From Neoroseomonas marina (lineage in GTDB: Bacteria > Pseudomonadota > Alphaproteobacteria > Acetobacterales > Acetobacteraceae), in assembly GCF_012927745.1 (NCBI RefSeq), contig NZ_JABBKX010000002.1, positions 248,001-312,000 of the forward strand: a DNA stretch of 64,000 nt, in the 5' to 3' direction. The translations under genes and the position numbers were made by a program. The notes under the pieces were generated by a model that was given only the letters and a program-made list of their open reading frames with translations, searched no databases and was not told where the DNA came from. This document shows, one piece after another, positions 1-64,000 of the stretch (within the stretch, counting starts at the first letter, position 1; every line of letters starts with the position of its first letter).

Positions 1-585
1 CAGGATGCAGGGATAGCGTGCGTAGTCGTCGAGCATCACGACCTCTCGCGACGCCAGTGGGTGCGATGCCGGCAGCACCGCGACGAGGCGCGATCGCCCG
101 AATACCCTCGACGCGAGACTCGGCGGCGGTTCCGGCCCGGTCGCGATGCCCACATCGGCGCCGCGGCTCAGAAGCAGGTTGACCTGCTCTGCCTGCCCCT
201 TGGTGTCGAGTTCGATCTCGAGGCCGGGAAAGCGCCGATGCAGGCGGCCCATCACGCGAGGCAGCGACGATGTCGCCAGCATGTGCACGCAGACGACCGC
301 GATGCGTTCGCCAGCGCCGCGCGCGAGGCGCCGGGCGACCGAGGCGGTCTGCTCGACGCGGAGGAAGACCGCGTCCACCTCCTGGATGAGGATCTGCGCT
401 TCCTGCGTCGGGCGGATCCGACCTTCGCTTCGTTCGAAGAGCGTATAGCCGAGTTGCTGTTCCAGATGCCGCAGCATGCGGCTGGCGGAAGGCTGCGATA
501 CGCCCGTACGCGCCGCACCGCCAGTGATGCTGCCGGACCAGTAGATCTCCTTGAACAGGGCCAAGGCACGGAGATTCAAGGCCAT
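1..585 (-). CDS. LysR-family transcriptional regulator (partial, C-terminus outside window)
   Basis: The reading frame runs from an ATG at 585 without a stop to the window edge, giving 195 residues. The N-terminus is a typical LysR winged helix-turn-helix (MALNLRALALFKEIYWSGSI, then TGVSQPSASRMLRHLEQQLG and LFERSEGRIRPT). The start of the periplasmic-binding-protein-like effector domain follows from about residue 90. It is divergent from the Bug remnant and amidohydrolase to its right, the usual arrangement for a LysR protein controlling a neighbouring catabolic operon. The start was chosen because the LysR HTH conventionally begins within about 10 residues of the initiator. The effector cannot be told from the sequence. 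Confidence 0.93.
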   Translation of the reverse strand, partial: MALNLRALALFKEIYWSGSITGGAARTGVSQPSASRMLRHLEQQLGYTLFERSEGRIRPTQEAQILIQEVDAVFLRVEQTASVARRLARGAGERIAVVCVHMLATSSLPRVMGRLHRRFPGLEIELDTKGQAEQVNLLLSRGADVGIATGPEPPPSLASRVFGRSRLVAVLPASHPLASREVVMLDDYARYPCIL

Positions 586-780
586 CTTTCATCGTTGCTC
601 AATGGCGGGTCGATCGCAAGCCGGGGCTGCCGCATCGCCACCGACACTGAAAACCGCGGCAGCCTCCGCCGTCATGATGCCGTCCGCTGCATTTGGCAGT
701 GGCGACACGGCGTGCACCCCGCCGGCGCAGCGAACGCTCTTTCTCAGCGAGGGAAGCGCGGCGCGCATCGAAGCGTCCAC

Positions 781-1109
781 GAGGCTGGCCAGGTCCGCAT
801 CCTGGCGATCTCCGGCACCGAGCGGCACCCGGGATTGCCCAATGTCCCAACGGTGCGCGAGCAAGGCTTCGACTGGTCCGTGATGAGTTTCAACGCGGTC
901 ACCGCGCCGGCCGGCATCCCGCCGGACCGACGGCAACTGCTCGAGACGCCTTCCGCGCGGTGATGGGCGAAGTCGAGATTCGCGATCGGCCGACGGGCAT
1001 GGGCTCGGTCGTTTCCTTCACCCCGGGCGCCGAACTCGACGCGAGGATGCGCCGGGAGCGTGCTTCTTGGACTCAACTTGTGCGCGATGCCCACATCGAG
1101 GTGAACTGA
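781..1109 (+). pseudogene. Bug/TctC-family solute-binding receptor remnant (C-terminal part, frameshifted)
   Basis: From about 781 one frame reads QVRILAISGTERHPGLPNVP, then PTVREQGFDWSV and TAPAGIPPDRR. This is the conserved C-terminal half of Bug (tripartite tricarboxylate) receptors. After a frameshift near 935-960 a second frame reads VVSFTPGAELDARMRRERAS and WTQLVRDAHI, the family's C-terminal helix. The N-terminal two thirds and the signal peptide are missing, so the gene is dead. It lies four bases before the amidohydrolase start and was probably the first gene of that operon. Bug receptors normally bind small carboxylates in the periplasm. The family call is firm; the exact 5' limit is not. 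Confidence 0.8.
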
Positions 1110-1113
1110 CGCC

Positions 1114-2559
1114 ATGACCCTGCTCATTCGCAACACGACCATCGTGACCGGCGACGATGCCGACACGATCCACTACGGCGCCGCACTCGCGGTGTCGGGG
1201 AACCGCATCGTCGCCATCGGTCCCGACGCGGAGGTCGCGGCCCGCCATCCCGGCGCCGAGACGATCGACGCCACCGGGCGGGCCGTCTTCCCCGGCTTCG
1301 CCAACATCCACACGCATCTGGTGATGACGCTGGCGCGCGGCGTGTTCGAGGACCTGTCCCCGCCGCATGAGCCGCCCTTCTGCGGGGGTCTCTCGCCGAT
1401 CCCGCTGCCGGCCCTAGCACCGGCCGAGCAGGCTGCGATGTGCCGCCTCGGCGCGCTGGAGGCGATCCGGTCAGGCACCACGGCGCTGCTCGAGGACGCG
1501 GTCAACATCGAGAACTATGCGCAGGACATGGTCGATACCGGGCTGCGCCTGGTGCTCGCCGAGCGCGCCTGGGACCGCGCCGGCGCGTCGATCGGCGACC
1601 CGTCCGAATTCCGTCGCGACGCCGCCCTCGGCGAGGCCGGGCTGCGGCGCATCGAGAAACTGCACGCACGTTGGGACGGCGCCGGCGAGGGGCGCGTGCG
1701 CGTCGGCGTCTCCGCCTGGGCGCCGGACATGTGTTCGCCCGAGCTGCTGCGCGAGGTGCGCGCGTTGCAGGACCGGCTGGATACGGTCGGAACGATCCAC
1801 CTGAACCAGATCTGGGGCGAGGTCGCCGCCATCCAGGCGCATCACAACATGCTGCCAAGCCAGTTCCTCGAAAGCATCGGCTTCCTGAACGACCGGCTGG
1901 TCGCGGCGCATTGCCGCTGCATGACGAACGAGGAGGAACGCATCCTCGGGAAGCACCGCGTGCATGTCGCCTTCAATTCCGCCATCGCCGCGCGGCGCGG
2001 CCTCAGCCCGCGCGTCTGCGAGCTGGTCGAGGCCGGCTGCAATGTCGGCATGGGCAGCGACAACATGGCCGAGGACATGGTCGAGGTCATGCGCACCGGG
2101 CTCTTCATGGAGCGCATCCGGCGCCGCGACGGGCGCAACCCGACGCCGGAGGAAGCGCTGCGCTGGGCGACGCGCAACGGCTACACCGCCATGGGCGTGG
2201 CGGATGGCGGCTGGCTCGGCGAGGGCAGGCTCGCGGATTTCATCATGATCCGCACCGACCGGGCGCATCTCGCGCCGTTCCTGCGGGCTGTCTCCATCCT
2301 CGTGCACCAGGGCCAGGCGCGCGACGTCGAGGACGTGATGGTGGACGGGCGCTGGGTCATGCGGGAGGGGAAGGTGCTGACCCTCGACGAAGCCAAGGTG
2401 ATCCGCGAGGCGGAGGCGGTCGCCGACCAAGCCTGGGCGCGACTGTTCGAGGCCAACCCGCAATACCTGCGTCCGGATGGGCTGCGGCCGCTGCCCAGTG
2501 TCAGGCGGGACGGCATTGAGCGTGGGACGCTGCAACCGGTCGCACCACCGAGGAACTGA
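1114..2559 (+). CDS. Amidohydrolase of the cytosine deaminase / chlorohydrolase-like family
   Basis: This is a 481-residue metal-dependent hydrolase. Composite-domain strands flank a TIM-barrel catalytic core. Visible metal-site elements are H66-T-H68 in NIHTHL, H229 (TIHLNQ), H266 (AAHC) and D316 (GSDN). The C-terminal GRLADF motif is typical of deaminases that act on guanine-, S-adenosylhomocysteine- or triazine-like substrates. The length fits the family. It is probably cytosolic, as no signal peptide is seen. It follows a dead Bug receptor and a divergent LysR gene, suggesting a former uptake-plus-hydrolysis operon for a nitrogen-containing compound. The substrate cannot be assigned. Confidence 0.9.
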   Translation: MTLLIRNTTIVTGDDADTIHYGAALAVSGNRIVAIGPDAEVAARHPGAETIDATGRAVFPGFANIHTHLVMTLARGVFEDLSPPHEPPFCGGLSPIPLPALAPAEQAAMCRLGALEAIRSGTTALLEDAVNIENYAQDMVDTGLRLVLAERAWDRAGASIGDPSEFRRDAALGEAGLRRIEKLHARWDGAGEGRVRVGVSAWAPDMCSPELLREVRALQDRLDTVGTIHLNQIWGEVAAIQAHHNMLPSQFLESIGFLNDRLVAAHCRCMTNEEERILGKHRVHVAFNSAIAARRGLSPRVCELVEAGCNVGMGSDNMAEDMVEVMRTGLFMERIRRRDGRNPTPEEALRWATRNGYTAMGVADGGWLGEGRLADFIMIRTDRAHLAPFLRAVSILVHQGQARDVEDVMVDGRWVMREGKVLTLDEAKVIREAEAVADQAWARLFEANPQYLRPDGLRPLPSVRRDGIERGTLQPVAPPRN

Positions 2560-2602
2560 GCGCGCGCGCCTACGGTCCGGATGCCGCAGCCGGCGTACGG
2601 GA

Positions 2603-2683
2603 CAGCCCCCGAATTGATTGGGCACGATCATCCTCCAACCCCTGCGGAAGTCGGGGGCTGTTGTCCAATCAACTCGAGGGCTG
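2603..2683. repeat. Inverted repeat with a third pairing segment downstream of the amidohydrolase
   Basis: Arms 2603-2624 and 2662-2683 are reverse complements at 19 of 22 positions. A third segment, 2651-2660, is a perfect 10-base complement of 2603-2612. The left arm can therefore pair with either right-hand segment, but not with both. The position, 44 bases after the stop codon, suits a transcription terminator. A mobile-element repeat is also possible. There is no poly-T tract. Confidence 0.5.
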
Positions 2684-3100
2684 ATTCAGCGGCACTGAAC
2701 TTCGACGCTTTCATCGGATCCCCTCCTCCCGGCCCAGGAGACTCCCGGCACCGAAAGCTCTACCTTCAATCGCTCCAGTTTCTCGGGCTCGTATCAACCT
2801 GAAGTTGGCCGCGGTCTCGTGGACACCCCGAGGCTTGAGATGGAGGTGTCCGAGGCCGGAAAATTTTGGGTGCCCTACCGACCAGCCGCGACCGAGAAGC
2901 AGCCGGACCCTCAAGCTGTCTGGATCGCTGGTCCGCATTCCGTCCCGTACGAGTGCAGCAATGCGGACAGTGCTGGGGTTCCCTCGGCCGCCCGAGATCA
3001 TCGTCGCGGATCTGTCCCCCACCATTCGGCACGCCCCGCTGCTGAACCGGCAGGAGCTGCCTCTCACCGCTCCTACCGGCCGACGATTGAGGTCACGCGC
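2684..3100. other. Intergenic stretch with no recognisable gene
   Basis: I see no open frame with plausible protein character on either strand. Given the pseudogenes on both sides this is probably decayed coding sequence. Confidence 0.5.
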
Positions 3101-3295
3101 CTACTCCCGGCGCAGACCGGTCGCAGCGATAATCCGCCGGTAGCGCTCGACGTCCGCGGCGACAGCCTGAGCCGTATCGGCAGGACTTCCCGGCAATGCG
3201 CGAAGCCCGAGTTCGTCGAACCGCTTCTGTACGTCAGGTCTTTCGGCGATCTCGTTTGGCCTCTTCGCGGGATGCGAGACGGAGGCCCAGAAGGC
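3101..3295 (-). pseudogene. Second Bug/TctC receptor remnant (C-terminal end only)
   Basis: On the minus strand the frame ending at the TAG at 3101-3103 reads PDVQKRFDELGLRALPGSPA and then AADVERYRRIIAATGLRRE. This is the characteristic Bug-family C-terminus (P-D-V, a G-L turn, a 'P..T...V..D..R' helix and a closing 'aaG'). Upstream the match decays (WASVSHPAKRPNEI) and then stops making sense where the LysR remnant begins. No start codon or signal sequence remains. It is a second, independently decayed solute receptor facing the amidohydrolase. Confidence 0.7.
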
Positions 3296-3296
3296 G

Positions 3297-3674
3297 CGGC
3301 ACCTGGCGAGCCAGGTCCTCGTCCATTCGAAGCCTCTGCCCGGTGCCTGGAGGAATTGGCTGCGAGCCTACCGCCAGTCCACGGCTGATCCGGCGGTGGC
3401 TATCGGACTCGACGGGGTCGACCCTACCCGCGGACCGCAGTTTGAGACCCTGAATCTGAGTTTCCAGGCGGTGGTGGAAGGCATCGGTATCGCGATCGGC
3501 ATCGCGGCGTTTCTTCGGGGATGACATCGCCAAGGGCGTTCTGCACAGCCCCATTGCCTTTCAGCGGTGCGGTACGCGCCATTTTCACGTCGTTGCAGGA
3601 TCGGCGGACCGAAGGCCAGAGCCGTGGGGCTCTATAAGGAGTGGCTCGTCGAGGAGGCACAGCGGTCCGACTGA
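3297..3674 (+). pseudogene. GcvA-like LysR regulator remnant (effector-domain end, frameshifted)
   Basis: The plus strand around 3335-3520 reads WRNWLRAYRQST, then NLSFQAVVEGIGIAIG. These match the W..WL and 'a..aG.Gvalg' blocks of the GcvA subgroup of LysR effector domains. After a stop at 3523 and shifts, a frame ends LYKEWLVEEAQRSD before the TGA at 3672-3674, the usual 'F..WL..E' C-terminus of this subgroup. The DNA-binding domain is gone. Together with the adjacent Bug remnant this was probably a LysR-plus-receptor unit. Confidence 0.6.
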
Positions 3675-4354
3675 GATCCGGCGGGTAGGCCACGACGCGA
3701 GGAGCGCGCATCGGCTTCCAGGCGGAGCAACGCCGGGTCGTTGCTGTAGCGCTGGAACACCCACGCGGAGCGGAACACGCCGTTTCCCGAGATCATGCTC
3801 GCCACGAACGAAGCTACGGGCCCTTGCCGAGCCTGTCACTGGTCCCAGGCAAGCAGATTATCGCCTGCTTCGGCGCCGAGACGCTGTCGTCGGGCTGTAG
3901 ACTGCTGCTGGCGTTGCACGAGGTTGAGGAACGCCGCAGCGTGGTCGCGGCGCCTTGCCGCCGGCAGCGACGATCCACGCGCCCCGGAGCTGCCCAGCAA
4001 AGCGTTGCCGACAGCTGCACTTCCACGTGCCGATAAGCACTGCTGACCATGAGGACGGCAATGGCGCCCACAGGCAGCGCCGTTATCCGGATCGGAATCG
4101 GCGTCCTTCAGCAAGAATCTCCCCGTTCTCCGCGAGGCGTGACCAATCGGCGGTGCCTCCACTACGGTCCTCATCGACGGGGACCCGGACCCGAAAGCGC
4201 GGGGACCGCCGGAGACGCCGCACGGTGAGGCGGATCGAGGGCGGTGGTGGGGATGGCGGCGAACCCGCTGGTGCCCACCAGGCCGGTCGCCATAGGGCCG
4301 GCTGCATGGTTGGAGGCGGGTGCGGACACGGCGGTGCCGCACCCGCCATCGCGC
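3675..4354. other. Gap between the decayed LysR and the prophage, no confident gene
   Basis: A minus-strand frame at 4083-4307 (74 residues, proline-rich then VRRLRRSPRFRVRVPVDEDR) and another at 3836-4342 follow the tail spike gene. They could be a broken short virion gene. Neither has a recognisable domain, a good ribosome-binding site or consistent codon use, so I do not call a gene. The left end of the prophage must lie here, but no attachment repeat is visible. Confidence 0.4.
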
Positions 4355-6181
4355 TTACGGCGCCCGCCGCTTGGTCACCTGCACCGACAGCGTTGCCGGG
4401 CCCAGATCGAAGGTGGCCGGCGAGATGTTCCTGGCCATCACACGCACGGTGTTGTTGGACCATGCGGTGGCGTCGAGTTCGATGAAGCGCGTCGAGGACG
4501 CCAGCGCCGCGTAGGCGAGGTCTCCCTGCCGCGCACCATTGACGGTGACGTCGAGCAGGCTGGTCGCCCCAGGTTCGAGGCTCGGCAGATCCCACGCCAC
4601 CTCTGCCGCGAACTCCCGCAGCCCTACTGGAAGGGTTGGCGTGCCGCAGAGCAGGGCCGGCGCGGCCTCTGGCAGACCATACAGGCGCAGTGCCTCGACC
4701 TCGATCTGCCCGTCAAAGCCGACGATGCCGATCTGCGCGAACGCCACGCCGGGCCCGAGCCGCACCGTCATGCGCTTGTTCAGGGAGGCGTCGGCCATGG
4801 CGGCACCACCGGTCCAGGCTTTCGATGGGACGTTCCACAGCAACGTGGTGATGGAAGCCAGCGCGTCGCCGGCGATGTTCTCGCGCACATTCATCGCCGC
4901 ATCGAAGCAGCGCACGAAGATCCGCCCCCCGTCGGCGCCACCGACGAGCGAATGCACCAGCGCGAACTCCTTCGCCTGCCCGCACTCCACCACGAAGGCC
5001 AGCCCCCGCTGCGCCGCGAGCAGCAGCCCGCGCGCGGTCGGCGTGATGTCGTCCAGGCCGTTGAAGGACAGCCCGGCCAGCGTCGTGGCGCTGGTGGTCG
5101 AGGTCGCGACCACCGCCAGCCCCTCGACGCCGATCTCCGTCGCACTGTGCCGAAAGGCCCTGGCCCGGACATTCGGCACGGAGCCGAGCAGCCGCAGATG
5201 TCGCGAGGCCGGGGCACGATGGCGGTTGATCACGGTGTTGCCGCAGCGCGTCGCGGTCGCGGCGTAGTCGATGCCGACCTGGTAGGTGTTGCTCCACGCC
5301 ACCTCATACTCGCAATCCTGCGCCGCGGCGGTGTGCCGTGCGACGATCGGCGAGCAAGCCTCCATGCGCAGCGCCCGGCCGATGATCGCCGAGCCGCTGG
5401 TCTCGTTCAGGAAGGGAATGGCGACGTTCGGCTCGAGCTGGCGCAGCTCGAAGTTTGGCGCGTCGAAGACGTGCCGGTTGTGGTTGTTGTAGGCGCCGTC
5501 GGCCCTAGACAGCCGGATCCCAAAGCGGTCCAGGCTGGGGTTGATTCCGGTCGCGATGGCGAAGTGCCCGCCATAGTAGCGGATCGAGGTGTTCCAGGCG
5601 GTCGCCGTGGCGCAGCGGATGTCGAGGCCGATGCGGTTGTTGAGGATGCGGCCGAGGTGGAAGGTGCTGTCCTCGACGCCGCGGCCGTCGCCCAGGGTCC
5701 GCATGCCGATGGTGAAGCCCGACACCAGGCGGAGTTCGACCACCGAGGCGTCGATGTTGCGCACCAGGATGCCGATGTCGGCCTCGTCGAGCCAGTCGGA
5801 CTGGGTCTGCCGGGTGACCTGCAGCCCGGCATAGTGCTTCTCGCCGTTGCGGACAGTGCCGCCATCGCCCAGCGTCAGCACGGTCGCCGGAGCGGTGCCG
5901 GTGTAGCGGATGATCCCGTGCATGATCAGCCCCCGCGCGCCGCCGCCGAGGGCGACGCCGGCGGAGACGTTCCAGGTGCCCGGCGGGATGACCGCGAACT
6001 TCTGGTCGGCCGCGGCGCGGTCGAAGGCCGCCTGGATGGCGGCGCGATCATCGGCGACACCGTCACCGAGGCCGCCGAAGTCGGACGGCAGCACCGTCTC
6101 GCGGTCGCGCAGGTATTTCGCCAGGTCGGTCTTGCTGACCGCGGTGTCGAGCACCAGCAGGTCGTCGATGCGGGCAGGCAT
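4355..6181 (-). CDS. Phage tail spike / receptor-binding protein with pectate-lyase-like beta-helix
   Basis: This is a 608-residue virion protein. Residues about 33-60 (SDFGGLGDGVADDRAAIQAA) are the hallmark N-terminal motif of the pectate lyase superfamily (PF12708) found in phage tail spikes. A long stretch of repetitive beta-strand-rich sequence follows, as expected for a right-handed beta-helix. A small C-terminal domain (about 520-608) is typical of trimerisation or receptor binding. It is the last gene of the tail module, directly after the hub gene (10-base gap). Its role is to contact the host surface and possibly cleave polysaccharide. In Bil-type immunity the tail tip or fibre is the conjugation target, which makes it notable beside the ubiquitin-like cargo. 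Confidence 0.85.
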   Translation of the reverse strand: MPARIDDLLVLDTAVSKTDLAKYLRDRETVLPSDFGGLGDGVADDRAAIQAAFDRAAADQKFAVIPPGTWNVSAGVALGGGARGLIMHGIIRYTGTAPATVLTLGDGGTVRNGEKHYAGLQVTRQTQSDWLDEADIGILVRNIDASVVELRLVSGFTIGMRTLGDGRGVEDSTFHLGRILNNRIGLDIRCATATAWNTSIRYYGGHFAIATGINPSLDRFGIRLSRADGAYNNHNRHVFDAPNFELRQLEPNVAIPFLNETSGSAIIGRALRMEACSPIVARHTAAAQDCEYEVAWSNTYQVGIDYAATATRCGNTVINRHRAPASRHLRLLGSVPNVRARAFRHSATEIGVEGLAVVATSTTSATTLAGLSFNGLDDITPTARGLLLAAQRGLAFVVECGQAKEFALVHSLVGGADGGRIFVRCFDAAMNVRENIAGDALASITTLLWNVPSKAWTGGAAMADASLNKRMTVRLGPGVAFAQIGIVGFDGQIEVEALRLYGLPEAAPALLCGTPTLPVGLREFAAEVAWDLPSLEPGATSLLDVTVNGARQGDLAYAALASSTRFIELDATAWSNNTVRVMARNISPATFDLGPATLSVQVTKRRAP

Positions 6182-6191
6182 GTGGATGTCC

Positions 6192-8198
6192 CTACAGCGC
6201 GGTCGCTGTCACCGGCCCGGCCAGGGTCGAGACGTTGCCCTCGGCGGAGACGGTGCGCAGCCAGTACCAGCGGGTGTCGCCGGCGCTGAGGCTCGTGCGG
6301 TCCCAGAAGAGCCCGGTCGGCTCCGCCGGCAGCTTCGTCGCCGCAGCGAGGCTGCTGGTCGTCGCCTCGAATACTTGCAACTTCACCGCGTCGGCCGGAA
6401 AGCCCCCGGAGAGCCGGATGCCGCCGGCAATACCCGCGGCGGTGGGCGCCGCGACCGCGGCGGGGACGAGGGCCTGCCGCCAGCCCGACACCGCGCCACT
6501 GCGCGCCACCGCGCGCACCCGGAAGCCGGTGGGCTCGGCGGTGGGGATGGCCGCGGCGGTGGCGCCCAGAGACCCGCCGTAGCCCTGCCAGGCCGCGACG
6601 GAAGCCGGCAGGAACTCGACCTGGTAGCCAGCGAGGTGCGAGGAGCCGACCGCGGCCCAGGAGACGGCCAGGACGGCAAAGGCGGTCACCTGCGGCGTCT
6701 CCACCGCGATGCTGGCCGGTGCGGCGATGACGCCCGGGTTCGGCAGCACCACGGCCGGGTTGCTCCCGGTGGCGCGTTCATCCACCGCCGGGTTCCAGTC
6801 CCACACCGCGGGGTCCTCCTCCTCCAGGGTAAGATCGACACCGCCCTCGGCGGCGAGCGACCAGGCGGTGACCCGCGCCGGGAAGGGCGTGAGGCGGTCG
6901 AGCGCGACCGTCGCCGCCTCCCACGGCCGCAGCCGCAACGCCGAGAGGTTCGCCGGAAAGGCCACGGTGCGCTGGCGGCGGTTGCGCTCCAGCTCGACCT
7001 TCATCAGCCGCTGGACGGTGCTGACCGAGGTGGTCAGCGGGAACTCGAGGTCGCGATAGATCATCTCGCCGCCGTCCTGGGCGACGTAGTTGCTGGCCAG
7101 CAGCGGCGGGGCGTCGGTCGGCTGCCAGTTGGCGGCGGGCTCGACGTAGACGGCGCGCACCCCGTTGAAGAGATCCCGCCGCGGCCGCGCACCCTGGATG
7201 GTGACGTCGCCGCGGAGATCGTCCGAGGTCAGGGTGGCGGCCGGCAGCGCCGGCGCCCCGGCATGGATGAAGAACCGTCCGCCGGAGACCACCAGCGCAC
7301 CGGCCATGGCAGCGGCGAGCTTGCGGGTGATGGCAATCTTGCCTTCGGCGAGCGACAGCACGCCGTTGGCGGTGTAGCGGCGCTCGTAGATCCCGTCTCG
7401 GGTGCCAACCAGCTCGTCGCAGATGTTGGCGGCGGCCATCAGCGCCGGGATGTCGATGTCGGCCCAGGACGCCCGCCAGCCGAAGGGAGCGGTGAGGTAC
7501 CAGGCGAGCAGCAGGGCCGGGTTATCGGACCAGCCCACCATCCCGGTGCGCGGGTCGAGGATGGTGTCGGCACCCTCGACGATGGCGGCGATGTTGGGCG
7601 GGCCGGCGGGGAAGGCCTCGGCGGTGAGCTTGAGGCGGACGGCGACATAGGCGCGGCCACGGCCGCGATGGTCGCTGGTCCACTGGCCGCCGGTCTCGGC
7701 GATCAGATTGGCGTCGGCCGCTTGGTCTGGCTCCCCCAGGTGCCGGTCGATGCGGACCAGCCCGGCGAGCGAGCCATCGCTCTCCACCTTGTCGCCGAGG
7801 AATACCTCGCCGATGGCACGGACGCGGTGCGCGGCGAGCACGACGACGGAATAGAAGTAGCCGTCCGCGCGACCCTCATCGTCGGTCGCCGAGTGCAGGA
7901 AGACGATCGGCCCGGACACCTTGCAGCGGCCGAGGACGAGCTGGTGCTCGGTGACCGGCTGGCGGAAGGCCTGGGTGCGGCCGGCGCCCGGCTGGCCGGC
8001 GTCGAAGCCGGCGATCGCTGCCGCCTGCGGGCTGAGGCTGGCCTGCTTTTTCTGCTTTTGCGGAAAGACCGACTGGCCGATGGCGGAGACGATGAAGGCA
8101 GCGCCAGCGCCGACCACGGCACCGATGATGCCACCGCCGACCGCAGCGGAGGCGACGCCGGCAGCGGCGACAGCAATGAGGGGGACGGCGGCAGGCAT
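6192..8198 (-). CDS. Phage tail hub / host-specificity protein (gpJ-like)
   Basis: This 668-residue protein has an N-terminal hydrophobic glycine/alanine-rich segment (residues 5-45). A central baseplate-hub region follows (AYVAVRLKLTAEAFPAG, NPALLLAWYLT, 'LFNGVRAVYVEP'), matching the putative phage tail protein family (PF13550 type) of lambda gpJ relatives. Fibronectin III-like modules make up the last 230 residues (SWAAVGSSHLAGYQVEF, FRVRAVARSGAVSGWRQ). It sits between the tail tip peptidase-like gene and the tail spike, as gpJ does in lambda-like tails. The tail-hub call is robust; the receptor is unknown. Confidence 0.85.
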   Translation of the reverse strand: MPAAVPLIAVAAAGVASAAVGGGIIGAVVGAGAAFIVSAIGQSVFPQKQKKQASLSPQAAAIAGFDAGQPGAGRTQAFRQPVTEHQLVLGRCKVSGPIVFLHSATDDEGRADGYFYSVVVLAAHRVRAIGEVFLGDKVESDGSLAGLVRIDRHLGEPDQAADANLIAETGGQWTSDHRGRGRAYVAVRLKLTAEAFPAGPPNIAAIVEGADTILDPRTGMVGWSDNPALLLAWYLTAPFGWRASWADIDIPALMAAANICDELVGTRDGIYERRYTANGVLSLAEGKIAITRKLAAAMAGALVVSGGRFFIHAGAPALPAATLTSDDLRGDVTIQGARPRRDLFNGVRAVYVEPAANWQPTDAPPLLASNYVAQDGGEMIYRDLEFPLTTSVSTVQRLMKVELERNRRQRTVAFPANLSALRLRPWEAATVALDRLTPFPARVTAWSLAAEGGVDLTLEEEDPAVWDWNPAVDERATGSNPAVVLPNPGVIAAPASIAVETPQVTAFAVLAVSWAAVGSSHLAGYQVEFLPASVAAWQGYGGSLGATAAAIPTAEPTGFRVRAVARSGAVSGWRQALVPAAVAAPTAAGIAGGIRLSGGFPADAVKLQVFEATTSSLAAATKLPAEPTGLFWDRTSLSAGDTRWYWLRTVSAEGNVSTLAGPVTATAL

Positions 8199-8219
8199 CG
8201 GGCGCAGTCCTCCGGGGCG

Positions 8220-8573
8220 TCAGGCGATGCGCCAGGCAGTGGTGCAGGTGGTGAGCGGGGCGCGGACCAGGCCCCGGGGGCCGACGAAGGCGGCGCGCCC
8301 GCCATCGACGACGACGCCGAGGCGGGGCGGGTCACCCGCCAGCACGACGTCCCCCGCCCGCGCGAAGGCCGGCGGGATGCGCGGGAAGCCGGCGCTATCG
8401 GCCGTGGCCTCCAACGAGGGCAGGCTGCGCCAGGCAGGGATCCGGCCCGTGCTGGCGCGCACTGCGGCCAAGGCAAACCGCCCGCAGTTCCAGCGATGGG
8501 CATCGAAGGGGCGCATCTCCGCCGCGGCCAGCAGGGCTGCCAGCCGCGCGTGCCAGTCCGGCTGCCGCGCCAT
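8220..8573 (-). CDS. DUF6950-type tail tip protein (gpK-like, NlpC/P60-like fold)
   Basis: This small protein has 117 residues. It carries the 'W-N-C-G-R-F-A' motif (HRWNCGRFALAAV, residues 26-38) where NlpC/P60-like tail proteins place their catalytic cysteine region. A second block (FARAGDVVLAGDPPRLGVVV) and the closing 'aWR' motif are as in DUF6950. In lambda-like tails the equivalent gpK is a peptidoglycan hydrolase at the tail tip. It overlaps the preceding gene by one base (TGATG). Whether it is an active peptidase is not certain. Confidence 0.75.
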   Translation of the reverse strand: MARQPDWHARLAALLAAAEMRPFDAHRWNCGRFALAAVRASTGRIPAWRSLPSLEATADSAGFPRIPPAFARAGDVVLAGDPPRLGVVVDGGRAAFVGPRGLVRAPLTTCTTAWRIA

Positions 8574-9151
8574 CAGCTGGCCGGCAGCCGGATCTCCGCC
8601 TCCTGCAGGGCGGGGACGAACTCGAAGAAGCGGTCCCCCGGATACTCCGCCTGCTGGTCAGCGTCGGTGTAGCGCCGCACCTCGGCGCGCTCGAGGTCGA
8701 CGAGGCGGCTCTCGCAGGTGAGCGAGATCCTGGGCTCGGCGCCGTCCACCACCTGCATGGTGTCCATCAGCCCGGCCCAGAGGGGGAACGGGTCGGCGAC
8801 AAAGGCGCCCTCGGCATCGAGCAGCGCGCCCCATAGCCGCGCCGGGCGCAGCCGAAAGGACTGCTCGGCGAGCGCGATATCCACCACTTCCTGAGGGACT
8901 GGCGACAGCGTCAAGGTGATGCGCACGGCGCGCAACTCGGCGGTCTCCTCGATATCGGAGACGGCGCCGATGGTGCCCATGCCCTCGTAGGTGACGCCGG
9001 CCCACTGCAGCGGCCCAAGCCCGGTCCAGGCGCGGATGGGCCCGGAGGCGAAGTCGAGCTCGACCAGCACCACCGGCATCGCCACCGGCGCGGTCGCCGC
9101 CGCGGCGGCCTGGGGCGAGAGGCGCGGCGTGGCAGTGATGCCCTCCGTCAT
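8573..9151 (-). CDS. Phage minor tail protein (gpL / DUF2163-like)
   Basis: The 192-residue product has the pattern of tail tip proteins: 'ldfasG.ira.tGlG.l.w.G..Y.GmG', then 'et.ELra..i.ltLs' and a later 'WAGLMDTM'. It lies between the gpM-like and gpK-like genes, with an ATGA overlap on one side and TGATG on the other. It is predicted to form the distal tail ring that carries the hub. The family assignment rests on motif spacing and position. Confidence 0.65.
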   Translation of the reverse strand: MTEGITATPRLSPQAAAAATAPVAMPVVLVELDFASGPIRAWTGLGPLQWAGVTYEGMGTIGAVSDIEETAELRAVRITLTLSPVPQEVVDIALAEQSFRLRPARLWGALLDAEGAFVADPFPLWAGLMDTMQVVDGAEPRISLTCESRLVDLERAEVRRYTDADQQAEYPGDRFFEFVPALQEAEIRLPAS

Positions 9152-9837
9152 GGCAGCGCCTCCTCGAGGCGGATGGTGATGGCGGTGAAGCGGCCCGGCC
9201 GGGTGGGGTTTATCCCCTCGTCGTCACTGGCGAGCCGCATGGCGACAGTGGGCGTGGTCAGCACCAGCGGCTCGGCGAGCGACGCCGCGGCGCGCAGCGG
9301 CGGGGCGATCGAGATGGTTGCCGTACCGGTGCCGGAGGCGACCACCGTCTCGGTTGCCATGTAGAGCCGGCCAGCGAGGCCGATATGGTCGCCCGCCCCG
9401 ACCGCCACCGCGTTCGGCCACCAGCCCTGGGTGGCGAGGGAGAGGGCGCCGCGCGCGGCACCGGCGGCGAGCGACGGCGTGCCCGAGCCCACGACCATGC
9501 CTGTGCCATCGGTGAAGATGGTGGCGTCGGAGAAGGAGTACGGCCCCGCGGGCACCTCGCCCTGGCTCCGTGTATCGCCGGTGCGGTACTCGCGCCGCCA
9601 GTCCCAGATGCGGACGGTGTTGGCGGAGCCCGCCAGGGCCGCGAGCAGCCCCTCCAGCACGCCGGCCTGGATGCGGTTGAGGGGATCGAAGCTGGCCTCG
9701 GCGATCCAGCGGGCGCCATCGCGGCGCAGCACCTGGGTGGCGCGGCTGACCGGCGAGACGAAGCGCAGCGTGTTGTGCTGGAGGTAGAAGCTCAGCCGCG
9801 ACGGGCGCAGCGTGGCGGGCCAGGCGTATTCGGTCAT
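9148..9837 (-). CDS. Phage tail protein, distal tail / gpM-like position
   Basis: This 229-residue protein begins MTEYAWPATLRPSRLSFYLQ and is rich in beta-strand segments (RATQVLRRDGARWIAEASFD, 'IWDWRREYRTGD'). The 'FdPLnriqAGVLEGLLAAL' and 'R.G' patterns recur in tail tip genes between the tape measure and hub in alphaproteobacterial prophages. It follows the tape measure gene after 15 bases and overlaps the next gene by four. No enzymatic motif is visible. The role is inferred from position. Confidence 0.6.
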   Translation of the reverse strand: MTEYAWPATLRPSRLSFYLQHNTLRFVSPVSRATQVLRRDGARWIAEASFDPLNRIQAGVLEGLLAALAGSANTVRIWDWRREYRTGDTRSQGEVPAGPYSFSDATIFTDGTGMVVGSGTPSLAAGAARGALSLATQGWWPNAVAVGAGDHIGLAGRLYMATETVVASGTGTATISIAPPLRAAASLAEPLVLTTPTVAMRLASDDEGINPTRPGRFTAITIRLEEALP

Positions 9838-9852
9838 GCCAACCTCTCCCCG

Positions 9853-12021
9853 CTATCCGCGCACCGTGTCGTAGGCCGCGCCACCGCGGCGGATGGCATC
9901 CAGCGTCATCGCCGAGGCCTGGCGGGCGATCTGCCCGGCGAGCAGCCGCAGCCGTGCCTCCACCCCGGCGTCCGCGCCGCGCGCATCGATCGTGATGCTG
10001 GTGTGGATGGTCGGGCCACCCGGCGCGGTGCCGTTCGGCAGCACCGTGCCGGCCTGGCGTGGCACGAACCACTCCGGGCCACGCTCGCCGACGACATAGG
10101 GCTGGCCAGCAGCGACCGGCCCACCCTTGGCGCGGAACAGGCCACCGAGCCAGGAGCCGACATCGGTGAACAGGCTGTCGAAGGAGATGCCCGACAGCCC
10201 GGCCGTGACGGCATTGCCCAATGGCTCGGTGATGACCTTGCGCGCCAGGATGCGGGTGATGTCCTGCAGCAGGCCCTCCAGCACGGAGGAGAACTTCTCG
10301 CCCTTGACGATCGCGTCCTCGAAGGCGCTGGAGAAGGTCAGGCCCAGCTCCCGCACCACGTCGGAGGTGCGCGCCGCGCCCTCCTCGACACGGCGCTCGG
10401 CGCGCTCCAGCTCCTCCATCGCCGCGACCGCCTCGCGCTGGATGGTCTCGTCGGGCACCGCCCGGCCGGCGCGCTCGGCTCGCTCCACCAAGCTGGACAG
10501 AGTGGCGAGACGGCGCTGGTAGCGTTCATAGGCGGTCTCGTTCTGCTGGATCAGCCGCTCGCGCTCGCGCAGCAGGTCGTTCAGCTCACGCTCGGCCTCG
10601 CGCGCCTCCCGCGCCCCCTCGGCACTGGCGCGGCGGACGGCAGCGACGCGCGGCTCCAGCCGGCGCAGCGCCTCGTCGCGCTCCTGGAGCGCCAGTGTCT
10701 CGAGGCGGGTGCGCTCGGCGGTGGTGACACCGCCGGCGGCCTCGGCCTCGCGCAGGCGCCGGACGCGCTCCTCGTACTCCCGGTTGATCCGGAAGCGGTC
10801 GTCGAGGTCGCGGGTGAGTTCCTGGACGTCCTGGGTTGCGCGGCGCCGACGGGCATCGGCCGCGGCGGTGGCCGCGCTCTCCTGCTCGCTGCGCTGGCGC
10901 TCGCCGGCGGCCTGCTCACCGCGGGTGATCTCGGCCTGGAGCTCCGTGTATTGCCGGCGCAGCTCCTCCAGCCGGGCCGCACGATCGACCCCGGCCTGCT
11001 GCTCGGCGGTGCCGACCAGGCCGGGGCGGATGCTGCCGCGGCGGACCGGGGCGGTGAGGCTGGCGCGGCCGTCCTGCTGGCTCTCCAGCCGGGCGATCTG
11101 CGCCGCCAGCGCCTCGGCCTGGCGGCGCATGCCGGCGAAGCGTTCCTCCTCGCTGAGCATGCCGGCGCCCTGGCGGACGCCGTCCACCGCGCGGGCCGCG
11201 GCCGACAGCGCGCGGGCCAGCGCATTGGACAGGCCGATGGCGCGATCGAGCTGGCCCAAGAAATTCTCGGTCGCCGCCGTCAGCTGCCCGAAGGCGCGGC
11301 CGAGGGAGAGGGGGGCGCGGTCGAGCTCGGAGCCGAGCCGTTCGGTCGCGCGCAGCAGCGCCGGGAACACCCGCTCGGCGGTGAGCTTGCCCTCGCTGCC
11401 GAGCTTGCGCAGTTCGCCGATGGAGACGCCGAGTTCCTTGGCCAGCCCCTCGGCCAGCAGCGGCATGGTCTCGAGGATGGAACGCAGCTCGTCGCCCTGC
11501 AGCACACCGGAGGCCAGCGCCTGGGCCAGCTGGAGCGCGGCCGAGGAGATCTCCTGGGTGGAGGCACCGGAGACGATGGCGACGCGCTGCAGGCCGCCGA
11601 CCAGGCGGACCACCTGGTCGGAGGTGGCGCCGATCTCGCGGGCGGCGATCGAGAAGCGCTGGAAGGCGTCGACGCTCTCGGAGACGGCGACGCCGGTGGA
11701 GAGCGCGTTGCGGTACAGCGCCTCGTAAACCGAACTCGCCCGCTCGACCGAGCCGGTGGCGTTCTGCAGCCGGGAAAGGCTCTGGGTTAGCGCGTCACCG
11801 GCCTGGACCAGGGCGCGCGCGGCAACAGCGACGCCGGCGAGCTGGATGCCGCGCACGGCGACGTCGAGCAGTTCGAGCGAGCGCGAGGCGCGTTCGGCGC
11901 CACCCTTGATCTGGTCGAGGGAACGCCGGCCGGTCTCGCCGACCTCGCGCATCTCCTGCTTGACGCGCGCGGCATCGTCCAGCGAGAGGCGGACCGAGAC
12001 GCGGCGGGTGGCGTCGGCCAT
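9853..12021 (-). CDS. Phage tail tape measure protein
   Basis: This 722-residue protein has the conserved tape-measure domain in its N-terminal 250 residues: 'YEALYRNALSTGVAVSESVD', 'ASTQEISSAALQLAQALASG' and 'LQGDELRSILETMP'. A long coiled-coil-like centre is rich in Arg/Glu/Ala (residues about 290-560). The C-terminus resembles lambda gpH-type tails (SAFEDAIVKGEKFSSVLEGL). It sets tail length and is ejected with the DNA. Its ATG follows the stop of the frameshifted chaperone product after one base, suggesting translational coupling. The rod would support a short siphovirus tail. Confidence 0.92.
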   Translation of the reverse strand: MADATRRVSVRLSLDDAARVKQEMREVGETGRRSLDQIKGGAERASRSLELLDVAVRGIQLAGVAVAARALVQAGDALTQSLSRLQNATGSVERASSVYEALYRNALSTGVAVSESVDAFQRFSIAAREIGATSDQVVRLVGGLQRVAIVSGASTQEISSAALQLAQALASGVLQGDELRSILETMPLLAEGLAKELGVSIGELRKLGSEGKLTAERVFPALLRATERLGSELDRAPLSLGRAFGQLTAATENFLGQLDRAIGLSNALARALSAAARAVDGVRQGAGMLSEEERFAGMRRQAEALAAQIARLESQQDGRASLTAPVRRGSIRPGLVGTAEQQAGVDRAARLEELRRQYTELQAEITRGEQAAGERQRSEQESAATAAADARRRRATQDVQELTRDLDDRFRINREYEERVRRLREAEAAGGVTTAERTRLETLALQERDEALRRLEPRVAAVRRASAEGAREAREAERELNDLLRERERLIQQNETAYERYQRRLATLSSLVERAERAGRAVPDETIQREAVAAMEELERAERRVEEGAARTSDVVRELGLTFSSAFEDAIVKGEKFSSVLEGLLQDITRILARKVITEPLGNAVTAGLSGISFDSLFTDVGSWLGGLFRAKGGPVAAGQPYVVGERGPEWFVPRQAGTVLPNGTAPGGPTIHTSITIDARGADAGVEARLRLLAGQIARQASAMTLDAIRRGGAAYDTVRG

Positions 12022-12022
12022 G

Positions 12023-12343
12023 TCAGGTGCTCTCCCCCTCGCGTCGAGCGGCGGCCCCCTCGGCCATGCCGATGCGGAGGGCGAGCAGCAATTCGGCGGC
12101 GGCCCAGCCTGCCGCCCCCATCTCGCGCGCCGCGGCGAGTGCGGCAGCGGTATCGAGCCTCAGGCCGGCCATGGTCGCCTCAGCGCAGGCGGTGCCGGCG
12201 GCCCAGCAGGCGTGGCCTTCGAGGCTGGTGGGGGCGTGCACGGCGTAGGGGCAGGCGTTGGCGCAGTCGCGGTCGAGGGCGGCGCAGCCGCGGCAGTAGT
12301 CGGGCCCGCGGCCGAAGTGCCACGCGGCGCGGGCCCTTAGCCG
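12023..12343 (-). CDS. Tail assembly chaperone -1 frameshift extension (GT-type C-terminal part)
   Basis: This frame opens in the -1 register at the slippery heptamer at 12349-12343 and runs 106 residues to a TGA just before the tape measure gene. It encodes a Cys-rich stretch (YCRGCAALDRDCANACPY) followed by an Ala-rich helical tail. It has an internal ATG at 12241, but the conserved-looking upstream 34 residues have no good start. That argues it is made as a fusion to the chaperone, as gpG-T is in lambda. The fusion would be about 230 residues. It bridges tape measure and tail tube during tail assembly. Confidence 0.7.
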   Translation of the reverse strand, partial: RLRARAAWHFGRGPDYCRGCAALDRDCANACPYAVHAPTSLEGHACWAAGTACAEATMAGLRLDTAAALAAAREMGAAGWAAAELLLALRIGMAEGAAARREGEST

Positions 12344-12714
12344 TTTCCCTCGGCGACCACCACGGCGACCGGGGCGGTGGCGCGGTCCCAGAACGCCGCG
12401 GCGATATCGTCGAGGTCCATCAGGCGCTCGACCGCCTCGGGCGAGAGCGGCAAGGGCTTGCCAGCGGCATCGCCGATGCCGTCCCAGGCGGTGACGGCGT
12501 GGCGAGCGAGCGCCTTGACCAGGAAGGCGAAGGACAGGCCGCGCGACATGTCGGGATCGAGGTCCGGATCGGCGATGCGGATCGCGGCCAGTCGGCGCGC
12601 GGCGGCGGCCTGAGCCGCGGCCATGACGGCCGTCGTGACGGGCCGAATTTCCACGCGCACGCCGCGCGGCAGGTCGAGCCAGTACGGCTCGACCGGGAGG
12701 TCGAGGGTGAGCAT
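12337..12714 (-). CDS. Tail assembly chaperone (gpG-type)
   Basis: This 125-residue protein precedes the frameshift extension and the tape measure gene, the standard place for the gpG/gp14 chaperone. It starts with a beta-hairpin-like stretch (LDLPVEPYWLDLPRGVRVEI, residues 4-23) followed by helices containing 'AFLVKALARHAVTAWDGIGD' and 'LDDIAAAFWDRA'. These resemble phage tail assembly chaperones that scan a host-like domain. The last codons before the stop contain the slippery sequence. Upstream, instead of the tail tube gene, is the inserted cargo. Confidence 0.75.
   Translation of the reverse strand: MLTLDLPVEPYWLDLPRGVRVEIRPVTTAVMAAAQAAAARRLAAIRIADPDLDPDMSRGLSFAFLVKALARHAVTAWDGIGDAAGKPLPLSPEAVERLMDLDDIAAAFWDRATAPVAVVVAEGNG
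12343..12349 (-). promoter_or_regulatory. Programmed -1 ribosomal frameshift site GGGAAAC
   Basis: Reading the minus strand, the zero-frame codons are GAG-GGA-AAC-GGC-TAA. The heptamer G-GGA-AAC is a canonical X-XXY-YYZ slippery site, one Z-base different from lambda's GGGAAAG. Slippage puts ribosomes into the frame that stays open for 106 codons to the tape measure start. The zero-frame stop is only two codons downstream. GC-rich sequence after the site could form a stimulatory structure. Confidence 0.8.
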
Positions 12715-12993
12715 AAGCTACTCCGCTGGGTTATGATGGGGTGCACAGGCCACGCCGGCAGTCAGGGCGCGCGTGGTAGGGAAATTTGATGGGGCACCAG
12801 TCGGGAAGCCTCCGGGGGGAGGTCGGTACCCATTCGGCCACCTAATCATCGATCATCGTAAATCGAGATTGCGGTCAATCAGCAGAAGCACGGTTAGTCG
12901 GGTGCCCCTGGAGATTTCCTCACCCTTCCGGGCACCGCCCATTGCTTGAGAGCACGTCAATCCTCAGTTTTTCGGGCGAAGGAGACAACCGCG

Positions 12994-13476
12994 ATGCCCG
13001 ACGCCGCGTCCAAGACTCAATTGCTACAAGACGCCCGAACCAAGCCGCCCTCGTCGACTGAGAGGATCTGGGGAGAGCAAGTTCTCGCGCACGGCTACAC
13101 GGCCATCCCCTCAATTCTGATCCGCGCCCAAGCGAGGCTTGGGATCACACCCTTGCAAATGAACATCTTGGTGCAGTTACTGGACTACTGGCGTGATCCG
13201 AGTCGCCGGCCCTTTCCGACCAAGAAGGAGATTGCAAGCCGCATCAAGGTTACCGACAAGACCATTCAGACGAACATTCGGCAACTCGAAATCGCAGGGC
13301 TAATTCGTCGAGAACAACGCAAGACCGCCGCTGGCGACTGGGGCAGCAACATCTATCATCTCGATGGACTCGTGGATCGGGTTCGCAAGCTCGAGCCCGA
13401 CTTTGCCGCGGCACGCGAGAGACGCCGAAAAGCGAAGGAATTGGCGGAGACCCCTGCTGGTCGCCGTGGCCGTTGA
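12994..13476 (+). CDS. Helix-turn-helix protein (HTH_36-like winged helix)
   Basis: The product is 160 residues from the ATG at 12994, chosen because GAAGGAGA precedes it at a good distance. Residues about 45-110 form a winged-helix domain: 'LGITPLQMNILVQLLDYW', then 'FPTKKEIASRIKVTDKTIQT' and 'RQLEIAGLIRREQR'. This is the pattern of the HTH_36 and replication-initiator-like families. A basic tail (ARERRRKAKELAETPAGRRGR region) follows. It is the first gene of the cargo, 94 bases before the PIN gene on the same strand. It may regulate that gene or be a plasmid-like remnant. Confidence 0.75.
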   Translation: MPDAASKTQLLQDARTKPPSSTERIWGEQVLAHGYTAIPSILIRAQARLGITPLQMNILVQLLDYWRDPSRRPFPTKKEIASRIKVTDKTIQTNIRQLEIAGLIRREQRKTAAGDWGSNIYHLDGLVDRVRKLEPDFAAARERRRKAKELAETPAGRRGR

Positions 13477-13570
13477 AACCGCTGATCACCAAAGTCGCGC
13501 TCGGTCGTGGCCTCGCTAGAACGACAAAGCCGCAGAGCCGCTGAATGCCCTTCGCGACCGGAGGCTGGTT

Positions 13571-14080
13571 GTGACGAACATCGTTGTGGCTGACACCTCT
13601 CTCGTCCTGAACTTCCTTCGCTTGGATCGCATGGCGCTTCTGGGCGCGTGGCGCTTCGATGTGTTGGCAACGGACCATGTGAGTCAGGAAATCACCGATC
13701 CTGTGCACCGGGCACGCTATGCGAAGGCCGAGGCTTCAGGGCACATTCGAGAGGAGGCGGTGACCGACCTCGCGGAGGTCGCGATCTTTCTGAAACTCGC
13801 CACCAACAGCCGTCTTGGCCCAGGTGAGCGCTCTGCCATCGCTGTCGCGTTGAATCGAGGCTATCCGCTGGCAATAGATGACAATAGGGCGCTGAAAAGA
13901 GCCGTCGCTGAAGCCGGCATCACAAGGCAGCGTCTTGTCATCTACCGTACCCAGGACATTGTCCTCGATCTGATCAAGAGCGGTGCACTCGATGTTGGAG
14001 TCGCGAACGCCATGAAGGCTGCGTGGGAGCGACAACATCGCTTCAAGCTGAAGTTTGGCAGCTTCGCGGACTTACTGTGA
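13571..14080 (+). CDS. PIN-domain nuclease-like protein (DUF3368-type)
   Basis: This 169-residue protein starts at a GTG with GGAGG six bases upstream (13560-13564). PIN acidic residues are visible: D8 in VVADTS, E40, E86 in LGPGERSAI and D103/D104 in LAIDDNRALK. The 'GERSAIAVALNRGYPLAIDD' block is typical of DUF3368 proteins, many of which are toxins or RNases. It converges with the XRE-ImmA gene (34 bases between stop codons). It could be an RNase effector controlled by a neighbouring DNA-binding protein. No classical small antitoxin gene is adjacent. Confidence 0.82.
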   Translation: MTNIVVADTSLVLNFLRLDRMALLGAWRFDVLATDHVSQEITDPVHRARYAKAEASGHIREEAVTDLAEVAIFLKLATNSRLGPGERSAIAVALNRGYPLAIDDNRALKRAVAEAGITRQRLVIYRTQDIVLDLIKSGALDVGVANAMKAAWERQHRFKLKFGSFADLL

Positions 14081-14113
14081 GCAATGACCGCCTCTGACTT
14101 ATCGTCCCGCGCC

Positions 14114-15370
14114 TCAATCGTCGGAGCGTGCGGCCTCGGCCAGGTCCACTAGGTCCTCAACGTTCAGGAGCAGCTTTGCCGCAATCTCCCGAAGGCGGCC
14201 CACAGAGATCTCCTCCCGTCGGAAGGCCTCGATTGCCAAGTGCACGATCTGGCTTCGAAGCTCCTTCTCTCGCCCGACCTTGTTGCTCTCCTTTGGCGAA
14301 CCGTTGTCCAGGAGTTCATCGAAGTCGAGCATCTTCAGGTACTGATTACCGACCTCCTTCTGCGCAACGAGGCTCTGCGCCTCTGACTGCGACAGCCGAT
14401 TCAAGCTTCGAAGACGCCAAGCCGCTGCTTCGTAGCTCACTCGGAAATGCCGGGCGATTAACGCGACATCTTGGTAGGTGATGGTCTGTGAGCCGGCAGG
14501 CGGCCTGATCTCCGTATCAGACATCGCGTTGTTGGCCACATCGAAGATGGCCTGAGTCAATCGGCTTGGATTGCCCTTATTCAGCAACCTCAATTGCTCG
14601 AAGACGCCATCGGCCGGCATTAGGTAGGCGGCCGCGAAGGCGTTAGCGCGCTTCTCCATAAGCGCGGACGCATTGGCGCCCCTGGTTGCGGAGACAGTTT
14701 CACCGCGGTCGAACAACGCATGGGCGTACTCGTGCGCATACGAAAAGCGCCGCCGTACGTCCGAGTGCCCGGCATTCACCAGGATGGCGAGGCCAATGTC
14801 CGGGTGGTTCATGAAAAGGCCCGACATGTCGCTGTGAGGGCCAAACTCGGTCTCGGCTACCCAGACACCCTCCGCGCTGACAAGTTCGGCGAGGCTTCCC
14901 AGCGGAGCATTGCCCAACCCTAGGCGACGTCGTTCTTCCCCAGCGACCTCCTCTGCCTGCCGAATCGCGTCCGCCGCACTTCCGACCGGGGCCGCATAGT
15001 TCGGGATCTTCGGTTCACGTCGGAGTTCGAGCAGCGAACGTAGGCGTGCACCCTCTTGGCAAAGGTCGACCAGGCGCTCGACGTGAGCCTTGAAGGCCGG
15101 CGAGCCCGAAAATTCAGGAAGAGCTCTCGGAAGTACTACGGAAAGATCTTCCGTATTCGACTCCTTGTCGGAGAGCAGCGCAGCCGGCGCGAAGCCATAA
15201 AGATTTGCGAGTTGGGTGAGCTCCAGGGTGGATACGGACCGCGTGCCCGCCTCGATGTTCGTGAGCGCCGTACGTGGGATATGGAGCGTGTCCGCGGCGG
15301 CCTGTTGAGTAATGCTGCGGCTCTCGCGCGCGGCCCGAAGCCTTCGACCCAGCGCTGCCGCGTCAAGCAT
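14114..15370 (-). CDS. XRE-family repressor fused to ImmA/IrrE metallopeptidase
   Basis: The product is 418 residues from the ATG at 15370, which has GGGAGA nine bases upstream. An N-terminal XRE helix-turn-helix occupies residues 8-62 (SITQQAAADTLHIPRTALTN). The zinc peptidase domain has the H213-E-Y-A-H217 motif (YAHEYAHALFDRG). Its C-terminal part contains the usual second helix-rich region. XRE-ImmA proteins repress mobile-element or toxin genes and are inactivated by stress signals. It is divergent from the ubiquitin-like operon, whose promoter region it faces, so it probably controls that operon and itself. Confidence 0.92.
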   Translation of the reverse strand: MLDAAALGRRLRAARESRSITQQAAADTLHIPRTALTNIEAGTRSVSTLELTQLANLYGFAPAALLSDKESNTEDLSVVLPRALPEFSGSPAFKAHVERLVDLCQEGARLRSLLELRREPKIPNYAAPVGSAADAIRQAEEVAGEERRRLGLGNAPLGSLAELVSAEGVWVAETEFGPHSDMSGLFMNHPDIGLAILVNAGHSDVRRRFSYAHEYAHALFDRGETVSATRGANASALMEKRANAFAAAYLMPADGVFEQLRLLNKGNPSRLTQAIFDVANNAMSDTEIRPPAGSQTITYQDVALIARHFRVSYEAAAWRLRSLNRLSQSEAQSLVAQKEVGNQYLKMLDFDELLDNGSPKESNKVGREKELRSQIVHLAIEAFRREEISVGRLREIAAKLLLNVEDLVDLAEAARSDD

Positions 15371-15481
15371 GGTGATCTCCCGTTGCGTTCGAATCGGCCC
15401 TGGCCGGCAGACACACGTCTGCCGGCTTGGCAAGCCAAGAAGTCACCCACCGGACGCTCTCTGTCAAGATCATCCAGCGAC

Positions 15482-15547
15482 GTCCGAAATTTCCCTTGAC
15501 CGGCCTTGATCGGACTTCATATGGATAATTCATCCGAAACCGTCCGA
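15482..15547. promoter_or_regulatory. Divergent promoter and candidate XRE operator half-sites
   Basis: A promoter-like pair TTGACC (15496-15501) and TATGGA (15520-15525), 18 bases apart, points toward the ubiquitin-like operon. The half-site TCCGA or its complement occurs four times: 15483-15487, 15510-15514 (as TCGGA), 15533-15537 and 15543-15547. These overlap and flank the promoter. Such clustering suits binding by the divergent XRE-ImmA protein. The assignment of site to protein is inference. Confidence 0.5.
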
Positions 15548-15563
15548 TTCCGAGGTGTGTGCC

Positions 15564-16073
15564 GTGCCGAAGATTGATCTCTTCTACCAGGCTGAGGGTG
15601 TCGCCCAGATCGAGCACATCGAGGTCGAGCCCGACGCCACCGTCGCCGCCGTGAAGGCCCGCCTCGTCGGGCTGCAGGGGTTTGCCGCCGAGGCCCTGAT
15701 CTTCGTCGAGGACGAGGAGGAGCCCCTCAGCGACACCATCTGCGTGAAGGACCGCGCCGACCCCACGGGCCTCAAGGTCCACATCGGTCGATGCCGCCAT
15801 GTCGTGGTGGAAGTCACGTTCAACGGCGAGACCGTCGAGCGGCGCTTCCCGCCGAGCGCGACCATTGCGCGCGTCAAGCGTTGGGCTGCCGAGCGCGAGT
15901 TCGGCATGACCGATGATGAGGCCGGCGAGCACGTCCTGCAGCTCGCCGGCACGCACGACCGCCCGTCGCCGGGGGCGCACATCGGCACTCTGGTGGCCGG
16001 CAAGGCATGCGCGGCGGCATTCGATCTGGTCGCCAATGAGCGGGTCAACGGCGCCGATGGCGGCGCGCCGTGA
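15564..16073 (+). CDS. Tandem ubiquitin-like protein (BilA-like)
   Basis: The product is 169 residues from the GTG at 15564 (GAGG eight bases upstream; a GTG at 15555 would add three residues). It holds two beta-grasp ubiquitin-like domains, residues about 2-77 ([10 protein letters not shown], then [20 protein letters not shown]) and 79-157 ([20 protein letters not shown]). Each has the hairpin-helix-strand order of ubiquitin. The C-terminus is ADGGAP, with a Gly-Gly two residues from the end. Proteins of this type are activated by E1-like enzymes after trimming. It overlaps the E2-like gene by four bases. Relatives with tandem domains resemble eukaryotic ISG15. It is the proposed modifier. 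Confidence 0.85.
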
Positions 16074-16543
16074 GTGGTCCCGACCAGCGCGCCTTCGAGG
16101 CAGACATGACGAAGGCCGCGTTCCGCCTCGGCGCGGTCGAGGGACGCTGGCGGCATATCCGCACCGCGTGGCCGTATGCCCTGATCGGCGTCATGGCGAA
16201 GGACGGCCGCGAGTACGTGCTCCGCCTGAACTGCGCCGGCTACCCGCAGGCGCCGCCCACCGGCGGTCCCTGGGATCCGGCGCGGGACCGGGTGCTGTCA
16301 CCCGATCTCTGGCCGCGCGGCCAGGGCGGGCGCGTGTCGGCGGTCTTCCGAACCGACTGGAAGGAAGGGACTGCCCTCTACCTCCCCTGCGACCGAGAGA
16401 GCATCGAGGGCCACGACACCTGGCGTCACGAGATGCCTTCGAAGATCTGGCGTCCGGCCGACGGCGTCGTCCAGTACTTGGAGCTCGTCTATGAACTTCT
16501 CCATAGTCGCGACTATTCGCCGCCGCTTCGCGCCGCGGCATGA
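16070..16543 (+). CDS. E2-like ubiquitin-conjugating enzyme (BilB-like)
   Basis: The product has 157 residues. The centre matches an E2 fold: a beta-meander ending in '[20 protein letters not shown]' (the YP..pP element), then '[20 protein letters not shown]' and the final helices after '[20 protein letters not shown]'. C107 in LPCDR is the best catalytic-cysteine candidate; C55 is less likely. W127 occupies the usual post-cysteine position. The start overlaps the ubiquitin-like gene by four bases (ATGA), indicating coupled synthesis. It would receive the modifier from the E1-like protein and transfer it to a target. Confidence 0.8.
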
Positions 16544-17009
16544 GCTCTCCTGCTCTTGGTTCCTGTGGCGACGGCTCTGCCGGAAGCTGCGTGAGCGCGG
16601 GCACCGTAGGTCGCGGGAAAGCGGCGCGTTCCTGCTCGGCGTTCGTCGGGACGGACGTGCCCATATTGCCGACTTCGTGCTTTACGACGATCTCGATCCA
16701 CGCTGCCTCGACAGCGGAATAGTGCGCTTCAATGGCAGGCACTTCGGCGAGTTGTGGGCACTCTGCAAGGCGCGAGGGCTCACCGTCGTGGCAGATGTCC
16801 ATGTCCACCCGGGCGGTTCGGGTCAGAGTGCGTCCGACCGCGCGCATCCGATGATCTCGCGGGCAGGCCACATCGCGCTGATCCTGCCTCACTTCGCGGA
16901 TCCACCGCAGCGACGCAGCGAGATCGGGATCTATCGATATGAGGGCGCCAAGCAGTGGCTTGCTGTTCCGCCCGCCGACCGCGCTGCCTTCTTCCACATC
17001 GGGCTCTAG
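16491..17009 (+). CDS. JAB/JAMM-family deubiquitinase-like metallopeptidase (BilD-like)
   Basis: The product has 172 residues. The MPN/JAMM active site is visible: E43 (RESGAFLLG), H104-V-H106 ([10 protein letters not shown]), S113 and D116. The H-x-H to S-x-x-D spacing is one residue shorter than the common pattern. The reading frame overlaps the E2-like gene by 53 bases; no closer in-frame ATG exists. Relatives in Bil systems cleave ubiquitin-like precursors or conjugates. Here it could remove the last two residues of the modifier to expose Gly-Gly. Zinc-dependent activity is expected but not shown. Confidence 0.85.
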
Positions 17010-17019
17010 GAGCGATCGC

Positions 17020-18387
17020 ATGTCTGTCTTCACGCCGGCTGAATCGCTGCACCGCCTCGTCAAGCACGCGATCGACAGTGGTGCGGCCGAAAGCATTACC
17101 CAGGCCGAGGCGATGTTCCGGGGCTACCGCCTGAACATCGACATCGGCGCCTCCGCTGCCTCCGACCCAGTGCACCAGGCGGCGCTGCTCACCGCGGTGG
17201 CGGTTGGCCGAAGGGTGTTCCTCGGTGGTGTCACTGTCACTGGTGATCTCGCCGTGCCGCTCAGCGCACTGGCGCCACTCGGCCCCAACCTTGCTGCTGC
17301 GGTGGCGGCGCTCGGCGGCAAGCCTGGATGCTTCACGCAGGGCGCACCGGAGATCGCTATTGGCGGCGTTGTCGAAGAACGTCGCAATGGATTTCGAATC
17401 CGGACTGCTGCTGCGGGGTGGCGCGGTGGCGTTCTGCCGTCCTATTCGCCGCTGTCCCCCGAGCCGGGCCCCGCTATGCCGATAGCGGGGATGCTGTCCG
17501 GCGCCCTCGCAGTCAATGAGGCATTTCTGTCCGTGAGCGGCGGCGCGCCCGCCGCAGGGCGGCGCGTGCTCGGCCTCTCGCTCTGGCAGCCTGACGCGGC
17601 GATTGATTGGCTCAAGGCGGACCCGGCGGAACCGGTCCTGACCTACCTGCCCTCGAACCTCTGGCTGCTAGGCCTGGGACATCTCGGCCAGGCCTACCTG
17701 TGGGGTCTGAGTCTTCTGCCCTATCGAGACCCGGCAAAGGTCTCACTCGTACTCCAGGACATCGACATCATCACGCCATCCACGGAGAGCACCTCGATTC
17801 TGACGGATGCGACCATGGTCGGACTCAAAAAGACCAGGGCCATGGCGGCATGGACTGAGCGGCGCGGCTTCGCGACCACGATCCACGAGCGGCTATTCGA
17901 TGCAGACTTTGCCTGTCAGCCATCAGAGCCTGCAATTGCGCTCTGCGGATTGGATAACGCGAGTGGTCGTCGTGCGCTGGATCAGGTTGGCTTCAAGATG
18001 GTGATAGAAGCCGGGCTCGGCCGAGGACACCGTGACTTCCGGACGATGCGGCTCCACACCCTGCCTGGACCGCGTCAGGCTGCCGAAATCTGGAAGGGGA
18101 CGGCGGCCAAGGAGAATGTGGAAGAACAGCGGGCATACGCTCAGCTCCTCGCGCGGGGCACCCTCGACCGCTGCGGGGTGACTCTGCTGGCCGGCAAGGC
18201 CGTCGGGGCGCCATTCGTAGGCGCGGTAGCTGGCGCGCTCGCAATTTCGGAGGTTCTCCGTCATCTGCACGGAGGACCGGTGCACCAACTCATTGACCTT
18301 GACCTGCTGAGCCTAGAACACAGGATCACCTCTAGGCATCGGCATGATTTTGGCGACTTCAACCCTGGTTTCGTGCCCGCGCGTTGA
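17020..18387 (+). CDS. E1-like ubiquitin-activating enzyme, ThiF fold (BilC-like)
   Basis: The product is 455 residues from the ATG at 17020, preceded by AGGAG; a longer frame from 16939 would overlap the JAB gene. The ThiF/E1 Rossmann fold spans residues about 210-345, with G218-x-G220-x-x-G223 and the aspartates D247/D249 in VLQDIDIITP. 'ALCGLDNASGRRALDQVGF' follows. C385 in LDRCGVTLLAG is the likely thioester cysteine. The first 200 residues are a separate N-terminal domain of unknown function. It should adenylate the modifier's C-terminus and pass it to the E2-like protein. It is last in the operon, 10 bases after the JAB gene. Confidence 0.88.
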   Translation: MSVFTPAESLHRLVKHAIDSGAAESITQAEAMFRGYRLNIDIGASAASDPVHQAALLTAVAVGRRVFLGGVTVTGDLAVPLSALAPLGPNLAAAVAALGGKPGCFTQGAPEIAIGGVVEERRNGFRIRTAAAGWRGGVLPSYSPLSPEPGPAMPIAGMLSGALAVNEAFLSVSGGAPAAGRRVLGLSLWQPDAAIDWLKADPAEPVLTYLPSNLWLLGLGHLGQAYLWGLSLLPYRDPAKVSLVLQDIDIITPSTESTSILTDATMVGLKKTRAMAAWTERRGFATTIHERLFDADFACQPSEPAIALCGLDNASGRRALDQVGFKMVIEAGLGRGHRDFRTMRLHTLPGPRQAAEIWKGTAAKENVEEQRAYAQLLARGTLDRCGVTLLAGKAVGAPFVGAVAGALAISEVLRHLHGGPVHQLIDLDLLSLEHRITSRHRHDFGDFNPGFVPAR

Positions 18388-18531
18388 ACTCGTCCTGGTC
18401 TAAGCTGCGTTGCTTGCGCATCAGGAAGCAGTCGTCAATCAGTCAAGATCTACGAACCAACCGGCGGACGGCGACGAGATCGCGGGCTGCAACGTCTATC
18501 GCCAGGCTGGTCTTGGACTTTTGAATCACTG

Positions 18532-19494
18532 CTACGGTGACGCGTATTCACCCGCTGCCTGCTGATTCCTGAGCGCCGCCGTCATCATCCGCGTGGCCGT
18601 CGCATTAAAGGCCGCGCGGAACTCGAAGCTGGCCTCGACGCCGCCCGGCCCTTCGACCGGCGTCTTGGCCAACGCCAGGTAGACTTCGTGCAGCGTGAAG
18701 GTCAGGCTGCAGTTGGCGTCGATCGTGTAGCTGAAGGCGAACTCCGCGGGCGCGTTGGTCTGTGCCTGGGTCAGCAGCGTGGTGTCGGCGAAGCGCGCGG
18801 TGATCTGGCCGGTCGCGCGCGCGATGCCGGGATCCACGCCCTCCACCTTCCGGTCGGCGCGGATGGTGCGGACCATCTCCATGCCGTTCGCGTAGGTCAG
18901 CCTAGCCCCCGTCACCTGCGCCAGCGCGGAGCCGTCCCGGCTGATCGCCCCCTGCGCCTTGTGGAAGGCGGTGTAGGCGGCGCTGGTCGGCGTGCCGCCC
19001 GAGCTCGAGGCGCCGCGCGTCGAGCCCTGCCCGATCAGCCCGAAAGTCGCGGTGGCCGGGCCGCTCGGCGAGAAGTCGATTTCCAGCGTGTCGGCGCGAA
19101 CCCCGGTGCAGAGGTCGTAGTTCGGCACGTCCGGGTAGCCGATTTCGATGCTGTTGGAGGGCAACGCCGCCGCGCCCGAGCCGAAGCTGTGGATGAAGTT
19201 CGGGCTGGTGCCGGTGGTGGTCGGCGGGCCGAGCAGCAGGCGCAGCCAGTGGCCGATGTTCACCAGGTCGACCGGCACCACCGCCTGCCCCTGCACGGTG
19301 ACGGTGTCGAGGAAGGGTGCCGCCGGATCCCGGCTGCTGCCGACGCCAATGACGTCGGCATCGAGCAGCGGCTGCTCGGCACCGAGGTCGCAGGAGAGGA
19401 ACGGCATGCGCATCCAGTCGCCCGCGGGCGCGGTGCCGTAGGTCGCCTCGGGGATCATGAGCAGACGGCAATTGGCGCCGATGGCACGGGGCAT
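18532..19494 (-). CDS. Phage major tail tube protein
   Basis: The product is a 320-residue virion protein. N-terminal 'RLLMIPEATYGTAPAGDWMR' followed by long beta-rich repeats is characteristic of the Phage_tube_2 (PF18906) tail tube family of Mu/siphophage type. It is followed directly by the cargo insertion rather than by the expected chaperone gene. It is preceded by the tail terminator gene (35-base gap). Tube proteins stack into the hollow tail. The frame is intact, so the insertion has not broken it. Confidence 0.88.
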   Translation of the reverse strand: MPRAIGANCRLLMIPEATYGTAPAGDWMRMPFLSCDLGAEQPLLDADVIGVGSSRDPAAPFLDTVTVQGQAVVPVDLVNIGHWLRLLLGPPTTTGTSPNFIHSFGSGAAALPSNSIEIGYPDVPNYDLCTGVRADTLEIDFSPSGPATATFGLIGQGSTRGASSSGGTPTSAAYTAFHKAQGAISRDGSALAQVTGARLTYANGMEMVRTIRADRKVEGVDPGIARATGQITARFADTTLLTQAQTNAPAEFAFSYTIDANCSLTFTLHEVYLALAKTPVEGPGGVEASFEFRAAFNATATRMMTAALRNQQAAGEYASP

Positions 19495-19529
19495 CGGAGG
19501 TCTCCGGGATCAGCGGGGAGGAAGAACCG

Positions 19530-19976
19530 TCAGGCCAGCGGCGAGCCGACGACGGTGAAGAACAGGGTGACGGAGACGGAGGCAGCGCGGGCCGCGGCAG
19601 CGCCCTCGAGCTCGACATCCTCGAAGTCGGGCGCGCCGGGCTGCGCCCATTCCACGGAGCCGCCGAGGGTGCGGTCAGCAGCGATGGCGGCGGCGATGTC
19701 CACCAGCAGCGTGTCGAGCAGCGCGGTCCGGGCCGGCGGCGTTGCACCGCTGACGGTGACCTCGACCTCGGCGCGGTGCTCGATGGCCCAGGCGAGCGGC
19801 GAGAGGATCGCCGTCTCCTCCACGGTCTCGCCATCGCGCAGGACGACGAGCCCGCCCGGCGGCAGACGTTGCGGCATCGTCTCGCCGCGCAGCACCAGGG
19901 GAGCGGGATTACGGGTGCCGAGCGCCGCCGCCAGACGGCCATGCAACGCCGCGATCGCGGCCTCGCGCATGCTCAT
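19530..19976 (-). CDS. Tail terminator / tail completion protein
   Basis: The product is 148 residues, starting MSMREAAIAALHGRLAAALG. It has a central block (GGLVVLRDGETVEETAILSP) and a long helix 'RTALLDTLLVDIAAAIAADR' typical of phage tail terminators, often misannotated as acyl-CoA transferases. It overlaps the upstream DUF6441 gene by four bases. It lies immediately before the tail tube gene, which is the standard position. It caps the tail for joining to heads. Confidence 0.75.
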   Translation of the reverse strand: MSMREAAIAALHGRLAAALGTRNPAPLVLRGETMPQRLPPGGLVVLRDGETVEETAILSPLAWAIEHRAEVEVTVSGATPPARTALLDTLLVDIAAAIAADRTLGGSVEWAQPGAPDFEDVELEGAAAARAASVSVTLFFTVVGSPLA

Positions 19977-20701
19977 GGCGCCGCCCTCCCGCTCTCGCGC
20001 TCCCAGGCCGCGACAAAGCGCCCGGGCAGCCGGCGCAGGCCGCGTTCAGCGGCACCCTTCACGTCCAGCCGCTTGGCGAGCTTCACCTGCGGCAGCAGCA
20101 GGAACATCGGCACCATGCCGCGCTGGAGCATGCCGCGCGCCCAGGCCTCGCGACCCTTGCGGTTGCCGGTGCCGACCTCCGCGACGCCGCCTGCGATGAG
20201 GCGCGTGCGGCGGCGGCGGCCGGTCTGCTCGCCCTGTCGCAGTGGCAGGCACCACACGAAGCCCCGTCCGGACTTGAAGGGGCGGAGAAAGCCCTGTCCG
20301 GAGGCGACCATCTGTGCCGGTGTGACGCGCATGCCCTTCTCGCCGCGGCCCCGCCGCCCCCGCGCCGCGTTGAAGCCGGTCGGGATGGCGAGGAACTTCC
20401 GGCCACCCTTGGCCCGGATCAGCGCACCGCGCTCGAAGGCGTCGATGACGTTTGGCACCTTGGTCCAGACCAGGCCAGCGGGACGGAGCGAGTGGCCCGC
20501 GCGGGGAAAGACCTGCGAGCGCCAGGCATTGGCGATCCCTCGCGCATTGCCGCCGAAGCTGCTGGTCACCTGCCGCCGCAGATCCTGCTTGACCTGCTCG
20601 GTCTCGGCGCGGATCGCCGTCATCGCCGCGCGCTCGCCGGCGCGCACCTCGGCGGCGAGCACCTGCCGCAGGTCGCCGACAATGCGGGCGGCGAGCCTCA
20701 C
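19973..20701 (-). CDS. DUF6441-family phage protein
   Basis: The product is 242 residues from the GTG at 20701, which overlaps the stop of the preceding membrane-protein gene (GTGA). The N-terminal half (DLRRQVTSSFGGNARGIANA, then RSQVFPRAGHSLRPAGLVWT) and the long Arg-rich C-terminal helix match the DUF6441 family common in alphaproteobacterial prophages. The next gene downstream is the tail terminator. It may be a neck or tail-completion protein by position. The function is unknown. Confidence 0.7.
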   Translation of the reverse strand: MRLAARIVGDLRQVLAAEVRAGERAAMTAIRAETEQVKQDLRRQVTSSFGGNARGIANAWRSQVFPRAGHSLRPAGLVWTKVPNVIDAFERGALIRAKGGRKFLAIPTGFNAARGRRGRGEKGMRVTPAQMVASGQGFLRPFKSGRGFVWCLPLRQGEQTGRRRRTRLIAGGVAEVGTGNRKGREAWARGMLQRGMVPMFLLLPQVKLAKRLDVKGAAERGLRRLPGRFVAAWERESGRAAP

Positions 20702-21018
20702 GGCGAGCCGCCGCCCGGCGGCAAGCCGGTGCGGTGGCGGATGATGGCGACGGCGAGATCGTGCAGCGCCGCCTGGCCGAGGTAGCCAAACACGAAGGCG
20801 AACAGGAACCGGCCGTACTCGTTGAACTCGAGGAAGCCGCCGAGGGCGTAACCGGCGCTGCCGACCAGCGCGGCGGAGGGCACCTCCCAGGCCAGGCACC
20901 AGCCAAAGCGCCGGCGCTCGGGGTTGTTCCAGCGCACGAAGCCACCGGCGAGGCCGGCTGCGGCGCCGAGCAGCAGGTCGCGCAGGATCTCCAGCAGGGT
21001 CAGGGCGTTCTGCGGCAT
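20698..21018 (-). CDS. Small phage membrane protein, holin candidate
   Basis: The product is 106 residues from the ATG at 21018. Two or three hydrophobic spans are visible: residues about 9-27 (LRDLLLGAAAGLAGGF), 49-62 (ALVGSAGYALGGFL) and 70-92 (FLFAFVFGYLGQAALHDLAV). It sits next to the lysis genes (M15 lysin, Rz, Rz1) and the head-tail adaptor. This makes a holin the best guess, but no family motif is recognised. The start is favoured by the absence of hydrophobic sequence upstream. Confidence 0.6.
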   Translation of the reverse strand: MPQNALTLLEILRDLLLGAAAGLAGGFVRWNNPERRRFGWCLAWEVPSAALVGSAGYALGGFLEFNEYGRFLFAFVFGYLGQAALHDLAVAIIRHRTGLPPGGGSP

Positions 21019-21029
21019 GGCGGGAACTC

Positions 21030-21338
21030 CTATCGCTGGCAGAGCACGCGCCATGCGGTGCCGGAGGCGTCGCGCTCGGCATGGGTGACGATGAGCAGGT
21101 CGGCGCCGAGGGCGAAGCTGTCGCCGGCGGCGAGGTCCGGCAGCGTGGCGATAGCGACCGAGAGGATGTCGGTGGCCGACAGAATCTCGGTGCCGAAGGC
21201 GTCGGCCACGCGATCGGGCGACGACCGGAGAACACGGACCGGAACTGCCGGGCCAGTACCGCCCTGCCGATAGACTGCCTCGGCGCCCAGGTTCGGATCG
21301 GCGACCAGCGCCCTCATCGCATCGGCGAAGGCGTTCAC
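21030..21338 (-). CDS. Phage head-tail adaptor-like protein
   Basis: The product is 102 residues, starting MNAFADAMRALVADPNLGAE. It has a beta-rich body with 'AVPVRVLRSSPDRVADAFGT' and a final 'ADLLIVTHAERDASGTAWRV'. These are features of short head-tail joining proteins in alphaproteobacterial prophages. It overlaps the Rz1 gene by four bases and precedes the membrane protein by 11. It would link the portal complex to the tail. Confidence 0.65.
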   Translation of the reverse strand: MNAFADAMRALVADPNLGAEAVYRQGGTGPAVPVRVLRSSPDRVADAFGTEILSATDILSVAIATLPDLAAGDSFALGADLLIVTHAERDASGTAWRVLCQR

Positions 21339-21610
21339 TGCTCGCCCCCATCGGCCGGGTTGAGCCGTCGCACTGCGGCAAGCCGAGCGGCGCAGTCGGC
21401 ATGGGCGGCGTCGTAAGCCAGCAGCAGCTCCGCCACCTGCCCTTGGGTCAGCCGGTCTGCGTTCGGCAGCGTCGGCGCCGCAGCACAGACGAGGAGGGCG
21501 TCAGGGAGACGGAGCGGCAGCAGCCGGATCTCCGGCAGCGCGGTTGGCGCGCAGGCGCTCGACAACATCGCGCAGCACAGGGGCAGCGCCGGCAGCGTGG
21601 CTCGGATCAC
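21335..21610 (-). CDS. Rz1-like spanin outer-membrane lipoprotein
   Basis: The product has 91 residues with a short lipoprotein signal ending in the lipobox L-S-S-A-C20. The rest is proline-poor but soluble-looking. The reading frame begins inside the Rz gene and overlaps it by 110 bases, as in many Rz/Rz1 spanin pairs. Rz1 proteins bridge the outer membrane to the inner-membrane Rz protein during lysis. The lipobox and the embedded arrangement are the evidence; sequence similarity among Rz1 proteins is low. Confidence 0.78.
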   Translation of the reverse strand: MIRATLPALPLCCAMLSSACAPTALPEIRLLPLRLPDALLVCAAAPTLPNADRLTQGQVAELLLAYDAAHADCAARLAAVRRLNPADGGEQ

Positions 21611-21890
21611 GGCGGAGGGCCTCCAGGTTGGCGCCGAGGCGTGCGGCCTGGATGCGGGCGCGCTCGGCCTCGCCGGTCAGCGCGGCGATGTGGCGCGCGT
21701 GTTCGGCGGTGGCGCGGGCCAGCGCGGCGGCATTCGCCTCCGCCGTGCGGCTGGCCATCGCCGCATCCATCCGTGCCGCATCGCGCTGCGATCGGAAGTG
21801 CCACGCGGACAGCGCCGTCATGGCGACGGCCGCTGCCAGACCGACCGGCACGGCGTGCCGGCCGAGCAGCGCGAGGATCGCCACGCCCAT
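21501..21890 (-). CDS. Rz-like spanin, inner-membrane subunit
   Basis: The product is 129 residues. It has one N-terminal transmembrane helix (residues about 7-30) and then a long coiled-coil-like stretch rich in Ala, Arg and Glu (residues 35-100). That is the usual Rz design of membrane anchor plus periplasmic rod. It overlaps the lysin stop by one base (TGATG) and encloses the start of the Rz1 gene. The pair would fuse or disrupt the outer membrane after the lysin has acted. Confidence 0.8.
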   Translation of the reverse strand: MGVAILALLGRHAVPVGLAAAVAMTALSAWHFRSQRDAARMDAAMASRTAEANAAALARATAEHARHIAALTGEAERARIQAARLGANLEALRRDPSHAAGAAPVLRDVVERLRANRAAGDPAAAAPSP

Positions 21891-22291
21891 CAGGGATAGG
21901 CCTTGCGGTCGAGCTCGAAATGCGGCCCGTCCCGGAAGGACGCCCAGTCGCCGCCCCAGACGATCGGCACGCCGAGCTCCTTCGCCGCTGCCTTCATCGC
22001 CGCGCCGATCTGCTCATACAGCGGCCAGTCCCAGCGGATCTCGCTCTGCTCCACCGCGCCGTCGCCATCGTCGAGCCAGTAGGCCAGATCGACAGCATGG
22101 CCGGTGAGGTGCCGGCTGTTCATGGTGCGCGAGGCACCGATCGCGACCAGCTGGGCCTGGCGCTCGCGCGAGCGCAGCCCCTCCGTCACGATGAAGGGCA
22201 CCGCCTGGCGGGCCCGTTCGACGACGCGCACCAGGTCGCGGTGCACGCCCTCAAGGCGCGCGCGGTCGCGCGGCAGCAGCTCGGCCATCAC
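21890..22291 (-). CDS. Endolysin, peptidase M15 family (D-Ala-D-Ala or L-Ala-D-Glu peptidase)
   Basis: The product is 133 residues with an intact M15 metal site: S-R-H61-x-x-G-H65-A-V-D68 and the H124-F-E motif (DGPHFEL). Proteins of this size are typical phage endolysins that cut peptide cross-links in peptidoglycan. No signal peptide is present, so release would need a holin. It overlaps DUF2190 upstream by four bases and Rz downstream by one. Zinc coordination by H61, D68 and H124 is inferred from the family. Confidence 0.88.
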   Translation of the reverse strand: MMAELLPRDRARLEGVHRDLVRVVERARQAVPFIVTEGLRSRERQAQLVAIGASRTMNSRHLTGHAVDLAYWLDDGDGAVEQSEIRWDWPLYEQIGAAMKAAAKELGVPIVWGGDWASFRDGPHFELDRKAYP

Positions 22292-22638
22292 GCCCCCGAG
22301 GCCGGCACGCGGGCCAGCATCACCCGCACCGTGGCATCGGCCGCCAGCGCGGCGACGGTGCAGAGGCCGACCTGGAAGTTGCCGGTCGCGGTGGTGGTGA
22401 TGCGCCGGTTCGTGTTGTCCCAGAACACCCGCGCGCCCTGGCTGATGGCGAGGGCGGGCTCCTTGGTGAGTTCGAACTCGCCGCGGGTCTCGCAGTCGAC
22501 GCTGGCGTTCTGCGCGGCGTCGGACGCTGCCACCCCGAAGAAGGCGCCGACCAGCATGCCCTGGCCGGAGAGGATCCCGCCGGCATAGGGCACCACCATC
22601 GGGATGGAGCGCGCGTCGGGACGGATGCAGTTGCGCAT
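22288..22638 (-). CDS. DUF2190-family capsid decoration/stabilisation protein
   Basis: The product has 116 residues. The pattern 'vpYAGGILSGQGMLVGAFFG' at residues 16-35, a 'cetrGefelTK' strand and a final 'VRVMLARVP' match DUF2190. This is a small protein next to the major capsid gene in many tailed phages and is thought to decorate the head. It lies 73 bases downstream of the capsid gene and overlaps the lysin gene. Confidence 0.8.
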   Translation of the reverse strand: MRNCIRPDARSIPMVVPYAGGILSGQGMLVGAFFGVAASDAAQNASVDCETRGEFELTKEPALAISQGARVFWDNTNRRITTTATGNFQVGLCTVAALAADATVRVMLARVPASGA

Positions 22639-22711
22639 GGAAGGGTCTCCTGAAACGCCGAAGGCGCCCGGTGGGGCGCCCTCGACGAAGCTGCTGTGGT
22701 GGTGGGAAGGA

Positions 22712-24424
22712 TCAGGTCCCCGGGTTGAACCAGGCCCCGCGCCAGTCGATGGCGCCGACGCCGAAGTCGAAGATCACGCTGACCTCGACGCCGTCCGCGC
22801 CCTGCACGGGGCCGGTGGTGACCTGCGGTCCCTCGGCCCCGTTGAGGTAGCCGTAGACATAGACCGGCGCCGCGACCGGGTCGGAGAACAGGTACCAGCG
22901 GTTCGCCTGGATCAGCGGTTCGATCACCGGCTGCACGAAGCCGGCAAAGACGTTCGCCTTGCCGATCTCGCTCGCCTGCACGACCACCGTCGCCTGCCGC
23001 GCGGCGAGTTCGAGGTTCGGCCCGACCAGCAGGCGCATGGTCTGGCCCATGGAGATCGGCAGCCCGTCCAGCGTGCGCTGCTTCATGATGGCGGTGCGGC
23101 CGGCGCCGATGGTGGTGGTGTCGAGCACCGAGCCGGTGCTGGCCTTGTTGGCCCGCGCGGCACCGGTGGCGAACACCGCGGCGCTGCCGGTGGTCAGCGT
23201 CGGGCCGTCGCCATTGGCGCTGTTCAGCAGGTTGTAGGCGGTGGCGTTCTCGAACTCGGCGACGCGGCGACCGATGGCGGCGGCGAAGTCGGTGAAGGCG
23301 CCGAGATCGTCATTGACCAGCATCGGCCGCGTGACGCGGATGCGTCGCGCGAAGGTCTGCAGCAGCACGATCTCCTGGCTCTCGGACATGGTGCCGACCT
23401 GGATCTCGCCGTTCTCGGCGAGCGGCAGCAGGGTCGGGAAGTCGCCGACGCGGAGGTGCCGGTGCGGCTTGAAGTCGCGGAAGTCCCGCCGGAGGAAGAT
23501 CTGCCGGTAGGTCGGCTGCGCCGGCTGGTAGGCGGCGAGCAGCATCTTGTTGGCGGCGGCCGCGAGCAGCAGCGGAAAGTCCGAGCTGGTGTGGAAGGCG
23601 CGCTCGGCGAGCAGCGTCGGGTTGCGCGGCACGCTCCGCTCGCCGCGGGCGCGCAGCAGCTCGCCGATCATGTCGGACGGGCGCCAGCCCATGAACTCGG
23701 CGTGGCGGCCCGCGCGACCATTCTCCCCCTGGGGCTGATAGCCGGGCATGGCGCGGGCGGCGAGGGCCTCGGCCATGGCGTCGAGGATCTGCGCCGGGTC
23801 GTCGTGGCTTGGGCCGGTCTCGGGACGCGCGGGAATCGACGGCCGCGGGCCCTGCGCCACCAGGGCATCGAACAGAGCGCGGCGGGCCTGGTCGCCGGTC
23901 CAGCCCTGGGCGATGGCCTCGGCACGGATCGGGGTGATGCGGTCGGCCGGCAGGAGGGCGCGGGCGGCCTCCACCGCGACGTCGATGCCGGCGATACGCT
24001 CGCGTTCGGCGCGCTGGGCCTCGGCGCGGACCGCGTCGAGATCGGGCGGAGCGGCGCGGGTCAGCTCGGGCGGTGCGACCGCTGCGGGCGGCGTGGCGGA
24101 CGTGGACGGGGCGGCCGGTGCGGGGCTGGTGGTCACGGCGATCTCCTGGGGCGGGGTGGGCGGCGCAGACGGCGCGGGAATGTCCCTGGCGGCCGGCGCG
24201 GCCGGGGTCTCGGGCATGGGTGGATCCTCGTCAGGCAGAGCTGGTTCGATCGCGACGGCGGGCGCGCCCTGCGGCGCCTCGCCGCGCACCGCCGCATCGC
24301 GGTCCACCGGGACCGGCACGACGGAAATCTCGAAGGGCTCCCAATCCACCGCGCGGTGGACGGTCTCGCCGGTGGCGGCGTCGGGCCGCGGCTCGTAGCG
24401 GTGCACGCGGTAGCCGACGCTCAC
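22712..24424 (-). CDS. Prohead protease (C-terminal remnant) fused to HK97/Mu-type major capsid protein
   Basis: The product is 570 residues from a GTG at 24424. The first 50 residues (MSVGYRVHRYEPRPDAAT, then DWEPFEISVVPVPVDRDAAV) are the C-terminal segment of U35-type prohead proteases. A proline/alanine linker (about 55-125) follows. Then comes the major head protein (from about 220: 'MGWRPSDMIGELLRARG', 'YRQIFLRRDFRDFKPHRHLR', 'LPISMGQTMRLLVGPNLELA'). Protease-capsid fusions occur in alphaproteobacterial phages, but here the catalytic His/Ser part is missing. Sequence matching the protease stops at about 24446. The capsid may lack its maturation protease. Confidence 0.85.
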   Translation of the reverse strand: MSVGYRVHRYEPRPDAATGETVHRAVDWEPFEISVVPVPVDRDAAVRGEAPQGAPAVAIEPALPDEDPPMPETPAAPAARDIPAPSAPPTPPQEIAVTTSPAPAAPSTSATPPAAVAPPELTRAAPPDLDAVRAEAQRAERERIAGIDVAVEAARALLPADRITPIRAEAIAQGWTGDQARRALFDALVAQGPRPSIPARPETGPSHDDPAQILDAMAEALAARAMPGYQPQGENGRAGRHAEFMGWRPSDMIGELLRARGERSVPRNPTLLAERAFHTSSDFPLLLAAAANKMLLAAYQPAQPTYRQIFLRRDFRDFKPHRHLRVGDFPTLLPLAENGEIQVGTMSESQEIVLLQTFARRIRVTRPMLVNDDLGAFTDFAAAIGRRVAEFENATAYNLLNSANGDGPTLTTGSAAVFATGAARANKASTGSVLDTTTIGAGRTAIMKQRTLDGLPISMGQTMRLLVGPNLELAARQATVVVQASEIGKANVFAGFVQPVIEPLIQANRWYLFSDPVAAPVYVYGYLNGAEGPQVTTGPVQGADGVEVSVIFDFGVGAIDWRGAWFNPGT

Positions 24425-24446
24425 CGCGCGCAGCGTGCCGTCGGCA

Positions 24447-25095
24447 ACACAAACGCTTCTTCAGCATCGACGACGTCGGCGCTCATTTCGGTCTGTCGCT
24501 CGTCGACATGGGGGTCATGGCGGCCGAGGGGCAACTGCGGCTCAGTGTCCCGGTTGCTGGCCTGCGCGTGGAAATCGGCGACTGGGAGGAAGACGGCGAT
24601 GGGCGGGGGTTCAGGATCCCGGCTGGCTTTCGCATGCTGAATGGCCTGGTCGATCTCTACCCCGTCGACGGCTGGACCATCTTGCGCAACGGCACCGGTG
24701 TCGTGCACGCACTGCCGACAGAAGGTGCTGGGTATATGAGCATCGAAAGCGGCAATCCGGATCAGGCGGGCCTGCTGGTGACGCGCGATGAGCTCGGGGT
24801 GCGCCGTGAAGAATGGCGTCGTCTCGAATCGCAGGACGGTGATCACGAGGCGGATGCGCCTGTCCGTTCTCGCCGTGGGGTGCAGCCGACCCATGATTGG
24901 GATGCCGCAAGGCTGGAGGCGTGCCGGCTGTTCTATTTCGAAGGGGTGCCGGAATCCCAGGCAGTCCTGATCCGCCACATGCAGGCTTGGTTCGCGTCCA
25001 AGGGGCTCAAGGTGCCCGATGACAGCACCTTGAAGCGCCGCCTTCGCGATGTGTGGGCGATGTTCGGACCGGAAGCGAAGAAGCGCGCCGCCTGA
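24447..25095 (+). pseudogene. 5'-truncated hypothetical protein (HTH-like N-terminal segment)
   Basis: From the junction at about 24446 an open frame reads HKRFFSIDDVGAHFGLSLVD, then AAEGQLRLSVPVAG, and continues to 'LRDVWAMFGPEAKKRAA' before the stop at 25095. The opening looks like the excisionase/MerR-type first helices of a DNA-binding protein with its first codons lost. An ATG at 24508 could restart translation, but no ribosome-binding site precedes it. The truncation coincides with the truncated prohead protease on the other strand. No family is recognised for the rest. Confidence 0.6.
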
Positions 25096-25173
25096 TCATC
25101 ACGTGCTGCGCAATGCCGTGAGAACGTCGCCGCGCAGATCCGTAGATAAGGGGCAGGACGACAATGGATCGCG

Positions 25174-25383
25174 ATGCCCCCGCCTCCTGCCAACCTTCAT
25201 CTCCCGCCCCACCTCCGCGAGGTCTGCGACGTTCTCGCTCGCGGGATCCTGCGGCTGCGCAGCCGCGCTGCCGAGGATCTCGCGCGCGACGCGGAACAGG
25301 CCGGGGGGCGGGGAGAGGTTCGCCTACACTCGACCGCCTGGCAGCGCCGTCATGCGAACCCCAGGAGAAAGGGAGTCGCATGA
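25174..25383 (+). CDS. Small conserved-type protein preceding the recombinase operon
   Basis: The product is 69 residues, starting MPPPPANLHLPPHLREVCDV and continuing 'LARGILRLRSRAAEDLARDA'. The helical, Arg-rich middle resembles short proteins found upstream of DUF2924-recombinase pairs. The stop overlaps the next start (ATGA), which supports it as a real gene. No domain is recognised. It could be a DNA-binding accessory factor. The start at 25174 has a purine-rich upstream sequence; a second ATG is not available nearby. Confidence 0.6.
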   Translation: MPPPPANLHLPPHLREVCDVLARGILRLRSRAAEDLARDAEQAGGRGEVRLHSTAWQRRHANPRRKGVA

Positions 25384-25898
25384 CCCGACGATCGACCACG
25401 AAGGCGAAGCAGCAGGATGCCGCGCCGCCGGCGCCCACCATCCCGACGATCCCGCCGGCGCAGGTGCTGCCGCGCCTTGCCGCGCTACAGGCAGCGCCAA
25501 TCGCGCAACTGAAGCAGCAGTGGCGGGAGTTGTTCGGGAAGGAACCGCCCCCGTTCAGCCGCAGCTACATCACCAGCCGGCTCGCCTATCGCACCCAGGA
25601 ACTCGCCTATGGCGGGTTGAAGCCCGAGACGCGGGCGCGGCTTGAGGCGCTGGGAGAGCAACTGGACGGCGGGAACATCGTGCTCCGGCGGATCCGCGCC
25701 GACAGCCGGCCGCTGCCAGGCACGCGGCTGCTCCGCGAGCACGACGGCGTGCAGCACGTCGTCACCGTCCGCGCCGACGACTTCGAATATGAGGGGCGGC
25801 CGTATCGGTCGCTGTCGGCCATCGCGCGCCACATCACTGGCACGCGCTGGAACGGCTGGGCGTTCTTTGGGCTGCGCCAGCCGGGCGGTGGGGCATGA
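25380..25898 (+). CDS. DUF2924 family protein
   Basis: The product is 172 residues from the ATG at 25380, with AGGAGAAAGGGAG directly upstream. The 'LKQQWRELFGKEPPPFSRSY' and 'RLAYRTQELAYGGLK' blocks and the closing 'GTRWNGWAFFGL' are DUF2924 signatures. This family nearly always lies immediately upstream of a large serine recombinase in alphaproteobacterial prophages and islands. The stop overlaps the recombinase start (ATGA). It may help the recombinase bind DNA or set the direction of the reaction, but its function is unproven. Confidence 0.85.
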   Translation: MTRRSTTKAKQQDAAPPAPTIPTIPPAQVLPRLAALQAAPIAQLKQQWRELFGKEPPPFSRSYITSRLAYRTQELAYGGLKPETRARLEALGEQLDGGNIVLRRIRADSRPLPGTRLLREHDGVQHVVTVRADDFEYEGRPYRSLSAIARHITGTRWNGWAFFGLRQPGGGA

Positions 25899-27247
25899 GG
25901 CGGAAGGCGCCCGCCGGCGCGGTGATGCCGGCGACCACGAAGAAGCTGCGCTGCGCGGTCTACACCCGCAAGAGCACGGACGAGGGGCTCGACAAGGAGT
26001 TCAACACGCTCGACGCGCAGCGCGAGGCCTGCGAGGCGTATGTCGCCAGCCAGCGCGCCGAGGGCTGGATCCTGGTCAGGGACCGCTATGACGATGGCGG
26101 GTTCTCCGGCGGCACGCTGGAGCGCCCGGCCCTGAAGCGGCTGCTGGCTGACACTGAGCAGGACCTCGTCGACGTCATCGTGGTCTACAAGATCGACCGA
26201 CTGTCCCGCTCCCTGATGGATTTCGCCAAGCTGGTGGAGACCATGGAAGCGCACGGCGTGACCTTCGTTTCCGTCACGCAGTCGTTTAACACCACCACCA
26301 GCATGGGCCGGCTGACGCTGAACATCTTGCTCAGCTTTGCCCAGTTCGAGCGCGAGGTGATCGGGGAGCGCATCCGGGACAAGGTCGCCGCGTCGAAAGC
26401 GCGCGGCATGTGGATGGGCGGCAAGGTGCCGCTCGGCTACGACGTGCAGAATCGGAAGCTGATCATCAACGAAGCGGAGGCCACGCGCGTGCGGCGGATC
26501 TTCGAGCTGTTCATCGAAACCGGCTCGGGTGTGGAGACGGTGCGCCGCCTGCAGGCCGAGAGCAGCGCCAGCAAGTCGGGCCGCCTGCTCAACAAGGGCG
26601 ACGTCTACAAGGCGTTGAACCTGCGGACCTACATCGGCGAGGTGACCCACAAGAGGAACATCTACCGCGGCGAACATGAGGCGATCGTATCGCGCGACCT
26701 GTGGGACCGGGCGCATGCCATCCTGCAGGTCAGCCCACGCACCCGGGCGGCACAGAACCGGCAGCACGCGCCGGCGTTGCTGAAGGGGCTGATCTTTGGG
26801 CTGGACGGAAGGGCGCTATCGCCGACCCATGCTGTGAAGAATGGTAGGCTCTATCGCTATTACGTGGCGCAGCGGGTGCTGAAGAGCGACGCCCACAGCG
26901 ACGACAGCATCGTGCGGCGCGTCTCGGCGGCGCAGATCGAGGGCGCGGTGATCAGCCAGGTCCGCGCCCTGCTTCGACAGCCGGAGATTGTGGTCGGCAC
27001 CTGGCTAGCCGCTCGACGCGAGGCTCCGGACCTGACCGAGCGCGAGGTTCGGGACGCGCTGCATCGGCTCGACCCGCTGTGGGAGGAGCTATTTCCGGCG
27101 GAGCAGGCGAGGATCGTCAGGGCGCTGGTAGAGCGGGTGGTGGTCGGGCCTGCCGGCGCCGACATCCGGCTCCGGGTCGAGGGACTAGCCGGCCTGGTTC
27201 GCGACCTCACGGCGATCGCGCCCGAAGCGCTGAGGGCCGCCGCATGA
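25895..27247 (+). CDS. Large serine recombinase (site-specific integrase/resolvase family)
   Basis: The product is 450 residues. The N-terminal resolvase domain has the catalytic serine in Y23-T-R-K-S27-T. 'DRYDDGGFSGGTLERPALKR' and 'YKIDRLSRSLMDFAKLVETM' follow. A recombinase domain is seen at about 170-290 (GKVPLGYDVQNRKLIINEAE, ALNLRTYIGEVTHK). A degenerate zinc-ribbon-like segment and a C-terminal coil complete it. The protein is somewhat short for phage integrases but complete. It integrates or inverts DNA at specific sites. It is linked by ATGA overlaps to DUF2924 upstream and the HTH-like gene downstream. Confidence 0.93.
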   Translation: MRRKAPAGAVMPATTKKLRCAVYTRKSTDEGLDKEFNTLDAQREACEAYVASQRAEGWILVRDRYDDGGFSGGTLERPALKRLLADTEQDLVDVIVVYKIDRLSRSLMDFAKLVETMEAHGVTFVSVTQSFNTTTSMGRLTLNILLSFAQFEREVIGERIRDKVAASKARGMWMGGKVPLGYDVQNRKLIINEAEATRVRRIFELFIETGSGVETVRRLQAESSASKSGRLLNKGDVYKALNLRTYIGEVTHKRNIYRGEHEAIVSRDLWDRAHAILQVSPRTRAAQNRQHAPALLKGLIFGLDGRALSPTHAVKNGRLYRYYVAQRVLKSDAHSDDSIVRRVSAAQIEGAVISQVRALLRQPEIVVGTWLAARREAPDLTEREVRDALHRLDPLWEELFPAEQARIVRALVERVVVGPAGADIRLRVEGLAGLVRDLTAIAPEALRAAA

Positions 27248-27663
27248 CTGCCGCCACCAGCATAACGGTCCGGGTGCCGCTGAAGATCCGGAGGCGGCCG
27301 GGGCGGAAGACGGTGGTGACGCCGCTTCAGGATTGCGTCGACGCGGCCATCCCAACGCGTGCTGATCCGGCGCTGGTGAAGGCGCTCGCGCGGGCGTTCC
27401 GGTACCAGCGACTGCTGGACGAGGACCGCTATGCCTCGATCACTGATATGGCGGCCGGCGAGAAGATCGACCGAGGATATCTCGGCCGGCTCCTCAGACT
27501 ATCTGTCTTGGCTCCGGACATCATCGAAGCATTGCTCAATAGGTCGCTGTCGAAGGATGCATGCTTGGCCTGGCTTATGGAGCCGCAGTCCACGAATTGG
27601 GAAGAACAGCGCAATGCACTGCTCACCCCACTCCTTCCTGGCAGCCGCGCGCTGGAACTGTAG
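27244..27663 (+). CDS. Recombinase-associated HTH-like protein
   Basis: The product is 139 residues from the ATG at 27244, which overlaps the recombinase stop. The central segment 'YASITDMAAGEKIDRGYLGR' and 'LLRLSVLAPDIIEALLN' has the shape of a KorB/ParB-type helix-turn-helix. Short proteins of this type commonly follow DUF2924-recombinase pairs. A directionality factor or regulator is possible. The last 30 residues look less conserved. Confidence 0.7.
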   Translation: MTAATSITVRVPLKIRRRPGRKTVVTPLQDCVDAAIPTRADPALVKALARAFRYQRLLDEDRYASITDMAAGEKIDRGYLGRLLRLSVLAPDIIEALLNRSLSKDACLAWLMEPQSTNWEEQRNALLTPLLPGSRALEL

Positions 27664-27695
27664 CGCGGACTCTTCTCGACGACTGCAGTGCGCGA

Positions 27696-28571
27696 TCAGT
27701 GCCGCAGGTGGACGCGCGTATGCTCGCCTTGGTCAGCGTGCGCCCTCACATCGTCCTCGATGCGGGACACCAGGTCGTCAATCTCGGCTTCCTCGACCAC
27801 CTCCGGCGCCAGCGGTGCCTTCCGGATCATCGCCACCGCCTTGTCATAGGCGGAGGCGAGCGTCGGGTCTTGCGGCGCGCCGACGATGAGGTGGAGCTTA
27901 AGTTCCTCCGTCACGCCGTCCTTCACCGTCGTCAGATGACCGACCCAGCGCCGCGCCTTCTCGATGATGCCGTCCTGGCTGGCGAGATCGAGAGACACGC
28001 CCTCGTAGGCGTGCCAGTGTCCGTTCTTCCAGGCGTGCTGGAAGGTTATGGCGTCGACCTCGCCTGCAAAGGTCTTTTCCTCGAATGGCACCGAGACGCC
28101 GCGCGCGACCAGCTTCTCGCGCACTGGACGCCAGACCTCCTCATCATCGCGACGCCGCGTCACGCGCTCGTCGTGGCGCCGCACGAAGCGGTCATACAGG
28201 CGGTCGAGCGTCGCAGCTCCGTCGTCCGTGAGGCCAGAACCGACGGGCGACCACTGCAGCGCGCTGTCATCCTCGGGCATGCCGCGCCGCGCGAACGCCG
28301 CCGCGTCGCCAGCGGCTGCAAGGAGGCCGCCCTTCTGCATCTCACGGGCCACACGTTCTATGCCGCGCTCGACATCTCGCAGCGCCTGGTTGAAGGCTTC
28401 GCCGTCGAGATCGGGAAACGCCCGCTTCACCCGGCCAAAGGTCGAGCGGACGCGAACCAGCAGTTTCTGCTCGGCCGCGACGTGAAGGACCACGCCGACG
28501 TTCAGCGCCTCGCCAGCGCGCGGATCATGCACGTAGCGCAGAATGGTGTAGGTGTAGGGCCGCTGCGTCAT
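27696..28571 (-). CDS. DUF3037 family protein
   Basis: The product is 291 residues with the DUF3037 signature at the start (TYTILRYVHDPRAGEALNVG, then VVLHV) and mid-protein 'AWKNGHWHAYEGVSLDL'. Its start overlaps the stop of the HipA-like gene (ATGA), so the two are co-translated. DUF3037 proteins are repeatedly paired with HipA-like kinases. The biochemical role is unknown. It may be a target, regulator or antitoxin-like partner. Confidence 0.85.
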   Translation of the reverse strand: MTQRPYTYTILRYVHDPRAGEALNVGVVLHVAAEQKLLVRVRSTFGRVKRAFPDLDGEAFNQALRDVERGIERVAREMQKGGLLAAAGDAAAFARRGMPEDDSALQWSPVGSGLTDDGAATLDRLYDRFVRRHDERVTRRRDDEEVWRPVREKLVARGVSVPFEEKTFAGEVDAITFQHAWKNGHWHAYEGVSLDLASQDGIIEKARRWVGHLTTVKDGVTEELKLHLIVGAPQDPTLASAYDKAVAMIRKAPLAPEVVEEAEIDDLVSRIEDDVRAHADQGEHTRVHLRH

Positions 28572-29359
28572 GCCAGAACCCTCCCGATTTCAGCCAGGCA
28601 TTCCTCCATCCGGTCGCGGACGTCCTTGATCATCCGAACCGCGGCGGCGGCGTCCGCCGCCGCGCTGGCCCATTCGACCGGCAAGGCGGCGACATAGCCG
28701 TCCACCATGCCATCCGACAAGGCCGCCCAGGCGGTCCGGATCGGCGCGAAATCCAGCACCTGCCCGCGCAGCTTGTCACGGAATATGTGGCGACCGGGTG
28801 TCATCAGGTCCTGCAAGGCGCCGGGGCGCCAAGGCGTGAGCCGAGGAATCACCATATGGTGTGTGAACGCCATCTCGTGATCGAAGATCTTGATCTGCTC
28901 GCCCTTCACCAGGCAGTTCGGGTTCTCGACGCGGCGGTCAGGGTTGGCGGTCAGCGCATCGAAGACAAAGACAGCGAGCGCGACCGGCACCATGGCTGCG
29001 CTCAGCCGCGTCTCTGGCTTCCAGGTGGAAAACTGGCTGCCGACATGGCGCGATCCGAACGCGACCGACAGGCCGGCACGCAAGGCCCGCTGCACCTCGG
29101 CATCAGTCACACTGCCGACCCAGGCGGGTGACAATTCCACCAGGAGCGGTTCGGCCACTGGCAGACCAAGGTCACCGGCGAGGCAGGCGGCGATCACCTC
29201 GCGCGCGAGGTTGACCTCCTTCTGCTCGCAGCCAGCCGACAGCTTCGCGACCACCTCAACCTCCTCGCCGGTTGCGTCGATGCAGGTGAGAAAGAGGGGA
29301 CGCGTCTTGCCGCTGCGCGCGGGACGGTCGAACTGCGCGGCGACGACGCGCCTCAGCAT
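28568..29359 (-). CDS. HipA-like kinase (HipA_2 family)
   Basis: The product is 263 residues. Kinase motifs are visible: a Lys in 'VEVVAKLSAG', the catalytic loop N139-P-D141-R in 'TANPDRRVENPNCL' with N146, and the metal-binding D160-H in KIFDHEMAF. It is shorter than classical HipA and lacks the HipB-interacting N-terminal extension and a HipB gene. Family members phosphorylate proteins such as glutamyl-tRNA synthetase in toxin systems; the substrate here is not known. It sits upstream of, and overlaps, DUF3037 in a defence gene neighbourhood. Confidence 0.85.
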   Translation of the reverse strand: MLRRVVAAQFDRPARSGKTRPLFLTCIDATGEEVEVVAKLSAGCEQKEVNLAREVIAACLAGDLGLPVAEPLLVELSPAWVGSVTDAEVQRALRAGLSVAFGSRHVGSQFSTWKPETRLSAAMVPVALAVFVFDALTANPDRRVENPNCLVKGEQIKIFDHEMAFTHHMVIPRLTPWRPGALQDLMTPGRHIFRDKLRGQVLDFAPIRTAWAALSDGMVDGYVAALPVEWASAAADAAAAVRMIKDVRDRMEECLAEIGRVLA

Positions 29360-29395
29360 CCCTTCGCACCTCCCACCTTGCCAGGTCGAACGTCA

Positions 29396-30412
29396 TCACG
29401 CATGGCCGCCGCCACCTGACCCACTGAGCCGCGCGACAAGCGCATCGACCATCGCCTGGCTGTAGTAGGTCTTCTTGAGGGTCGACTTCGGATTGCTCAG
29501 GTCGAGGCGACGATCCTTCGCGAATCGCTCCTCGGCACGCAGCGTCCGCACATGCGCGTGGAATGCGTTGTTGATGATCACGCCCGGCATGCGCTTCTTC
29601 ACCAGGGCGACCAACTGCTTGTGGTCATGCGGCCAGCGCTTGAGGAACTCGGCGTCTGTCAGCTCGACCAGCACCGCTCCCGGTCCCTTGCCAAGCTTGA
29701 TCGCCACCGCGTCCGGCGTGCCAGCGCCAACGATCTTCGTCTCGACCCGTAGCGACACGGCAAAACGCCCATCGCTCGATATCGGCGCTTCGGCGATCGC
29801 CCGCTCCATGTGCGCGAGGAGGTTCTGCGCTTGCTGACTACGCTTGGCGGCGGGGACGACCTGCGCGGCGATAGCGCCGTCGAAGGACAACGGCAGGATC
29901 GCGAAACGCAGGGCGGAGATGTCATGCTCGAACCAGTCGGCGAGCGCGGTGGCGTAGTTGCGCAGCGCGGCGACGCCGACTTCATGGACGCGAATGGCGA
30001 GGTCGCGATCCTCGTTCACGAAGTGCACCGCGTTGTTGCGGACCTCGACCAGCAGTTCGAGGTTCTCCTTGCACGCCGTGTCGAGAGATTTCGCGGGCAG
30101 TCCGCATGCGCGCTCAATGGCGGCGGAGATGCTGATGGTGATGGGGTTGCCGGCCTTGTTCCGTCGGATAGCCCTGCGCTTGCTCGGCTTACCGTCCTTC
30201 CGCTTCACCGCCTCCGTCTCGTAGATCGCCTTCAGCTGATTGCCGTTCTCCTGGATCAGGCGCGCCTTCAGCAGAAGCTCCCAGGCTGCTACGACCAGGA
30301 TAGCGAACGTCTCCTCGCGGTGCGGAACGACGGGCTTGTTGTAGATCTCAATCGCGGCGCAGCAGGCGGCGATGCTCTTGTCGACGAGGGCCTTCCAGCG
30401 GGGTGGGCGCAT
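29396..30412 (-). CDS. DUF3644 domain protein
   Basis: The product is 338 residues. The N-terminal half contains the DUF3644 signature 'AILVVAAWELLLKARLIQEN' and a conserved 'KENLELLVEVRNNAVHF' helix resembling HEPN-type folds (R-N-N-A-V-H). HEPN-like proteins are often RNases. The C-terminal part (WPHDHKQLVALVKKRMPGVI) is less conserved. The gene lies between the HipA-like kinase and hsdS. The R-x-x-x-x-H-like motif makes a nuclease role plausible but unproven. Confidence 0.75.
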   Translation of the reverse strand: MRPPRWKALVDKSIAACCAAIEIYNKPVVPHREETFAILVVAAWELLLKARLIQENGNQLKAIYETEAVKRKDGKPSKRRAIRRNKAGNPITISISAAIERACGLPAKSLDTACKENLELLVEVRNNAVHFVNEDRDLAIRVHEVGVAALRNYATALADWFEHDISALRFAILPLSFDGAIAAQVVPAAKRSQQAQNLLAHMERAIAEAPISSDGRFAVSLRVETKIVGAGTPDAVAIKLGKGPGAVLVELTDAEFLKRWPHDHKQLVALVKKRMPGVIINNAFHAHVRTLRAEERFAKDRRLDLSNPKSTLKKTYYSQAMVDALVARLSGSGGGGHA

Positions 30413-30426
30413 CTGACGGGTGTCCC

Positions 30427-31005
30427 CTATGTCACCACGTCGCGGAAAATCTCCTCCACAAGCGCCGGCACTAACGCGTCGAGCTCCGTCTGTAGTGTGC
30501 GAATGCGTGCGATACGTGCCGCGACGCCGTCCAGCTTCTTGAGTAGTTGGCGCTGTACGCTGATGTCTGGCAGCCGGATACGATGCTCGAGAATGCGCTC
30601 AGGATGGACACGCTTTCGACGGTCGCCCATTCCCTTTCCGCCCTCAGCCAAACGCGCCCAAACGGCGGGCCGGGAGAAATACCAGCCAATGAAGCCGGGC
30701 AGGAGCCGCTCCGGCTTGCATTCGAAGGTTGGGAACTCATTCGATACGAAAGCGCCATCAAACTCTTTCGGTACAACGGCGTAGGCACCTTCGAACGCGA
30801 AGAGACGACTGTAAATGAAGTGGTCTGCGCGAACGCGGAACAACGTCGTTGCACTCGTGCTGCTACCGTTGATCGGTGGCTTTTCGAAGACTCCACGGCC
30901 GAAGCTGTAGATTCCGATGTTTGGGTAGCTGCTCTCCGGTTGGACCCGATGTGGCTCTCCTGCGGGCGTTAGCACATCGCCTAACGGCACGATCTGCGAA
31001 TGCAT
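30427..31005 (-). CDS. Type I restriction-modification specificity subunit (half-size HsdS)
   Basis: The product is 192 residues. It has one target-recognition domain of the Methylase_S type (PNIGIYSFGRGVFEKPPING, then FIYSRLFAFEGAYAVVP) followed by one conserved coiled-coil (DISVQRQLLKKLDGVAARIA). Full HsdS subunits are about 400 residues with two such units. A half-size subunit may dimerise to read a palindromic site, or may be truncated. It lies two bases downstream of hsdM on the same strand. The frame has no internal break. Confidence 0.82.
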   Translation of the reverse strand: MHSQIVPLGDVLTPAGEPHRVQPESSYPNIGIYSFGRGVFEKPPINGSSTSATTLFRVRADHFIYSRLFAFEGAYAVVPKEFDGAFVSNEFPTFECKPERLLPGFIGWYFSRPAVWARLAEGGKGMGDRRKRVHPERILEHRIRLPDISVQRQLLKKLDGVAARIARIRTLQTELDALVPALVEEIFRDVVT

Positions 31006-31007
31006 GT

Positions 31008-32588
31008 CTACACCACCCGCTCAGCGACTAAAGCCTTGATCTCGTCGAGCAGCGCCAGGACCCGCCGCTCCTTCTCGATCACGCTTGCGATGATCTCGGC
31101 CGGCGCGCGGTGGTCCACCGCCTCCTTCGCCGCCGGGTTCTTCAGATCGAGGTTCACCGCGACAACGCGGCCCGCCTCGTCGCGCCGAATCAGGTCCGGC
31201 CCGTTCACCTTCCAGGTCCGCGAGCCTTCCTCGCGCTGGCCCCACCAGGCCATGCAATCCGCGAACTCCTCGAACTGGATCGGCCGCGTCTTGGAGTATT
31301 TCCGCCGCCCCTCCGGCATTGGTTGCTCGTAGAACCACACGTCCCGCGTCGGCCCCGCAGTGTCGAAGAAGATCACGTTGGTTGGGATGTCGGTGTACGG
31401 TGCGAACACGCCCTCCGGCAGGCGCAGCACGGTGTGCAGGTTGAACTGCTCTAGCATGTCCGCCTTGATGCGCGCGCAGACGCCATCGCCGAACAGCGTG
31501 CCGTTTGGGAGAACCACCGCGGCGCGCGCTGGTCGCCCCGCCGACGTCTGCGCCCGCTTCAGCCGGCGCATGATGAGCTGAAGGAACAGCAGCGCCGTCT
31601 CGGCTGACTGTCGGTCCTCCGGGAAGTTGCCTTGGATGCCTCGCTCTTCTTCACCCGCAAACGGCGGGTTGGTGAGGATTACGTCCACCCGGTCACGCTC
31701 GCCGATCTCGGTGAGGCGATGGCGCAGCGCGTTGCCGGGGTCGATGCGCGGCGCATCCAGCCCGTGCAGCAGCAGGTTCATCTGACAGAGCAGATAGGGC
31801 AGTGATTTCGGCTCGCAGCCCGTGAGCGAGGCGGATTGCAGCACGCGCCGGTCGGCCACCGTCTGCACCTGGCCGGCGAGATGCGCGAAGGCCTCGACCA
31901 GGAACCCGCCGGTGCCGGCGGCGGGGTCCAGCACCGTTTCGCCCAGGCGCGGGTCGGTCACCTGGACCATCAAGCGCACCACGGCGCGCGGCGTGTAGAA
32001 CTCGCCCGAATCGCCAGCCGCGTCGCGCATCTCGCGCAGCATGGATTCGTAAAGCGCGCCGAGGGTGTGCAGCTCCTCCGACGAGGTGAAGTGGATGCCG
32101 TTCACCTTGTCGATCACGTCGCGCAGCAGGTAGCCGCTGCGCATGCGGTTATCGACGCCGCGGAAGACGGTGGCGATCACGTCCCGCCGGTCATCGCCAT
32201 TCACGCTCGTCAGCCCGCGCAGATAGGCGAAGAGGCCAGGGCCGCGCGTGCCGTCCGGCCGCACGCCCTCATCGTTGTTGATGAAGGCCAGCAGCTCATC
32301 GCCGGTTATCCCCTGCGGGTTCGCTGCCCAATCACGCCAGCGATAGGGCGGCTCGATCGCCGGCCGGAAGCGCGTGCCGGCCAACGCCGCTTCCTGCTCC
32401 CGCTGCTGCTCGAGGTCATCGAGGAACTTCAGGAACATGATCCAGGTGAGGAGCGGCAGCCGGTCGAGGTCGCCGTTCAGCCCCTTGTCCTTGCGCATGA
32501 TCTTGCGGGCGGACGTCAGCAAGGAGCCGAGCGTCTGCGCGGTGGTCAGTGCCGGCTTTGTGGGGGCGGCGCGGGGCTTACGCGGCAT
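31008..32588 (-). CDS. hsdM: Type I restriction-modification methyltransferase subunit HsdM
   Basis: The product is 526 residues from the ATG at 32588; a longer frame to 32672 would overlap hsdR further. Motifs are the SAM-binding 'DPAAGTGGFLVEAFAHLAGQ' and the catalytic N-P-P-F in 'VILTNPPFAGEEERG'. The N-terminal HsdM domain is also visible (LTWIMFLKFLDDLEQQR). The enzyme methylates adenine in the site read by HsdS. Its start overlaps the hsdR stop by 11 bases. The gene order hsdR-hsdM-hsdS is intact. Confidence 0.93.
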   Translation of the reverse strand: MPRKPRAAPTKPALTTAQTLGSLLTSARKIMRKDKGLNGDLDRLPLLTWIMFLKFLDDLEQQREQEAALAGTRFRPAIEPPYRWRDWAANPQGITGDELLAFINNDEGVRPDGTRGPGLFAYLRGLTSVNGDDRRDVIATVFRGVDNRMRSGYLLRDVIDKVNGIHFTSSEELHTLGALYESMLREMRDAAGDSGEFYTPRAVVRLMVQVTDPRLGETVLDPAAGTGGFLVEAFAHLAGQVQTVADRRVLQSASLTGCEPKSLPYLLCQMNLLLHGLDAPRIDPGNALRHRLTEIGERDRVDVILTNPPFAGEEERGIQGNFPEDRQSAETALLFLQLIMRRLKRAQTSAGRPARAAVVLPNGTLFGDGVCARIKADMLEQFNLHTVLRLPEGVFAPYTDIPTNVIFFDTAGPTRDVWFYEQPMPEGRRKYSKTRPIQFEEFADCMAWWGQREEGSRTWKVNGPDLIRRDEAGRVVAVNLDLKNPAAKEAVDHRAPAEIIASVIEKERRVLALLDEIKALVAERVV

Positions 32589-35061
32589 AGAGCTGTTCCT
32601 GCAGTTCGGCGACGGCGGCGCGCAGCTGGTCCGCCCCGCCGAACAGGCGGATGATGTCGGCGACCTGGCCATGGTTGGAGATGGGCGGCACCTTCAGCAC
32701 GTCCGGCAGGACGAATTCGGCCTCGCCGTGGGCAGCGTACTTCTCCAACAGTTCCTCCAGGATCGCGCGGCCCTCGGGGCCGAATTTCGTGAACACGTCA
32801 GGCTGCCGCGTGCGCAGCTGCTGCGCCCGTTCCCGCCGCGTGCGCAGCGGTGCGTTGAAGGCCAGGTGGCAAAGCAGGTCGAAGGGGTCGGCCTCCGGCT
32901 GCTGCGCCGCCTCGGCCAGCTGGTCGAAGCTGATGCCGCGTTCTGCGAGGCGCTGCACGATGGCGGAGCGCTCCGCCGCGTCCATCCAGGCCGCACGCAG
33001 CTCCTTCGAGGTCGGATAGAGGGAGCGGACGCTCTCGGCGGCATAGTCGGTGTAGCGAACGACGCGGAGCTGCGCGCCGGATGGATCGAGCTCATAGACG
33101 AGGTGGGCGGCGACCGCGACCTGACCGCCATCGAAGTAGAATTTCTGGCGCCTCGCCTCGGGTGGTTCGATGACCTCGGGCCCACCGGGCTTCGGCTCGG
33201 ATTCCGCGCCCTCGATCGGAATGTCGGTCTCGGAGACGGTGTCGCCGGCTTCGTTCAGCTCCTCCTCGGTCAGGCGGGCGGGATCGCCATCGAAGGCGGG
33301 GTCAGCAAAGAGGCGCGTGGCGGAGCCGGTGTAGTCGATGATGTTGAACCAGAGCTTCCCGTAATCGTCCCGCACCCGCGTGCCGCGTCCGATGATCTGC
33401 TTGAACTCGCTCATCGAGCCGACGATGCGCGCCAGTACGACGTTCTTGCAGGTCGGCGCGTCCACGCCGGTCGTCAGCAACTGGGAGGTGGTGAGGATCG
33501 TCGGCGTGCGCGTGTCCACGTCCTGGAAGCGACTGAGGTGGCCGCGGCCGATGTCGCCTTCATCGGCTGTGACACGGCACACATAGTCCGGGTGCTGCGC
33601 CATCATGTCCGCGTTCAGCGCGACCAGTGCCTGGCGCATTTCGGCTGCGTGTTCCTGGTCGACGCAGAAGACGATGGTCTTGGCGTAGCGATCCGTCTTG
33701 CGCAGAAAGCCGTCGAGGTGCTTCGCGATGGCCTGGGTGCGAGCGCGCAGGGCGATGACGCGCTCGAAGTCCTGCGTGCGATACTCGTCGTCGGGGATCT
33801 CACGACCGTAGCGGTCAAGGTCGCCCTGGCTCGGCCGCCATCCGGCGGCGTCCCATTCTGTGATGACCCGGTGCACCCGGTAGGGGGCGAGGAAGCCGTC
33901 ATCGATTCCCTGGCGCAGGCTGTACTCGTAGATCGGATTGCCGAAATAGCGGTAGCTGTCGCGGTTGTCCTCGCGCAGCGGCGTGGCGGTCATGCCCAGT
34001 TGGAAGGCCGGCGCGAAGTGTTCGAGGATCACGCGCCAGGAGCTGTCATCGCGCGCGCTGCCGCGATGGCACTCGTCGACGATGACGAGGTCGAAGAAAT
34101 CGGGCGGGTAGGCGCGGAATAGGCCTTCGCGGGAGGCGTCCTCGGCAAGCGCCTGGTAGATCGCGAAGTAGATCTCGCGCCCCATGACGACCTCGCCCGA
34201 CTCGATCTTGCAGCGGGCGTCGCCGAAGGCGGCGAAGATCCCGTCCTTCGGCTGATCCACGAGAATGTTGCGGTCGGCCAAATAGAGGATCTTCGGGCGG
34301 CGGTGGGCGCCGCCACGGTTCCATCGGCTGTTCCAGAGCTTCCAGCAGATCTGGAAGGCGACCGTGGTCTTCCCCGTGCCCGTCGCCATGGTGACGAGCA
34401 AGCGACGCTGGCCCTGCAGGATGGCCTCGACGATGCGGTTAATCGCGCTCTGCTGGTAGTAGCGTTCGTTCTTGCCGACGGTGTGATTGAAGGGGGTCAG
34501 CAGGCGATCGGCTGCCTGATCGCTCCCGAGGCCCGCCCCCGCCCGATAGCGGGACCAGAGTTCCGCCGGGGTTGGATAGGACGGGCGGGCGGTCTCGGCG
34601 CCCGTGAAGTAGTCGATCTCGATGATTTCGGGACCGTTCGTCGCATAGGCGAATTTCAGCCCTAGCATCTCGGCGTACTGCCGCGCCTGCTGCACGGCAT
34701 CGGTGGCACGTCTGTAGCTGGCCTTGGCCTCGACCACCGCCAGTGGGAAGTCGCGTCGGTAGCGGAGAAGGAAGTCTACCCGCTTCGGCGGCTTGCGGAC
34801 GAAGCCACGGCCGACCGGAACGATTCGGCCGTCCGTGATCGTGCGCTGCTCGGCAATGGAGTGCGGATCTGCGTCCCAGCCGGCACCCAGGAGGGCAGGC
34901 ACGACATGCCGACGGCAGGTATCGGCCTCCGTTTCGCTCAAGCTGGTCGCCCCGATACCGACAGGCCAATCCGAATTCGCGCCATGGTTGGAAGGTAACA
35001 CCACCTTCCTGAATTCAGAATACGGAACGATCTGACCCTGGATCTTGGGGCTGCGCCCCAT
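32578..35061 (-). CDS. hsdR: Type I restriction endonuclease subunit HsdR (EcoEI type)
   Basis: The product is 827 residues from the ATG at 35061. The EcoEI-type N-terminal nuclease region contains 'CRRHVVPALLGAGWDADPHS', 'RVDFLLRYRRDFPLAVVEAK' (D...E-x-K). Helicase motifs are 'TMATGTGKT' (Walker A), 'DECHRG' (motif II) and 'IGRGTRVR'. The C-terminal EcoEI_R domain completes it. The true start is uncertain: a TTG at 35094 or an internal GTG is possible, because related proteins begin near 'SLSETEADTC'. It translocates and cuts unmodified DNA. Confidence 0.92.
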   Translation of the reverse strand: MGRSPKIQGQIVPYSEFRKVVLPSNHGANSDWPVGIGATSLSETEADTCRRHVVPALLGAGWDADPHSIAEQRTITDGRIVPVGRGFVRKPPKRVDFLLRYRRDFPLAVVEAKASYRRATDAVQQARQYAEMLGLKFAYATNGPEIIEIDYFTGAETARPSYPTPAELWSRYRAGAGLGSDQAADRLLTPFNHTVGKNERYYQQSAINRIVEAILQGQRRLLVTMATGTGKTTVAFQICWKLWNSRWNRGGAHRRPKILYLADRNILVDQPKDGIFAAFGDARCKIESGEVVMGREIYFAIYQALAEDASREGLFRAYPPDFFDLVIVDECHRGSARDDSSWRVILEHFAPAFQLGMTATPLREDNRDSYRYFGNPIYEYSLRQGIDDGFLAPYRVHRVITEWDAAGWRPSQGDLDRYGREIPDDEYRTQDFERVIALRARTQAIAKHLDGFLRKTDRYAKTIVFCVDQEHAAEMRQALVALNADMMAQHPDYVCRVTADEGDIGRGHLSRFQDVDTRTPTILTTSQLLTTGVDAPTCKNVVLARIVGSMSEFKQIIGRGTRVRDDYGKLWFNIIDYTGSATRLFADPAFDGDPARLTEEELNEAGDTVSETDIPIEGAESEPKPGGPEVIEPPEARRQKFYFDGGQVAVAAHLVYELDPSGAQLRVVRYTDYAAESVRSLYPTSKELRAAWMDAAERSAIVQRLAERGISFDQLAEAAQQPEADPFDLLCHLAFNAPLRTRRERAQQLRTRQPDVFTKFGPEGRAILEELLEKYAAHGEAEFVLPDVLKVPPISNHGQVADIIRLFGGADQLRAAVAELQEQLYAA

Positions 35062-35334
35062 GAATTCGGGCTGTCTGATAGTTTGCCTGAGCAATGCTGT
35101 CGCTGAATTCTCGAGGCGTGCTCCGGCCGAAAGCTCTGGAAAAACAACGCCCTAAACCTTGTCGACTCAAGCGGCCAAGTCCCAAGGTCCGGAGAGAATT
35201 GGGAGGACGGAGACGCCCGCCGAGCCCCTGTTGCGCAGTCGAAGTATCAAGGTCTGCGGGCGAACCCCTCCCAAGCCTGCGCCTCAGCGCGGTGCACCGT
35301 CCAGGAGAGACAGGTTGTGAGAGAGAAGAATGGA

Positions 35335-35405
<71 letters not shown>

Positions 35406-35546
35406 GCTCCGTGCGGAGGCCGGGCTTCTACCATGGTCTTCCGGGATTGCAAGCCACCTCGGGACGGATTTTCCGCAACCCCTCGACAGCCCAGGAAATC
35501 CCGCGCGATCCTGCCGCCAACGGCCCTCGCCGGGAGGACAACCACC

Positions 35547-36518
35547 ATGAACCGCCGCCATCTGCTGGGCCTCACGGCCGGCGCCCTCGCCCTGCCTGCG
35601 CTGACCGGCGCCCGGGCCCAATCCTTCGACCGGCCGGTGCGCATCATCGTCCCCTTCGCCCCGGGCGGGACCTCGGACATCCTCGCCCGGCTGCTGGCGC
35701 CGGACCTCACGCGCGGCTTCGGCCAGAATGTGGTGGTGGAGAACCGCACCGGCGCGGGCGGCAACATCGGCGCCGACGTCGTGGCGAAATCGCCCCCGGA
35801 CGGCCATGCGCTGCTGCTGATCGATGTCTCGACGCTGGCGACCGCGCCCTCCCTCTACACGCGCCTGCCCTTCGACCTGAAGCGCGACCTCGCCCCCGTC
35901 ACCATGCTGATCTACGCGCCGTACATCCTTGCGGTGCACCCCTCGGTCCCCGCGCGCAACGCCGCGGAACTGGTCGCCTACGCCAAGGCGAACCCGCAGC
36001 GCGTGAATGTCGGCCATGCCGGAATCGGCGTCGGCAACCACCTCACCGGGCTGCTGGTCACGCAGCATTGGGGCGCGGACCTCACCCAGGTCCCCTATCG
36101 CGGCGGCGCGGCGGCACTCACGGCCGTCGCGGCCGGCGAATCGCAGATGATCATCAACGGCGCGACCGCGACCGCCCCCTTCTGCAAGCAGGGCACGCTG
36201 CGGCCGATCGCCGTCACCGGCCCGGCCCGCCTCGCCGACTTTCCCGATGTCCCGACCTTCCAGGAACTCGGCTGGCCGGCGGCGGACAGCGGCACCTGGC
36301 AGGGCATCCTCGCCCAGGGCGGGACGCCGGCGCCGATGGTCAACCGCCTCGCGGGCGAGATCCGCACCGCCATGGCCGTCCCCGCCACGGCCGAACGCAT
36401 CACCGCGCTCGGCGCCGTGAACCGCGTGGAAGGCCCCGACAGCTTCAGGACGTGGCTCGACAACGAGATCGAGGTATGGGGGCGGGTCGTCCGCGCCAAC
36501 AACATCAAACTGGACTGA
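35547..36518 (+). CDS. Bug/TctC-family tripartite tricarboxylate transporter receptor
   Basis: The product is 323 residues from the ATG at 35547, with GGGAGGA upstream. The N-terminus MNRRHLLGLTAGALALPALT has a twin-arginine-like export signal ending near ARAQ. Family blocks are visible: 'RPVRIIVPFAPGGTSDILAR', 'VVVENRTGAGGNIGADVVAK' and 'DFPDVPTFQELG'. The protein binds a small organic acid in the periplasm. No tctA/tctB membrane genes are adjacent, so it is one of the orphan Bug receptors common in this group. It is intact, unlike the two remnants on the left. Confidence 0.92.
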   Translation: MNRRHLLGLTAGALALPALTGARAQSFDRPVRIIVPFAPGGTSDILARLLAPDLTRGFGQNVVVENRTGAGGNIGADVVAKSPPDGHALLLIDVSTLATAPSLYTRLPFDLKRDLAPVTMLIYAPYILAVHPSVPARNAAELVAYAKANPQRVNVGHAGIGVGNHLTGLLVTQHWGADLTQVPYRGGAAALTAVAAGESQMIINGATATAPFCKQGTLRPIAVTGPARLADFPDVPTFQELGWPAADSGTWQGILAQGGTPAPMVNRLAGEIRTAMAVPATAERITALGAVNRVEGPDSFRTWLDNEIEVWGRVVRANNIKLD

Positions 36519-37025
36519 ATGCCCGAAACGCCCGAGGGCCTGCTCGCCCGCCTCGCCGCCGCCGGCATCGCCGCCGAGACCCGCCACCACCCGCCCGTCT
36601 TCACGGTCGCGGAAAGCCGGGACCTGCGCGGCGAACTGCCCGGCGGCCACACCAAGAACCTGTTCCTCAGGCCCGCCAAGGGGGAGGGCCCCTTTCTCCT
36701 CGCGACGCTCGAGGAGGAACGCCAGGTCTCGGTCAACGCCCTCGCGCGCATGGCCAACGCCGGCAAGGTCCGGATGGCGAGCGCCGAGGAACTCGTCGCG
36801 ACCCTCGGCGTCCCTCCCGGCTCGGTCACGCCGTTGGGCCTGGTCAATGCGCGCCCGGATCAGGTCCGCTTCGTGATCGACCGCCACCTCGTCGACGGCT
36901 TCGATCGGATCTGGGTCCATCCGCTCACCAATGCGGCCAGCACGGGCCTCGCACCGGCCGATCTGCTCCGGTTCCTGGCCGGGCTGGGACACGCGGCGAC
37001 CGTGATCGACTTCGACGCGGCCTGA
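36519..37025 (+). CDS. YbaK/ProXp-type aminoacyl-tRNA deacylase
   Basis: The product is 168 residues starting directly after the Bug stop codon (TGA-ATG). 'GGHTKNLFLRPAKGEGPFLL' and 'VTPLGLVNARPDQVRFVIDR' are YbaK/PrdX-domain motifs. Freestanding proteins of this type hydrolyse mischarged tRNA, for example Ala-tRNA(Pro). The conserved Lys in HTKNLF fits the substrate-binding lysine. It is probably unrelated to the Bug gene despite the close spacing. Confidence 0.85.
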   Translation: MPETPEGLLARLAAAGIAAETRHHPPVFTVAESRDLRGELPGGHTKNLFLRPAKGEGPFLLATLEEERQVSVNALARMANAGKVRMASAEELVATLGVPPGSVTPLGLVNARPDQVRFVIDRHLVDGFDRIWVHPLTNAASTGLAPADLLRFLAGLGHAATVIDFDAA

Positions 37026-37036
37026 CCGCGCGGGGC

Positions 37037-37615
37037 CTAGAGCACGAACTCGGCGAGGATCTCGAAGGCGAGCGTCGGGAAAACCGTCTCCCGCACCAGC
37101 CGCAGCCGGGTGACCGGGATCTCCGCCGCCACCGTCGGCGGCCGGTCGGGCAACGGCGCGACGGACGCACGACGGGCACGCAGCAGCGTCACATGGGTGA
37201 TGTCCGGCATGCGGACCGGCCGCTGCGGCAGGGCGCAGGCACCGGCCAGGTCGCGCCGCAATGCGGCGAACGGATTGGCCTCGTCCATGGCGATCACTGC
37301 CCGGGCATCGACGCGCAGCCGGGTGAAGCGCAGCCGAAAGGGCCTCAGGCGCATGCAGGCCAGGGCGATGGCCGCCTGCCAATCCGGCCCGTGCCGGTCC
37401 CACAGCAACGACTTCGCGGTGGGGAAGGTCTCAGCCGCGTCGATCAAGGGCAACACCGTGACGTGCAGGGCCGCGGCCGGAACGACATGGAATGCCGCCG
37501 CGTCGAACTGCGCCTGCGCGGCGATCAGGTCCGTCGCCCCGTCGAGCCCCACCTGCAGCTGCCAGGATTCGCAGGGCGTCCCGAAGCGCGCATCGCCATC
37601 AAGGCGGGTGGTCAT
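37037..37615 (-). CDS. 2H phosphoesterase (2'-5' RNA ligase-like)
   Basis: The product is 192 residues with two H-x-T motifs, 'LHVTVLPL' and 'DITHVTLLR', about 90 residues apart. These define the 2H phosphoesterase superfamily. Members act on cyclic or 2'-5' phosphodiester RNA ends. The strand is opposite to its neighbours, converging with the deacylase gene at a 12-base gap. The specific substrate is unknown. Confidence 0.82.
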   Translation of the reverse strand: MTTRLDGDARFGTPCESWQLQVGLDGATDLIAAQAQFDAAAFHVVPAAALHVTVLPLIDAAETFPTAKSLLWDRHGPDWQAAIALACMRLRPFRLRFTRLRVDARAVIAMDEANPFAALRRDLAGACALPQRPVRMPDITHVTLLRARRASVAPLPDRPPTVAAEIPVTRLRLVRETVFPTLAFEILAEFVL

Positions 37616-37728
37616 GGTCGGTTCCTCCGCCGCTCTGCCGCACGATGCGGCTTGCGTCGCGCTGTGGACGGCGCATATGGAGCCGAAGAGCGCCCGGCCA
37701 TGCCGGACAAGCCCGAGGAATGCCTGAC

Positions 37729-38667
37729 ATGGACGTGATCTTCGACCCCGCCCGCCAGGGCGCGACCGCCGCCGCCGAAGGCGTGATCAAGGACGGCGAC
37801 CAGAAGACCTTCATGCAGGACGTGGTCGAGGCGTCGCGCCAGGTTCCCGTCCTGGTGGATTTCTGGGCCACCTGGTGCGGCCCCTGCAAGACGCTGACCC
37901 CGGCGCTCGAGAAGGTGGTGAACGCCGCCGGCGGCCGCGTGCGCCTGGTCAAGATCGACATCGACAAGAACCGCCAGCTGGTCGCGCAGCTGACCCAGAT
38001 GGGCCTGCCGCTGCAATCCGTGCCGACGGTCGTCGCCTTCTGGCAGGGCCAGATCCTGGATCTGTTCCAGGGCGCGCTCCCGGAATCCGAGGTGAAGCGC
38101 TTCATCGAAGGCCTGCTGAAGGCCGCCGGCGGCCAGATGCCCACCGCGGACCTGCTGGCCGAGGCCGAGGCGGCCGTCGCCCAGGGTGACCATGCCGCGG
38201 CGCTCGAGCTCTTCGGCGCGCTGTCGCAGCAGGAACCGGAGAACGCCAAGGCACTCGCCGGCGTCGCCCGCGCCCTGCTCGCGCTCGGCGAGGAGGAGCA
38301 GGCGCTGGCGATCCTCGACAGCGCGCCGGCGAAGATCAAGGACGCCCCCGAGATCACTGCCGCCCGCAGCGCGATCGAGCTCGAGGTCGAGGGACGCCGG
38401 GCGCGCGAGATGCTCTCCCAGTTCGAGGAGCGGATCGCCGCCAACGCCGACGACCACGAGGCGCGCATCGAGCTCGCCGTCGCGCTCAACGCCGCGGGCA
38501 ACCGCGAAGGCGCGGTGGACGCGCTGATCGAGGCGATCCGCCGCGACCGCACCTGGAACGAGGAAGCCGCCCGCAAGCAGCTGCTGAAGTTCTTCGAGGC
38601 CTGGGGCTTCGAGGAGCCGGCGACCAAGGCCGGACGGCGCAAGCTGTCGACCCTGCTGTTCCGCTGA
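37729..38667 (+). CDS. Thioredoxin-TPR co-chaperone (CnoX/YbbN-like)
   Basis: The product is 312 residues. The thioredoxin fold has WCGPC (VDFWATWCGPCKTLTPALEK). Tetratricopeptide repeats fill residues about 145-300 (ALELFGALSQQEPENAKALA). The combination is typical of CnoX, which protects proteins from oxidation and hands them to GroEL. Unlike E. coli CnoX, it keeps both active-site cysteines, as alphaproteobacterial versions do. The start at 37729 has AGGA nine bases upstream; an ATG nine bases earlier is in frame but badly spaced. Confidence 0.9.
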   Translation: MDVIFDPARQGATAAAEGVIKDGDQKTFMQDVVEASRQVPVLVDFWATWCGPCKTLTPALEKVVNAAGGRVRLVKIDIDKNRQLVAQLTQMGLPLQSVPTVVAFWQGQILDLFQGALPESEVKRFIEGLLKAAGGQMPTADLLAEAEAAVAQGDHAAALELFGALSQQEPENAKALAGVARALLALGEEEQALAILDSAPAKIKDAPEITAARSAIELEVEGRRAREMLSQFEERIAANADDHEARIELAVALNAAGNREGAVDALIEAIRRDRTWNEEAARKQLLKFFEAWGFEEPATKAGRRKLSTLLFR

Positions 38668-38674
38668 GAGGCCC

Positions 38675-39340
38675 ATGGCGCCTTTCCATCCGCGGCTGGC
38701 GGAGCTGCCGGAGGAGATCGGGATCTTCCCGCTCCCCGGCGCCCTGCTGTTGCCGCAGGGAAAGCTGCCGCTGAACATCTTCGAGCCGCGCTACCTCGCC
38801 ATGACGCTCGACGCCCTGGCGAATGGCCGCATGTTCGGCATGATCCAACCCGACCTGCGCCTGCCGCGCACCGATGGCGGGCCGGGGCTGTACCGCATCG
38901 GCTGCCTCGGCCGTCTGTCTTCCTTCAGCGAGACGGATGACGGGCGGCTTCTCATCACGCTGACCGGCCTGGCGCGCTTCCGCATCCTGGAGGAACGGCC
39001 GCTCGACGAAAGTGGCTACCGCAGCGCGCGCGTCGACTACACCGAGTTCTCGCGCGACCTGGTGCTCGACGGCAATGCGCCGGTGCTGGATCGGGCCGCG
39101 CTGCTCGGCGCCTTGCGGCCCTATTTCCGCGCCCGCGGCATCGAGGCGAACTGGGACGCGATCGAGCAGATGCCCGATGCGACGCTGGTGACCACGCTCG
39201 CGATGGTCTGCCCGTTCGACGTCCCGGAGAAGCAGGCGCTGCTCGAAGCCGCGGATCCGACGGAACGCGCGCAGATCCTCGTTGCACTCATGCACATGGG
39301 TGCGGCGGCGAATGCGCCGGCCGAGGGGAGGCCGAGCTGA
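38675..39340 (+). CDS. Lon N-terminal substrate-binding domain protein
   Basis: The product is 221 residues. 'IGIFPLPGALLLPQGKLPLN' and 'IFEPRYLAMTLDALANGRMF' are the LON substrate-binding domain (PF02190) start. 'YRIGCLGRLSSFSETDDGRL' follows. There is no ATPase or protease part, so it is the freestanding form. It starts seven bases after the thioredoxin gene and is probably in one operon with it, in line with a protein quality-control role. Confidence 0.88.
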   Translation: MAPFHPRLAELPEEIGIFPLPGALLLPQGKLPLNIFEPRYLAMTLDALANGRMFGMIQPDLRLPRTDGGPGLYRIGCLGRLSSFSETDDGRLLITLTGLARFRILEERPLDESGYRSARVDYTEFSRDLVLDGNAPVLDRAALLGALRPYFRARGIEANWDAIEQMPDATLVTTLAMVCPFDVPEKQALLEAADPTERAQILVALMHMGAAANAPAEGRPS

Positions 39341-39440
39341 CGCGCGCGCTCGCATGGCGCAGCGGCGTGCCGAGTGGACGACGCGCCGCGCGGCAGTGAA
39401 GCTGCGGCGCCCTGGGACATGATGACCGAAGGACACGACG

Positions 39441-39638
39441 ATGAGTGACGCACAGCCGGCGGGCGGGGCCGTCGATCCGAAACTGCTCGAGATCCTGGTC
39501 TGCCCCGTGACCAAGGGGCCGCTGCGCTACGACCGCGAGAAGGGCGAGCTGATCAGCGAACGCGCAGGCCTCGCCTACCCGATCCGCGACGGCATCCCGA
39601 TCATGCTGCCGGACGAGGCGCGCAAGCTCGCCGACTGA
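39441..39638 (+). CDS. Trm112 family small zinc-binding-type protein
   Basis: The product is 65 residues with '[17 protein letters not shown]' and '[20 protein letters not shown]', the Trm112/YcaR signature. Only one of the four zinc-site cysteines (C-P-V) is present, as in many bacterial members. Trm112-type proteins activate methyltransferases in eukaryotes and archaea; the bacterial role is unclear. Its stop codon overlaps the next start. Confidence 0.88.
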
Positions 39639-40003
39639 TGCCCGCGCCCACCGAAATCCGCCTCAAGCGCGCCGAGCAGGTGCTGGAAGTCGCCTGGCCG
39701 GACGGCGCGCGCTTCCGCCTGCCGGCCGAATACCTGCGGGTCGAGAGCCCCAGCGCCGAGGTGCAGGGCCATTCGCCGGACCAGAAGGTGATCGTCGCGG
39801 GCCGCCGTCATGTCGGCATCATGCGCATCGAACCCGTGGGCAACTACGCGGTGCGGATCGTCTTCGACGACCTGCACGACACCGGGATCTTTTCCTGGGA
39901 GTACCTGCGTACGCTGGGTCAGGACCAGGAAGCGCGCTGGGCGACGTATCTCGCCGAACTCGGCGCCCGCGGGCTGTCGCGGGATCCGCCGAAGCGGAGC
40001 TGA
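39638..40003 (+). CDS. DUF971 protein (gamma-butyrobetaine hydroxylase N-terminal-like)
   Basis: The product is 121 residues with DUF971 motifs: 'LEVAWPDGARFRLPAEYLRV', 'GHSPDQKVIVAGRRHVGIMR' and 'DTGIFSWEYLRTLG'. The family is thought to help iron-sulfur cluster or metal handling in bacteria. It overlaps the Trm112 gene by one base and is the last gene before a hairpin at 40009-40100. Confidence 0.87.
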   Translation: MPAPTEIRLKRAEQVLEVAWPDGARFRLPAEYLRVESPSAEVQGHSPDQKVIVAGRRHVGIMRIEPVGNYAVRIVFDDLHDTGIFSWEYLRTLGQDQEARWATYLAELGARGLSRDPPKRS

Positions 40004-40008
40004 AGACG

Positions 40009-40100
40009 GGGGAACGTCTCCCCCCGAAACCCCCCCTCAACCTCCTTTGGAACCAGGTGACCAAGGAAGGGAGGGGGGTTCGGGGGAGGTTCCCCTCCCC
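40009..40100. terminator. Large imperfect inverted repeat between convergent genes
   Basis: The left part (GGGGGAACGTCTCCCCCCG, then AAACCCCCC) is complementary, with a few mismatches, to the right part (GGGGGGTTCGGGGGAGG and GTTCCCCTCCCCC). The arms are about 40 bases each with the loop near AACCAGGTGACC. The site lies between the converging DUF971 and helicase genes. It could stop transcription from both sides, or it could be a dispersed GC-rich repeat. No T tract is seen. Confidence 0.6.
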
Positions 40101-40110
40101 CGACCTTCGA

Positions 40111-41769
40111 TTAGCGCCTTGGGCGCCGCGCCGGCCCCTTCACCGGCTGCATCGGGATGATGCGGATATGGGCGTCCTCGCCCTCCGCGCGCCGCGCCGC
40201 GGCGGCGAAGCGCTGGGCGGCGTAGGGCGCGACCTCGAACTGCGTCTCCCGGGCCAGGACGCGGATGCGCCCGATCTCCTGCCGCGTGACGTGCCCGCGC
40301 CGGCACAGGAAGGGCAGCAGCCACTTCGGATCGGCGCGGCCGTCGCGGCCGACATCCATGCGGAACCAGACGCCGCCTTCGTCGGCGCCGCCCGGCGCGG
40401 CCGGGGCTTCGCGCGGCGCGCGGGCGGGCGGGCGATCGGCGATCTCGGCGATCTCCTCCGGTGCGGGCAGCGGCGCGCGCAGCACGCGCACCAGCGCGGC
40501 CGCCAGGCCTTCGACACCGCGCCCGGCGATCGCCGGGTCGGCCAGCAGGCGGCGGGCGACCGCGACATCGTCGTCCGCCGGTTCCTCGGCGGCCAGGGCG
40601 AGCGCCTGTTCCACCAGGCGTTCGGCATCGCGTGCGCGCACCGCCTCGGCCGAGGGCGCCGGCCCCCAGGTCGCCTTGATCTTGGCCGCGGCGACGAGCC
40701 GCTCGCCCACGCGCCGCCGCGTATGCGGCACCAGCAGCACCGAGATGCCCTTGCGCCCCGCCCGGCCCGTGCGGCCGCTGCGATGGAGCAGCGTCTCCGG
40801 GTCGCGCGGCATCTCGGCATGGATCACGAGGCCGAGGTCCGGCAGGTCGATACCGCGCGCCGCGACGTCGGTCGCGACGCACACGCGCGCCCGCCCGTCG
40901 CGCAGGTTCTGCAGCGCGCGGTTCCGCTCGGCCTGGGAGAGTTCGCCCGACAGCGCGACGGTCGAGAAACCGCGCTCCGACAGGTTGCCCTGCAGCCGCG
41001 CCACGGCGGCGCGGGTGGCGCAGAACACCATCGCGATGCGCGGATCCTCGAGCCGCAGCAGGTTCACCACCGCGCGTTCGAGTTCATGCGGCGCAACCAG
41101 CAGGGCGCGATGCTCGATATCGCCATGCGAGACGTCGGCCGATGTGGCCTCGATGCGCAGCGCGTCGCGCTGGTAGCCCTTGGCCAGGGCGGCGATGCCC
41201 CGCGGCACGGTGGCCGAGAACATCAGCGTCCGGCGGCCTTCCGGCACTTCCTCGAGGATCGCCTCGAGCTCCTCCTGGAAGCCGAGGTCGAGCATCTCGT
41301 CCGCCTCGTCCAGCACGACCGCGCGCAGCGCGGAGGGATCGAGGTTGCCGCGTTCCAGGTGGTCGCGCAGCCGCCCCGGCGTGCCGACGACGATATGCGC
41401 CCCGTGGGAGAGCATCCGCCGCTCCGCCACCGGGTCCATGCCGCCGACGCAGGAGACGATCCGCCCGCCCGCCGGCGCGTAAAGCCAGGCGAGTTCCGCC
41501 TTCACCTGCAGCGCGAGTTCGCGCGTGGGCGCCACGATCAGCGCGAGCGGTGCGGCGGCCGGCGGCAGGCGCGGCGCATCGCCCATCAGTTCCGGTGCGA
41601 GGGCCAGGCCATAGGCCACGGTCTTGCCCGACCCGGTCTGGGCGGAGACGAGAAGGTCGCGCCCGGCCGTCTCCGGCTGGAGGACGGCGGACTGGACAGG
41701 GGTCGGCTCGGCATAGCCGCGCCCGGTGAGCGCGGCCTGCAGCGGCGCGGGAAGGTCTTGGAAGGACAT
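40111..41769 (-). CDS. DEAD-box ATP-dependent RNA helicase with DbpA-like C-terminus
   Basis: The product is 552 residues. Motifs in order are Q motif (GYAEPTPVQ), A-Q-T-G-S-G-K-T, P-T-R-E-L, D-E-A-D, S-A-T, and H-R-S-G-R-T-G-R-A-G-R. Residues about 455-540 form a DbpA/CsdA-type RNA-binding domain (WFRMDVGRDGRADPKWLLPF). It probably remodels ribosomal RNA. The gene is monocistronic and convergent with DUF971. Confidence 0.93.
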   Translation of the reverse strand: MSFQDLPAPLQAALTGRGYAEPTPVQSAVLQPETAGRDLLVSAQTGSGKTVAYGLALAPELMGDAPRLPPAAAPLALIVAPTRELALQVKAELAWLYAPAGGRIVSCVGGMDPVAERRMLSHGAHIVVGTPGRLRDHLERGNLDPSALRAVVLDEADEMLDLGFQEELEAILEEVPEGRRTLMFSATVPRGIAALAKGYQRDALRIEATSADVSHGDIEHRALLVAPHELERAVVNLLRLEDPRIAMVFCATRAAVARLQGNLSERGFSTVALSGELSQAERNRALQNLRDGRARVCVATDVAARGIDLPDLGLVIHAEMPRDPETLLHRSGRTGRAGRKGISVLLVPHTRRRVGERLVAAAKIKATWGPAPSAEAVRARDAERLVEQALALAAEEPADDDVAVARRLLADPAIAGRGVEGLAAALVRVLRAPLPAPEEIAEIADRPPARAPREAPAAPGGADEGGVWFRMDVGRDGRADPKWLLPFLCRRGHVTRQEIGRIRVLARETQFEVAPYAAQRFAAAARRAEGEDAHIRIIPMQPVKGPARRPRR

Positions 41770-41805
41770 GGTGTGGGCCTCCCTTGATCCTCGCGCCCGG
41801 CCCGG

Positions 41806-44553
41806 TCAAGCGCGCGTTCGGGCGGCTTCCACGCGCGCGGCGCAGAGCTTGAAGCCGGGAATGTGCCCGATCGGGTCCAGCCGCGGGTCCGTCAGCAGGT
41901 TCGCCGCGGCCTCGCGGAAGGCGAAGGGCAGGAAGACCATGCCGTCCGGCAGCGCCGGATCGGCGCGGGAGGCGCATTCCACCATCCCCCGCCGCGTCGT
42001 CACCCGCACCCGGTCCCCCGGCGCGACGCCCAGCCGTCGCAGTTCGGCGGGGGCGAGGGAGACGGTCGCCGCCGGCTCCAGCGCATCGAGCACCCCCGCC
42101 CGGCGGGTCATGGCGCCGGTGTGCCAGTGCTCCAGCGCGCGGCCGGTGGTGAGCATGAAGGGGTAGTCCGCATCCGGCGCCTCGGCGGGGTCCGAAACCC
42201 CGGCCGGCACCAGCCGTGCCCGGCCGTCGGGCGTGGGGAAACGGTCGGCGAAGACGATCTCGCGCCCCGGCGCATCCGGCGCGGGACTCGGGTAGGTGAC
42301 GGCGTTCTGCCGCGCCAGCCGCTCCCAGGTGATGTTCGCGAGGCTCGGCATGGCCTGCGCCATCTCGGCGAAGACCTCCCGCGGATGGGCGTAGGTCCAG
42401 GGCAGGCCGAGCCGCCGCGCCAGGTCCACGATGATGGAGAGGTCCTGCCGCGCCCCGCCCGGCAGCGGCACGGCCGCGCGGCCCATCTGGACCGTGCGGT
42501 TGCTGTTGGTGACGGTGCCGTCCTTCTCCGGCCAGGCCGAGGCCGGCAGCACCACGTCGGCCAGCGCGGCCGTCTCGGTCAGGAAGAGGTCCTGCACCAC
42601 CAGGTGATCCAGCCGCGCCAGCGCCGCGCGGGCATGGGCGAGGTCCGGATCCGACATCGCGGGGTTCTCGCCCATGATGAACATGCCCCGGATCTCCCCG
42701 CGGCCCGCGGCCTCGAGGATCTCGACCACCGTCAGCCCGGGGCGCGGATCGAGGGCCACGCCCCACAGCGCCTCCATCGCCGCATGGGCGGCGGGATCGT
42801 CGGTGCGGTGGTAGTCGGGCAGCATCATCGGGATCAGCCCGGCATCGGATGCGCCCTGCACGTTGTTCTGCCCGCGCAGGGGATGCAGCCCCGCGCCCGG
42901 CTTGCCGACATGCCCGCAGACCAGCGCGAGGGCGATGAGCGCCCGCGCATTGTCCGTCCCGTGCACGGATTGGGAGATGCCCATGCCCCACAGCGTCAGT
43001 GCGGCGGGCGAGGCCGCGTAGCGCCGCGCGACGCGGCGGATCTGGTCGGCCGGCACGCCGCAGCGCGCTTCCATCGCCTCCGGCGCATAGGCCGCGACAT
43101 GGGAGCGCAGCCGCTCGATGCCGTCGACGCGCCCGGCGACGAAGGCCGCGTCGTGCAGGTTCTCGGCCAGGATGACGTGCAGCATGGCGTTGAGCAGCGC
43201 GACATCCTGCCCGGGCGCGAACCGCAGCACCTCGGTGGCGCAGCGATCCAGCGCGCTGCCGCGCGGATCGGCGGTGACGAGCATCGCCCCGCGCGCCACC
43301 GCGTCCTTCAGGAAGGTCGCGGCGACCGGGTGGTTCTCGGTCGGCCGCGCGCCGATCAGGAAGATCAGATCGGCATCCTTCACCGCGGTGAAGGGCGCCG
43401 TCACCGCGCCGCTGCCGATCCCTTCCAGCAGCGCGGCGACCGAGGAGGCGTGGCAGAGCCGCGTGCAGTGATCGACGTTGTTCGTCCCGAACCCCGTGCG
43501 CACGAGCTTCTGGAACAGATACGCCTCCTCGTTCGACCCCTTGGCGCTGCCGAAGCCGGCGAGCGCGCCAGGCCCGGCGCCGTCGCGGATGCGCAGCAGG
43601 CCGGAGGCGGCGCGGCCCATCGCTTCCTCCCACGTCGCCTCGCGGAACTTCGCCCGCGCCCGCGCCGGGTCGAGGCAATCCGCCGGATCCTTGGCCGCGC
43701 CGTCGATGCGGACCAGCGGCGTCGTCAGACGGTCGGGATGCGCGAGGTAGTCGAAGCCGAAGCGGCCCTTCACGCAGAGCCGTCCCTGGTTGGCCGGGCC
43801 GTCGCGGCCGACGACTTCCTCGATGCGGCCGTCGCGCACGCGGAAGCCGACCTGGCAGCCGACGCCGCAATAGGGGCAGACGCTTGCGACCTCCCGCACC
43901 GGCGCCGCTGCGCGATGGCCGTGGTCGTCGAGCACCGATTTCGGCAGTAACGCCCCGGTCGGACAGGCCTGTACGCATTCCCCGCAGCCGACGCAGGACG
44001 ACGCGCCCATGGGATCGAGCAGGTCGAAGGCGACGGTCACCCCGGCGCCGCGATGCGCGAGGCCGATGACGTCGTTGTGCTGCACCTCGCGGCAGGCGCG
44101 CTCGCACAGCCCGCAGGCGATGCAGGCGTCGAGTGCGACGGCCATGGCCGGGTGCGAGAGATCCGGCGCCGGCCGCGCATCGGGCGTGAAGCGCGATCGC
44201 GTCACGCCGAGCGTCGCCGCCCAGCGCGCGAAGGTGCCGTGCGTGTCGCGCCCTTCCGGCCCGGGCATGTCGGTCATCAGCAGTTCGAAGACCATCCGCC
44301 GCGCGTGATCGGCGCGCGGCGTCGCGGTCTTCACCACCATGCCCTCGCGCGGCGTGCGGATGCAGGACGCCGCGAGGGTCCGCTCGCCGTCGATCTCGAC
44401 CAGGCAGGCGCGGCAGTTCCCGTCCGGCCGGTAGCCCGGCGCGGGGCGATGGCAGAGATGCGGGATCGCCACGCCCTCGCGCTGCGCCACGGTCCAGATC
44501 GTCTCGCCCGGCGCCGCCGCGACCTCGCGCCCGTCGAGCAGAAAGCGCGTCAT
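41806..44553 (-). CDS. fdsA: NAD-dependent formate dehydrogenase alpha subunit
   Basis: The product is 915 residues from the ATG at 44553. Order: N-terminal [2Fe-2S] domain (HLCHRP, GNCRACLVEI), a His-Cys cluster region, two [4Fe-4S] motifs (CIACGLCERAC and CVGCGECVQACP), then the molybdopterin domain opened by CPYCGVGCQ. The Mo-ligand cysteine is in 'VDHCTRLCHASS', the Cys form of the selenocysteine site. The enzyme oxidises formate to CO2 and passes electrons to the diaphorase partner. The start overlaps the beta/gamma gene stop (ATGA). No fdhD or fdsD gene is adjacent. Confidence 0.92.
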   Translation of the reverse strand: MTRFLLDGREVAAAPGETIWTVAQREGVAIPHLCHRPAPGYRPDGNCRACLVEIDGERTLAASCIRTPREGMVVKTATPRADHARRMVFELLMTDMPGPEGRDTHGTFARWAATLGVTRSRFTPDARPAPDLSHPAMAVALDACIACGLCERACREVQHNDVIGLAHRGAGVTVAFDLLDPMGASSCVGCGECVQACPTGALLPKSVLDDHGHRAAAPVREVASVCPYCGVGCQVGFRVRDGRIEEVVGRDGPANQGRLCVKGRFGFDYLAHPDRLTTPLVRIDGAAKDPADCLDPARARAKFREATWEEAMGRAASGLLRIRDGAGPGALAGFGSAKGSNEEAYLFQKLVRTGFGTNNVDHCTRLCHASSVAALLEGIGSGAVTAPFTAVKDADLIFLIGARPTENHPVAATFLKDAVARGAMLVTADPRGSALDRCATEVLRFAPGQDVALLNAMLHVILAENLHDAAFVAGRVDGIERLRSHVAAYAPEAMEARCGVPADQIRRVARRYAASPAALTLWGMGISQSVHGTDNARALIALALVCGHVGKPGAGLHPLRGQNNVQGASDAGLIPMMLPDYHRTDDPAAHAAMEALWGVALDPRPGLTVVEILEAAGRGEIRGMFIMGENPAMSDPDLAHARAALARLDHLVVQDLFLTETAALADVVLPASAWPEKDGTVTNSNRTVQMGRAAVPLPGGARQDLSIIVDLARRLGLPWTYAHPREVFAEMAQAMPSLANITWERLARQNAVTYPSPAPDAPGREIVFADRFPTPDGRARLVPAGVSDPAEAPDADYPFMLTTGRALEHWHTGAMTRRAGVLDALEPAATVSLAPAELRRLGVAPGDRVRVTTRRGMVECASRADPALPDGMVFLPFAFREAAANLLTDPRLDPIGHIPGFKLCAARVEAARTRA

Positions 44554-46115
44554 GGCGCGGCCTCCTTCGGGAAATGCCGCAGCAGCGCGCGCACCGGGTT
44601 CATCGCCGCCTGGCCGAGGCCGCAGATCGACCCATCCGCCATGGCCTGGGCAAGGTCCTCGAGCAGCGAGCGGTCCCAGCGCGGTGCTTCCAGCAGGTGC
44701 ACCGCCTTCTGCGTGCCGACCCGGCAGGGCGTGCATTGCCCGCAGGATTCATCGCGGAAGAAGCGCAGCAGGTTGCGCGCCGCGTCCGCCAGATCGTCGC
44801 GGTCCGAGAGCACGACGACGGCGCCGGATCCGACGAAGCAGCCCAGCGGTTCCAGCACGCCGAAGGCGAGCGGCAGATCTGCCATCGTCGCCGGCAGGAT
44901 GCCGCCCGAGGCGCCGCCGGGCAGGTAGGCCGCGAAGCGGTGCCCCTCCTCCATCCCGCCGCCCTGGGCCTCGATGAGGTCGCGCGCGGTGATGCCGATC
45001 GGCGCGCAATAGACGCCAGGGCGCTTCACGCGGCCGGACAGGCTGAACAGCCGCTCGCCCTTGTGCCCGTTGCGGCCGGCGGCGGCGAAGCGCGCCGGCG
45101 CGTCAGGTGTCGCGAGCAGTTCCGGCAGCCACCACAGCGTCTCGACGTTGTGGATCAGCGTCGGGCGACCGAACAGCCCGCGCTCGCCGGGGAAGGGTGG
45201 CTTGTGGCGGGGATAGCCGCGCTTGCCCTCGAGGCTTTCGAGCAGCGCCGTCTCGTCGCCACAGACATAGGCGCCTGCGCCGCGCCGCAGATGCACCGGG
45301 CGTCGCGCGGGCAGGGCGGGGATCATCTCCGCGAGGATGCGCCGCGCCTCGGGATACTCGTCGCGGATGTAGAGCCAGATGGCGTCGGCATCGATCGCCT
45401 CGGCAGCGATCAGCGCGCCTTCCAGCACGCGATGCGGTTCGCGTTCCAGGCACCAGCGATCCTTGAAGGTGCCGGGCTCGCCTTCGTCGGCATTCACCAC
45501 GAGGTGGCGCGGACCAGGCTGCGCCAGCACGGCGCGCCACTTGCGCGCGACCGGGAAGCCGGCGCCGCCCATGCCGCGCAGCCCCGCGACGTCCAGGGCG
45601 TCGAGGATCGCATCGCGCGTCAATCGGCCCGCGCGCAGCGCATCGAGCACCGGCATCGGCCGTGGCGCGGGCGTGGCGATGTCGCGCGGCCGGGCGGTGC
45701 AGGCCGGGGCCTCGTCGCAGGCGCCCATGCAGGGGGCCTCGACGATCCGCGCGCCGGCCGGCAATGCCGGCCGCGGCCGCATCGCGCAGGGCAGTCCGCC
45801 GCAGACATGGATCGCGGGCCGCGGTGCTGCCTCGCCATCGGCCAGCACCTCGAAATGCGCGTAGAAGGTCGCGACCTCGAACACCTCGACGGGCGCGAGG
45901 CGCAGCGTCTCCGCCAGTGCGACGAGATGCGCGGGCAACAGCGCGCCGTGGCGTCCCTGCAAGGCATGAAGATGTTCGATGAGCATGTCGCGCCGCAGCG
46001 GCAGATCGCCCAGCGCCGCGCGCACCGCGGCGCGGGCGCCATCGTCCGCGCTGCGCCCGCGCGGAAAGGCGCGCGGTGTCCGCTGCCTGGCGCCCGACGG
46101 CTGTCCCGTTGCCAT
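44550..46115 (-). CDS. Formate dehydrogenase fused gamma/beta subunit (NuoE-NuoF-like diaphorase)
   Basis: The product is 521 residues. Residues about 30-160 are NuoE/FdsG-like, with the [2Fe-2S] cysteines in 'HVCGGLPC' and 'APCMGACDEAPAC'. The rest is NuoF/FdsB-like: FMN/NAD sites 'GMGGAGFPVARKW', 'NADEGEPGTFKDR' and 'GAGAYVCGDETALLESLEG', and the [4Fe-4S] motif 'ESCGQCTPCRVGT'. In Cupriavidus-type enzymes these are two genes (fdsG, fdsB). Here they are one polypeptide. It transfers electrons from formate to NAD. It is the first gene of the two-gene operon. Confidence 0.9.
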   Translation of the reverse strand: MATGQPSGARQRTPRAFPRGRSADDGARAAVRAALGDLPLRRDMLIEHLHALQGRHGALLPAHLVALAETLRLAPVEVFEVATFYAHFEVLADGEAAPRPAIHVCGGLPCAMRPRPALPAGARIVEAPCMGACDEAPACTARPRDIATPAPRPMPVLDALRAGRLTRDAILDALDVAGLRGMGGAGFPVARKWRAVLAQPGPRHLVVNADEGEPGTFKDRWCLEREPHRVLEGALIAAEAIDADAIWLYIRDEYPEARRILAEMIPALPARRPVHLRRGAGAYVCGDETALLESLEGKRGYPRHKPPFPGERGLFGRPTLIHNVETLWWLPELLATPDAPARFAAAGRNGHKGERLFSLSGRVKRPGVYCAPIGITARDLIEAQGGGMEEGHRFAAYLPGGASGGILPATMADLPLAFGVLEPLGCFVGSGAVVVLSDRDDLADAARNLLRFFRDESCGQCTPCRVGTQKAVHLLEAPRWDRSLLEDLAQAMADGSICGLGQAAMNPVRALLRHFPKEAAP

Positions 46116-46225
46116 GCCGTGGCGTTCTCCGTTTCCCCGATCGCCATTAGACCGCGAATGCGACGCGAGGGCCACTGGCCGCGCGCAGGGCGCGACGATA
46201 GGCTCGCGCCAGGGAGAATGACGCC

Positions 46226-47266
46226 ATGGTGAACACGCTGCTGCCGACCTCGCTGGTCGGCTCCTATCCGCAGCCGGATTGGCTGATCGACCGGTCGCGC
46301 CTCGACAGCCGGCTGCCGCCGCGGGTGCGCGCGACGGAATTGTGGCGCATCGCGCCCGAGCGGCTGGAAGCGGCGCAGGACGATGCGACGCTGCTCGCCA
46401 TCCGCGCGCAGGAACGCGCCGGGCTCGACATCATCACCGATGGCGAGATGCGTCGCGAATCCTATTCCAACCGCTTCGCCACCGCGCTCGACGGCGTGGA
46501 TCTCGACAATCCCGGCAGCGCGATGGACCGCACCGGCAAGCCGAATCCGGTGCCGCGCGTGACCGGCCGCATCCGGCGTCGTCATGCGGTGGAGGCGCGT
46601 GACGTCGCCTTCCTGCGCGCCAACACCGACCGGATGATCAAGATCACCGTGCCCGGCCCCTTCACCATGGCTCAGCAGGCGCAGAACGACTTCTACAGGC
46701 ATGAGGCCGAGATGGCGCTCGACTACGCGGCCGCGGTGAACGAGGAGATCCGGGACCTGTTCGCCGCCGGCGCCGACTTCGTCCAGGTCGACGAGCCCTA
46801 CATGCAGGCGCGCCCGGAGAAGGCGCGCGAGTATGGGCTCGAGGCGGTGAACCGCGCGCTGGAGGGCATCACCGGCACGACGGCGCTGCACATCTGCTTC
46901 GGCTATGCCGCCCACCAGCACAACCGGCCGAACGGCTATTCCTTCCTGCCCGAGCTCTGCCGCTGCAAGGTGCGCCAGATCTCGATCGAGACGGCGCAGG
47001 CGAACCTCGACACCTCGGTGCTGAAGGGCCTGCCGGACCAGACCATCATCCTCGGCGTCATCGACCTCAACGACCAGCGCGTGGAATCGCCCGAGACGGT
47101 CGCCGCGCGCATCCGCCGAGCGCTGCCGCATGTGAATCCGGAGCGCGTCATCGTCGCCCCCGATTGCGGCATGAAGTACCTCTCGCGGGAGGTCGCGGAC
47201 GGCAAGATGCGCGCGATGGTCGAAGGGGCCGCGATCGTGCGGCGCGAGCTGACGGGGGCGGCGTGA
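46226..47266 (+). CDS. Cobalamin-independent methionine synthase (MetE C-terminal) family protein
   Basis: The product is 346 residues. 'TSLVGSYPQPDWLIDR' and 'ITDGEMRRESYSNRFA' resemble MetE C-terminal-domain proteins. Zinc ligand candidates are the His and Cys of 'ALHICFGY' and the Cys of 'IVAPDCGMK'. It lacks the MetE N-terminal domain. Short members of this family use varied methyl donors. It is followed by a TGATG-linked amidohydrolase, so it may belong to a catabolic methyl-transfer or C-C cleavage route rather than methionine synthesis. Confidence 0.82.
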   Translation: MVNTLLPTSLVGSYPQPDWLIDRSRLDSRLPPRVRATELWRIAPERLEAAQDDATLLAIRAQERAGLDIITDGEMRRESYSNRFATALDGVDLDNPGSAMDRTGKPNPVPRVTGRIRRRHAVEARDVAFLRANTDRMIKITVPGPFTMAQQAQNDFYRHEAEMALDYAAAVNEEIRDLFAAGADFVQVDEPYMQARPEKAREYGLEAVNRALEGITGTTALHICFGYAAHQHNRPNGYSFLPELCRCKVRQISIETAQANLDTSVLKGLPDQTIILGVIDLNDQRVESPETVAARIRRALPHVNPERVIVAPDCGMKYLSREVADGKMRAMVEGAAIVRRELTGAA

Positions 47267-48123
47267 TGACGCCCTGCCTTCCGCCGCTCGATGTGACGCC
47301 GGCGCCGTCCTGGCGCGCGCCGCCGCTGTCCTGCGACTGCCATTTCCACATCTTCGGCCCCTATGACCGCTTCCCGCTCGACCCCGGGCGGCACTACGAC
47401 CCGGCGGCGGCGCTGATCCCGGCTTATCTGCGGGTGGCGGAAGCGCTCGGCATCGGGCGCATGGTGGTGGTGCAGCCATCCGTCTATGGCACCGACAATG
47501 CCTGCACGCTGGATGCCGCGGCGCGCTTCGGCCTCGACCGCGCGCGCGTCGTCGCGGTGGTGGACGACAGCGTGGACGACGCCGCGCTGCGGGAGATGCA
47601 CGCCAAGGGAACGCGTGGGGTGCGCTTCAACACCGTCTCGGGCAACGGGGCGCCGATCGAGCAGCTCGACGCGCTGGCGCGCCGCGTTGCGCCGTTGGGC
47701 TGGCACATCCAGATCTACGCGACCGGGGAATCGCTTGCCGAGCTCGGCCCGCGCCTCGCGGCCCTGCCGGTCGAGGTGGTGATCGACCACATGGGCGGCG
47801 TGCGCACGGCGGATGGCCTGAACGGGGCCGGCTTCCAGGCGCTGCTGCGGCTGATGGACAGCGGGCGCGCCTGGGTGAAGCTGTGCGGCTACCGCATCTC
47901 CTCCTCGGGCCCGCCCTTCCACGACGTCGCGCCGTTCGCGCGTGCGCTGCTGGATGCGGCGCCGGACCGCTGCCTGTGGGGCACCGACTGGCCGCATCCC
48001 TCGCTCACCGACTGGATGCCGGAGGACGGGATGCTGCTCGACCGGTTTGGCGAATGGGCGCCGGGAGCGAAGGAGCGGCAGCGGGTGCTGGTGGACAATC
48101 CCGCCGCGCTCTACGGCTTCTAG
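47266..48123 (+). CDS. Amidohydrolase 2 family (2-pyrone-4,6-dicarboxylate hydrolase-like)
   Basis: The product is 285 residues from the ATG at 47266, overlapping the previous stop. The metal motif 'CDCHFHIFGP' and 'RMVVVQPSVYGTDN' match the LigI/PDC hydrolase branch. 'LWGTDWPHPSLTDWMPED' is the conserved C-terminal block with the catalytic Asp. Enzymes of this branch open lactone rings or hydrolyse C-C bonds in aromatic breakdown. The substrate is unknown. It converges with the SDR gene. Confidence 0.87.
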   Translation: MTPCLPPLDVTPAPSWRAPPLSCDCHFHIFGPYDRFPLDPGRHYDPAAALIPAYLRVAEALGIGRMVVVQPSVYGTDNACTLDAAARFGLDRARVVAVVDDSVDDAALREMHAKGTRGVRFNTVSGNGAPIEQLDALARRVAPLGWHIQIYATGESLAELGPRLAALPVEVVIDHMGGVRTADGLNGAGFQALLRLMDSGRAWVKLCGYRISSSGPPFHDVAPFARALLDAAPDRCLWGTDWPHPSLTDWMPEDGMLLDRFGEWAPGAKERQRVLVDNPAALYGF

Positions 48124-49175
48124 CGCGGCGGCAGGATGCGCGCCGCGCGGTAGCCTTCCACCTGGGCGGCGAACATCGCCCAGGAATCGACGAAGCCGGT
48201 GAAGCCCGCCGCGCGCGCCGCCGTCATGGACGCAATCACGTCGTAGTCCATGTTCAGGAAGAAGTCCGCGAATTCCCACGACGCGACCTGCGCGATGGGC
48301 AGCGCCAGGCCGTGCCGCGCGCGGATCGCTTCCCACACCGGCCCCTTGTCCGCCATCCAATGCGCCATGCGCATGAGCCGCGGCCGGCCGCAGGGCAGGC
48401 CGAACAGATCCGCGAGGTATGGCCACAGGTCGCACCAGCGGAAGGCGTCGCCGTTCGTGACGTTGAAGGCGCGGTTGGCGCAGCGCGGCTCGCGCAGCAT
48501 CCACAGGATGCCGTCGGCGAGCAGCGTCGCATCCGTCACCTCGTGCAGCTTCTCCCACACGCCCGCCTTGCCCGGGAAGTCGAAGGGCACGCCCAGCTCC
48601 CGGCAGATCGCCGCATAGGCGCCGAGCGTCGAGACCATGTTCCGCGCGCGGCCCGGCGCGACGTCGAGCACGAAGTTCGGCCGGCTCGCCGACCAGGTCC
48701 ATGCCTTGCCCACCTGGCGGGCCGCGACCAGGTCCTGCTGGTCGTAATAGAAGTTCGGCGGCATGTGCCGCGGGTCGTCCTCCCGCGCCGGCGTGCGGAA
48801 GGGCCCGATATGCAGCCCGTACCACTTGCCGCCATGGATCAGATGAATGTGCGCGATGCGCGGCAGCGACGCCTCCGCCGCATCGAGGAGGTTGCGCAGC
48901 ATCGCGACATTCGCCGGCACGTCCTCCACGCCGCTTTCCCCATGCGGGGCGCGCGACGCATACACGATGTGGGTGATATCCGGACGTTCGGCGAGTGCGG
49001 CGACCAGTCCAGGCGGATCGGTCAGATCCGCGGTGATCCAATCCGCCGCACCCTCGGGCCGGTTGCGCGACAGGCCGACCACGGCAAGGTCCGGCGCCGC
49101 CGAGGCGCGTTCCAGCACGCGCGTCGCGGCGGCGCCGCTGGCGCCGGCGATGAGGACGGTGCTGGTCGCGGTCAT
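48120..49175 (-). CDS. PRISE-like short-chain dehydrogenase/reductase
   Basis: The product is 351 residues from the ATG at 49175. The NAD(P) motif is 'VLIAGASGAAATRVL' (G-x-x-G-x-x-x). 'LSRNRPEGAADWITADLTDP' and 'NFYYDQQDLV' fit the progesterone-5-beta-reductase/iridoid-synthase-like (PRISE) group of atypical SDRs. Such enzymes reduce enones. Its stop overlaps the PDC hydrolase-like stop by four bases on the other strand. Confidence 0.85.
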   Translation of the reverse strand: MTATSTVLIAGASGAAATRVLERASAAPDLAVVGLSRNRPEGAADWITADLTDPPGLVAALAERPDITHIVYASRAPHGESGVEDVPANVAMLRNLLDAAEASLPRIAHIHLIHGGKWYGLHIGPFRTPAREDDPRHMPPNFYYDQQDLVAARQVGKAWTWSASRPNFVLDVAPGRARNMVSTLGAYAAICRELGVPFDFPGKAGVWEKLHEVTDATLLADGILWMLREPRCANRAFNVTNGDAFRWCDLWPYLADLFGLPCGRPRLMRMAHWMADKGPVWEAIRARHGLALPIAQVASWEFADFFLNMDYDVIASMTAARAAGFTGFVDSWAMFAAQVEGYRAARILPPR

Positions 49176-49293
49176 GGCGTTCCTCCGTTCGGTGGATGCT
49201 CGCCGCGCGCGTGCGGGCTCGTCAACCGAGGCGGGGTTGCGCGGCGCGCATGGCCAGATCACGCTTCGCAGCAACGACACCGGAGGAAGTCCC

Positions 49294-50658
49294 ATGGCCA
49301 CGCGCGCGCTCGCGGAGTTCGTCGCCGGATTGCATCCCGGGAGCCTGCCCAAGGAGGTGGCGGCGCAGGCGGCGCGCGTGGTGCTCGACGCCGTGGGCTG
49401 CGCCGTCGCTGCCTGGACCGAGGATGCCGAGAAGTCCCGCATCGCGCGCGAGATCGCCGCGATGTACCCGGCCTGCCCCGGCGCCGGCGTGATCGGGGCG
49501 CGCGGCATTGCCGCGCAGCCGGCCTTCGCCGCGCTCGCCAACGGCATCCTGGTCAACGCCGCCGACAACGACGACACGCACAAGGTCGCGCTGCTGCATG
49601 TCGGGTCCTGCGTGGTGCCGGCCGCCCTCGCGCTGGCCGAGGCGCGCGGCCTCAGCGGACCCCGCCTGCTTGCCGCGGTCGTCGCGGGCTATGAGGTCGC
49701 GGTGCGCGTCGGCATGGCGGTGATGCCGACTCATTACCGCTTCTGGCATTCCACCGCGACCAACGGCACCTTCGGCGGCGCGGCGAGCGCGGCGAATGCC
49801 ATCGGCCTCGACGCGGATGGCGCGCAGCGCGCGCTCGGCCTCGCCGGCACGCAGGCGGCGGGGCTCAACACCTTCTTCGAATCCGGCGACATGACGAAGA
49901 GCCTGCATCCCGGCAAGGCCGCGATGAACGGCGTGCTCTCGGCGCAGCTCGCGGCCCTCGGCATGACCTCGCCGCCCGGTATCCTCGAACACCCGAAGGG
50001 CTATCTCGCGGCCTATTCGCTGGAACCGAAGGCGGCCGCACTGACGGCGGGGCTCGGGTCGACCTGGGAGATCCTGAACAACGGCTTCAAGTTCTTCCCC
50101 TCGATCCTTGCGAGCCATTCACCGATCCAGGCGACGCTGGCCATCGTGGCGAAGCACCGTCCCGACCCCGCGCGCATCGCCCGCATCACCAACGAAACCT
50201 ACAACACCGTCCTGTCGCACTTCTCGGCGAAGGAGGCGGCGACGGTCATGGCCGCGCGCGTCTCCGTGCCCTACTGCATCGCCGCGGCGGCGGTGGACGG
50301 GGTGTTGACCCAGGCGCAGTTCGCCGCGGCGCGGATCCATGATCCGCTGATCCGCCGCGTGCTCGATCGCACCGAGGTCATCGCCGACCCGCAGCTGAAC
50401 ACGCTCTACCCGGCGAACTTCCCCGCCCGGGTGACGATCACCATGGAGGATGGCCAGTCCTTCCAGGAAACGGTGATGCTGCCGAAGGGCGACCCCGGCA
50501 ATCCGCTGAGCGACGCCGAGCTCGAGGGCAAGTTCCGCGGCAATGTCGAGCCGGTCTTCGGCGCCGCCCAGGCCACCCGCCTGCGCGACGCCATCCTGCG
50601 CCTGGCCGAAGGCGGTCCGGTCGGCGCGCTCTCGGCCGCGATGGTGCCTGGCGGCTAG
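49294..50658 (+). CDS. MmgE/PrpD family protein
   Basis: The product is 454 residues from the ATG at 49294, with GGAGGAAG upstream. 'VVLDAVGCAVAAW', 'NAADNDDTHK' and 'SGDMTKSLHPGKAA' are the MmgE/PrpD signatures. Members dehydrate 2-methylcitrate or isomerise related acids. It is not next to prpB or prpC, so the substrate may be another hydroxy-dicarboxylate. It is divergent from the SDR gene and may belong to the same catabolic set. Confidence 0.9.
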   Translation: MATRALAEFVAGLHPGSLPKEVAAQAARVVLDAVGCAVAAWTEDAEKSRIAREIAAMYPACPGAGVIGARGIAAQPAFAALANGILVNAADNDDTHKVALLHVGSCVVPAALALAEARGLSGPRLLAAVVAGYEVAVRVGMAVMPTHYRFWHSTATNGTFGGAASAANAIGLDADGAQRALGLAGTQAAGLNTFFESGDMTKSLHPGKAAMNGVLSAQLAALGMTSPPGILEHPKGYLAAYSLEPKAAALTAGLGSTWEILNNGFKFFPSILASHSPIQATLAIVAKHRPDPARIARITNETYNTVLSHFSAKEAATVMAARVSVPYCIAAAAVDGVLTQAQFAAARIHDPLIRRVLDRTEVIADPQLNTLYPANFPARVTITMEDGQSFQETVMLPKGDPGNPLSDAELEGKFRGNVEPVFGAAQATRLRDAILRLAEGGPVGALSAAMVPGG

Positions 50659-51053
50659 TCGAGCCGGCGCCAGCCCTCGTAGACCGTCTCCCTCGCGATG
50701 CGCCCGTCGCGCATCGCAAAGAGGTGCATCAGCCGCAATTCGACCCGGCTGCCGACCGGCAGCGGCGCGTTCACGACGCCGTTCCCGGTCAGGCGGAAGC
50801 GGGCAGTGCAGTCGTCCACCACGTGATCCACGGTCGCGAAGCGGGTGCCGGGAATGATCTCGACCTCGACCATGGATCCGAACATGGCGCGGTAGTTCGC
50901 CTCGATCGCCACCTTGCCCGTCAGGGTCAGGTTCCGCGTCGGCATCTCGAGCACGATGTCGTCCGTGTAGAGGTCCATCACCGCGGCGGGATCGCGCGCC
51001 TCGTCGCGGATATGGGCGTCCACGACCGCGAGGTTGCGGGCAATCGGGTCCAT
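50655..51053 (-). CDS. SnoaL-like / NTF2-fold protein
   Basis: The product is 132 residues. The pattern 'DPAAVMDLYTDDIVLEMPTR' followed by a beta-sheet with 'LRLMHLFAMRDGRIARETVY' is typical of NTF2-like SnoaL proteins, often small isomerases, dehydratases or hydrolases. It converges with MmgE/PrpD and is divergent from the MarR gene, with which it shares the operator region at 51067-51113. It is probably regulated by that MarR protein. Confidence 0.82.
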   Translation of the reverse strand: MDPIARNLAVVDAHIRDEARDPAAVMDLYTDDIVLEMPTRNLTLTGKVAIEANYRAMFGSMVEVEIIPGTRFATVDHVVDDCTARFRLTGNGVVNAPLPVGSRVELRLMHLFAMRDGRIARETVYEGWRRLD

Positions 51054-51066
51054 GGCTCAGGTCTTT

Positions 51067-51113
51067 CGTCAGTCTTTCTGACGATCACTAGACAGATTAT
51101 CTGACGAACTGTC
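51067..51113. promoter_or_regulatory. Candidate MarR operator between divergent genes
   Basis: Three half-sites of CGTCAG/CTGACG occur: CGTCAG at 51067-51072, CTGACG at 51078-51083 and CTGACG at 51101-51106. The first two form a perfect inverted repeat around a 5-base spacer. GACAG/CTGTC (51091-51095, 51109-51113) encloses the third. The region is A/T-richer than its surroundings and contains both likely promoters. Binding by the adjacent MarR protein is inferred. Confidence 0.6.
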
Positions 51114-51123
51114 AACTACGCCC

Positions 51124-51582
51124 ATGGACAACCGCCCCGTGACCGAGCGCCGCCGCACTCTCGGTGCCCTGCTCCGCCTGCCCTACGAGGCCCTGCAGCG
51201 CGAGGTCTATGGCGGCCTCGCCGCCCGCGGCTTCCCGGAGATCCGCCCCGCCCATTCGGCCGTCTTCCGCCACATCGGCCCGGACGGTGCGCGGCTGACC
51301 GCGCTCGCCGAACGGGCGGGCATGACGAAGCAATCGATGGCGTACCTGGTCGATGGGCTGGAGGAAGCGGGGCACCTGCGCAGCGCACCCGACCCGAATG
51401 ACGGGCGGGCACGCATCGTCAGGCTCACGGTCAGGGGCGAACGCGTTCTCGACGCCCTGCTGGACCTCAGCGCCGAGGCGGAAGCCCGGGTGGCGGACCG
51501 GATCGGCAAGCGTCGGGCGGCCAAGCTCCGGAAGGCGCTGGAGGAATGGGTGGACGCGATCACGGTCGCCTCACCTCGGTAG
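51124..51582 (+). CDS. MarR-family transcriptional regulator
   Basis: The product is 152 residues. The winged helix includes 'LTALAERAGMTKQSMAYLVD', 'GLEEAGHLRSAPDPNDGRAR' and 'VRLTVRGERVLDAL', the MarR recognition helix and wing. The gene is divergent from the SnoaL-like gene, with the inverted repeats in between. MarR proteins usually repress such a divergent unit and respond to aromatic ligands. Confidence 0.92.
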   Translation: MDNRPVTERRRTLGALLRLPYEALQREVYGGLAARGFPEIRPAHSAVFRHIGPDGARLTALAERAGMTKQSMAYLVDGLEEAGHLRSAPDPNDGRARIVRLTVRGERVLDALLDLSAEAEARVADRIGKRRAAKLRKALEEWVDAITVASPR

Positions 51583-51663
51583 GACCGACGCAACCCGGGC
51601 CGGCTTCATGCGTTTTCGGCGATGGAGGCGCAGCCCGCGCCGCGCCGGGGAGACGCTGTCGCA

Positions 51664-52701
51664 ATGCACACCTGCTTTCGAACCCGATGGCTGGCGGTCC
51701 CGCCCGCGTTGCTTCTCGCCGCCGCGGTCGCGGCCGGCGGCGCGGCCGCGCAAGCCCCCGGGACGGTAGCGCCGCCGCCACCGGACCCGGCCGGGACCCT
51801 CAGCTTCGGCATCGAGAACGACGTGCTCGGCGGCACGGACCGCTACTACACCAACGGCCTGCAGATCGCGTGGCGGTCGCCGTCGGCGGATCTTCCTGCG
51901 CCGCTCGCCTGGTTGAACCGGCAGCTGGATTTTCTCCAGGGTCCGGGCGAGCTCCGCTGGGGCATCGCGGTCGGGCAGTCGATCTTCACGCCCGAGAACA
52001 CCGAGCTCACCAACCCCGACCCGACGGACCGGCCCTATGCGGGCTATCTGTACGGCGCATTGTCGCTGTCGCGCGTCACGGCGACCAGCCTGTCGGTGCT
52101 CGAGATCCAGGCCGGCATCGTCGGGCCCTCCGCGGGCGGGAAGTTCGTGCAGAACGGCTTCCATTCCCTCATCGGCGATGCGCCGGCCCGTGGCTGGTCC
52201 TATCAGCTCTCGGACGAGCCAGTGGCGGCCCTGATCCTGGAACGCAAGTGGCGCGTGCCACTGGCCGGGGACGAAGAGCTGGGCCTCGAATTGCTGCCGG
52301 CCGTGAGCGGCAGCGTCGGCAACCTGCAGACCTATGCGGCCGCCGGCGCCATCCTGCGCGTCGGGCGCAACCTCGCCGCCGACTTCGGCCCGCCGCGGAT
52401 CCGCCCGGCGCTCGCCGGCAGCGCCTTCTTCCAGCCGCAGGGCGACGATTTCGGCTGGTATGTCTTCGGCGGGGCCGAAGGCCGCGCGGTGGCGCGCGAC
52501 ATCTTCCTCGACGGCAACACCTGGACGGACAGCCGCAGCGTGAACTCCAGGCCGCTGGTGGCCGATCTGCAGGCCGGCGTGGCCGTCATCTGGCGCGGCG
52601 TGCGCATCGCCTACACCCAGGTCTGGCGCACCGAGGAATTCTATGGCCAGCGCGGCGGCATGCAGCAGTACGGCTCGCTGAGCGTGTCCTTCCGGTTCTG
52701 A
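51664..52701 (+). CDS. LpxR-family lipid A deacylase (DUF2219)
   Basis: The product is 345 residues from the ATG at 51664, which opens a signal peptide (RTRWLAVPPALLLAAAVAAG) ending near AAAQA. An upstream ATG at 51622 would bury it. The LpxR signature 'ENDVLGGTDRYYTNGLQIAW' follows. 'SVNSRPLVADLQAGVAVIWR' and the final 'GSLSVSFRF' are outer-membrane beta-barrel strands with a C-terminal aromatic residue. LpxR removes 3'-acyl groups from lipid A. Confidence 0.85.
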   Translation: MHTCFRTRWLAVPPALLLAAAVAAGGAAAQAPGTVAPPPPDPAGTLSFGIENDVLGGTDRYYTNGLQIAWRSPSADLPAPLAWLNRQLDFLQGPGELRWGIAVGQSIFTPENTELTNPDPTDRPYAGYLYGALSLSRVTATSLSVLEIQAGIVGPSAGGKFVQNGFHSLIGDAPARGWSYQLSDEPVAALILERKWRVPLAGDEELGLELLPAVSGSVGNLQTYAAAGAILRVGRNLAADFGPPRIRPALAGSAFFQPQGDDFGWYVFGGAEGRAVARDIFLDGNTWTDSRSVNSRPLVADLQAGVAVIWRGVRIAYTQVWRTEEFYGQRGGMQQYGSLSVSFRF

Positions 52702-52711
52702 GGCGCGCGGC

Positions 52712-53599
52712 CTAGGCCTGCTTCCGCTCGATCAGCTCGTGCCGGATCTTCCGGCCGCGCCGGATGCGGTCCTCGATGAACTCCGCCTGGCCGTAGCGTA
52801 CCGCGCGGCCCAGGGCGTGCGCATCCTCGCTGAACCGCGCCAGCATCTCGAGCAGCGCCTCGCGGTTGTTGAGGAAGATGTCGCGCCACATGTCGATGTC
52901 CGACGCCGCGATACGCGTGAAGTCGCGGAAGCCGGAGGCGGCGAACTTCAGGACCGCCTCCTTCGTCTCCTCCGCGAGGTCGTCGGCCGTGCCGCAGATC
53001 GTGAAGGCGATCAGGTGCGGCAGGTGGGAGACCACCGCGACGATCTTGTCATGCGTCGCCGGGTCCAGCGCCTCGATCATCGAGCCGCAGCGGCGCCACA
53101 TCTCGCGCACCTTCTCGACCGCCGCCGGGTCGCTGTCCGGCAGCGGGGTCAGGATGCAGTAGCGGCCCTCGAACAGCTCGGCGAAGCCGGCATCGGGGCC
53201 GGAATACTCGGTGCCCGCCATCGGGTGCGCCGGCACCAGCTGGACGCCCGGCGGCACCAGCGGCGACAGGTCGCGCACGACGCTGCCCTTGGTCGATCCC
53301 ACATCCGTCAGCACGCAGCCCGGTGCCAGGTGCGGCGCGATCCGCGCCATCACCCCGGCATAGGCGCCGACCGGCACGCAGAGCACGACGCAGTCGCAGC
53401 CCTCGACGGCCTTGCCCAGGTCGTCCTCGACCACGTCGACGATGCCGAGCTCGCGCACGCGCGCCAGCGTCTCCGCCCGCCGCGTCGTCGCGACCACCGT
53501 GCGCGCGATGTCCCCGCGCTTCTTCGCCACCCGCGCGATGGACGACCCGATCAGCCCGATGCCGACCAGGCAGAGCCGGTTGAAGACGGGCTCAGCCAT
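52712..53599 (-). CDS. tyrC: Prephenate/arogenate dehydrogenase family protein
   Basis: The product is 295 residues. An N-terminal NAD site '[20 protein letters not shown]' and the prephenate dehydrogenase block '[20 protein letters not shown]' are visible. '[20 protein letters not shown]' follows. It makes 4-hydroxyphenylpyruvate or tyrosine from prephenate or arogenate. Its start overlaps the hisC-like stop by eight bases. The three-gene set chorismate mutase-aminotransferase-dehydrogenase is a compact tyrosine/phenylalanine branch. The cofactor preference is not clear. Confidence 0.9.
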
Positions 53600-54674
53600 G
53601 CATGAAGGCCGTCAGCGCGTCGACCACCATGGTGCATTCCTCGGCGGTGCCGATGGTGATGCGCAGGCAGTGCGGCAGGCCGTAGCCGCCCATGGCGCGC
53701 GCGATCAGGCCGCGCTGCTTCATGGCCTCGTCCGCCGCCTTCGCCTTCGCCGCGGTGCCGAAATCGGCGAGCACGAAGTTGCCCTCGCTCGGCCAGACCT
53801 TGATGCCCGCGGCGGTCAGCGCGGCGGCGACCTTCGCGCGCCATTCGGTGTTGTGCGCGACCGACTGCTCGACCCAGCCCTTCTCGGCCAGCGCCGCCAC
53901 GCCCGCGGCCATCGCCGCGGCATTCACGTTGAACGGCCCGCGCACGCGCCCCAGCACGTCGACGATCGGCGCCGGCGCATAGGCCCAGCCGAGCCGCATC
54001 CCGCCCATGCCGAAGATCTTCGAGAAGGTGCGCGTCATCACCGTGGTGCCCGAGGCATCCACCAGCTTCGCGCCCGCGTCGTAGTCCGGCCGCGTGACGT
54101 ATTCGGCATAGGCGCTGTCGAGCACCAGCAGCACGTCGTCACGCAGCCCCGCGCGCAGCCGCTCCACCTCGGATTGCGGCAGGATGGACCCGGTCGGGTT
54201 GTTCGGGTTGGCGAGGAACATCAGCCGCGTGCGCGGCCCCACCGCGGCGAGCATCCCGTCCACGTCGGCGGTCAGGTTCTTCTCCGGCACCTTGATGATG
54301 CGGCAGCCGGCCCAGCGCCCGGTGATGTCGTACATCATGAAGCCGTGCGCGCTCATCACCAGCTCGGTGCCCTCGCCGCCATAGGCGAGGATCAGCAGCG
54401 CGAGCAGCTCGTCGGACCCGTTGCCGACCACGATCCGCGCGGGATCGAGCCCGAAGCGCGCGCCGATCGCCTCGCGGATCGCCTTGCCGTTGCCGTCGGG
54501 GTAGCGATGCGCCTCGGCCGCCATGGCACGGATCGCCTCCACCGCGCCGGGCGGGGGGCCGAAGGCGCCCTCGTTCGACGACAGCTTGATGATCCGGTTC
54601 ACGCCCGGGATCTTGGACTCGCCGCCGACATAGGGCTCGACCGCCAGGATCGAAGGGCGGGGCATCACGGTCAT
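53592..54674 (-). CDS. hisC: Histidinol-phosphate / aromatic aminotransferase
   Basis: The product is 360 residues from the ATG at 54674. PLP-family blocks: '[20 protein letters not shown]', 'NPNNPTGS', the Lys in '[17 protein letters not shown]' and 'RITIGT'. Placement between the chorismate mutase and prephenate dehydrogenase genes suggests that it transaminates aromatic keto acids as well as, or instead of, histidinol phosphate. It overlaps both neighbours. Confidence 0.9.
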
Positions 54675-55516
54675 GGTGCGTCTCCGGGAACCGGCGCGGC
54701 ATAGGCGCCGAGGATGATGCGCCGCGCCCAGGGCAACGACGCGAGGCGCGGGTCCTCCGCGCGCAGGAAACCTTCGACCTCGGCGAGCGCGAGCGTTGCC
54801 GCCGGCGCGCGCGACAGGATCAGCGAGGTCGCGGCGAAGCCGGCGCCGGCGAGGGCCTGGGCGATGCGCGACCGCTGCGCGCCGGCCTCGGCCTCGACCA
54901 TCAGGAGGCTGCGGTCCTCCCCGCAGGGGTCGGGGGCGACCGGGGCGACCACCAGCGCGCCGGGATCCGCGGCCGGCCCGGCCAGGAAGGGCAGCCGCGC
55001 GACCACCTGCAGCCGCGGCGCGTCGAGCCGCGCCCACCAGGCATCCTCCGCGGGTTCGCCGTCCACCGGTGCCGGCAGGACGGCGACCGAGGCCTCGCCG
55101 CCGGTCATCGCGGCCAAGGCCCGTGCCGGCGTCGGGTGCACGCGGATCGGCGTCAGCGGCCCGAAATGCTCCCGCGCCAGGCGGGTATGGCCCGATTGCG
55201 GGCCGGGGGCGAAGACGGCGGCGGAAAACCCGCCCTGGATCGCCGTGTTCGCCATGAAGATCTCGCGCCAGATCCGCACGATGCGGGCCCGCGCGAGCGG
55301 CCCCGCGTGGCGCGCGAGCAGACGGCGCAGCACCGCCGCTTCCCGCCCGGCGCGGAGCGGCGTGGTGTTGCCCTTGGCGCGGCTGCCGGCCATCCGCGCG
55401 ACCACCGCCGCACGCCGCATCAGCAGGTCGTGCATGGCGTCGTCGAGCGCGTCGATCTCGGCGCGCAAAGCGGCGATCTCGGCCTCGGCAGGAGCGGGCG
55501 GGGAACTGTCGGGCAT
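54671..55516 (-). CDS. Chorismate mutase with degenerate prephenate-dehydratase-like C-terminal domain
   Basis: The product is 281 residues from the ATG at 55516. Residues about 8-95 are an AroQ-type chorismate mutase helix bundle ([35 protein letters not shown]-type '[18 protein letters not shown]'). Residues about 105-275 look like a periplasmic-binding-type prephenate dehydratase fold but without its usual T-R-F catalytic motif. In other bacteria the P-protein has both active domains. It overlaps the aminotransferase start. It probably works as a mutase only. Confidence 0.8.
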
Positions 55517-55605
55517 GGGGAAGGATGCAATAGACGGCGCGGCCCGGCGCGCCAAGCGTCCCGCCCGTTGCGGCGGCGGCCCGCCGGCCCTAAGGATCGC
55601 CCCCC

Positions 55606-56760
55606 ATGTCCCAGGCGATCGCCCCCCTGCCGGAGGTCGAGCACCAGCACGCCGTCTTCGCCGACGGCCTGCCGCTGGATTGCGGCGCCGTGATCGTCCC
55701 GCTGACCGTCGCCTACCGCACCTACGGCACGCTGAACGCGGCGAGGACGAACGCGGTGCTGGTCTGCCATGCGCTGACCGGCGACCAGTATCTGGCCGAG
55801 CCCCACCCCGTCACCGGCAAGCCCGGCTGGTGGGAGAGCATCGTCGGCCCGGGCAAGCCGCTCGACACCGACCGCTACTTCCTGGTCTGCGTGAACGTGC
55901 TGGGCGGCTGCATGGGCTCCTCCGGCCCGCGGTCGGAGATGACGGACGCGGAGGGCCGGGGGCTTGGCCGCCCCTGGGGCACCGATTTCCCGCAGGTGAC
56001 GATCCGCGACATGGTCCGCGCCCAGAAGCGGCTGATGGACCACATGGGCATCGCGCGATGGCTCGCCGTGATCGGCGGGTCGATGGGCGGGATGCAGGTG
56101 CTGGAATGGGCGGCGACCTACCCGGACGCCGTCCTCGCCGCCGCGCCGATCGCCTGCGCCGCGCATCATTCGGCGCAGAACATCGCCTTCCACGAGGTCG
56201 GCCGGCAGGCGATCCATGGCGACCCCGACTGGAAGGGCGGCCGCTACTGGGAGGACGGGCGCATCCCGGCGCGCGGCCTCGCGGTCGCGCGGATGGTCGC
56301 GCACATCACCTACCTGTCCGAACAGGCGCTGACCCGGAAGTTCGGCCGGCGACTGCGCGGCGCCTCGGCGCTGACCTTCCTCGAGGACGTGTTCGAGGTG
56401 GAGAGCTACCTGCGCCACCAGGGCAGCACCTTCGTCCGCCGCTTCGATGCGAATTCCTACCTGACCATCACGCGGGCGATGGACTTCTTCGACCTCGCCT
56501 CCGAGCATGAGGGCGACCTGTCGGCCGCCTTCCGCGGCACGGCGACGCGCTTCTTCCTGGCGTCCTTCAGCAGCGACTGGCTGTTCCCGACCTCGGAGAG
56601 CCGCAACGTGGTGCGGGCGCTGAACATGGCGGGCGCGAGCGTGTCCTTCGTCGAGATCGCGTCCGACAAGGGGCACGACGCCTTCCTGCTGGAGGAACCG
56701 GAGTTCCATGCGGCGTTGGGGGGGTTCCTGCGTGGAGCGGCAGAGAAAGCTGGCGTCTGA
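55606..56760 (+). CDS. metX: Homoserine O-acetyltransferase
   Basis: The product is 384 residues, an alpha/beta-hydrolase. '[20 protein letters not shown]', '[20 protein letters not shown]', the nucleophile in '[20 protein letters not shown]' and the catalytic D and H of '[11 protein letters not shown]' and '[10 protein letters not shown]' are visible. It acetylates homoserine (or uses succinyl-CoA in some species) for methionine synthesis. It is usually followed directly by metW. Here 2.0 kb intervenes, including a second copy of its own 3' end at 57469. Confidence 0.95.
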
Positions 56761-57430
56761 CGACGCTGCCGCGGCAGGGGAACTGCGCTGCGGCATCGCG
56801 GCCGCACCGGATGGGCGACGGTATGCGGCTGGCCTCTTTGGACTGTCATGGTTCGCTTGGCTTGTCTGGCTTGCGCTGCTGCTTTTCACTCCGGCCAGTC
56901 CGGATCCCCTGCGGCTCTGGATCTGGAGTTGGTTCGCCCCGCTGCCTTACGCCTTCGCCTGGGCGGTGCTGACCGTCGCCTCCGCGCGCGAGGCAGGCAT
57001 CGCGCTGCTTGCTCTGGCATTGACCAATGCGGGCCTTGCCTCGGCGGGACTCGTAGCGGGCATCTTCTCGGGTGGCATTCTTGGTCTGCCGGCCTTTCTG
57101 GTCTGTGGTGCCCTGTTCGGACAGGTGGCTGGAGCACTGCATCGGGAGGTCGCGCCGCGACTCTCCGAGGATTGGCGATGGATCCATCGCAGAGGAGGTG
57201 CCGCGGCGGGTGCGGGATTGGCAGCGGCGATGCTGATCGGCGGCATCGACGCGCAGCACTGGCCGTCGCAGATCCTGCGCTTCACGGTCCTCGGCGCAGT
57301 CCTCTCGATAGGTTTCGCTTGGCACGCACGGGTCAGTTGGTGGCAGTTGCGCGAAGACGAATGGCAATGTCGCTCTGAGGAGAGGGAGCGCGCGGCGGAG
57401 CAGCAAGGGCTTCACGCAGGCAGCGTTTAG
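56732..57430 (+). CDS. Multi-spanning membrane protein of unknown function
   Basis: The product is 232 residues from the GTG at 56732 (an ATG at 56708 is in frame). It has about five hydrophobic spans: [68 protein letters not shown] and AAMLIGG. A '[11 protein letters not shown]' stretch, followed later by '[11 protein letters not shown]', resembles the minus-strand neighbour at 57832. The gene lies inside the metX repeat and probably arrived with it. No family is recognised. Confidence 0.7.
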
Positions 57431-57468
57431 GGCTCGTCCGGAGTGCCTCAGGTTGGCGCGACTTCTCG

Positions 57469-57700
57469 CTTCCGCGGCACGGCGACGCGCTTCTTCCTGG
57501 CGAGTTTCAGCAGCGACTGGCTGTTCCCGACCTCCGAGAGCCGCAACGTGGTGCGCGCGCTGAACATGGCGGGCGCGAGCGTGTCCTTCGTCGAGATCGC
57601 GTCCGACAAGGGGCACGACGCCTTCCTGTTGGAGGAACCGGAGTTCCATGCGGCGCTGGGGGGGTTCCTGCGCGGGGCGGCGGAAACCGCAGGGGTCTGA
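57469..57700 (+). pseudogene. Duplicated metX 3' fragment
   Basis: This encodes the last 76 residues of MetX ([20 protein letters not shown] onward) with one visible change near the end (EKAGV becomes ETAGV), but no upstream part. It cannot form a complete enzyme. A short open frame from the ATG at 57443 runs into it. It marks an insertion or unequal recombination at the metX end. Confidence 0.88.
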
Positions 57701-57831
57701 TCGCGCCGCGGCGCCGCTGCGCGCGGAAGGTGCCAAACCGGCTTTCAGGGCCGCCCTGCAAACCCGCCGCCCATTCCTGAAGGGTTTGCCGCAATCCGGG
57801 ACCGTCCGGGCCGAGCTGCGGCTGGCAAGGA

Positions 57832-58689
57832 TCAGTCCCTCGTGCCGGAAACCCCTGCCGGTACCGGTCTCGTCAGGTTCCTCTCGACCGCCGACACCGG
57901 CCAGGCGAGAGCGTCCCGCAGTTCTCCCTGGCTGGCGGAAGCCGCAGCCACAAGGACGTAGGGCCCGAGGATGACGAGGGCGGCCTGCCAACGGGACGGC
58001 GAAGCCCGGTGCTCCCGGCACAACTGCCGAAGACTCGCCCATGCATGCCAGCCAAACCCCGGCACGGCGCCGGCAAGGCTCAGCGCGACAAGAATCCAGC
58101 CTGGGCCAAGGGAGGAGAAGCGGTCCCACGCACTCGGCGGCGGCGCGGGATGGGGCGCCGTAGCGACGAGGAGGACAGTGGACAGGACCCAAATGCCCGG
58201 CACGCCCCACCCGGCAATCAGAAATCCGCGGCGATGGATCCGCCGCCAGGCATCGGCGTCGCCGCCCATTTGGATCCGTTCATGCTCCCTGGAGACGATG
58301 TTGCCGAACAGCGCGGCGGCAACGGGAACGGCGACAAGGGTGAACCCGCTGAGGATCAGGGTCAGCCCCGCGACGAAGGCGAGCGCAAAGATCGCAAGGC
58401 TGACGCCGGCCAGGACTGACGACAGCCACAGCGCGGAGCCCAAGCCGGCAGCCAGGGTCGGGGCCGCAAGGACGCTCCAGGAAACGAGATAGGGAAGCGT
58501 CATCATGCCGAAGGCCCAGGGAATGATCAGGAAGCCATTCGGCCGAGGCAGGGGCGCCACGAAGACGCCCCACCACGTTATCGCGCAGCACCCGACGATG
58601 CCGGACCACCAGATGATGCTCCGGCTCACGGCCAGGAACCGTGACGATCGGTGCGTGCCAACATCGCCATGCGCGATCCCTCCCGACAC
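57832..58689 (-). CDS. Multi-spanning membrane protein, paralogue of the 56732 gene
   Basis: The product is 285 residues with about six hydrophobic spans (IIWWSGIVGCCAITWWGVFV, VAPTLAAGLGSALWLSSVLA and others). The segment 'GDADAWRRIHRRGFLIAG' and the following 'GWHAWASLRQL' line up with '[11 protein letters not shown]' and '[11 protein letters not shown]' of the plus-strand protein. The two therefore seem related. The gene separates the metX fragment from metW on the opposite strand. Function unknown. Confidence 0.72.
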   Translation of the reverse strand: MSGGIAHGDVGTHRSSRFLAVSRSIIWWSGIVGCCAITWWGVFVAPLPRPNGFLIIPWAFGMMTLPYLVSWSVLAAPTLAAGLGSALWLSSVLAGVSLAIFALAFVAGLTLILSGFTLVAVPVAAALFGNIVSREHERIQMGGDADAWRRIHRRGFLIAGWGVPGIWVLSTVLLVATAPHPAPPPSAWDRFSSLGPGWILVALSLAGAVPGFGWHAWASLRQLCREHRASPSRWQAALVILGPYVLVAAASASQGELRDALAWPVSAVERNLTRPVPAGVSGTRD

Positions 58690-58761
58690 CCTGAACGCGG
58701 CAATCGCCTTGCCTTACCAGTACCATCCGCCTACGGCTTCAGCGCACCGAGACACCGCCCC

Positions 58762-59406
58762 ATGCCCGAAGCTCCCGCCGACATCCGCTACGTCGCCAAG
58801 AACATGCGCCTCGACCTCCGCCTGATCGCGGAGATGATCCCCCATGGCGCCAAGGTCCTCGACATCGGCTGCGGCGACGGCGCGCTGATCGAGCACCTGA
58901 CGCGCGAGAAGCAGGCCGATGCGCGGGGGATCGAGATCGACATGGCCGAGGTGACCAAGGCGGTCTCCTCCGGCCTCGCGGTCATCCATGGCGACGCCGA
59001 CAACGACCTCGCCTTCTATCCGGATGGGGGCTTCGACTACGTCGTGCTCTCCCGCACCCTCCAGGCGGTGGAACGCCCGCGGGAGGTGCTGCGCCAGATG
59101 CTGCGCATCGGGCGGCACGCCATCGTCTCCTTCCCGAATTTCGGCCATTGGCAGCTGCGCTGGCGGCTGCTGGTGAACGGGCGGATGCCGGACACCGAGA
59201 CCTGGAACCGCCCCTGGTACGAGACGCCCAACATCCACCCCTGCACCATCCTCGACTTCACCGCGCTCTGCGCGCTCGAGGGCTATGGGGTGGAACGCTG
59301 GCTGGCGGTGGATGAGCGCGGCCTGAAGGCGCCCTGGAGGCGTTCGCTGCGCCTGGCGAACCTGTTCGGGGAGCAGGCGCTCTTCCTGCTCCGGCGCGCG
59401 GGGTAG
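58762..59406 (+). CDS. metW: Methionine biosynthesis protein MetW
   Basis: The product is 214 residues from the ATG at 58762. The class I methyltransferase motif 'VLDIGCGDGALIEHL' and the MetW-specific 'SRTLQAVERPREVLRQMLRI' and 'ISFPNFGHWQLRW-like' blocks (IVSFPNFGHWQLRWRLL) are visible. MetW binds MetX and boosts its activity. The pair is normally contiguous. Here transcription must cross the inserted block or start from its own promoter. Confidence 0.92.
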   Translation: MPEAPADIRYVAKNMRLDLRLIAEMIPHGAKVLDIGCGDGALIEHLTREKQADARGIEIDMAEVTKAVSSGLAVIHGDADNDLAFYPDGGFDYVVLSRTLQAVERPREVLRQMLRIGRHAIVSFPNFGHWQLRWRLLVNGRMPDTETWNRPWYETPNIHPCTILDFTALCALEGYGVERWLAVDERGLKAPWRRSLRLANLFGEQALFLLRRAG

Positions 59407-59416
59407 GCGCCGCTGC

Positions 59417-59650
59417 TCAGTGGAACGGCTGGCAGCGCACCACGCCGGCCTTGGTCGAGCACTCCGAGGTCTTGGTCATCTGCACCAGCGTCGCTGCCTG
59501 CGCCGCATGTCGCGCCGCATCATGCGAACCGATGCGCATGCATTCCGCCTCGACATAGGCGAGCATCATCAGGATGGCACTCCGATCCGTGCCTTCGTGA
59601 TCCTGCTCCGGGTACAGAACTGCGTGATCCATGACTGTCTCTCGTTGCAT
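59417..59650 (-). CDS. Small hypothetical protein
   Basis: The product is 77 residues with a helical centre (AILMMLAYVEAECMRIGSHD). Two cysteines occur near the C-terminus (SECSTKAGVVRCQPFH). There is an alternative ATG seven codons in. No domain is recognised. The following 237 bases to 59887 contain no gene that I can support. Confidence 0.55.
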   Translation of the reverse strand: MQRETVMDHAVLYPEQDHEGTDRSAILMMLAYVEAECMRIGSHDAARHAAQAATLVQMTKTSECSTKAGVVRCQPFH

Positions 59651-59887
59651 CCCGCCCGGCGGGACCAGACCTTCACGCCGGGGTGAACGCTCGACTATCT
59701 AACGCTGCGTTTGCGCAGGCCGACAGAGCCATCACGCGGCGCCCACCAGCATTGACGTCGATTTCACGCGACCTTCGCGGGAATGGGCTGATCGAGGGCC
59801 TTTTCATCACGTACCGTTAAGTGGTCGTGCTGCGGCACACGCGGTTTTCACGCAATCCGGCGCGCTTGGGTCTTGACGCGGCGCAAC

Positions 59888-60955
59888 TTACGGCCAAACC
59901 AGAGGTGGAATTGTTGCGACAACAATGCGCGCAATACTTAAGCGCCCCTCCGTGAGCGCAATGGGCAATTCGACCTGCGGCGGTCCGCCGCCCGGCGGCA
60001 CGCGCGTCAGCAGCGCCACGACCCCCTGCGCCGCCCGGGCCGTGGCGCGGGGCAGCAGCCCGGCCCCCTCGAGTGCCTGGATCGCGGCCGGGGCACCGAT
60101 GACGCGGACCTGACCCGAACCCTGCGGCTGCAGCGCGGCGTCCAGCGAAAGCCGGACATTCGCCTCGCTCGCGACCGGGCCCCACCGGAGCGCCATCGAC
60201 CGGACGTCGAGCTGGCCGCCCGCATCCCGCCATGCGCGCGCCCGTTGGGCCGAAGGCGGCATGGGCGAAGGTCCGGTCAGTGCGGCGACGATGCCGACCG
60301 ACTCCACCTCCTGCCCCAAGGCGGCGGCAACGGCCGGGGCCACGGCACCGGCCGGCATCCGTACCCCGTCGGCCCGCAGCTCCGCCAGCAGCGCGGGCTC
60401 GGCGCCGGACCATGCGGGACTCAGCAGCAGCCGCGCCTGACGGGCCTGCAGCAGGCCGGCTGGGGTCGCGGCCGTCAGGTCCTCCGCCAGCACCTCGACA
60501 GGCCGCAGCGGCGGCATCGGCTCGAGCGGCACCTCGGCCTCGAGCCGCCGCGCCGCGACCGGCACCGCGACGGCGCCCAGGCGCAGCACCTGCTGTCCCT
60601 CCCAGCGCAGCGCCAGGCGATCGAGCCGCCGCGGCCCGACGCGCAGCACCAGCCGCTCCGAATCATGGCCGACCGCCTCGGCGAAGCCGCGCCCGCGCGC
60701 TTCCACCCGCAGGTTCGGCACCACGAGCTCGGCGGCCAGCGGCCAGCCCGCCGGGCGCGGCGGATCATGCTCCACCGTCCAGCCCTCGGCCCGGCGCAGG
60801 GCCGTCCAGTCGGCGAAGCCCGCCGCCATCATACCCGTGACGCGCCACCAGGCGAGGCCATGGGCGCCGGCCAGCAACAGCAGCAGAACGACCAGGGTGG
60901 ACAGGATGCGCCGCCGGCGGCGGGGCGGGGCGGGCTTCGGCTTGGCGGGGGTCAC
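59888..60955 (-). CDS. DUF2125 family protein
   Basis: The product is 355 residues. One N-terminal membrane helix (ILSTLVVLLLLLAGAHGLAW) is followed by a long beta-rich periplasmic domain. 'FADWTALRRAEGWTVEHDPP' and 'GWPLAAELVVPNLRVEARGR' are the DUF2125 signatures. The function is not known; envelope anchorage is clear. Confidence 0.85.
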   Translation of the reverse strand: MTPAKPKPAPPRRRRRILSTLVVLLLLLAGAHGLAWWRVTGMMAAGFADWTALRRAEGWTVEHDPPRPAGWPLAAELVVPNLRVEARGRGFAEAVGHDSERLVLRVGPRRLDRLALRWEGQQVLRLGAVAVPVAARRLEAEVPLEPMPPLRPVEVLAEDLTAATPAGLLQARQARLLLSPAWSGAEPALLAELRADGVRMPAGAVAPAVAAALGQEVESVGIVAALTGPSPMPPSAQRARAWRDAGGQLDVRSMALRWGPVASEANVRLSLDAALQPQGSGQVRVIGAPAAIQALEGAGLLPRATARAAQGVVALLTRVPPGGGPPQVELPIALTEGRLSIARIVVATIPPLVWP

Positions 60956-60990
60956 GCACAGAGGTATAGCGCCGCGCCCGCCGCGCCGCG

Positions 60991-61602
60991 ATGCCGCCGG
61001 TCCGCCGGCCGGGCGCGGGCTTCGACATGCATCACGACCAGGCCGCGCTGCGCGACGTCCTCGACGCCGACGGCCACCTCTATGTCTTCGGCTATGGCTC
61101 GCTGATCTGGCGGCCGGGCTTCACCCATGCGGCCGCGCATCCGGCGCTGCTGCGCGGGTTCCACCGACGCTTCTGCCTGTGGTCGCACCGCTATCGCGGG
61201 ACGCCCCAGCAGCCCGGCCTGGTGCTCGGGCTGGATCGCGGCGGAGCCTGCAGGGGCCTCGCCTTCCGCGTCGCGGCGGCCGAGGCGGCCGAGGTGCTCG
61301 CCTATCTCGACGACCGCGAGCTGCCCGACGGGGCCGAGGTCGTCTACCACCGCCGCCTGCTGCCGCTGCGGCTGCTGGATTCCGGGCGGATGGTCCGCGC
61401 GGTCGCCTATGTCGCGAACCGCGGTTGCCGGCTGTATGTCGGCCGTCTCTCGCCCGAACGCGCCGCGGCGGCGATCGCCGCCGGGCATGGCCAGATGGGC
61501 GCCAACCGCGACTACCTGCTGAACACGCTGCGCCACCTGCGGGAGATGGGCGTGCGCGACGCCGGCCTCGATCGCATCGCGGAACTGCTGCCCGCGACCT
61601 GA
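60991..61602 (+). CDS. Gamma-glutamylcyclotransferase (ChaC family)
   Basis: The product is 203 residues. 'YVFGYGSLIWRPGF' is the ChaC substrate-binding loop and the Glu in 'YLDDRELPDGAEVVYHRRLL' fits the catalytic position. ChaC proteins split glutathione into 5-oxoproline and Cys-Gly. The start is uncertain: an ATG at 61027 is equally possible, and neither has a strong ribosome-binding site. Confidence 0.87.
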   Translation: MPPVRRPGAGFDMHHDQAALRDVLDADGHLYVFGYGSLIWRPGFTHAAAHPALLRGFHRRFCLWSHRYRGTPQQPGLVLGLDRGGACRGLAFRVAAAEAAEVLAYLDDRELPDGAEVVYHRRLLPLRLLDSGRMVRAVAYVANRGCRLYVGRLSPERAAAAIAAGHGQMGANRDYLLNTLRHLREMGVRDAGLDRIAELLPAT

Positions 61603-61635
61603 CCGCGAACCGCGGGGGGACCGATTTTCATCCCC

Positions 61636-61749
61636 TTATCCACACCGCCGGACTCCCGGTGCAGAATCATGACCTTTCAACGTCTTGGGTGGTGAATCTG
61701 AGGGGGTGGCTGAATTGCTCCGGACTCCTCTTCCCCAGACTTATCCACA
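61636..61749. promoter_or_regulatory. Pair of perfect DnaA-box sequences in an intergenic gap
   Basis: TTATCCACA occurs at 61636-61644 and again at 61741-61749 in the same orientation. The gap between the ChaC and acyltransferase genes is 138 bases and somewhat A/T-richer than its flanks. Two perfect boxes this close are uncommon in such GC-rich DNA. They may bind DnaA for regulation or titration. Confidence 0.6.
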
Positions 61750-62463
61750 CGCCTGGGGAAGACGTGCCAAGCGGTCGCTTTCGCCTTCGATCGCCTGTTC
61801 CAGCGCGGCCATCAGCGCGGGTCGCGGCAGCCCCTTCGGCAGCGGCGGCAGGATCGCGACATGGATGGTCCCGGGCCGCTTGTGGAACGACCGCCGGCCC
61901 CAGACCAATCCGCTGTCGGTGGCCACCGGCACCACCGGGGCCCCCGAGGCGACGGCCAGCGCCGCGATGCCCGGCTGGTACGGAACCCGTTCCCCGGGCG
62001 CGGTCCGCGTGCCCTCGGGGAAGATCACCACCGGCCGGCCCGCCGCCAGCACCGCCTGCGCCGCCCGCACCATCGCCTTCAGCGCCGAGGCACCGCCTTT
62101 CCGGTCCACCGGCACATGTCCGCACTTGCTGGCCAGCAGCCCCCAGACGGGGATCGACAGCAATTCCTTCTTCAGCACGTAGACCGGCGCCGGCAGCAGC
62201 ATCAGCCAGACGACGGTGTCGAAGGCCGACTGGTGCTTGGCCGCGATCAGCGCGCCGCCGGGCGGCAGGTTCTCCCGGCCCGAGACCTCGAGCCGGATGC
62301 CGCAGACGATGCGCAGCGTCGCCACCACGGCGCGCGCCCAGGCGCGCACATAGGCGATCATCGCCGCGGGCGGCGCGGCCAGCAGCGGCAGGGCGAGGAT
62401 CGCGGCGATCGCGCTGCCCCCCAGGAAGAGCGCGTTGAACAGCGCCGAACGCAGCAGGATCAA
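61741..62463 (-). CDS. plsC: 1-acyl-sn-glycerol-3-phosphate acyltransferase
   Basis: The product is 240 residues from a TTG at 62463 that overlaps the stop of the YdcF gene (TTGA). A longer frame to 62571 would run into that gene. Motifs: H-x4-D in 'AAKHQSAFDTVVW', 'VFPEGTRT'-type block (VVIFPEGTRTAPGERVPYQP) and 'VPVDRKG'. It makes phosphatidic acid at the inner membrane. Confidence 0.9.
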   Translation of the reverse strand: MILLRSALFNALFLGGSAIAAILALPLLAAPPAAMIAYVRAWARAVVATLRIVCGIRLEVSGRENLPPGGALIAAKHQSAFDTVVWLMLLPAPVYVLKKELLSIPVWGLLASKCGHVPVDRKGGASALKAMVRAAQAVLAAGRPVVIFPEGTRTAPGERVPYQPGIAALAVASGAPVVPVATDSGLVWGRRSFHKRPGTIHVAILPPLPKGLPRPALMAALEQAIEGESDRLARLPQACG

Positions 62464-63089
62464 CTCTCGCGGGGCTCCCGACCATTGACGAACAGGCCGG
62501 ACAGCCCGGCCTGCGCCGCCACGTAGCGCGCATACTCGCCGATGAGGAGCGCCCACGATCCCGGCCGCCACAAGGATCCGGGCGCCCGCAGCGTCCCCGT
62601 GGCCACGGGATGCGCCACGAGCGTGCGGTCGGGCATGGCGCGGCGCAGTTCCAGCATGGCGCGCGGCATGTGGTAGGCGGCGGTGACGACGCGGATCGAC
62701 TTCACCTCCTGCGCCCGCGCCCAGGCCGCCGTTTCCGCGGCATTGCCGCGCGTGGACGCCGCCGCGTGGCCCACGGTCACGCGCCCCTGCACCGCCGCCG
62801 GATCGACGCCCGCGGCCGCCGCGATCTCCGACAGCCCGGAGGCCTGATGCGCGCCCGAGATCAGCATTCGCTGCGCCCGCCCTTCACCCAGCAGGCGGAA
62901 GCCGGTCGCCACGCGCTCGCCGCCGCCGGTCAGCACCACGATGCCGTCGGTTTCACCCGATGGCGGATCGGCGGCGTCGAGCACGCCGACCACGAAGACG
63001 ACGAAGCCCGCGATGAAGGCGAGCGCCGGCAGCAGCAGCACGAGCGCCGCGATGCGCCGCTTGCGGGTCAGCGCCGTTCCCTCGGTCAT
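62460..63089 (-). CDS. YdcF family (DUF218) protein
   Basis: The product is 209 residues from the ATG at 63089. One N-terminal membrane helix (ALVLLLPALAFIAGFVVFVV) is followed by the DUF218 block 'DGIVVLTGGGERVATGFRLL', 'RMLISGAHQ' and 'TRGNAAETAAWA'. YdcF-type proteins act in envelope polymer metabolism. It overlaps ftsX by four bases and the acyltransferase by four bases. Confidence 0.88.
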   Translation of the reverse strand: MTEGTALTRKRRIAALVLLLPALAFIAGFVVFVVGVLDAADPPSGETDGIVVLTGGGERVATGFRLLGEGRAQRMLISGAHQASGLSEIAAAAGVDPAAVQGRVTVGHAAASTRGNAAETAAWARAQEVKSIRVVTAAYHMPRAMLELRRAMPDRTLVAHPVATGTLRAPGSLWRPGSWALLIGEYARYVAAQAGLSGLFVNGREPRES

Positions 63090-63943
63090 GGCAGGCGCCT
63101 CAGCCAGCGGCGGACGGTGCCCTGCGTCGTCAGCCAGCCCACCGCGGCCGCCGCGAAGGGCAGCATCAGCAGGTCGAACCAGGGCAGGGAGGTCCAGGAG
63201 GTCTCGCCGGCGAGCGGTCCCGCCATCCGCACCAGCCCGGCCAGCGCCGGAACGGCGGCGACGGTGCCGACCGCGGCGCCGAGCCCCGCCAGCCAGGCCA
63301 CCCGGGCGGCGAACCGGCCCGCGACCTCGGAATCCGTCGCCCCCAGGCCGTGCAGCACGAGCACGGCATCCCGCCGCGCGGACAGCCCGGCGCGCACCGC
63401 CACGCCGACCACCGCCGCCGCGACGCCCGCCACCAGCGCGACCACGGCCAGGGCGACGCCCTGCACCGCGCCGGCCAGGGCCACCAGGTGGGCAACCCAG
63501 ACGCCATGCGCTTCGGTGACCGCGCCGGGCACTTCGGCCGCCACGCGATCCCCGATCAGCACCGGATCGGCCGAGAGGTCGGCGAGGTGGATCTCGATCA
63601 CCCCCGGCAACGGCACGTTGTGCGCGCCGCCCAGCCACGGGCGCAGCAACTCCGCCATGCGCGCGGGATCGACCGCCTCCGCGGCCGCGACCTCCGGCAG
63701 GTCGCGCAGCACGGCGAGCGCCTTGGCCATGCGCGCCGCATCGGGCTGCGGCACCTGCACCGTCACCGCCGCCTGCGCGCCTTCCCGCCAGCGCTGCGCC
63801 AGCCGGTCCGCCCCGTCCCGCCCCGCCAGCGCCAGCGCCGCCAGCAGCGCCATCGCCGCCACGAGGCCCATCAGGAGCCGGTCCGCCAGCGCCTTGCGCA
63901 GGCCGAGCGGGTCGCGGGCCAGGCGGCGGCGCGATTCAGCCAT
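63086..63943 (-). CDS. ftsX: Cell division protein FtsX
   Basis: The product is 285 residues. The topology is a first helix (LLMGLVAAMALLAALALAG), a periplasmic domain (residues about 50-160), then three helices (VALAVVALVAGVAAAVVGVA and later). 'AVLVLHGLGATDSEVAGRFA' is the FtsX ECD-end motif. With FtsE it activates peptidoglycan hydrolases at the septum. The start overlaps the ftsE end by eight bases. Confidence 0.9.
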   Translation of the reverse strand: MAESRRRLARDPLGLRKALADRLLMGLVAAMALLAALALAGRDGADRLAQRWREGAQAAVTVQVPQPDAARMAKALAVLRDLPEVAAAEAVDPARMAELLRPWLGGAHNVPLPGVIEIHLADLSADPVLIGDRVAAEVPGAVTEAHGVWVAHLVALAGAVQGVALAVVALVAGVAAAVVGVAVRAGLSARRDAVLVLHGLGATDSEVAGRFAARVAWLAGLGAAVGTVAAVPALAGLVRMAGPLAGETSWTSLPWFDLLMLPFAAAAVGWLTTQGTVRRWLRRLP

Positions 63944-64000
63944 CCGCGACGATCCGCCCGCCCTCGAGCACCAGCGTCCGTGACGGATGGCGCTCCGGCA
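63936..64000 (-). CDS. ftsE: Cell division ATP-binding protein FtsE (C-terminal end, continues outside window)
   Basis: The last 20 codons before the TGA at 63936 read SRTLVLEGGRIVADG preceded by RHP, the usual C-terminus of the FtsE ABC ATPase ('vleL..G.i..d'). Overlap with ftsX supports the call. The ATP-binding motifs are outside the window. Confidence 0.78.
   Translation of the reverse strand, partial: PERHPSRTLVLEGGRIVADG

Follow-up and report, generated by a model that had tools for sequence, protein, structure and literature searches.

The four consecutive genes at 15564-18387 of the window (the whole 64,000-nucleotide stretch of DNA analysed here) are, to judge from their sequence, a canonical Bil operon, with bilA, bilB, bilC and bilD in one row. 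Very probably this anti-phage operon is the cargo of a prophage, now a truncated remnant, and occupies a variable, defence-rich site that is flanked by the tail tube and tail chaperone genes. The gene set, the catalytic residues, the BilA and BilB folds, the cargo site and the truncation were read from sequence and models, and the steps of the proposed mechanism were drawn from published Bil work, in part as presented in a review (PMC11354881). The features are listed in Table 1.

Gene set and predicted products of the bil operon

As originally predicted, the four genes follow each other on the plus strand, overlapping or closely spaced, and their content is that of BilA-D, each product being aligned over nearly the whole of its PADLOC Bil model (E-values from 2e-56 to 6e-172). 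The bilA start at 15564 agrees with those of the relatives, by which the bilD start was also judged and corrected from 16939 to 17020. In Pfam, the matches of the four products to ubiquitin (E 0.003) and Prok-JAB (E 8.5e-4) were both weak and below the cut-off, the bilB product was assigned to DUF7665, and no family was found for that of bilD; in NCBIfam, none of the four had a match. A genome scan gave 163 Bil loci, of which 80 were among the matches listed. With copies of the window left out, the complete A+B+C+D set was found in 87 of 93 loci, the remaining six lacking at least one gene, and the order A-B-C-D was kept in all 87 complete loci.

The AlphaFold2 model of BilA (pLDDT 93) contained two beta-grasp domains and was matched by Foldseek to linear di-ubiquitin and ISG15, and the model of BilB (pLDDT 94.7) was E2-like, its best Foldseek matches being 8tz0_C/D ('bacterial E1-E2-Ubl complex'); these are the folds that the original prediction had called for in the two products. 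BilA combines two predicted ubiquitin-like domains with a conserved C-terminal glycine, Gly166 (P0001 numbering), which is followed by a tail of six residues and was present in 30/30 aligned sequences. The predicted E2-like fold of BilB is accompanied by a catalytic cysteine, with Cys107 and His115 kept in 30/30 aligned sequences. A CEHH motif is given for BilB in the available part of the review (PMC11354881); the window protein has residues that match it and are correctly spaced, but the Glu is shared by only 8 and the second His by only 6 of the 30 aligned relatives.

The assignment of BilC as a JAMM peptidase was based on PADLOC, on a profile match to PDB 8tyx_B ('DUB(BilC)', E 2.4e-15) and on residues E43, H104, H106, S113 and D116, present in 9/9 aligned sequences. 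For BilD, sequence and profile matches pointed to an E1-like protein with an ATP-binding loop and a catalytic cysteine: its profile matched NEDD8 E1 weakly (E 0.006), and GxGxxG at 218-223, D247 and C385 were found in 9/9 aligned sequences.

The prophage tail module and its cargo site

The predicted position amid the tail genes of a prophage was confirmed by phrog matches, which outlined a siphophage tail module on the minus strand. The spike, J-like hub, distal tail protein, tape measure and chaperone genes lie to the left of the operon, and those for the tube, terminator, spanin, endolysin, decoration and protease-capsid proteins to its right, all of them antisense to bil. The tail tube protein shares ~44% identity with features of Rhodobacter phages that carry the annotation 'tail tube protein'. 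Homology past the tail spike stops at 4352-4386 in the three relatives compared there (3/3), and at the other end the prophage breaks off inside the protease-capsid gene, where homology with relatives stops at 24443-24448. Homologues of the portal and terminase were absent from the window's own genome (G000), and were found in 3/3 control genomes. Without the complete head and packaging genes of a functional prophage, the capsid gene being cut and portal and terminase missing, the window prophage is, on these sequence comparisons, a truncated remnant in the source genome.

Table 1. Features of the window around the bil operon
Feature	Position	Strand	Matches and remarks
Tail spike	4355..6181	-	phrog_7458 E 1.1e-7; last gene common to relatives
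Tail hub / central tail fibre J-like protein	6192..8198	-	phrog_5616 E 1.6e-86, phrog_31 E 1e-64
Tape measure protein	9853..12021	-	phrog_339 E 3.4e-64
Tail assembly chaperone, left anchor of cargo site	12337..12714	-	phrog_313 E 1.8e-14
Variable cargo site, tail chaperone to tail tube	12715..18531		gap 5818 bp
HTH_36 / DnaD_N-like DNA-binding protein, chaperone end of cargo	12946..13476	+	Pfam E 1.4e-9, 7.6e-9; phrog_270 E 7e-9
PIN-like protein	13571..14080	+	convergent with HTH-IrrE; PADLOC candidate PDC-S70 E 3e-10
HTH-IrrE (Peptidase_M78) protein	14114..15370	-	Pfam M78 E 3.7e-16, HTH_31 E 1.1e-10
Divergent intergenic region	15371..15563		193 bp; CGGAC/GTCCG half-sites at 15451, 15482, 15511, 15542
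bilA, tandem ubiquitin-like modifier	15564..16073	+	PADLOC BilA E 2.2e-56
bilB, E2-like conjugating enzyme	16070..16543	+	PADLOC BilB E 2.2e-60
bilC, JAMM metallopeptidase (DUB-like)	16491..17009	+	PADLOC BilC E 1.1e-66
bilD, E1-like activating enzyme	17020..18387	+	PADLOC BilD E 5.8e-172
Tail tube protein, right anchor of cargo site	18532..19494	-	phrog_290 E 2e-53 (this phrog bears the name minor tail protein)
Protease-capsid gene, N-terminally truncated	22712..24424	-	phrog_4523 aligned from position 128
Large serine recombinase beyond truncation point	25895..27247	+	phrog_95 E 7.6e-102; Pfam Resolvase, Recombinase

The site was compared in 20 fetched prophage loci with tail tubes 80-96% identical to that of the window; 19 of them contain both anchors, and the remaining one ends before the chaperone. 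The tube-chaperone gap varied from 702 to 7085 bp and held other genes in 19/19 relatives, so that turnover is high between two conserved phage genes, and homology breaks within ~25 bases of the anchor gene edges. Other junctions exceeded 500 bp in at most two loci, save for one junction with further phage genes. An empty site was not seen among the 19 relatives. Known anti-phage systems were found among their cargo, namely Lamassu LmuA/LmuB (L129) and Septu PtuA/PtuB (L133), together with a Phd antitoxin (L118), ParE (L128) and, at L117, an HTH-IrrE gene without Bil. PADLOC was run on 10 of the 43 listed cargo ORFs of the relatives and found no match for 4/10, and of 20 cargo proteins searched in Pfam several were enzymes or without family; the sampled cargo is thus mostly not known defence, which counts against the defence-cargo reading. 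By these comparisons, the tube-chaperone gap is a variable, defence-rich cargo site of a temperate siphophage family, and such a site within a tail gene block could be mined for new systems in the source bacterial family.

The original prediction had also allowed that the operon serves the virion of the prophage itself. BilA would then decorate the tail hub or spike for assembly or host adaptation. Such a role would agree with the placement of bil between tail genes, the J-like hub gene being ~7 kb away. However, the operon lies on the strand opposite to these genes, and the G+C content of the cargo (0.59-0.68 in 1-kb windows) is below that of the phage genes (0.69-0.74). Moreover, the 20 prophage loci of the relatives gave no Bil match, the site held other genes in all 19 of those compared, and of the 99 genomes that make up the relatives' set Bil was found in three, counting that of the window. 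Given the other cargo of the relatives and the truncation of the prophage with loss of portal and terminase, bil is unlikely to act in the virion of this prophage; decoration of the hub or spike was rejected on strand, composition, site occupancy and truncation, and has next to no probability. As to composition, the third-codon-position G+C of bilA (0.88) and bilB (0.84) is near that of the phage genes, which counts against the cargo reading; clearly lower values were found only for bilC and bilD and for the rest of the cargo.

The HTH-IrrE gene and the putative control of bil

The gene divergent from bilA encodes a single fused HTH-IrrE protein of 418 residues with a HEYAH motif at residue 213, which was matched in PADLOC by capP (E 2e-15) and capH (E 6e-5), and better by the RmrA models (E 3e-23). 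Four half-sites were counted in the intergenic region against a shuffle mean of 0.53, and this number was reached in 5 of 5000 shuffles, the motif having been picked after the sequence was seen; the regularly spaced half-sites are no more than a lead towards a candidate operator. HTH/M78 genes were also found upstream of bilA in the helicase-less Bil loci L023 and L144, in the latter as separate genes, and one small gene away in L145. The HTH-IrrE and PIN-like proteins of the window had no match at other Bil loci, save for 62 residues of an HTH at L066, so that what these loci have in common is a pair of domains and not a single gene family. From its divergent position and HTH-M78 make-up, the HTH-IrrE protein is probably the controller of bil.

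A possible though somewhat doubtful alternative is that bil has its own promoter and is not controlled by the HTH-IrrE gene, which would instead form, with the convergent gene at 13571..14080, a separate toxin-antitoxin-like cargo. This would be consistent with L117, where the HTH-IrrE gene overlaps a small gene that is PIN-like by eye, and the HTH-IrrE proteins of L117 and the window both have RmrA-type matches in PADLOC. However, the window gene, whose product we take to be PIN-like, has no Pfam or NCBIfam family, the L117 gene likewise has none in Pfam, and no match was seen between these two genes; furthermore, the window gene is convergent with HTH-IrrE and not co-directional. The region shared by HTH-IrrE and bilA, with its four half-sites, and the HTH/M78 genes of the other helicase-less loci also argue for the HTH-IrrE protein as the probable controller of bil.

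A scan covering the sigma-70 consensus only found no sigma-70-like promoter for bil. Along with the truncation, this would suit a dead passenger that happens to have stayed intact while the prophage around it decays, and whose expression has been lost. In contrast, all four bil reading frames are open, every conserved catalytic residue checked is present, and a decayed Bil locus (L009) looks unlike the window in its short bilB and bilC, which makes a dead passenger improbable.

Helicase module, proposed action and known systems

Of the 78 other Bil loci, 72 have an IrrE-UvrD helicase gene upstream, whereas the window operon has the divergent HTH-IrrE gene instead. In two genome samples, every IrrE-UvrD module (9/9) lies beside a ubiquitin-like gene, of Bil or another kind, and the module precedes non-Bil ubiquitin-like operons at L142, L152 and L153. 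As a tentative proposal, several classes of ubiquitin-like operon may share a dedicated front end made up of a sigma-region-4-like HTH protein, an unknown protein of ~220 residues and an IrrE-UvrD-PDDEXK fusion. The fusion, being a protease, helicase and nuclease in one, could sense or process DNA that is damaged or of phage origin, and the module would switch on conjugation or cooperate with it. The window operon would have lost this front end and rely on the HTH-IrrE protein as a switch standing alone, which would tie Bil to DNA damage and, through it, possibly to the induction of prophages or to infection by phages. If functional, the link of the IrrE-helicase-nuclease module with several classes of ubiquitin-like operon would make it directly testable how such bacterial systems are triggered. 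Among the literature matches listed, none reported a helicase module with ubiquitin-like operons. In PMC13373217, DNA-damage regulators are connected with Bub and Bil operons; neither helicase nor IrrE is mentioned there, and its three uses of UvrD concern E. coli. PMC1779556 mentions neither helicase nor UvrD, and 'Bil' is absent from the main text of two defence surveys looked up.

The Bil E1 had no match in 50,697 phage records, and the window indicates that Bil can nevertheless sit as prophage cargo. A pattern scan of viral contigs gave two Bil loci, one identical to the window; L095, from this set, contains Bil and the end of a helicase gene, and two neighbouring proteins searched there matched no phage records. 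Twenty window proteins (phage, cargo and recombinase-side) had no match near other Bil loci, save for a 27% recombinase match at L024, and no annotated phage structural gene was found within ~8 kb of nine annotated plasmid Bil loci in the incomplete gene tables of PLSDB.

Action against competing phages, the other use that had been predicted, is the best reading of these data. BilC would trim BilA to its terminal glycine, BilD would adenylate the trimmed BilA and hold it on Cys385, and BilB, through Cys107, would pass it to lysines of the tail proteins of an incoming phage, so that the tails of the progeny would be spoiled. More weakly, the HTH-IrrE protein might act as CapH+CapP do, repressing bil and being switched when single-stranded DNA appears or DNA is damaged.

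The operon of the window agrees with known Bil (bacterial ISG15-like) BilABCD operons in its four genes and their order, in matches to the families over nearly their full length, and in its predicted folds and catalytic residues, but is carried in a prophage tail module and lacks the upstream helicase gene. In CapH+CapP, a protease activated by single-stranded DNA cleaves a repressor. The window shares with these controllers an HTH and an IrrE/M78 metalloprotease domain next to the start of an immune operon, although in one fused protein instead of separate repressor and protease genes, and with better matches to RmrA models.

The prophage defence hotspots of P2-like and other phages, as described in the available part of PMC9122126, are likewise small, high-turnover loci between two conserved phage genes with known defence systems. 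Those given there lie next to cos, between cI and integrase, or between a regulator and a peptidase next to the integrase, whereas the site described here belongs to another phage family and is anchored by the tail tube and tail chaperone, inside the tail block. Finally, Bub and other multi-ubiquitin operons also pair a ubiquitin-like protein with an E1-like partner and, at the three loci named above, are preceded by the helicase module as Bil is elsewhere, but the window operon is BilABCD, with an E2 and a JAMM peptidase, and not Multi_ubiq/DUF6791-ThiF/DUF6527.

Identity of the Bil genes

The four bil genes overlap or almost abut and were matched at near full length by the PADLOC models (BilA, E 2.2e-56; BilB, 2.2e-60; BilC, 1.1e-66; BilD, 5.8e-172). 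For bilB Pfam gave DUF7665 and for bilD no family, its other matches being a weak one to ubiquitin and a weak one to Prok-JAB, and NCBIfam recognised none of the four genes. The expected catalytic residues were present: BilA Gly166, BilB Cys107 and BilB His115 were kept in 30/30 aligned sequences, and the E-H-H-S-D set of BilC and the Gly-loop, D247 and C385 of BilD in 9/9. The BilA-D gene content and tight spacing of the original prediction were confirmed. In the BilB of a Sphingorhabdus plasmid (L011:7037-7495), Leu occupies the catalytic Cys position, with Cys in the seven others of that alignment.

AlphaFold2 models built from 30 aligned sequences were confident for BilA (mean pLDDT 93.1) and BilB (pLDDT 94.7). 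The BilA model matched linear di-ubiquitin and ISG15 in Foldseek, which supports the tandem ubiquitin-like fold predicted for the 15564 product; whole-chain TM-scores were only about 0.4, a value that would be compatible with a different angle between the two domains. The BilB model was closest to chains from the 'bacterial E1-E2-Ubl complex' entries 8tz0 and 8tyz (E 8e-4 to 3e-3, TM 0.5-0.6), with nothing else better than E 0.1, and the BilB profile found no solved chain by sequence. These matches, with Cys107 and His115, point to the E2-like enzyme anticipated for the 16070 product. Among solved chains, the BilC profile matched 8tyx_B, 'DUB(BilC)' (E 2.4e-15), and the BilD profile weakly matched the NEDD8 E1 (E 0.006); the predicted JAMM peptidase and E1-like enzyme were upheld by the BilC match, the PADLOC BilD model and the catalytic residues.

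Features of the window around the Bil operon
Position	Strand	Feature
	-	chaperone side of the cargo: spike, J-like hub, distal tail proteins, tape measure, chaperone
12337-12714	-	tail assembly chaperone
12715-18531		cargo site
13571-14080	+	presumed PIN-like gene, convergent with HTH-IrrE gene
14114-15370	-	HTH-IrrE gene, divergent from bilA
15451, 15482, 15511, 15542		CGGAC/GTCCG half-sites
15564-18387	+	bilA-bilB-bilC-bilD
18532-19494	-	tail tube
	-	tube side of the cargo: tube, terminator, spanin, endolysin, decoration, protease-capsid
24443-24448		end of DNA homology to relatives
		past the break: DUF2924 gene, large serine recombinase
27696-35094		DUF3037, HipA_2 kinase, DUF3644, type I restriction-modification-like genes
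35331-35405		tRNA-Gly

A variable cargo site in a truncated prophage

Minus-strand phage genes on either side bore out the predicted location of the operon amid prophage tail genes. Tail tube homologues were found in 30/156 genomes searched, the window genome counted, and 20 places in relatives (tube identity 80-96%) were compared; none carried a Bil match. In the 19 with both tube and chaperone, the gap between these genes was 702-7085 bp (median 1799) compared to 5818 bp in the window, and was never empty. Apart from the endolysin-p6367 junction, which measured about 1235 bp in 10/10 and in the window houses further small phage genes, no more than two loci exceeded 500 bp at the other junctions. 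Where alignable, homology to the window stopped no more than some 25 bases from the start of the chaperone gene and from the end of the tube gene. Some related prophages have extra insertions elsewhere, as between tape measure and distal tail (L119) or hub and spike (L120).

Pfam was run on 20 of the 43 reading frames listed as cargo, representing 15 of the 19 loci, and PADLOC on 10 of these 20. Lamassu LmuA/LmuB (L129, E 0), Septu PtuA/PtuB (L133, E 1e-90 and 3e-62), HTH-IrrE (L117), a Phd antitoxin (L118, with L123, L124 and L135 similar in appearance), ParE (L128) and an HNH nuclease (L121) were detected. Other frames encoded an alcohol dehydrogenase, a small multidrug transporter, a trypsin-like protein and, together with a transposase, a PNPase-like protein; some had no family match. 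Because defence systems, enzymes, a transporter and family-less frames all occur there, this is a turnover site in which defence genes are abundant but not exclusive. In 1-kb windows, G+C was 0.59-0.68 in the window cargo versus 0.69-0.74 in phage genes. At third codon positions, bilC, bilD and the genes on the regulator side were clearly lower in G+C (0.66-0.75), but bilA (0.88) and bilB (0.84) were not.

DNA homology ended within the protease-capsid gene at 6/6 places with DNA past that point. In the related locus L137 this gene extends further, and the genes after it match features annotated in phage records as portal and terminase large subunit. Homologues of both were absent from the window genome (99.7% complete), and the same searches were positive in 3/3 control genomes. 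The window prophage is broken, and its operon is a canonical Bil system carried as cargo at a variable, defence-rich site within the tail gene block.

The gene group at 27696-35094, adjoining the broken prophage and ending near tRNA-Gly, looks like a second defence island. The L137 terminase (7411-10446) has about 364 extra residues (73-436), resembling an intein, absent from its homologues in two other genomes (G016, G045).

Genes upstream of bilA

The HTH-IrrE protein (418 residues), a probable controller of bil, matched Pfam M78 (E 3.7e-16), with HEYAH at 213. Four half-sites, spaced 31, 29 and 31 bases, lie in its 193-base spacer with bilA; this number was reached in 5/5000 shuffles, for a motif chosen after inspection of the sequence. 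According to the main rival explanation, the partner of HTH-IrrE is the convergent, putatively PIN-like gene, which had no Pfam match.

Single-stranded DNA is described as activating the M78-type proteases CapP and Deinococcus PprI (PMC13373217, PMC10904395). By analogy, HTH-IrrE may act as an M78-type protease that would be switched by single-stranded DNA.

Pattern scans of genome contigs yielded 163 BilD relatives, the best 80 of which were taken as loci, and tblastn found BilD matches in 36 plasmids (9 taken) and none among 50,697 phage records. Applied to viral contigs, pattern scans turned up two loci: L001, with a BilD 100% identical to that of the window, and L095, a putative viral contig with Bil and the end of a helicase gene. 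The four-gene set was complete in 87/93 loci, window copies excluded, always in the order A-B-C-D (87/87).

Apart from the window, 78 Bil loci had 3.3 kb or more of sequence ahead of bilA, and 72 of them carried a UvrD-like helicase gene upstream; the 78 comprise the best BilD matches plus plasmids, some near copies, rather than a random sample. Loci with this IrrE-UvrD-PDDEXK-type helicase gene include L003-L006, L008, L010, L011 and most of L015-L094. In 70 loci the end of the helicase gene fell anywhere from 60 bases within the bilA frame to 205 bases ahead of it; in L034 and L077 the gene was broken and farther away. An N-terminal M78 match was found in 3/3 helicases scanned (L010, E 2.5e-10; L142, 1.4e-14; L005, 3e-4, below cut-off), and a C-terminal PDDEXK nuclease in those of L005 and L142. 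HExxH occurred within the first 330 residues in 71/78 helicase frames, the other seven being shortened or cut. Where found, an approximately 220-residue protein of no known family (46 loci by blastp) and a sigma-region-4-like HTH protein (43 loci) preceded the helicase.

Helicase-less among the 78 were L023 (HTH-M78), L007, L056, L066 and L079 (HTH and 220-residue genes retained) and L009 (decayed, no M78 gene found at the locus). A BilD tree with 47 rows placed the window and L023 apart from each other among helicase-bearing relatives; the helicase label needed four changes, at least two forced by well-supported branches, the window's exact position being weakly supported.

The helicase module and other ubiquitin-like operons

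Two less biased samples that overlap, one with 385 genomes from the class and one with 398 from the phylum, were searched, with at most two candidates scored per genome. UvrD homologues were frequent (262/385 at E 1e-60); whole-length matches including the IrrE part stood out in four genomes of the class (E <1e-295, next 1e-95) and five of the phylum sample, and the 220-residue protein in the same 4/385.

A ubiquitin-like gene followed the module in 9/9 cases. It was that of Bil in two (G432, G465) and Multi_ubiq, accompanied by DUF6791-ThiF and DUF6527, in three (L142:5430-12650 by Pfam; L152 and L153 by similarity); the other four (L143, L150, L151, L154) had a Multi_ubiq-like gene (weakest 27% identity, E 7e-8). 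BilD matches occurred in 8/385 genomes: with the module in G432 and G465; without it, HTH/M78 genes preceding bilA, in the window, G072 (L144) and G345 (L145, one small gene between); and as fragments or weak matches in G419, G167 and G177.

Bil itself is already known, and its seat in the window is unusual; the link of the helicase module to several classes of ubiquitin-like operon is most likely the part with the best claim to novelty.
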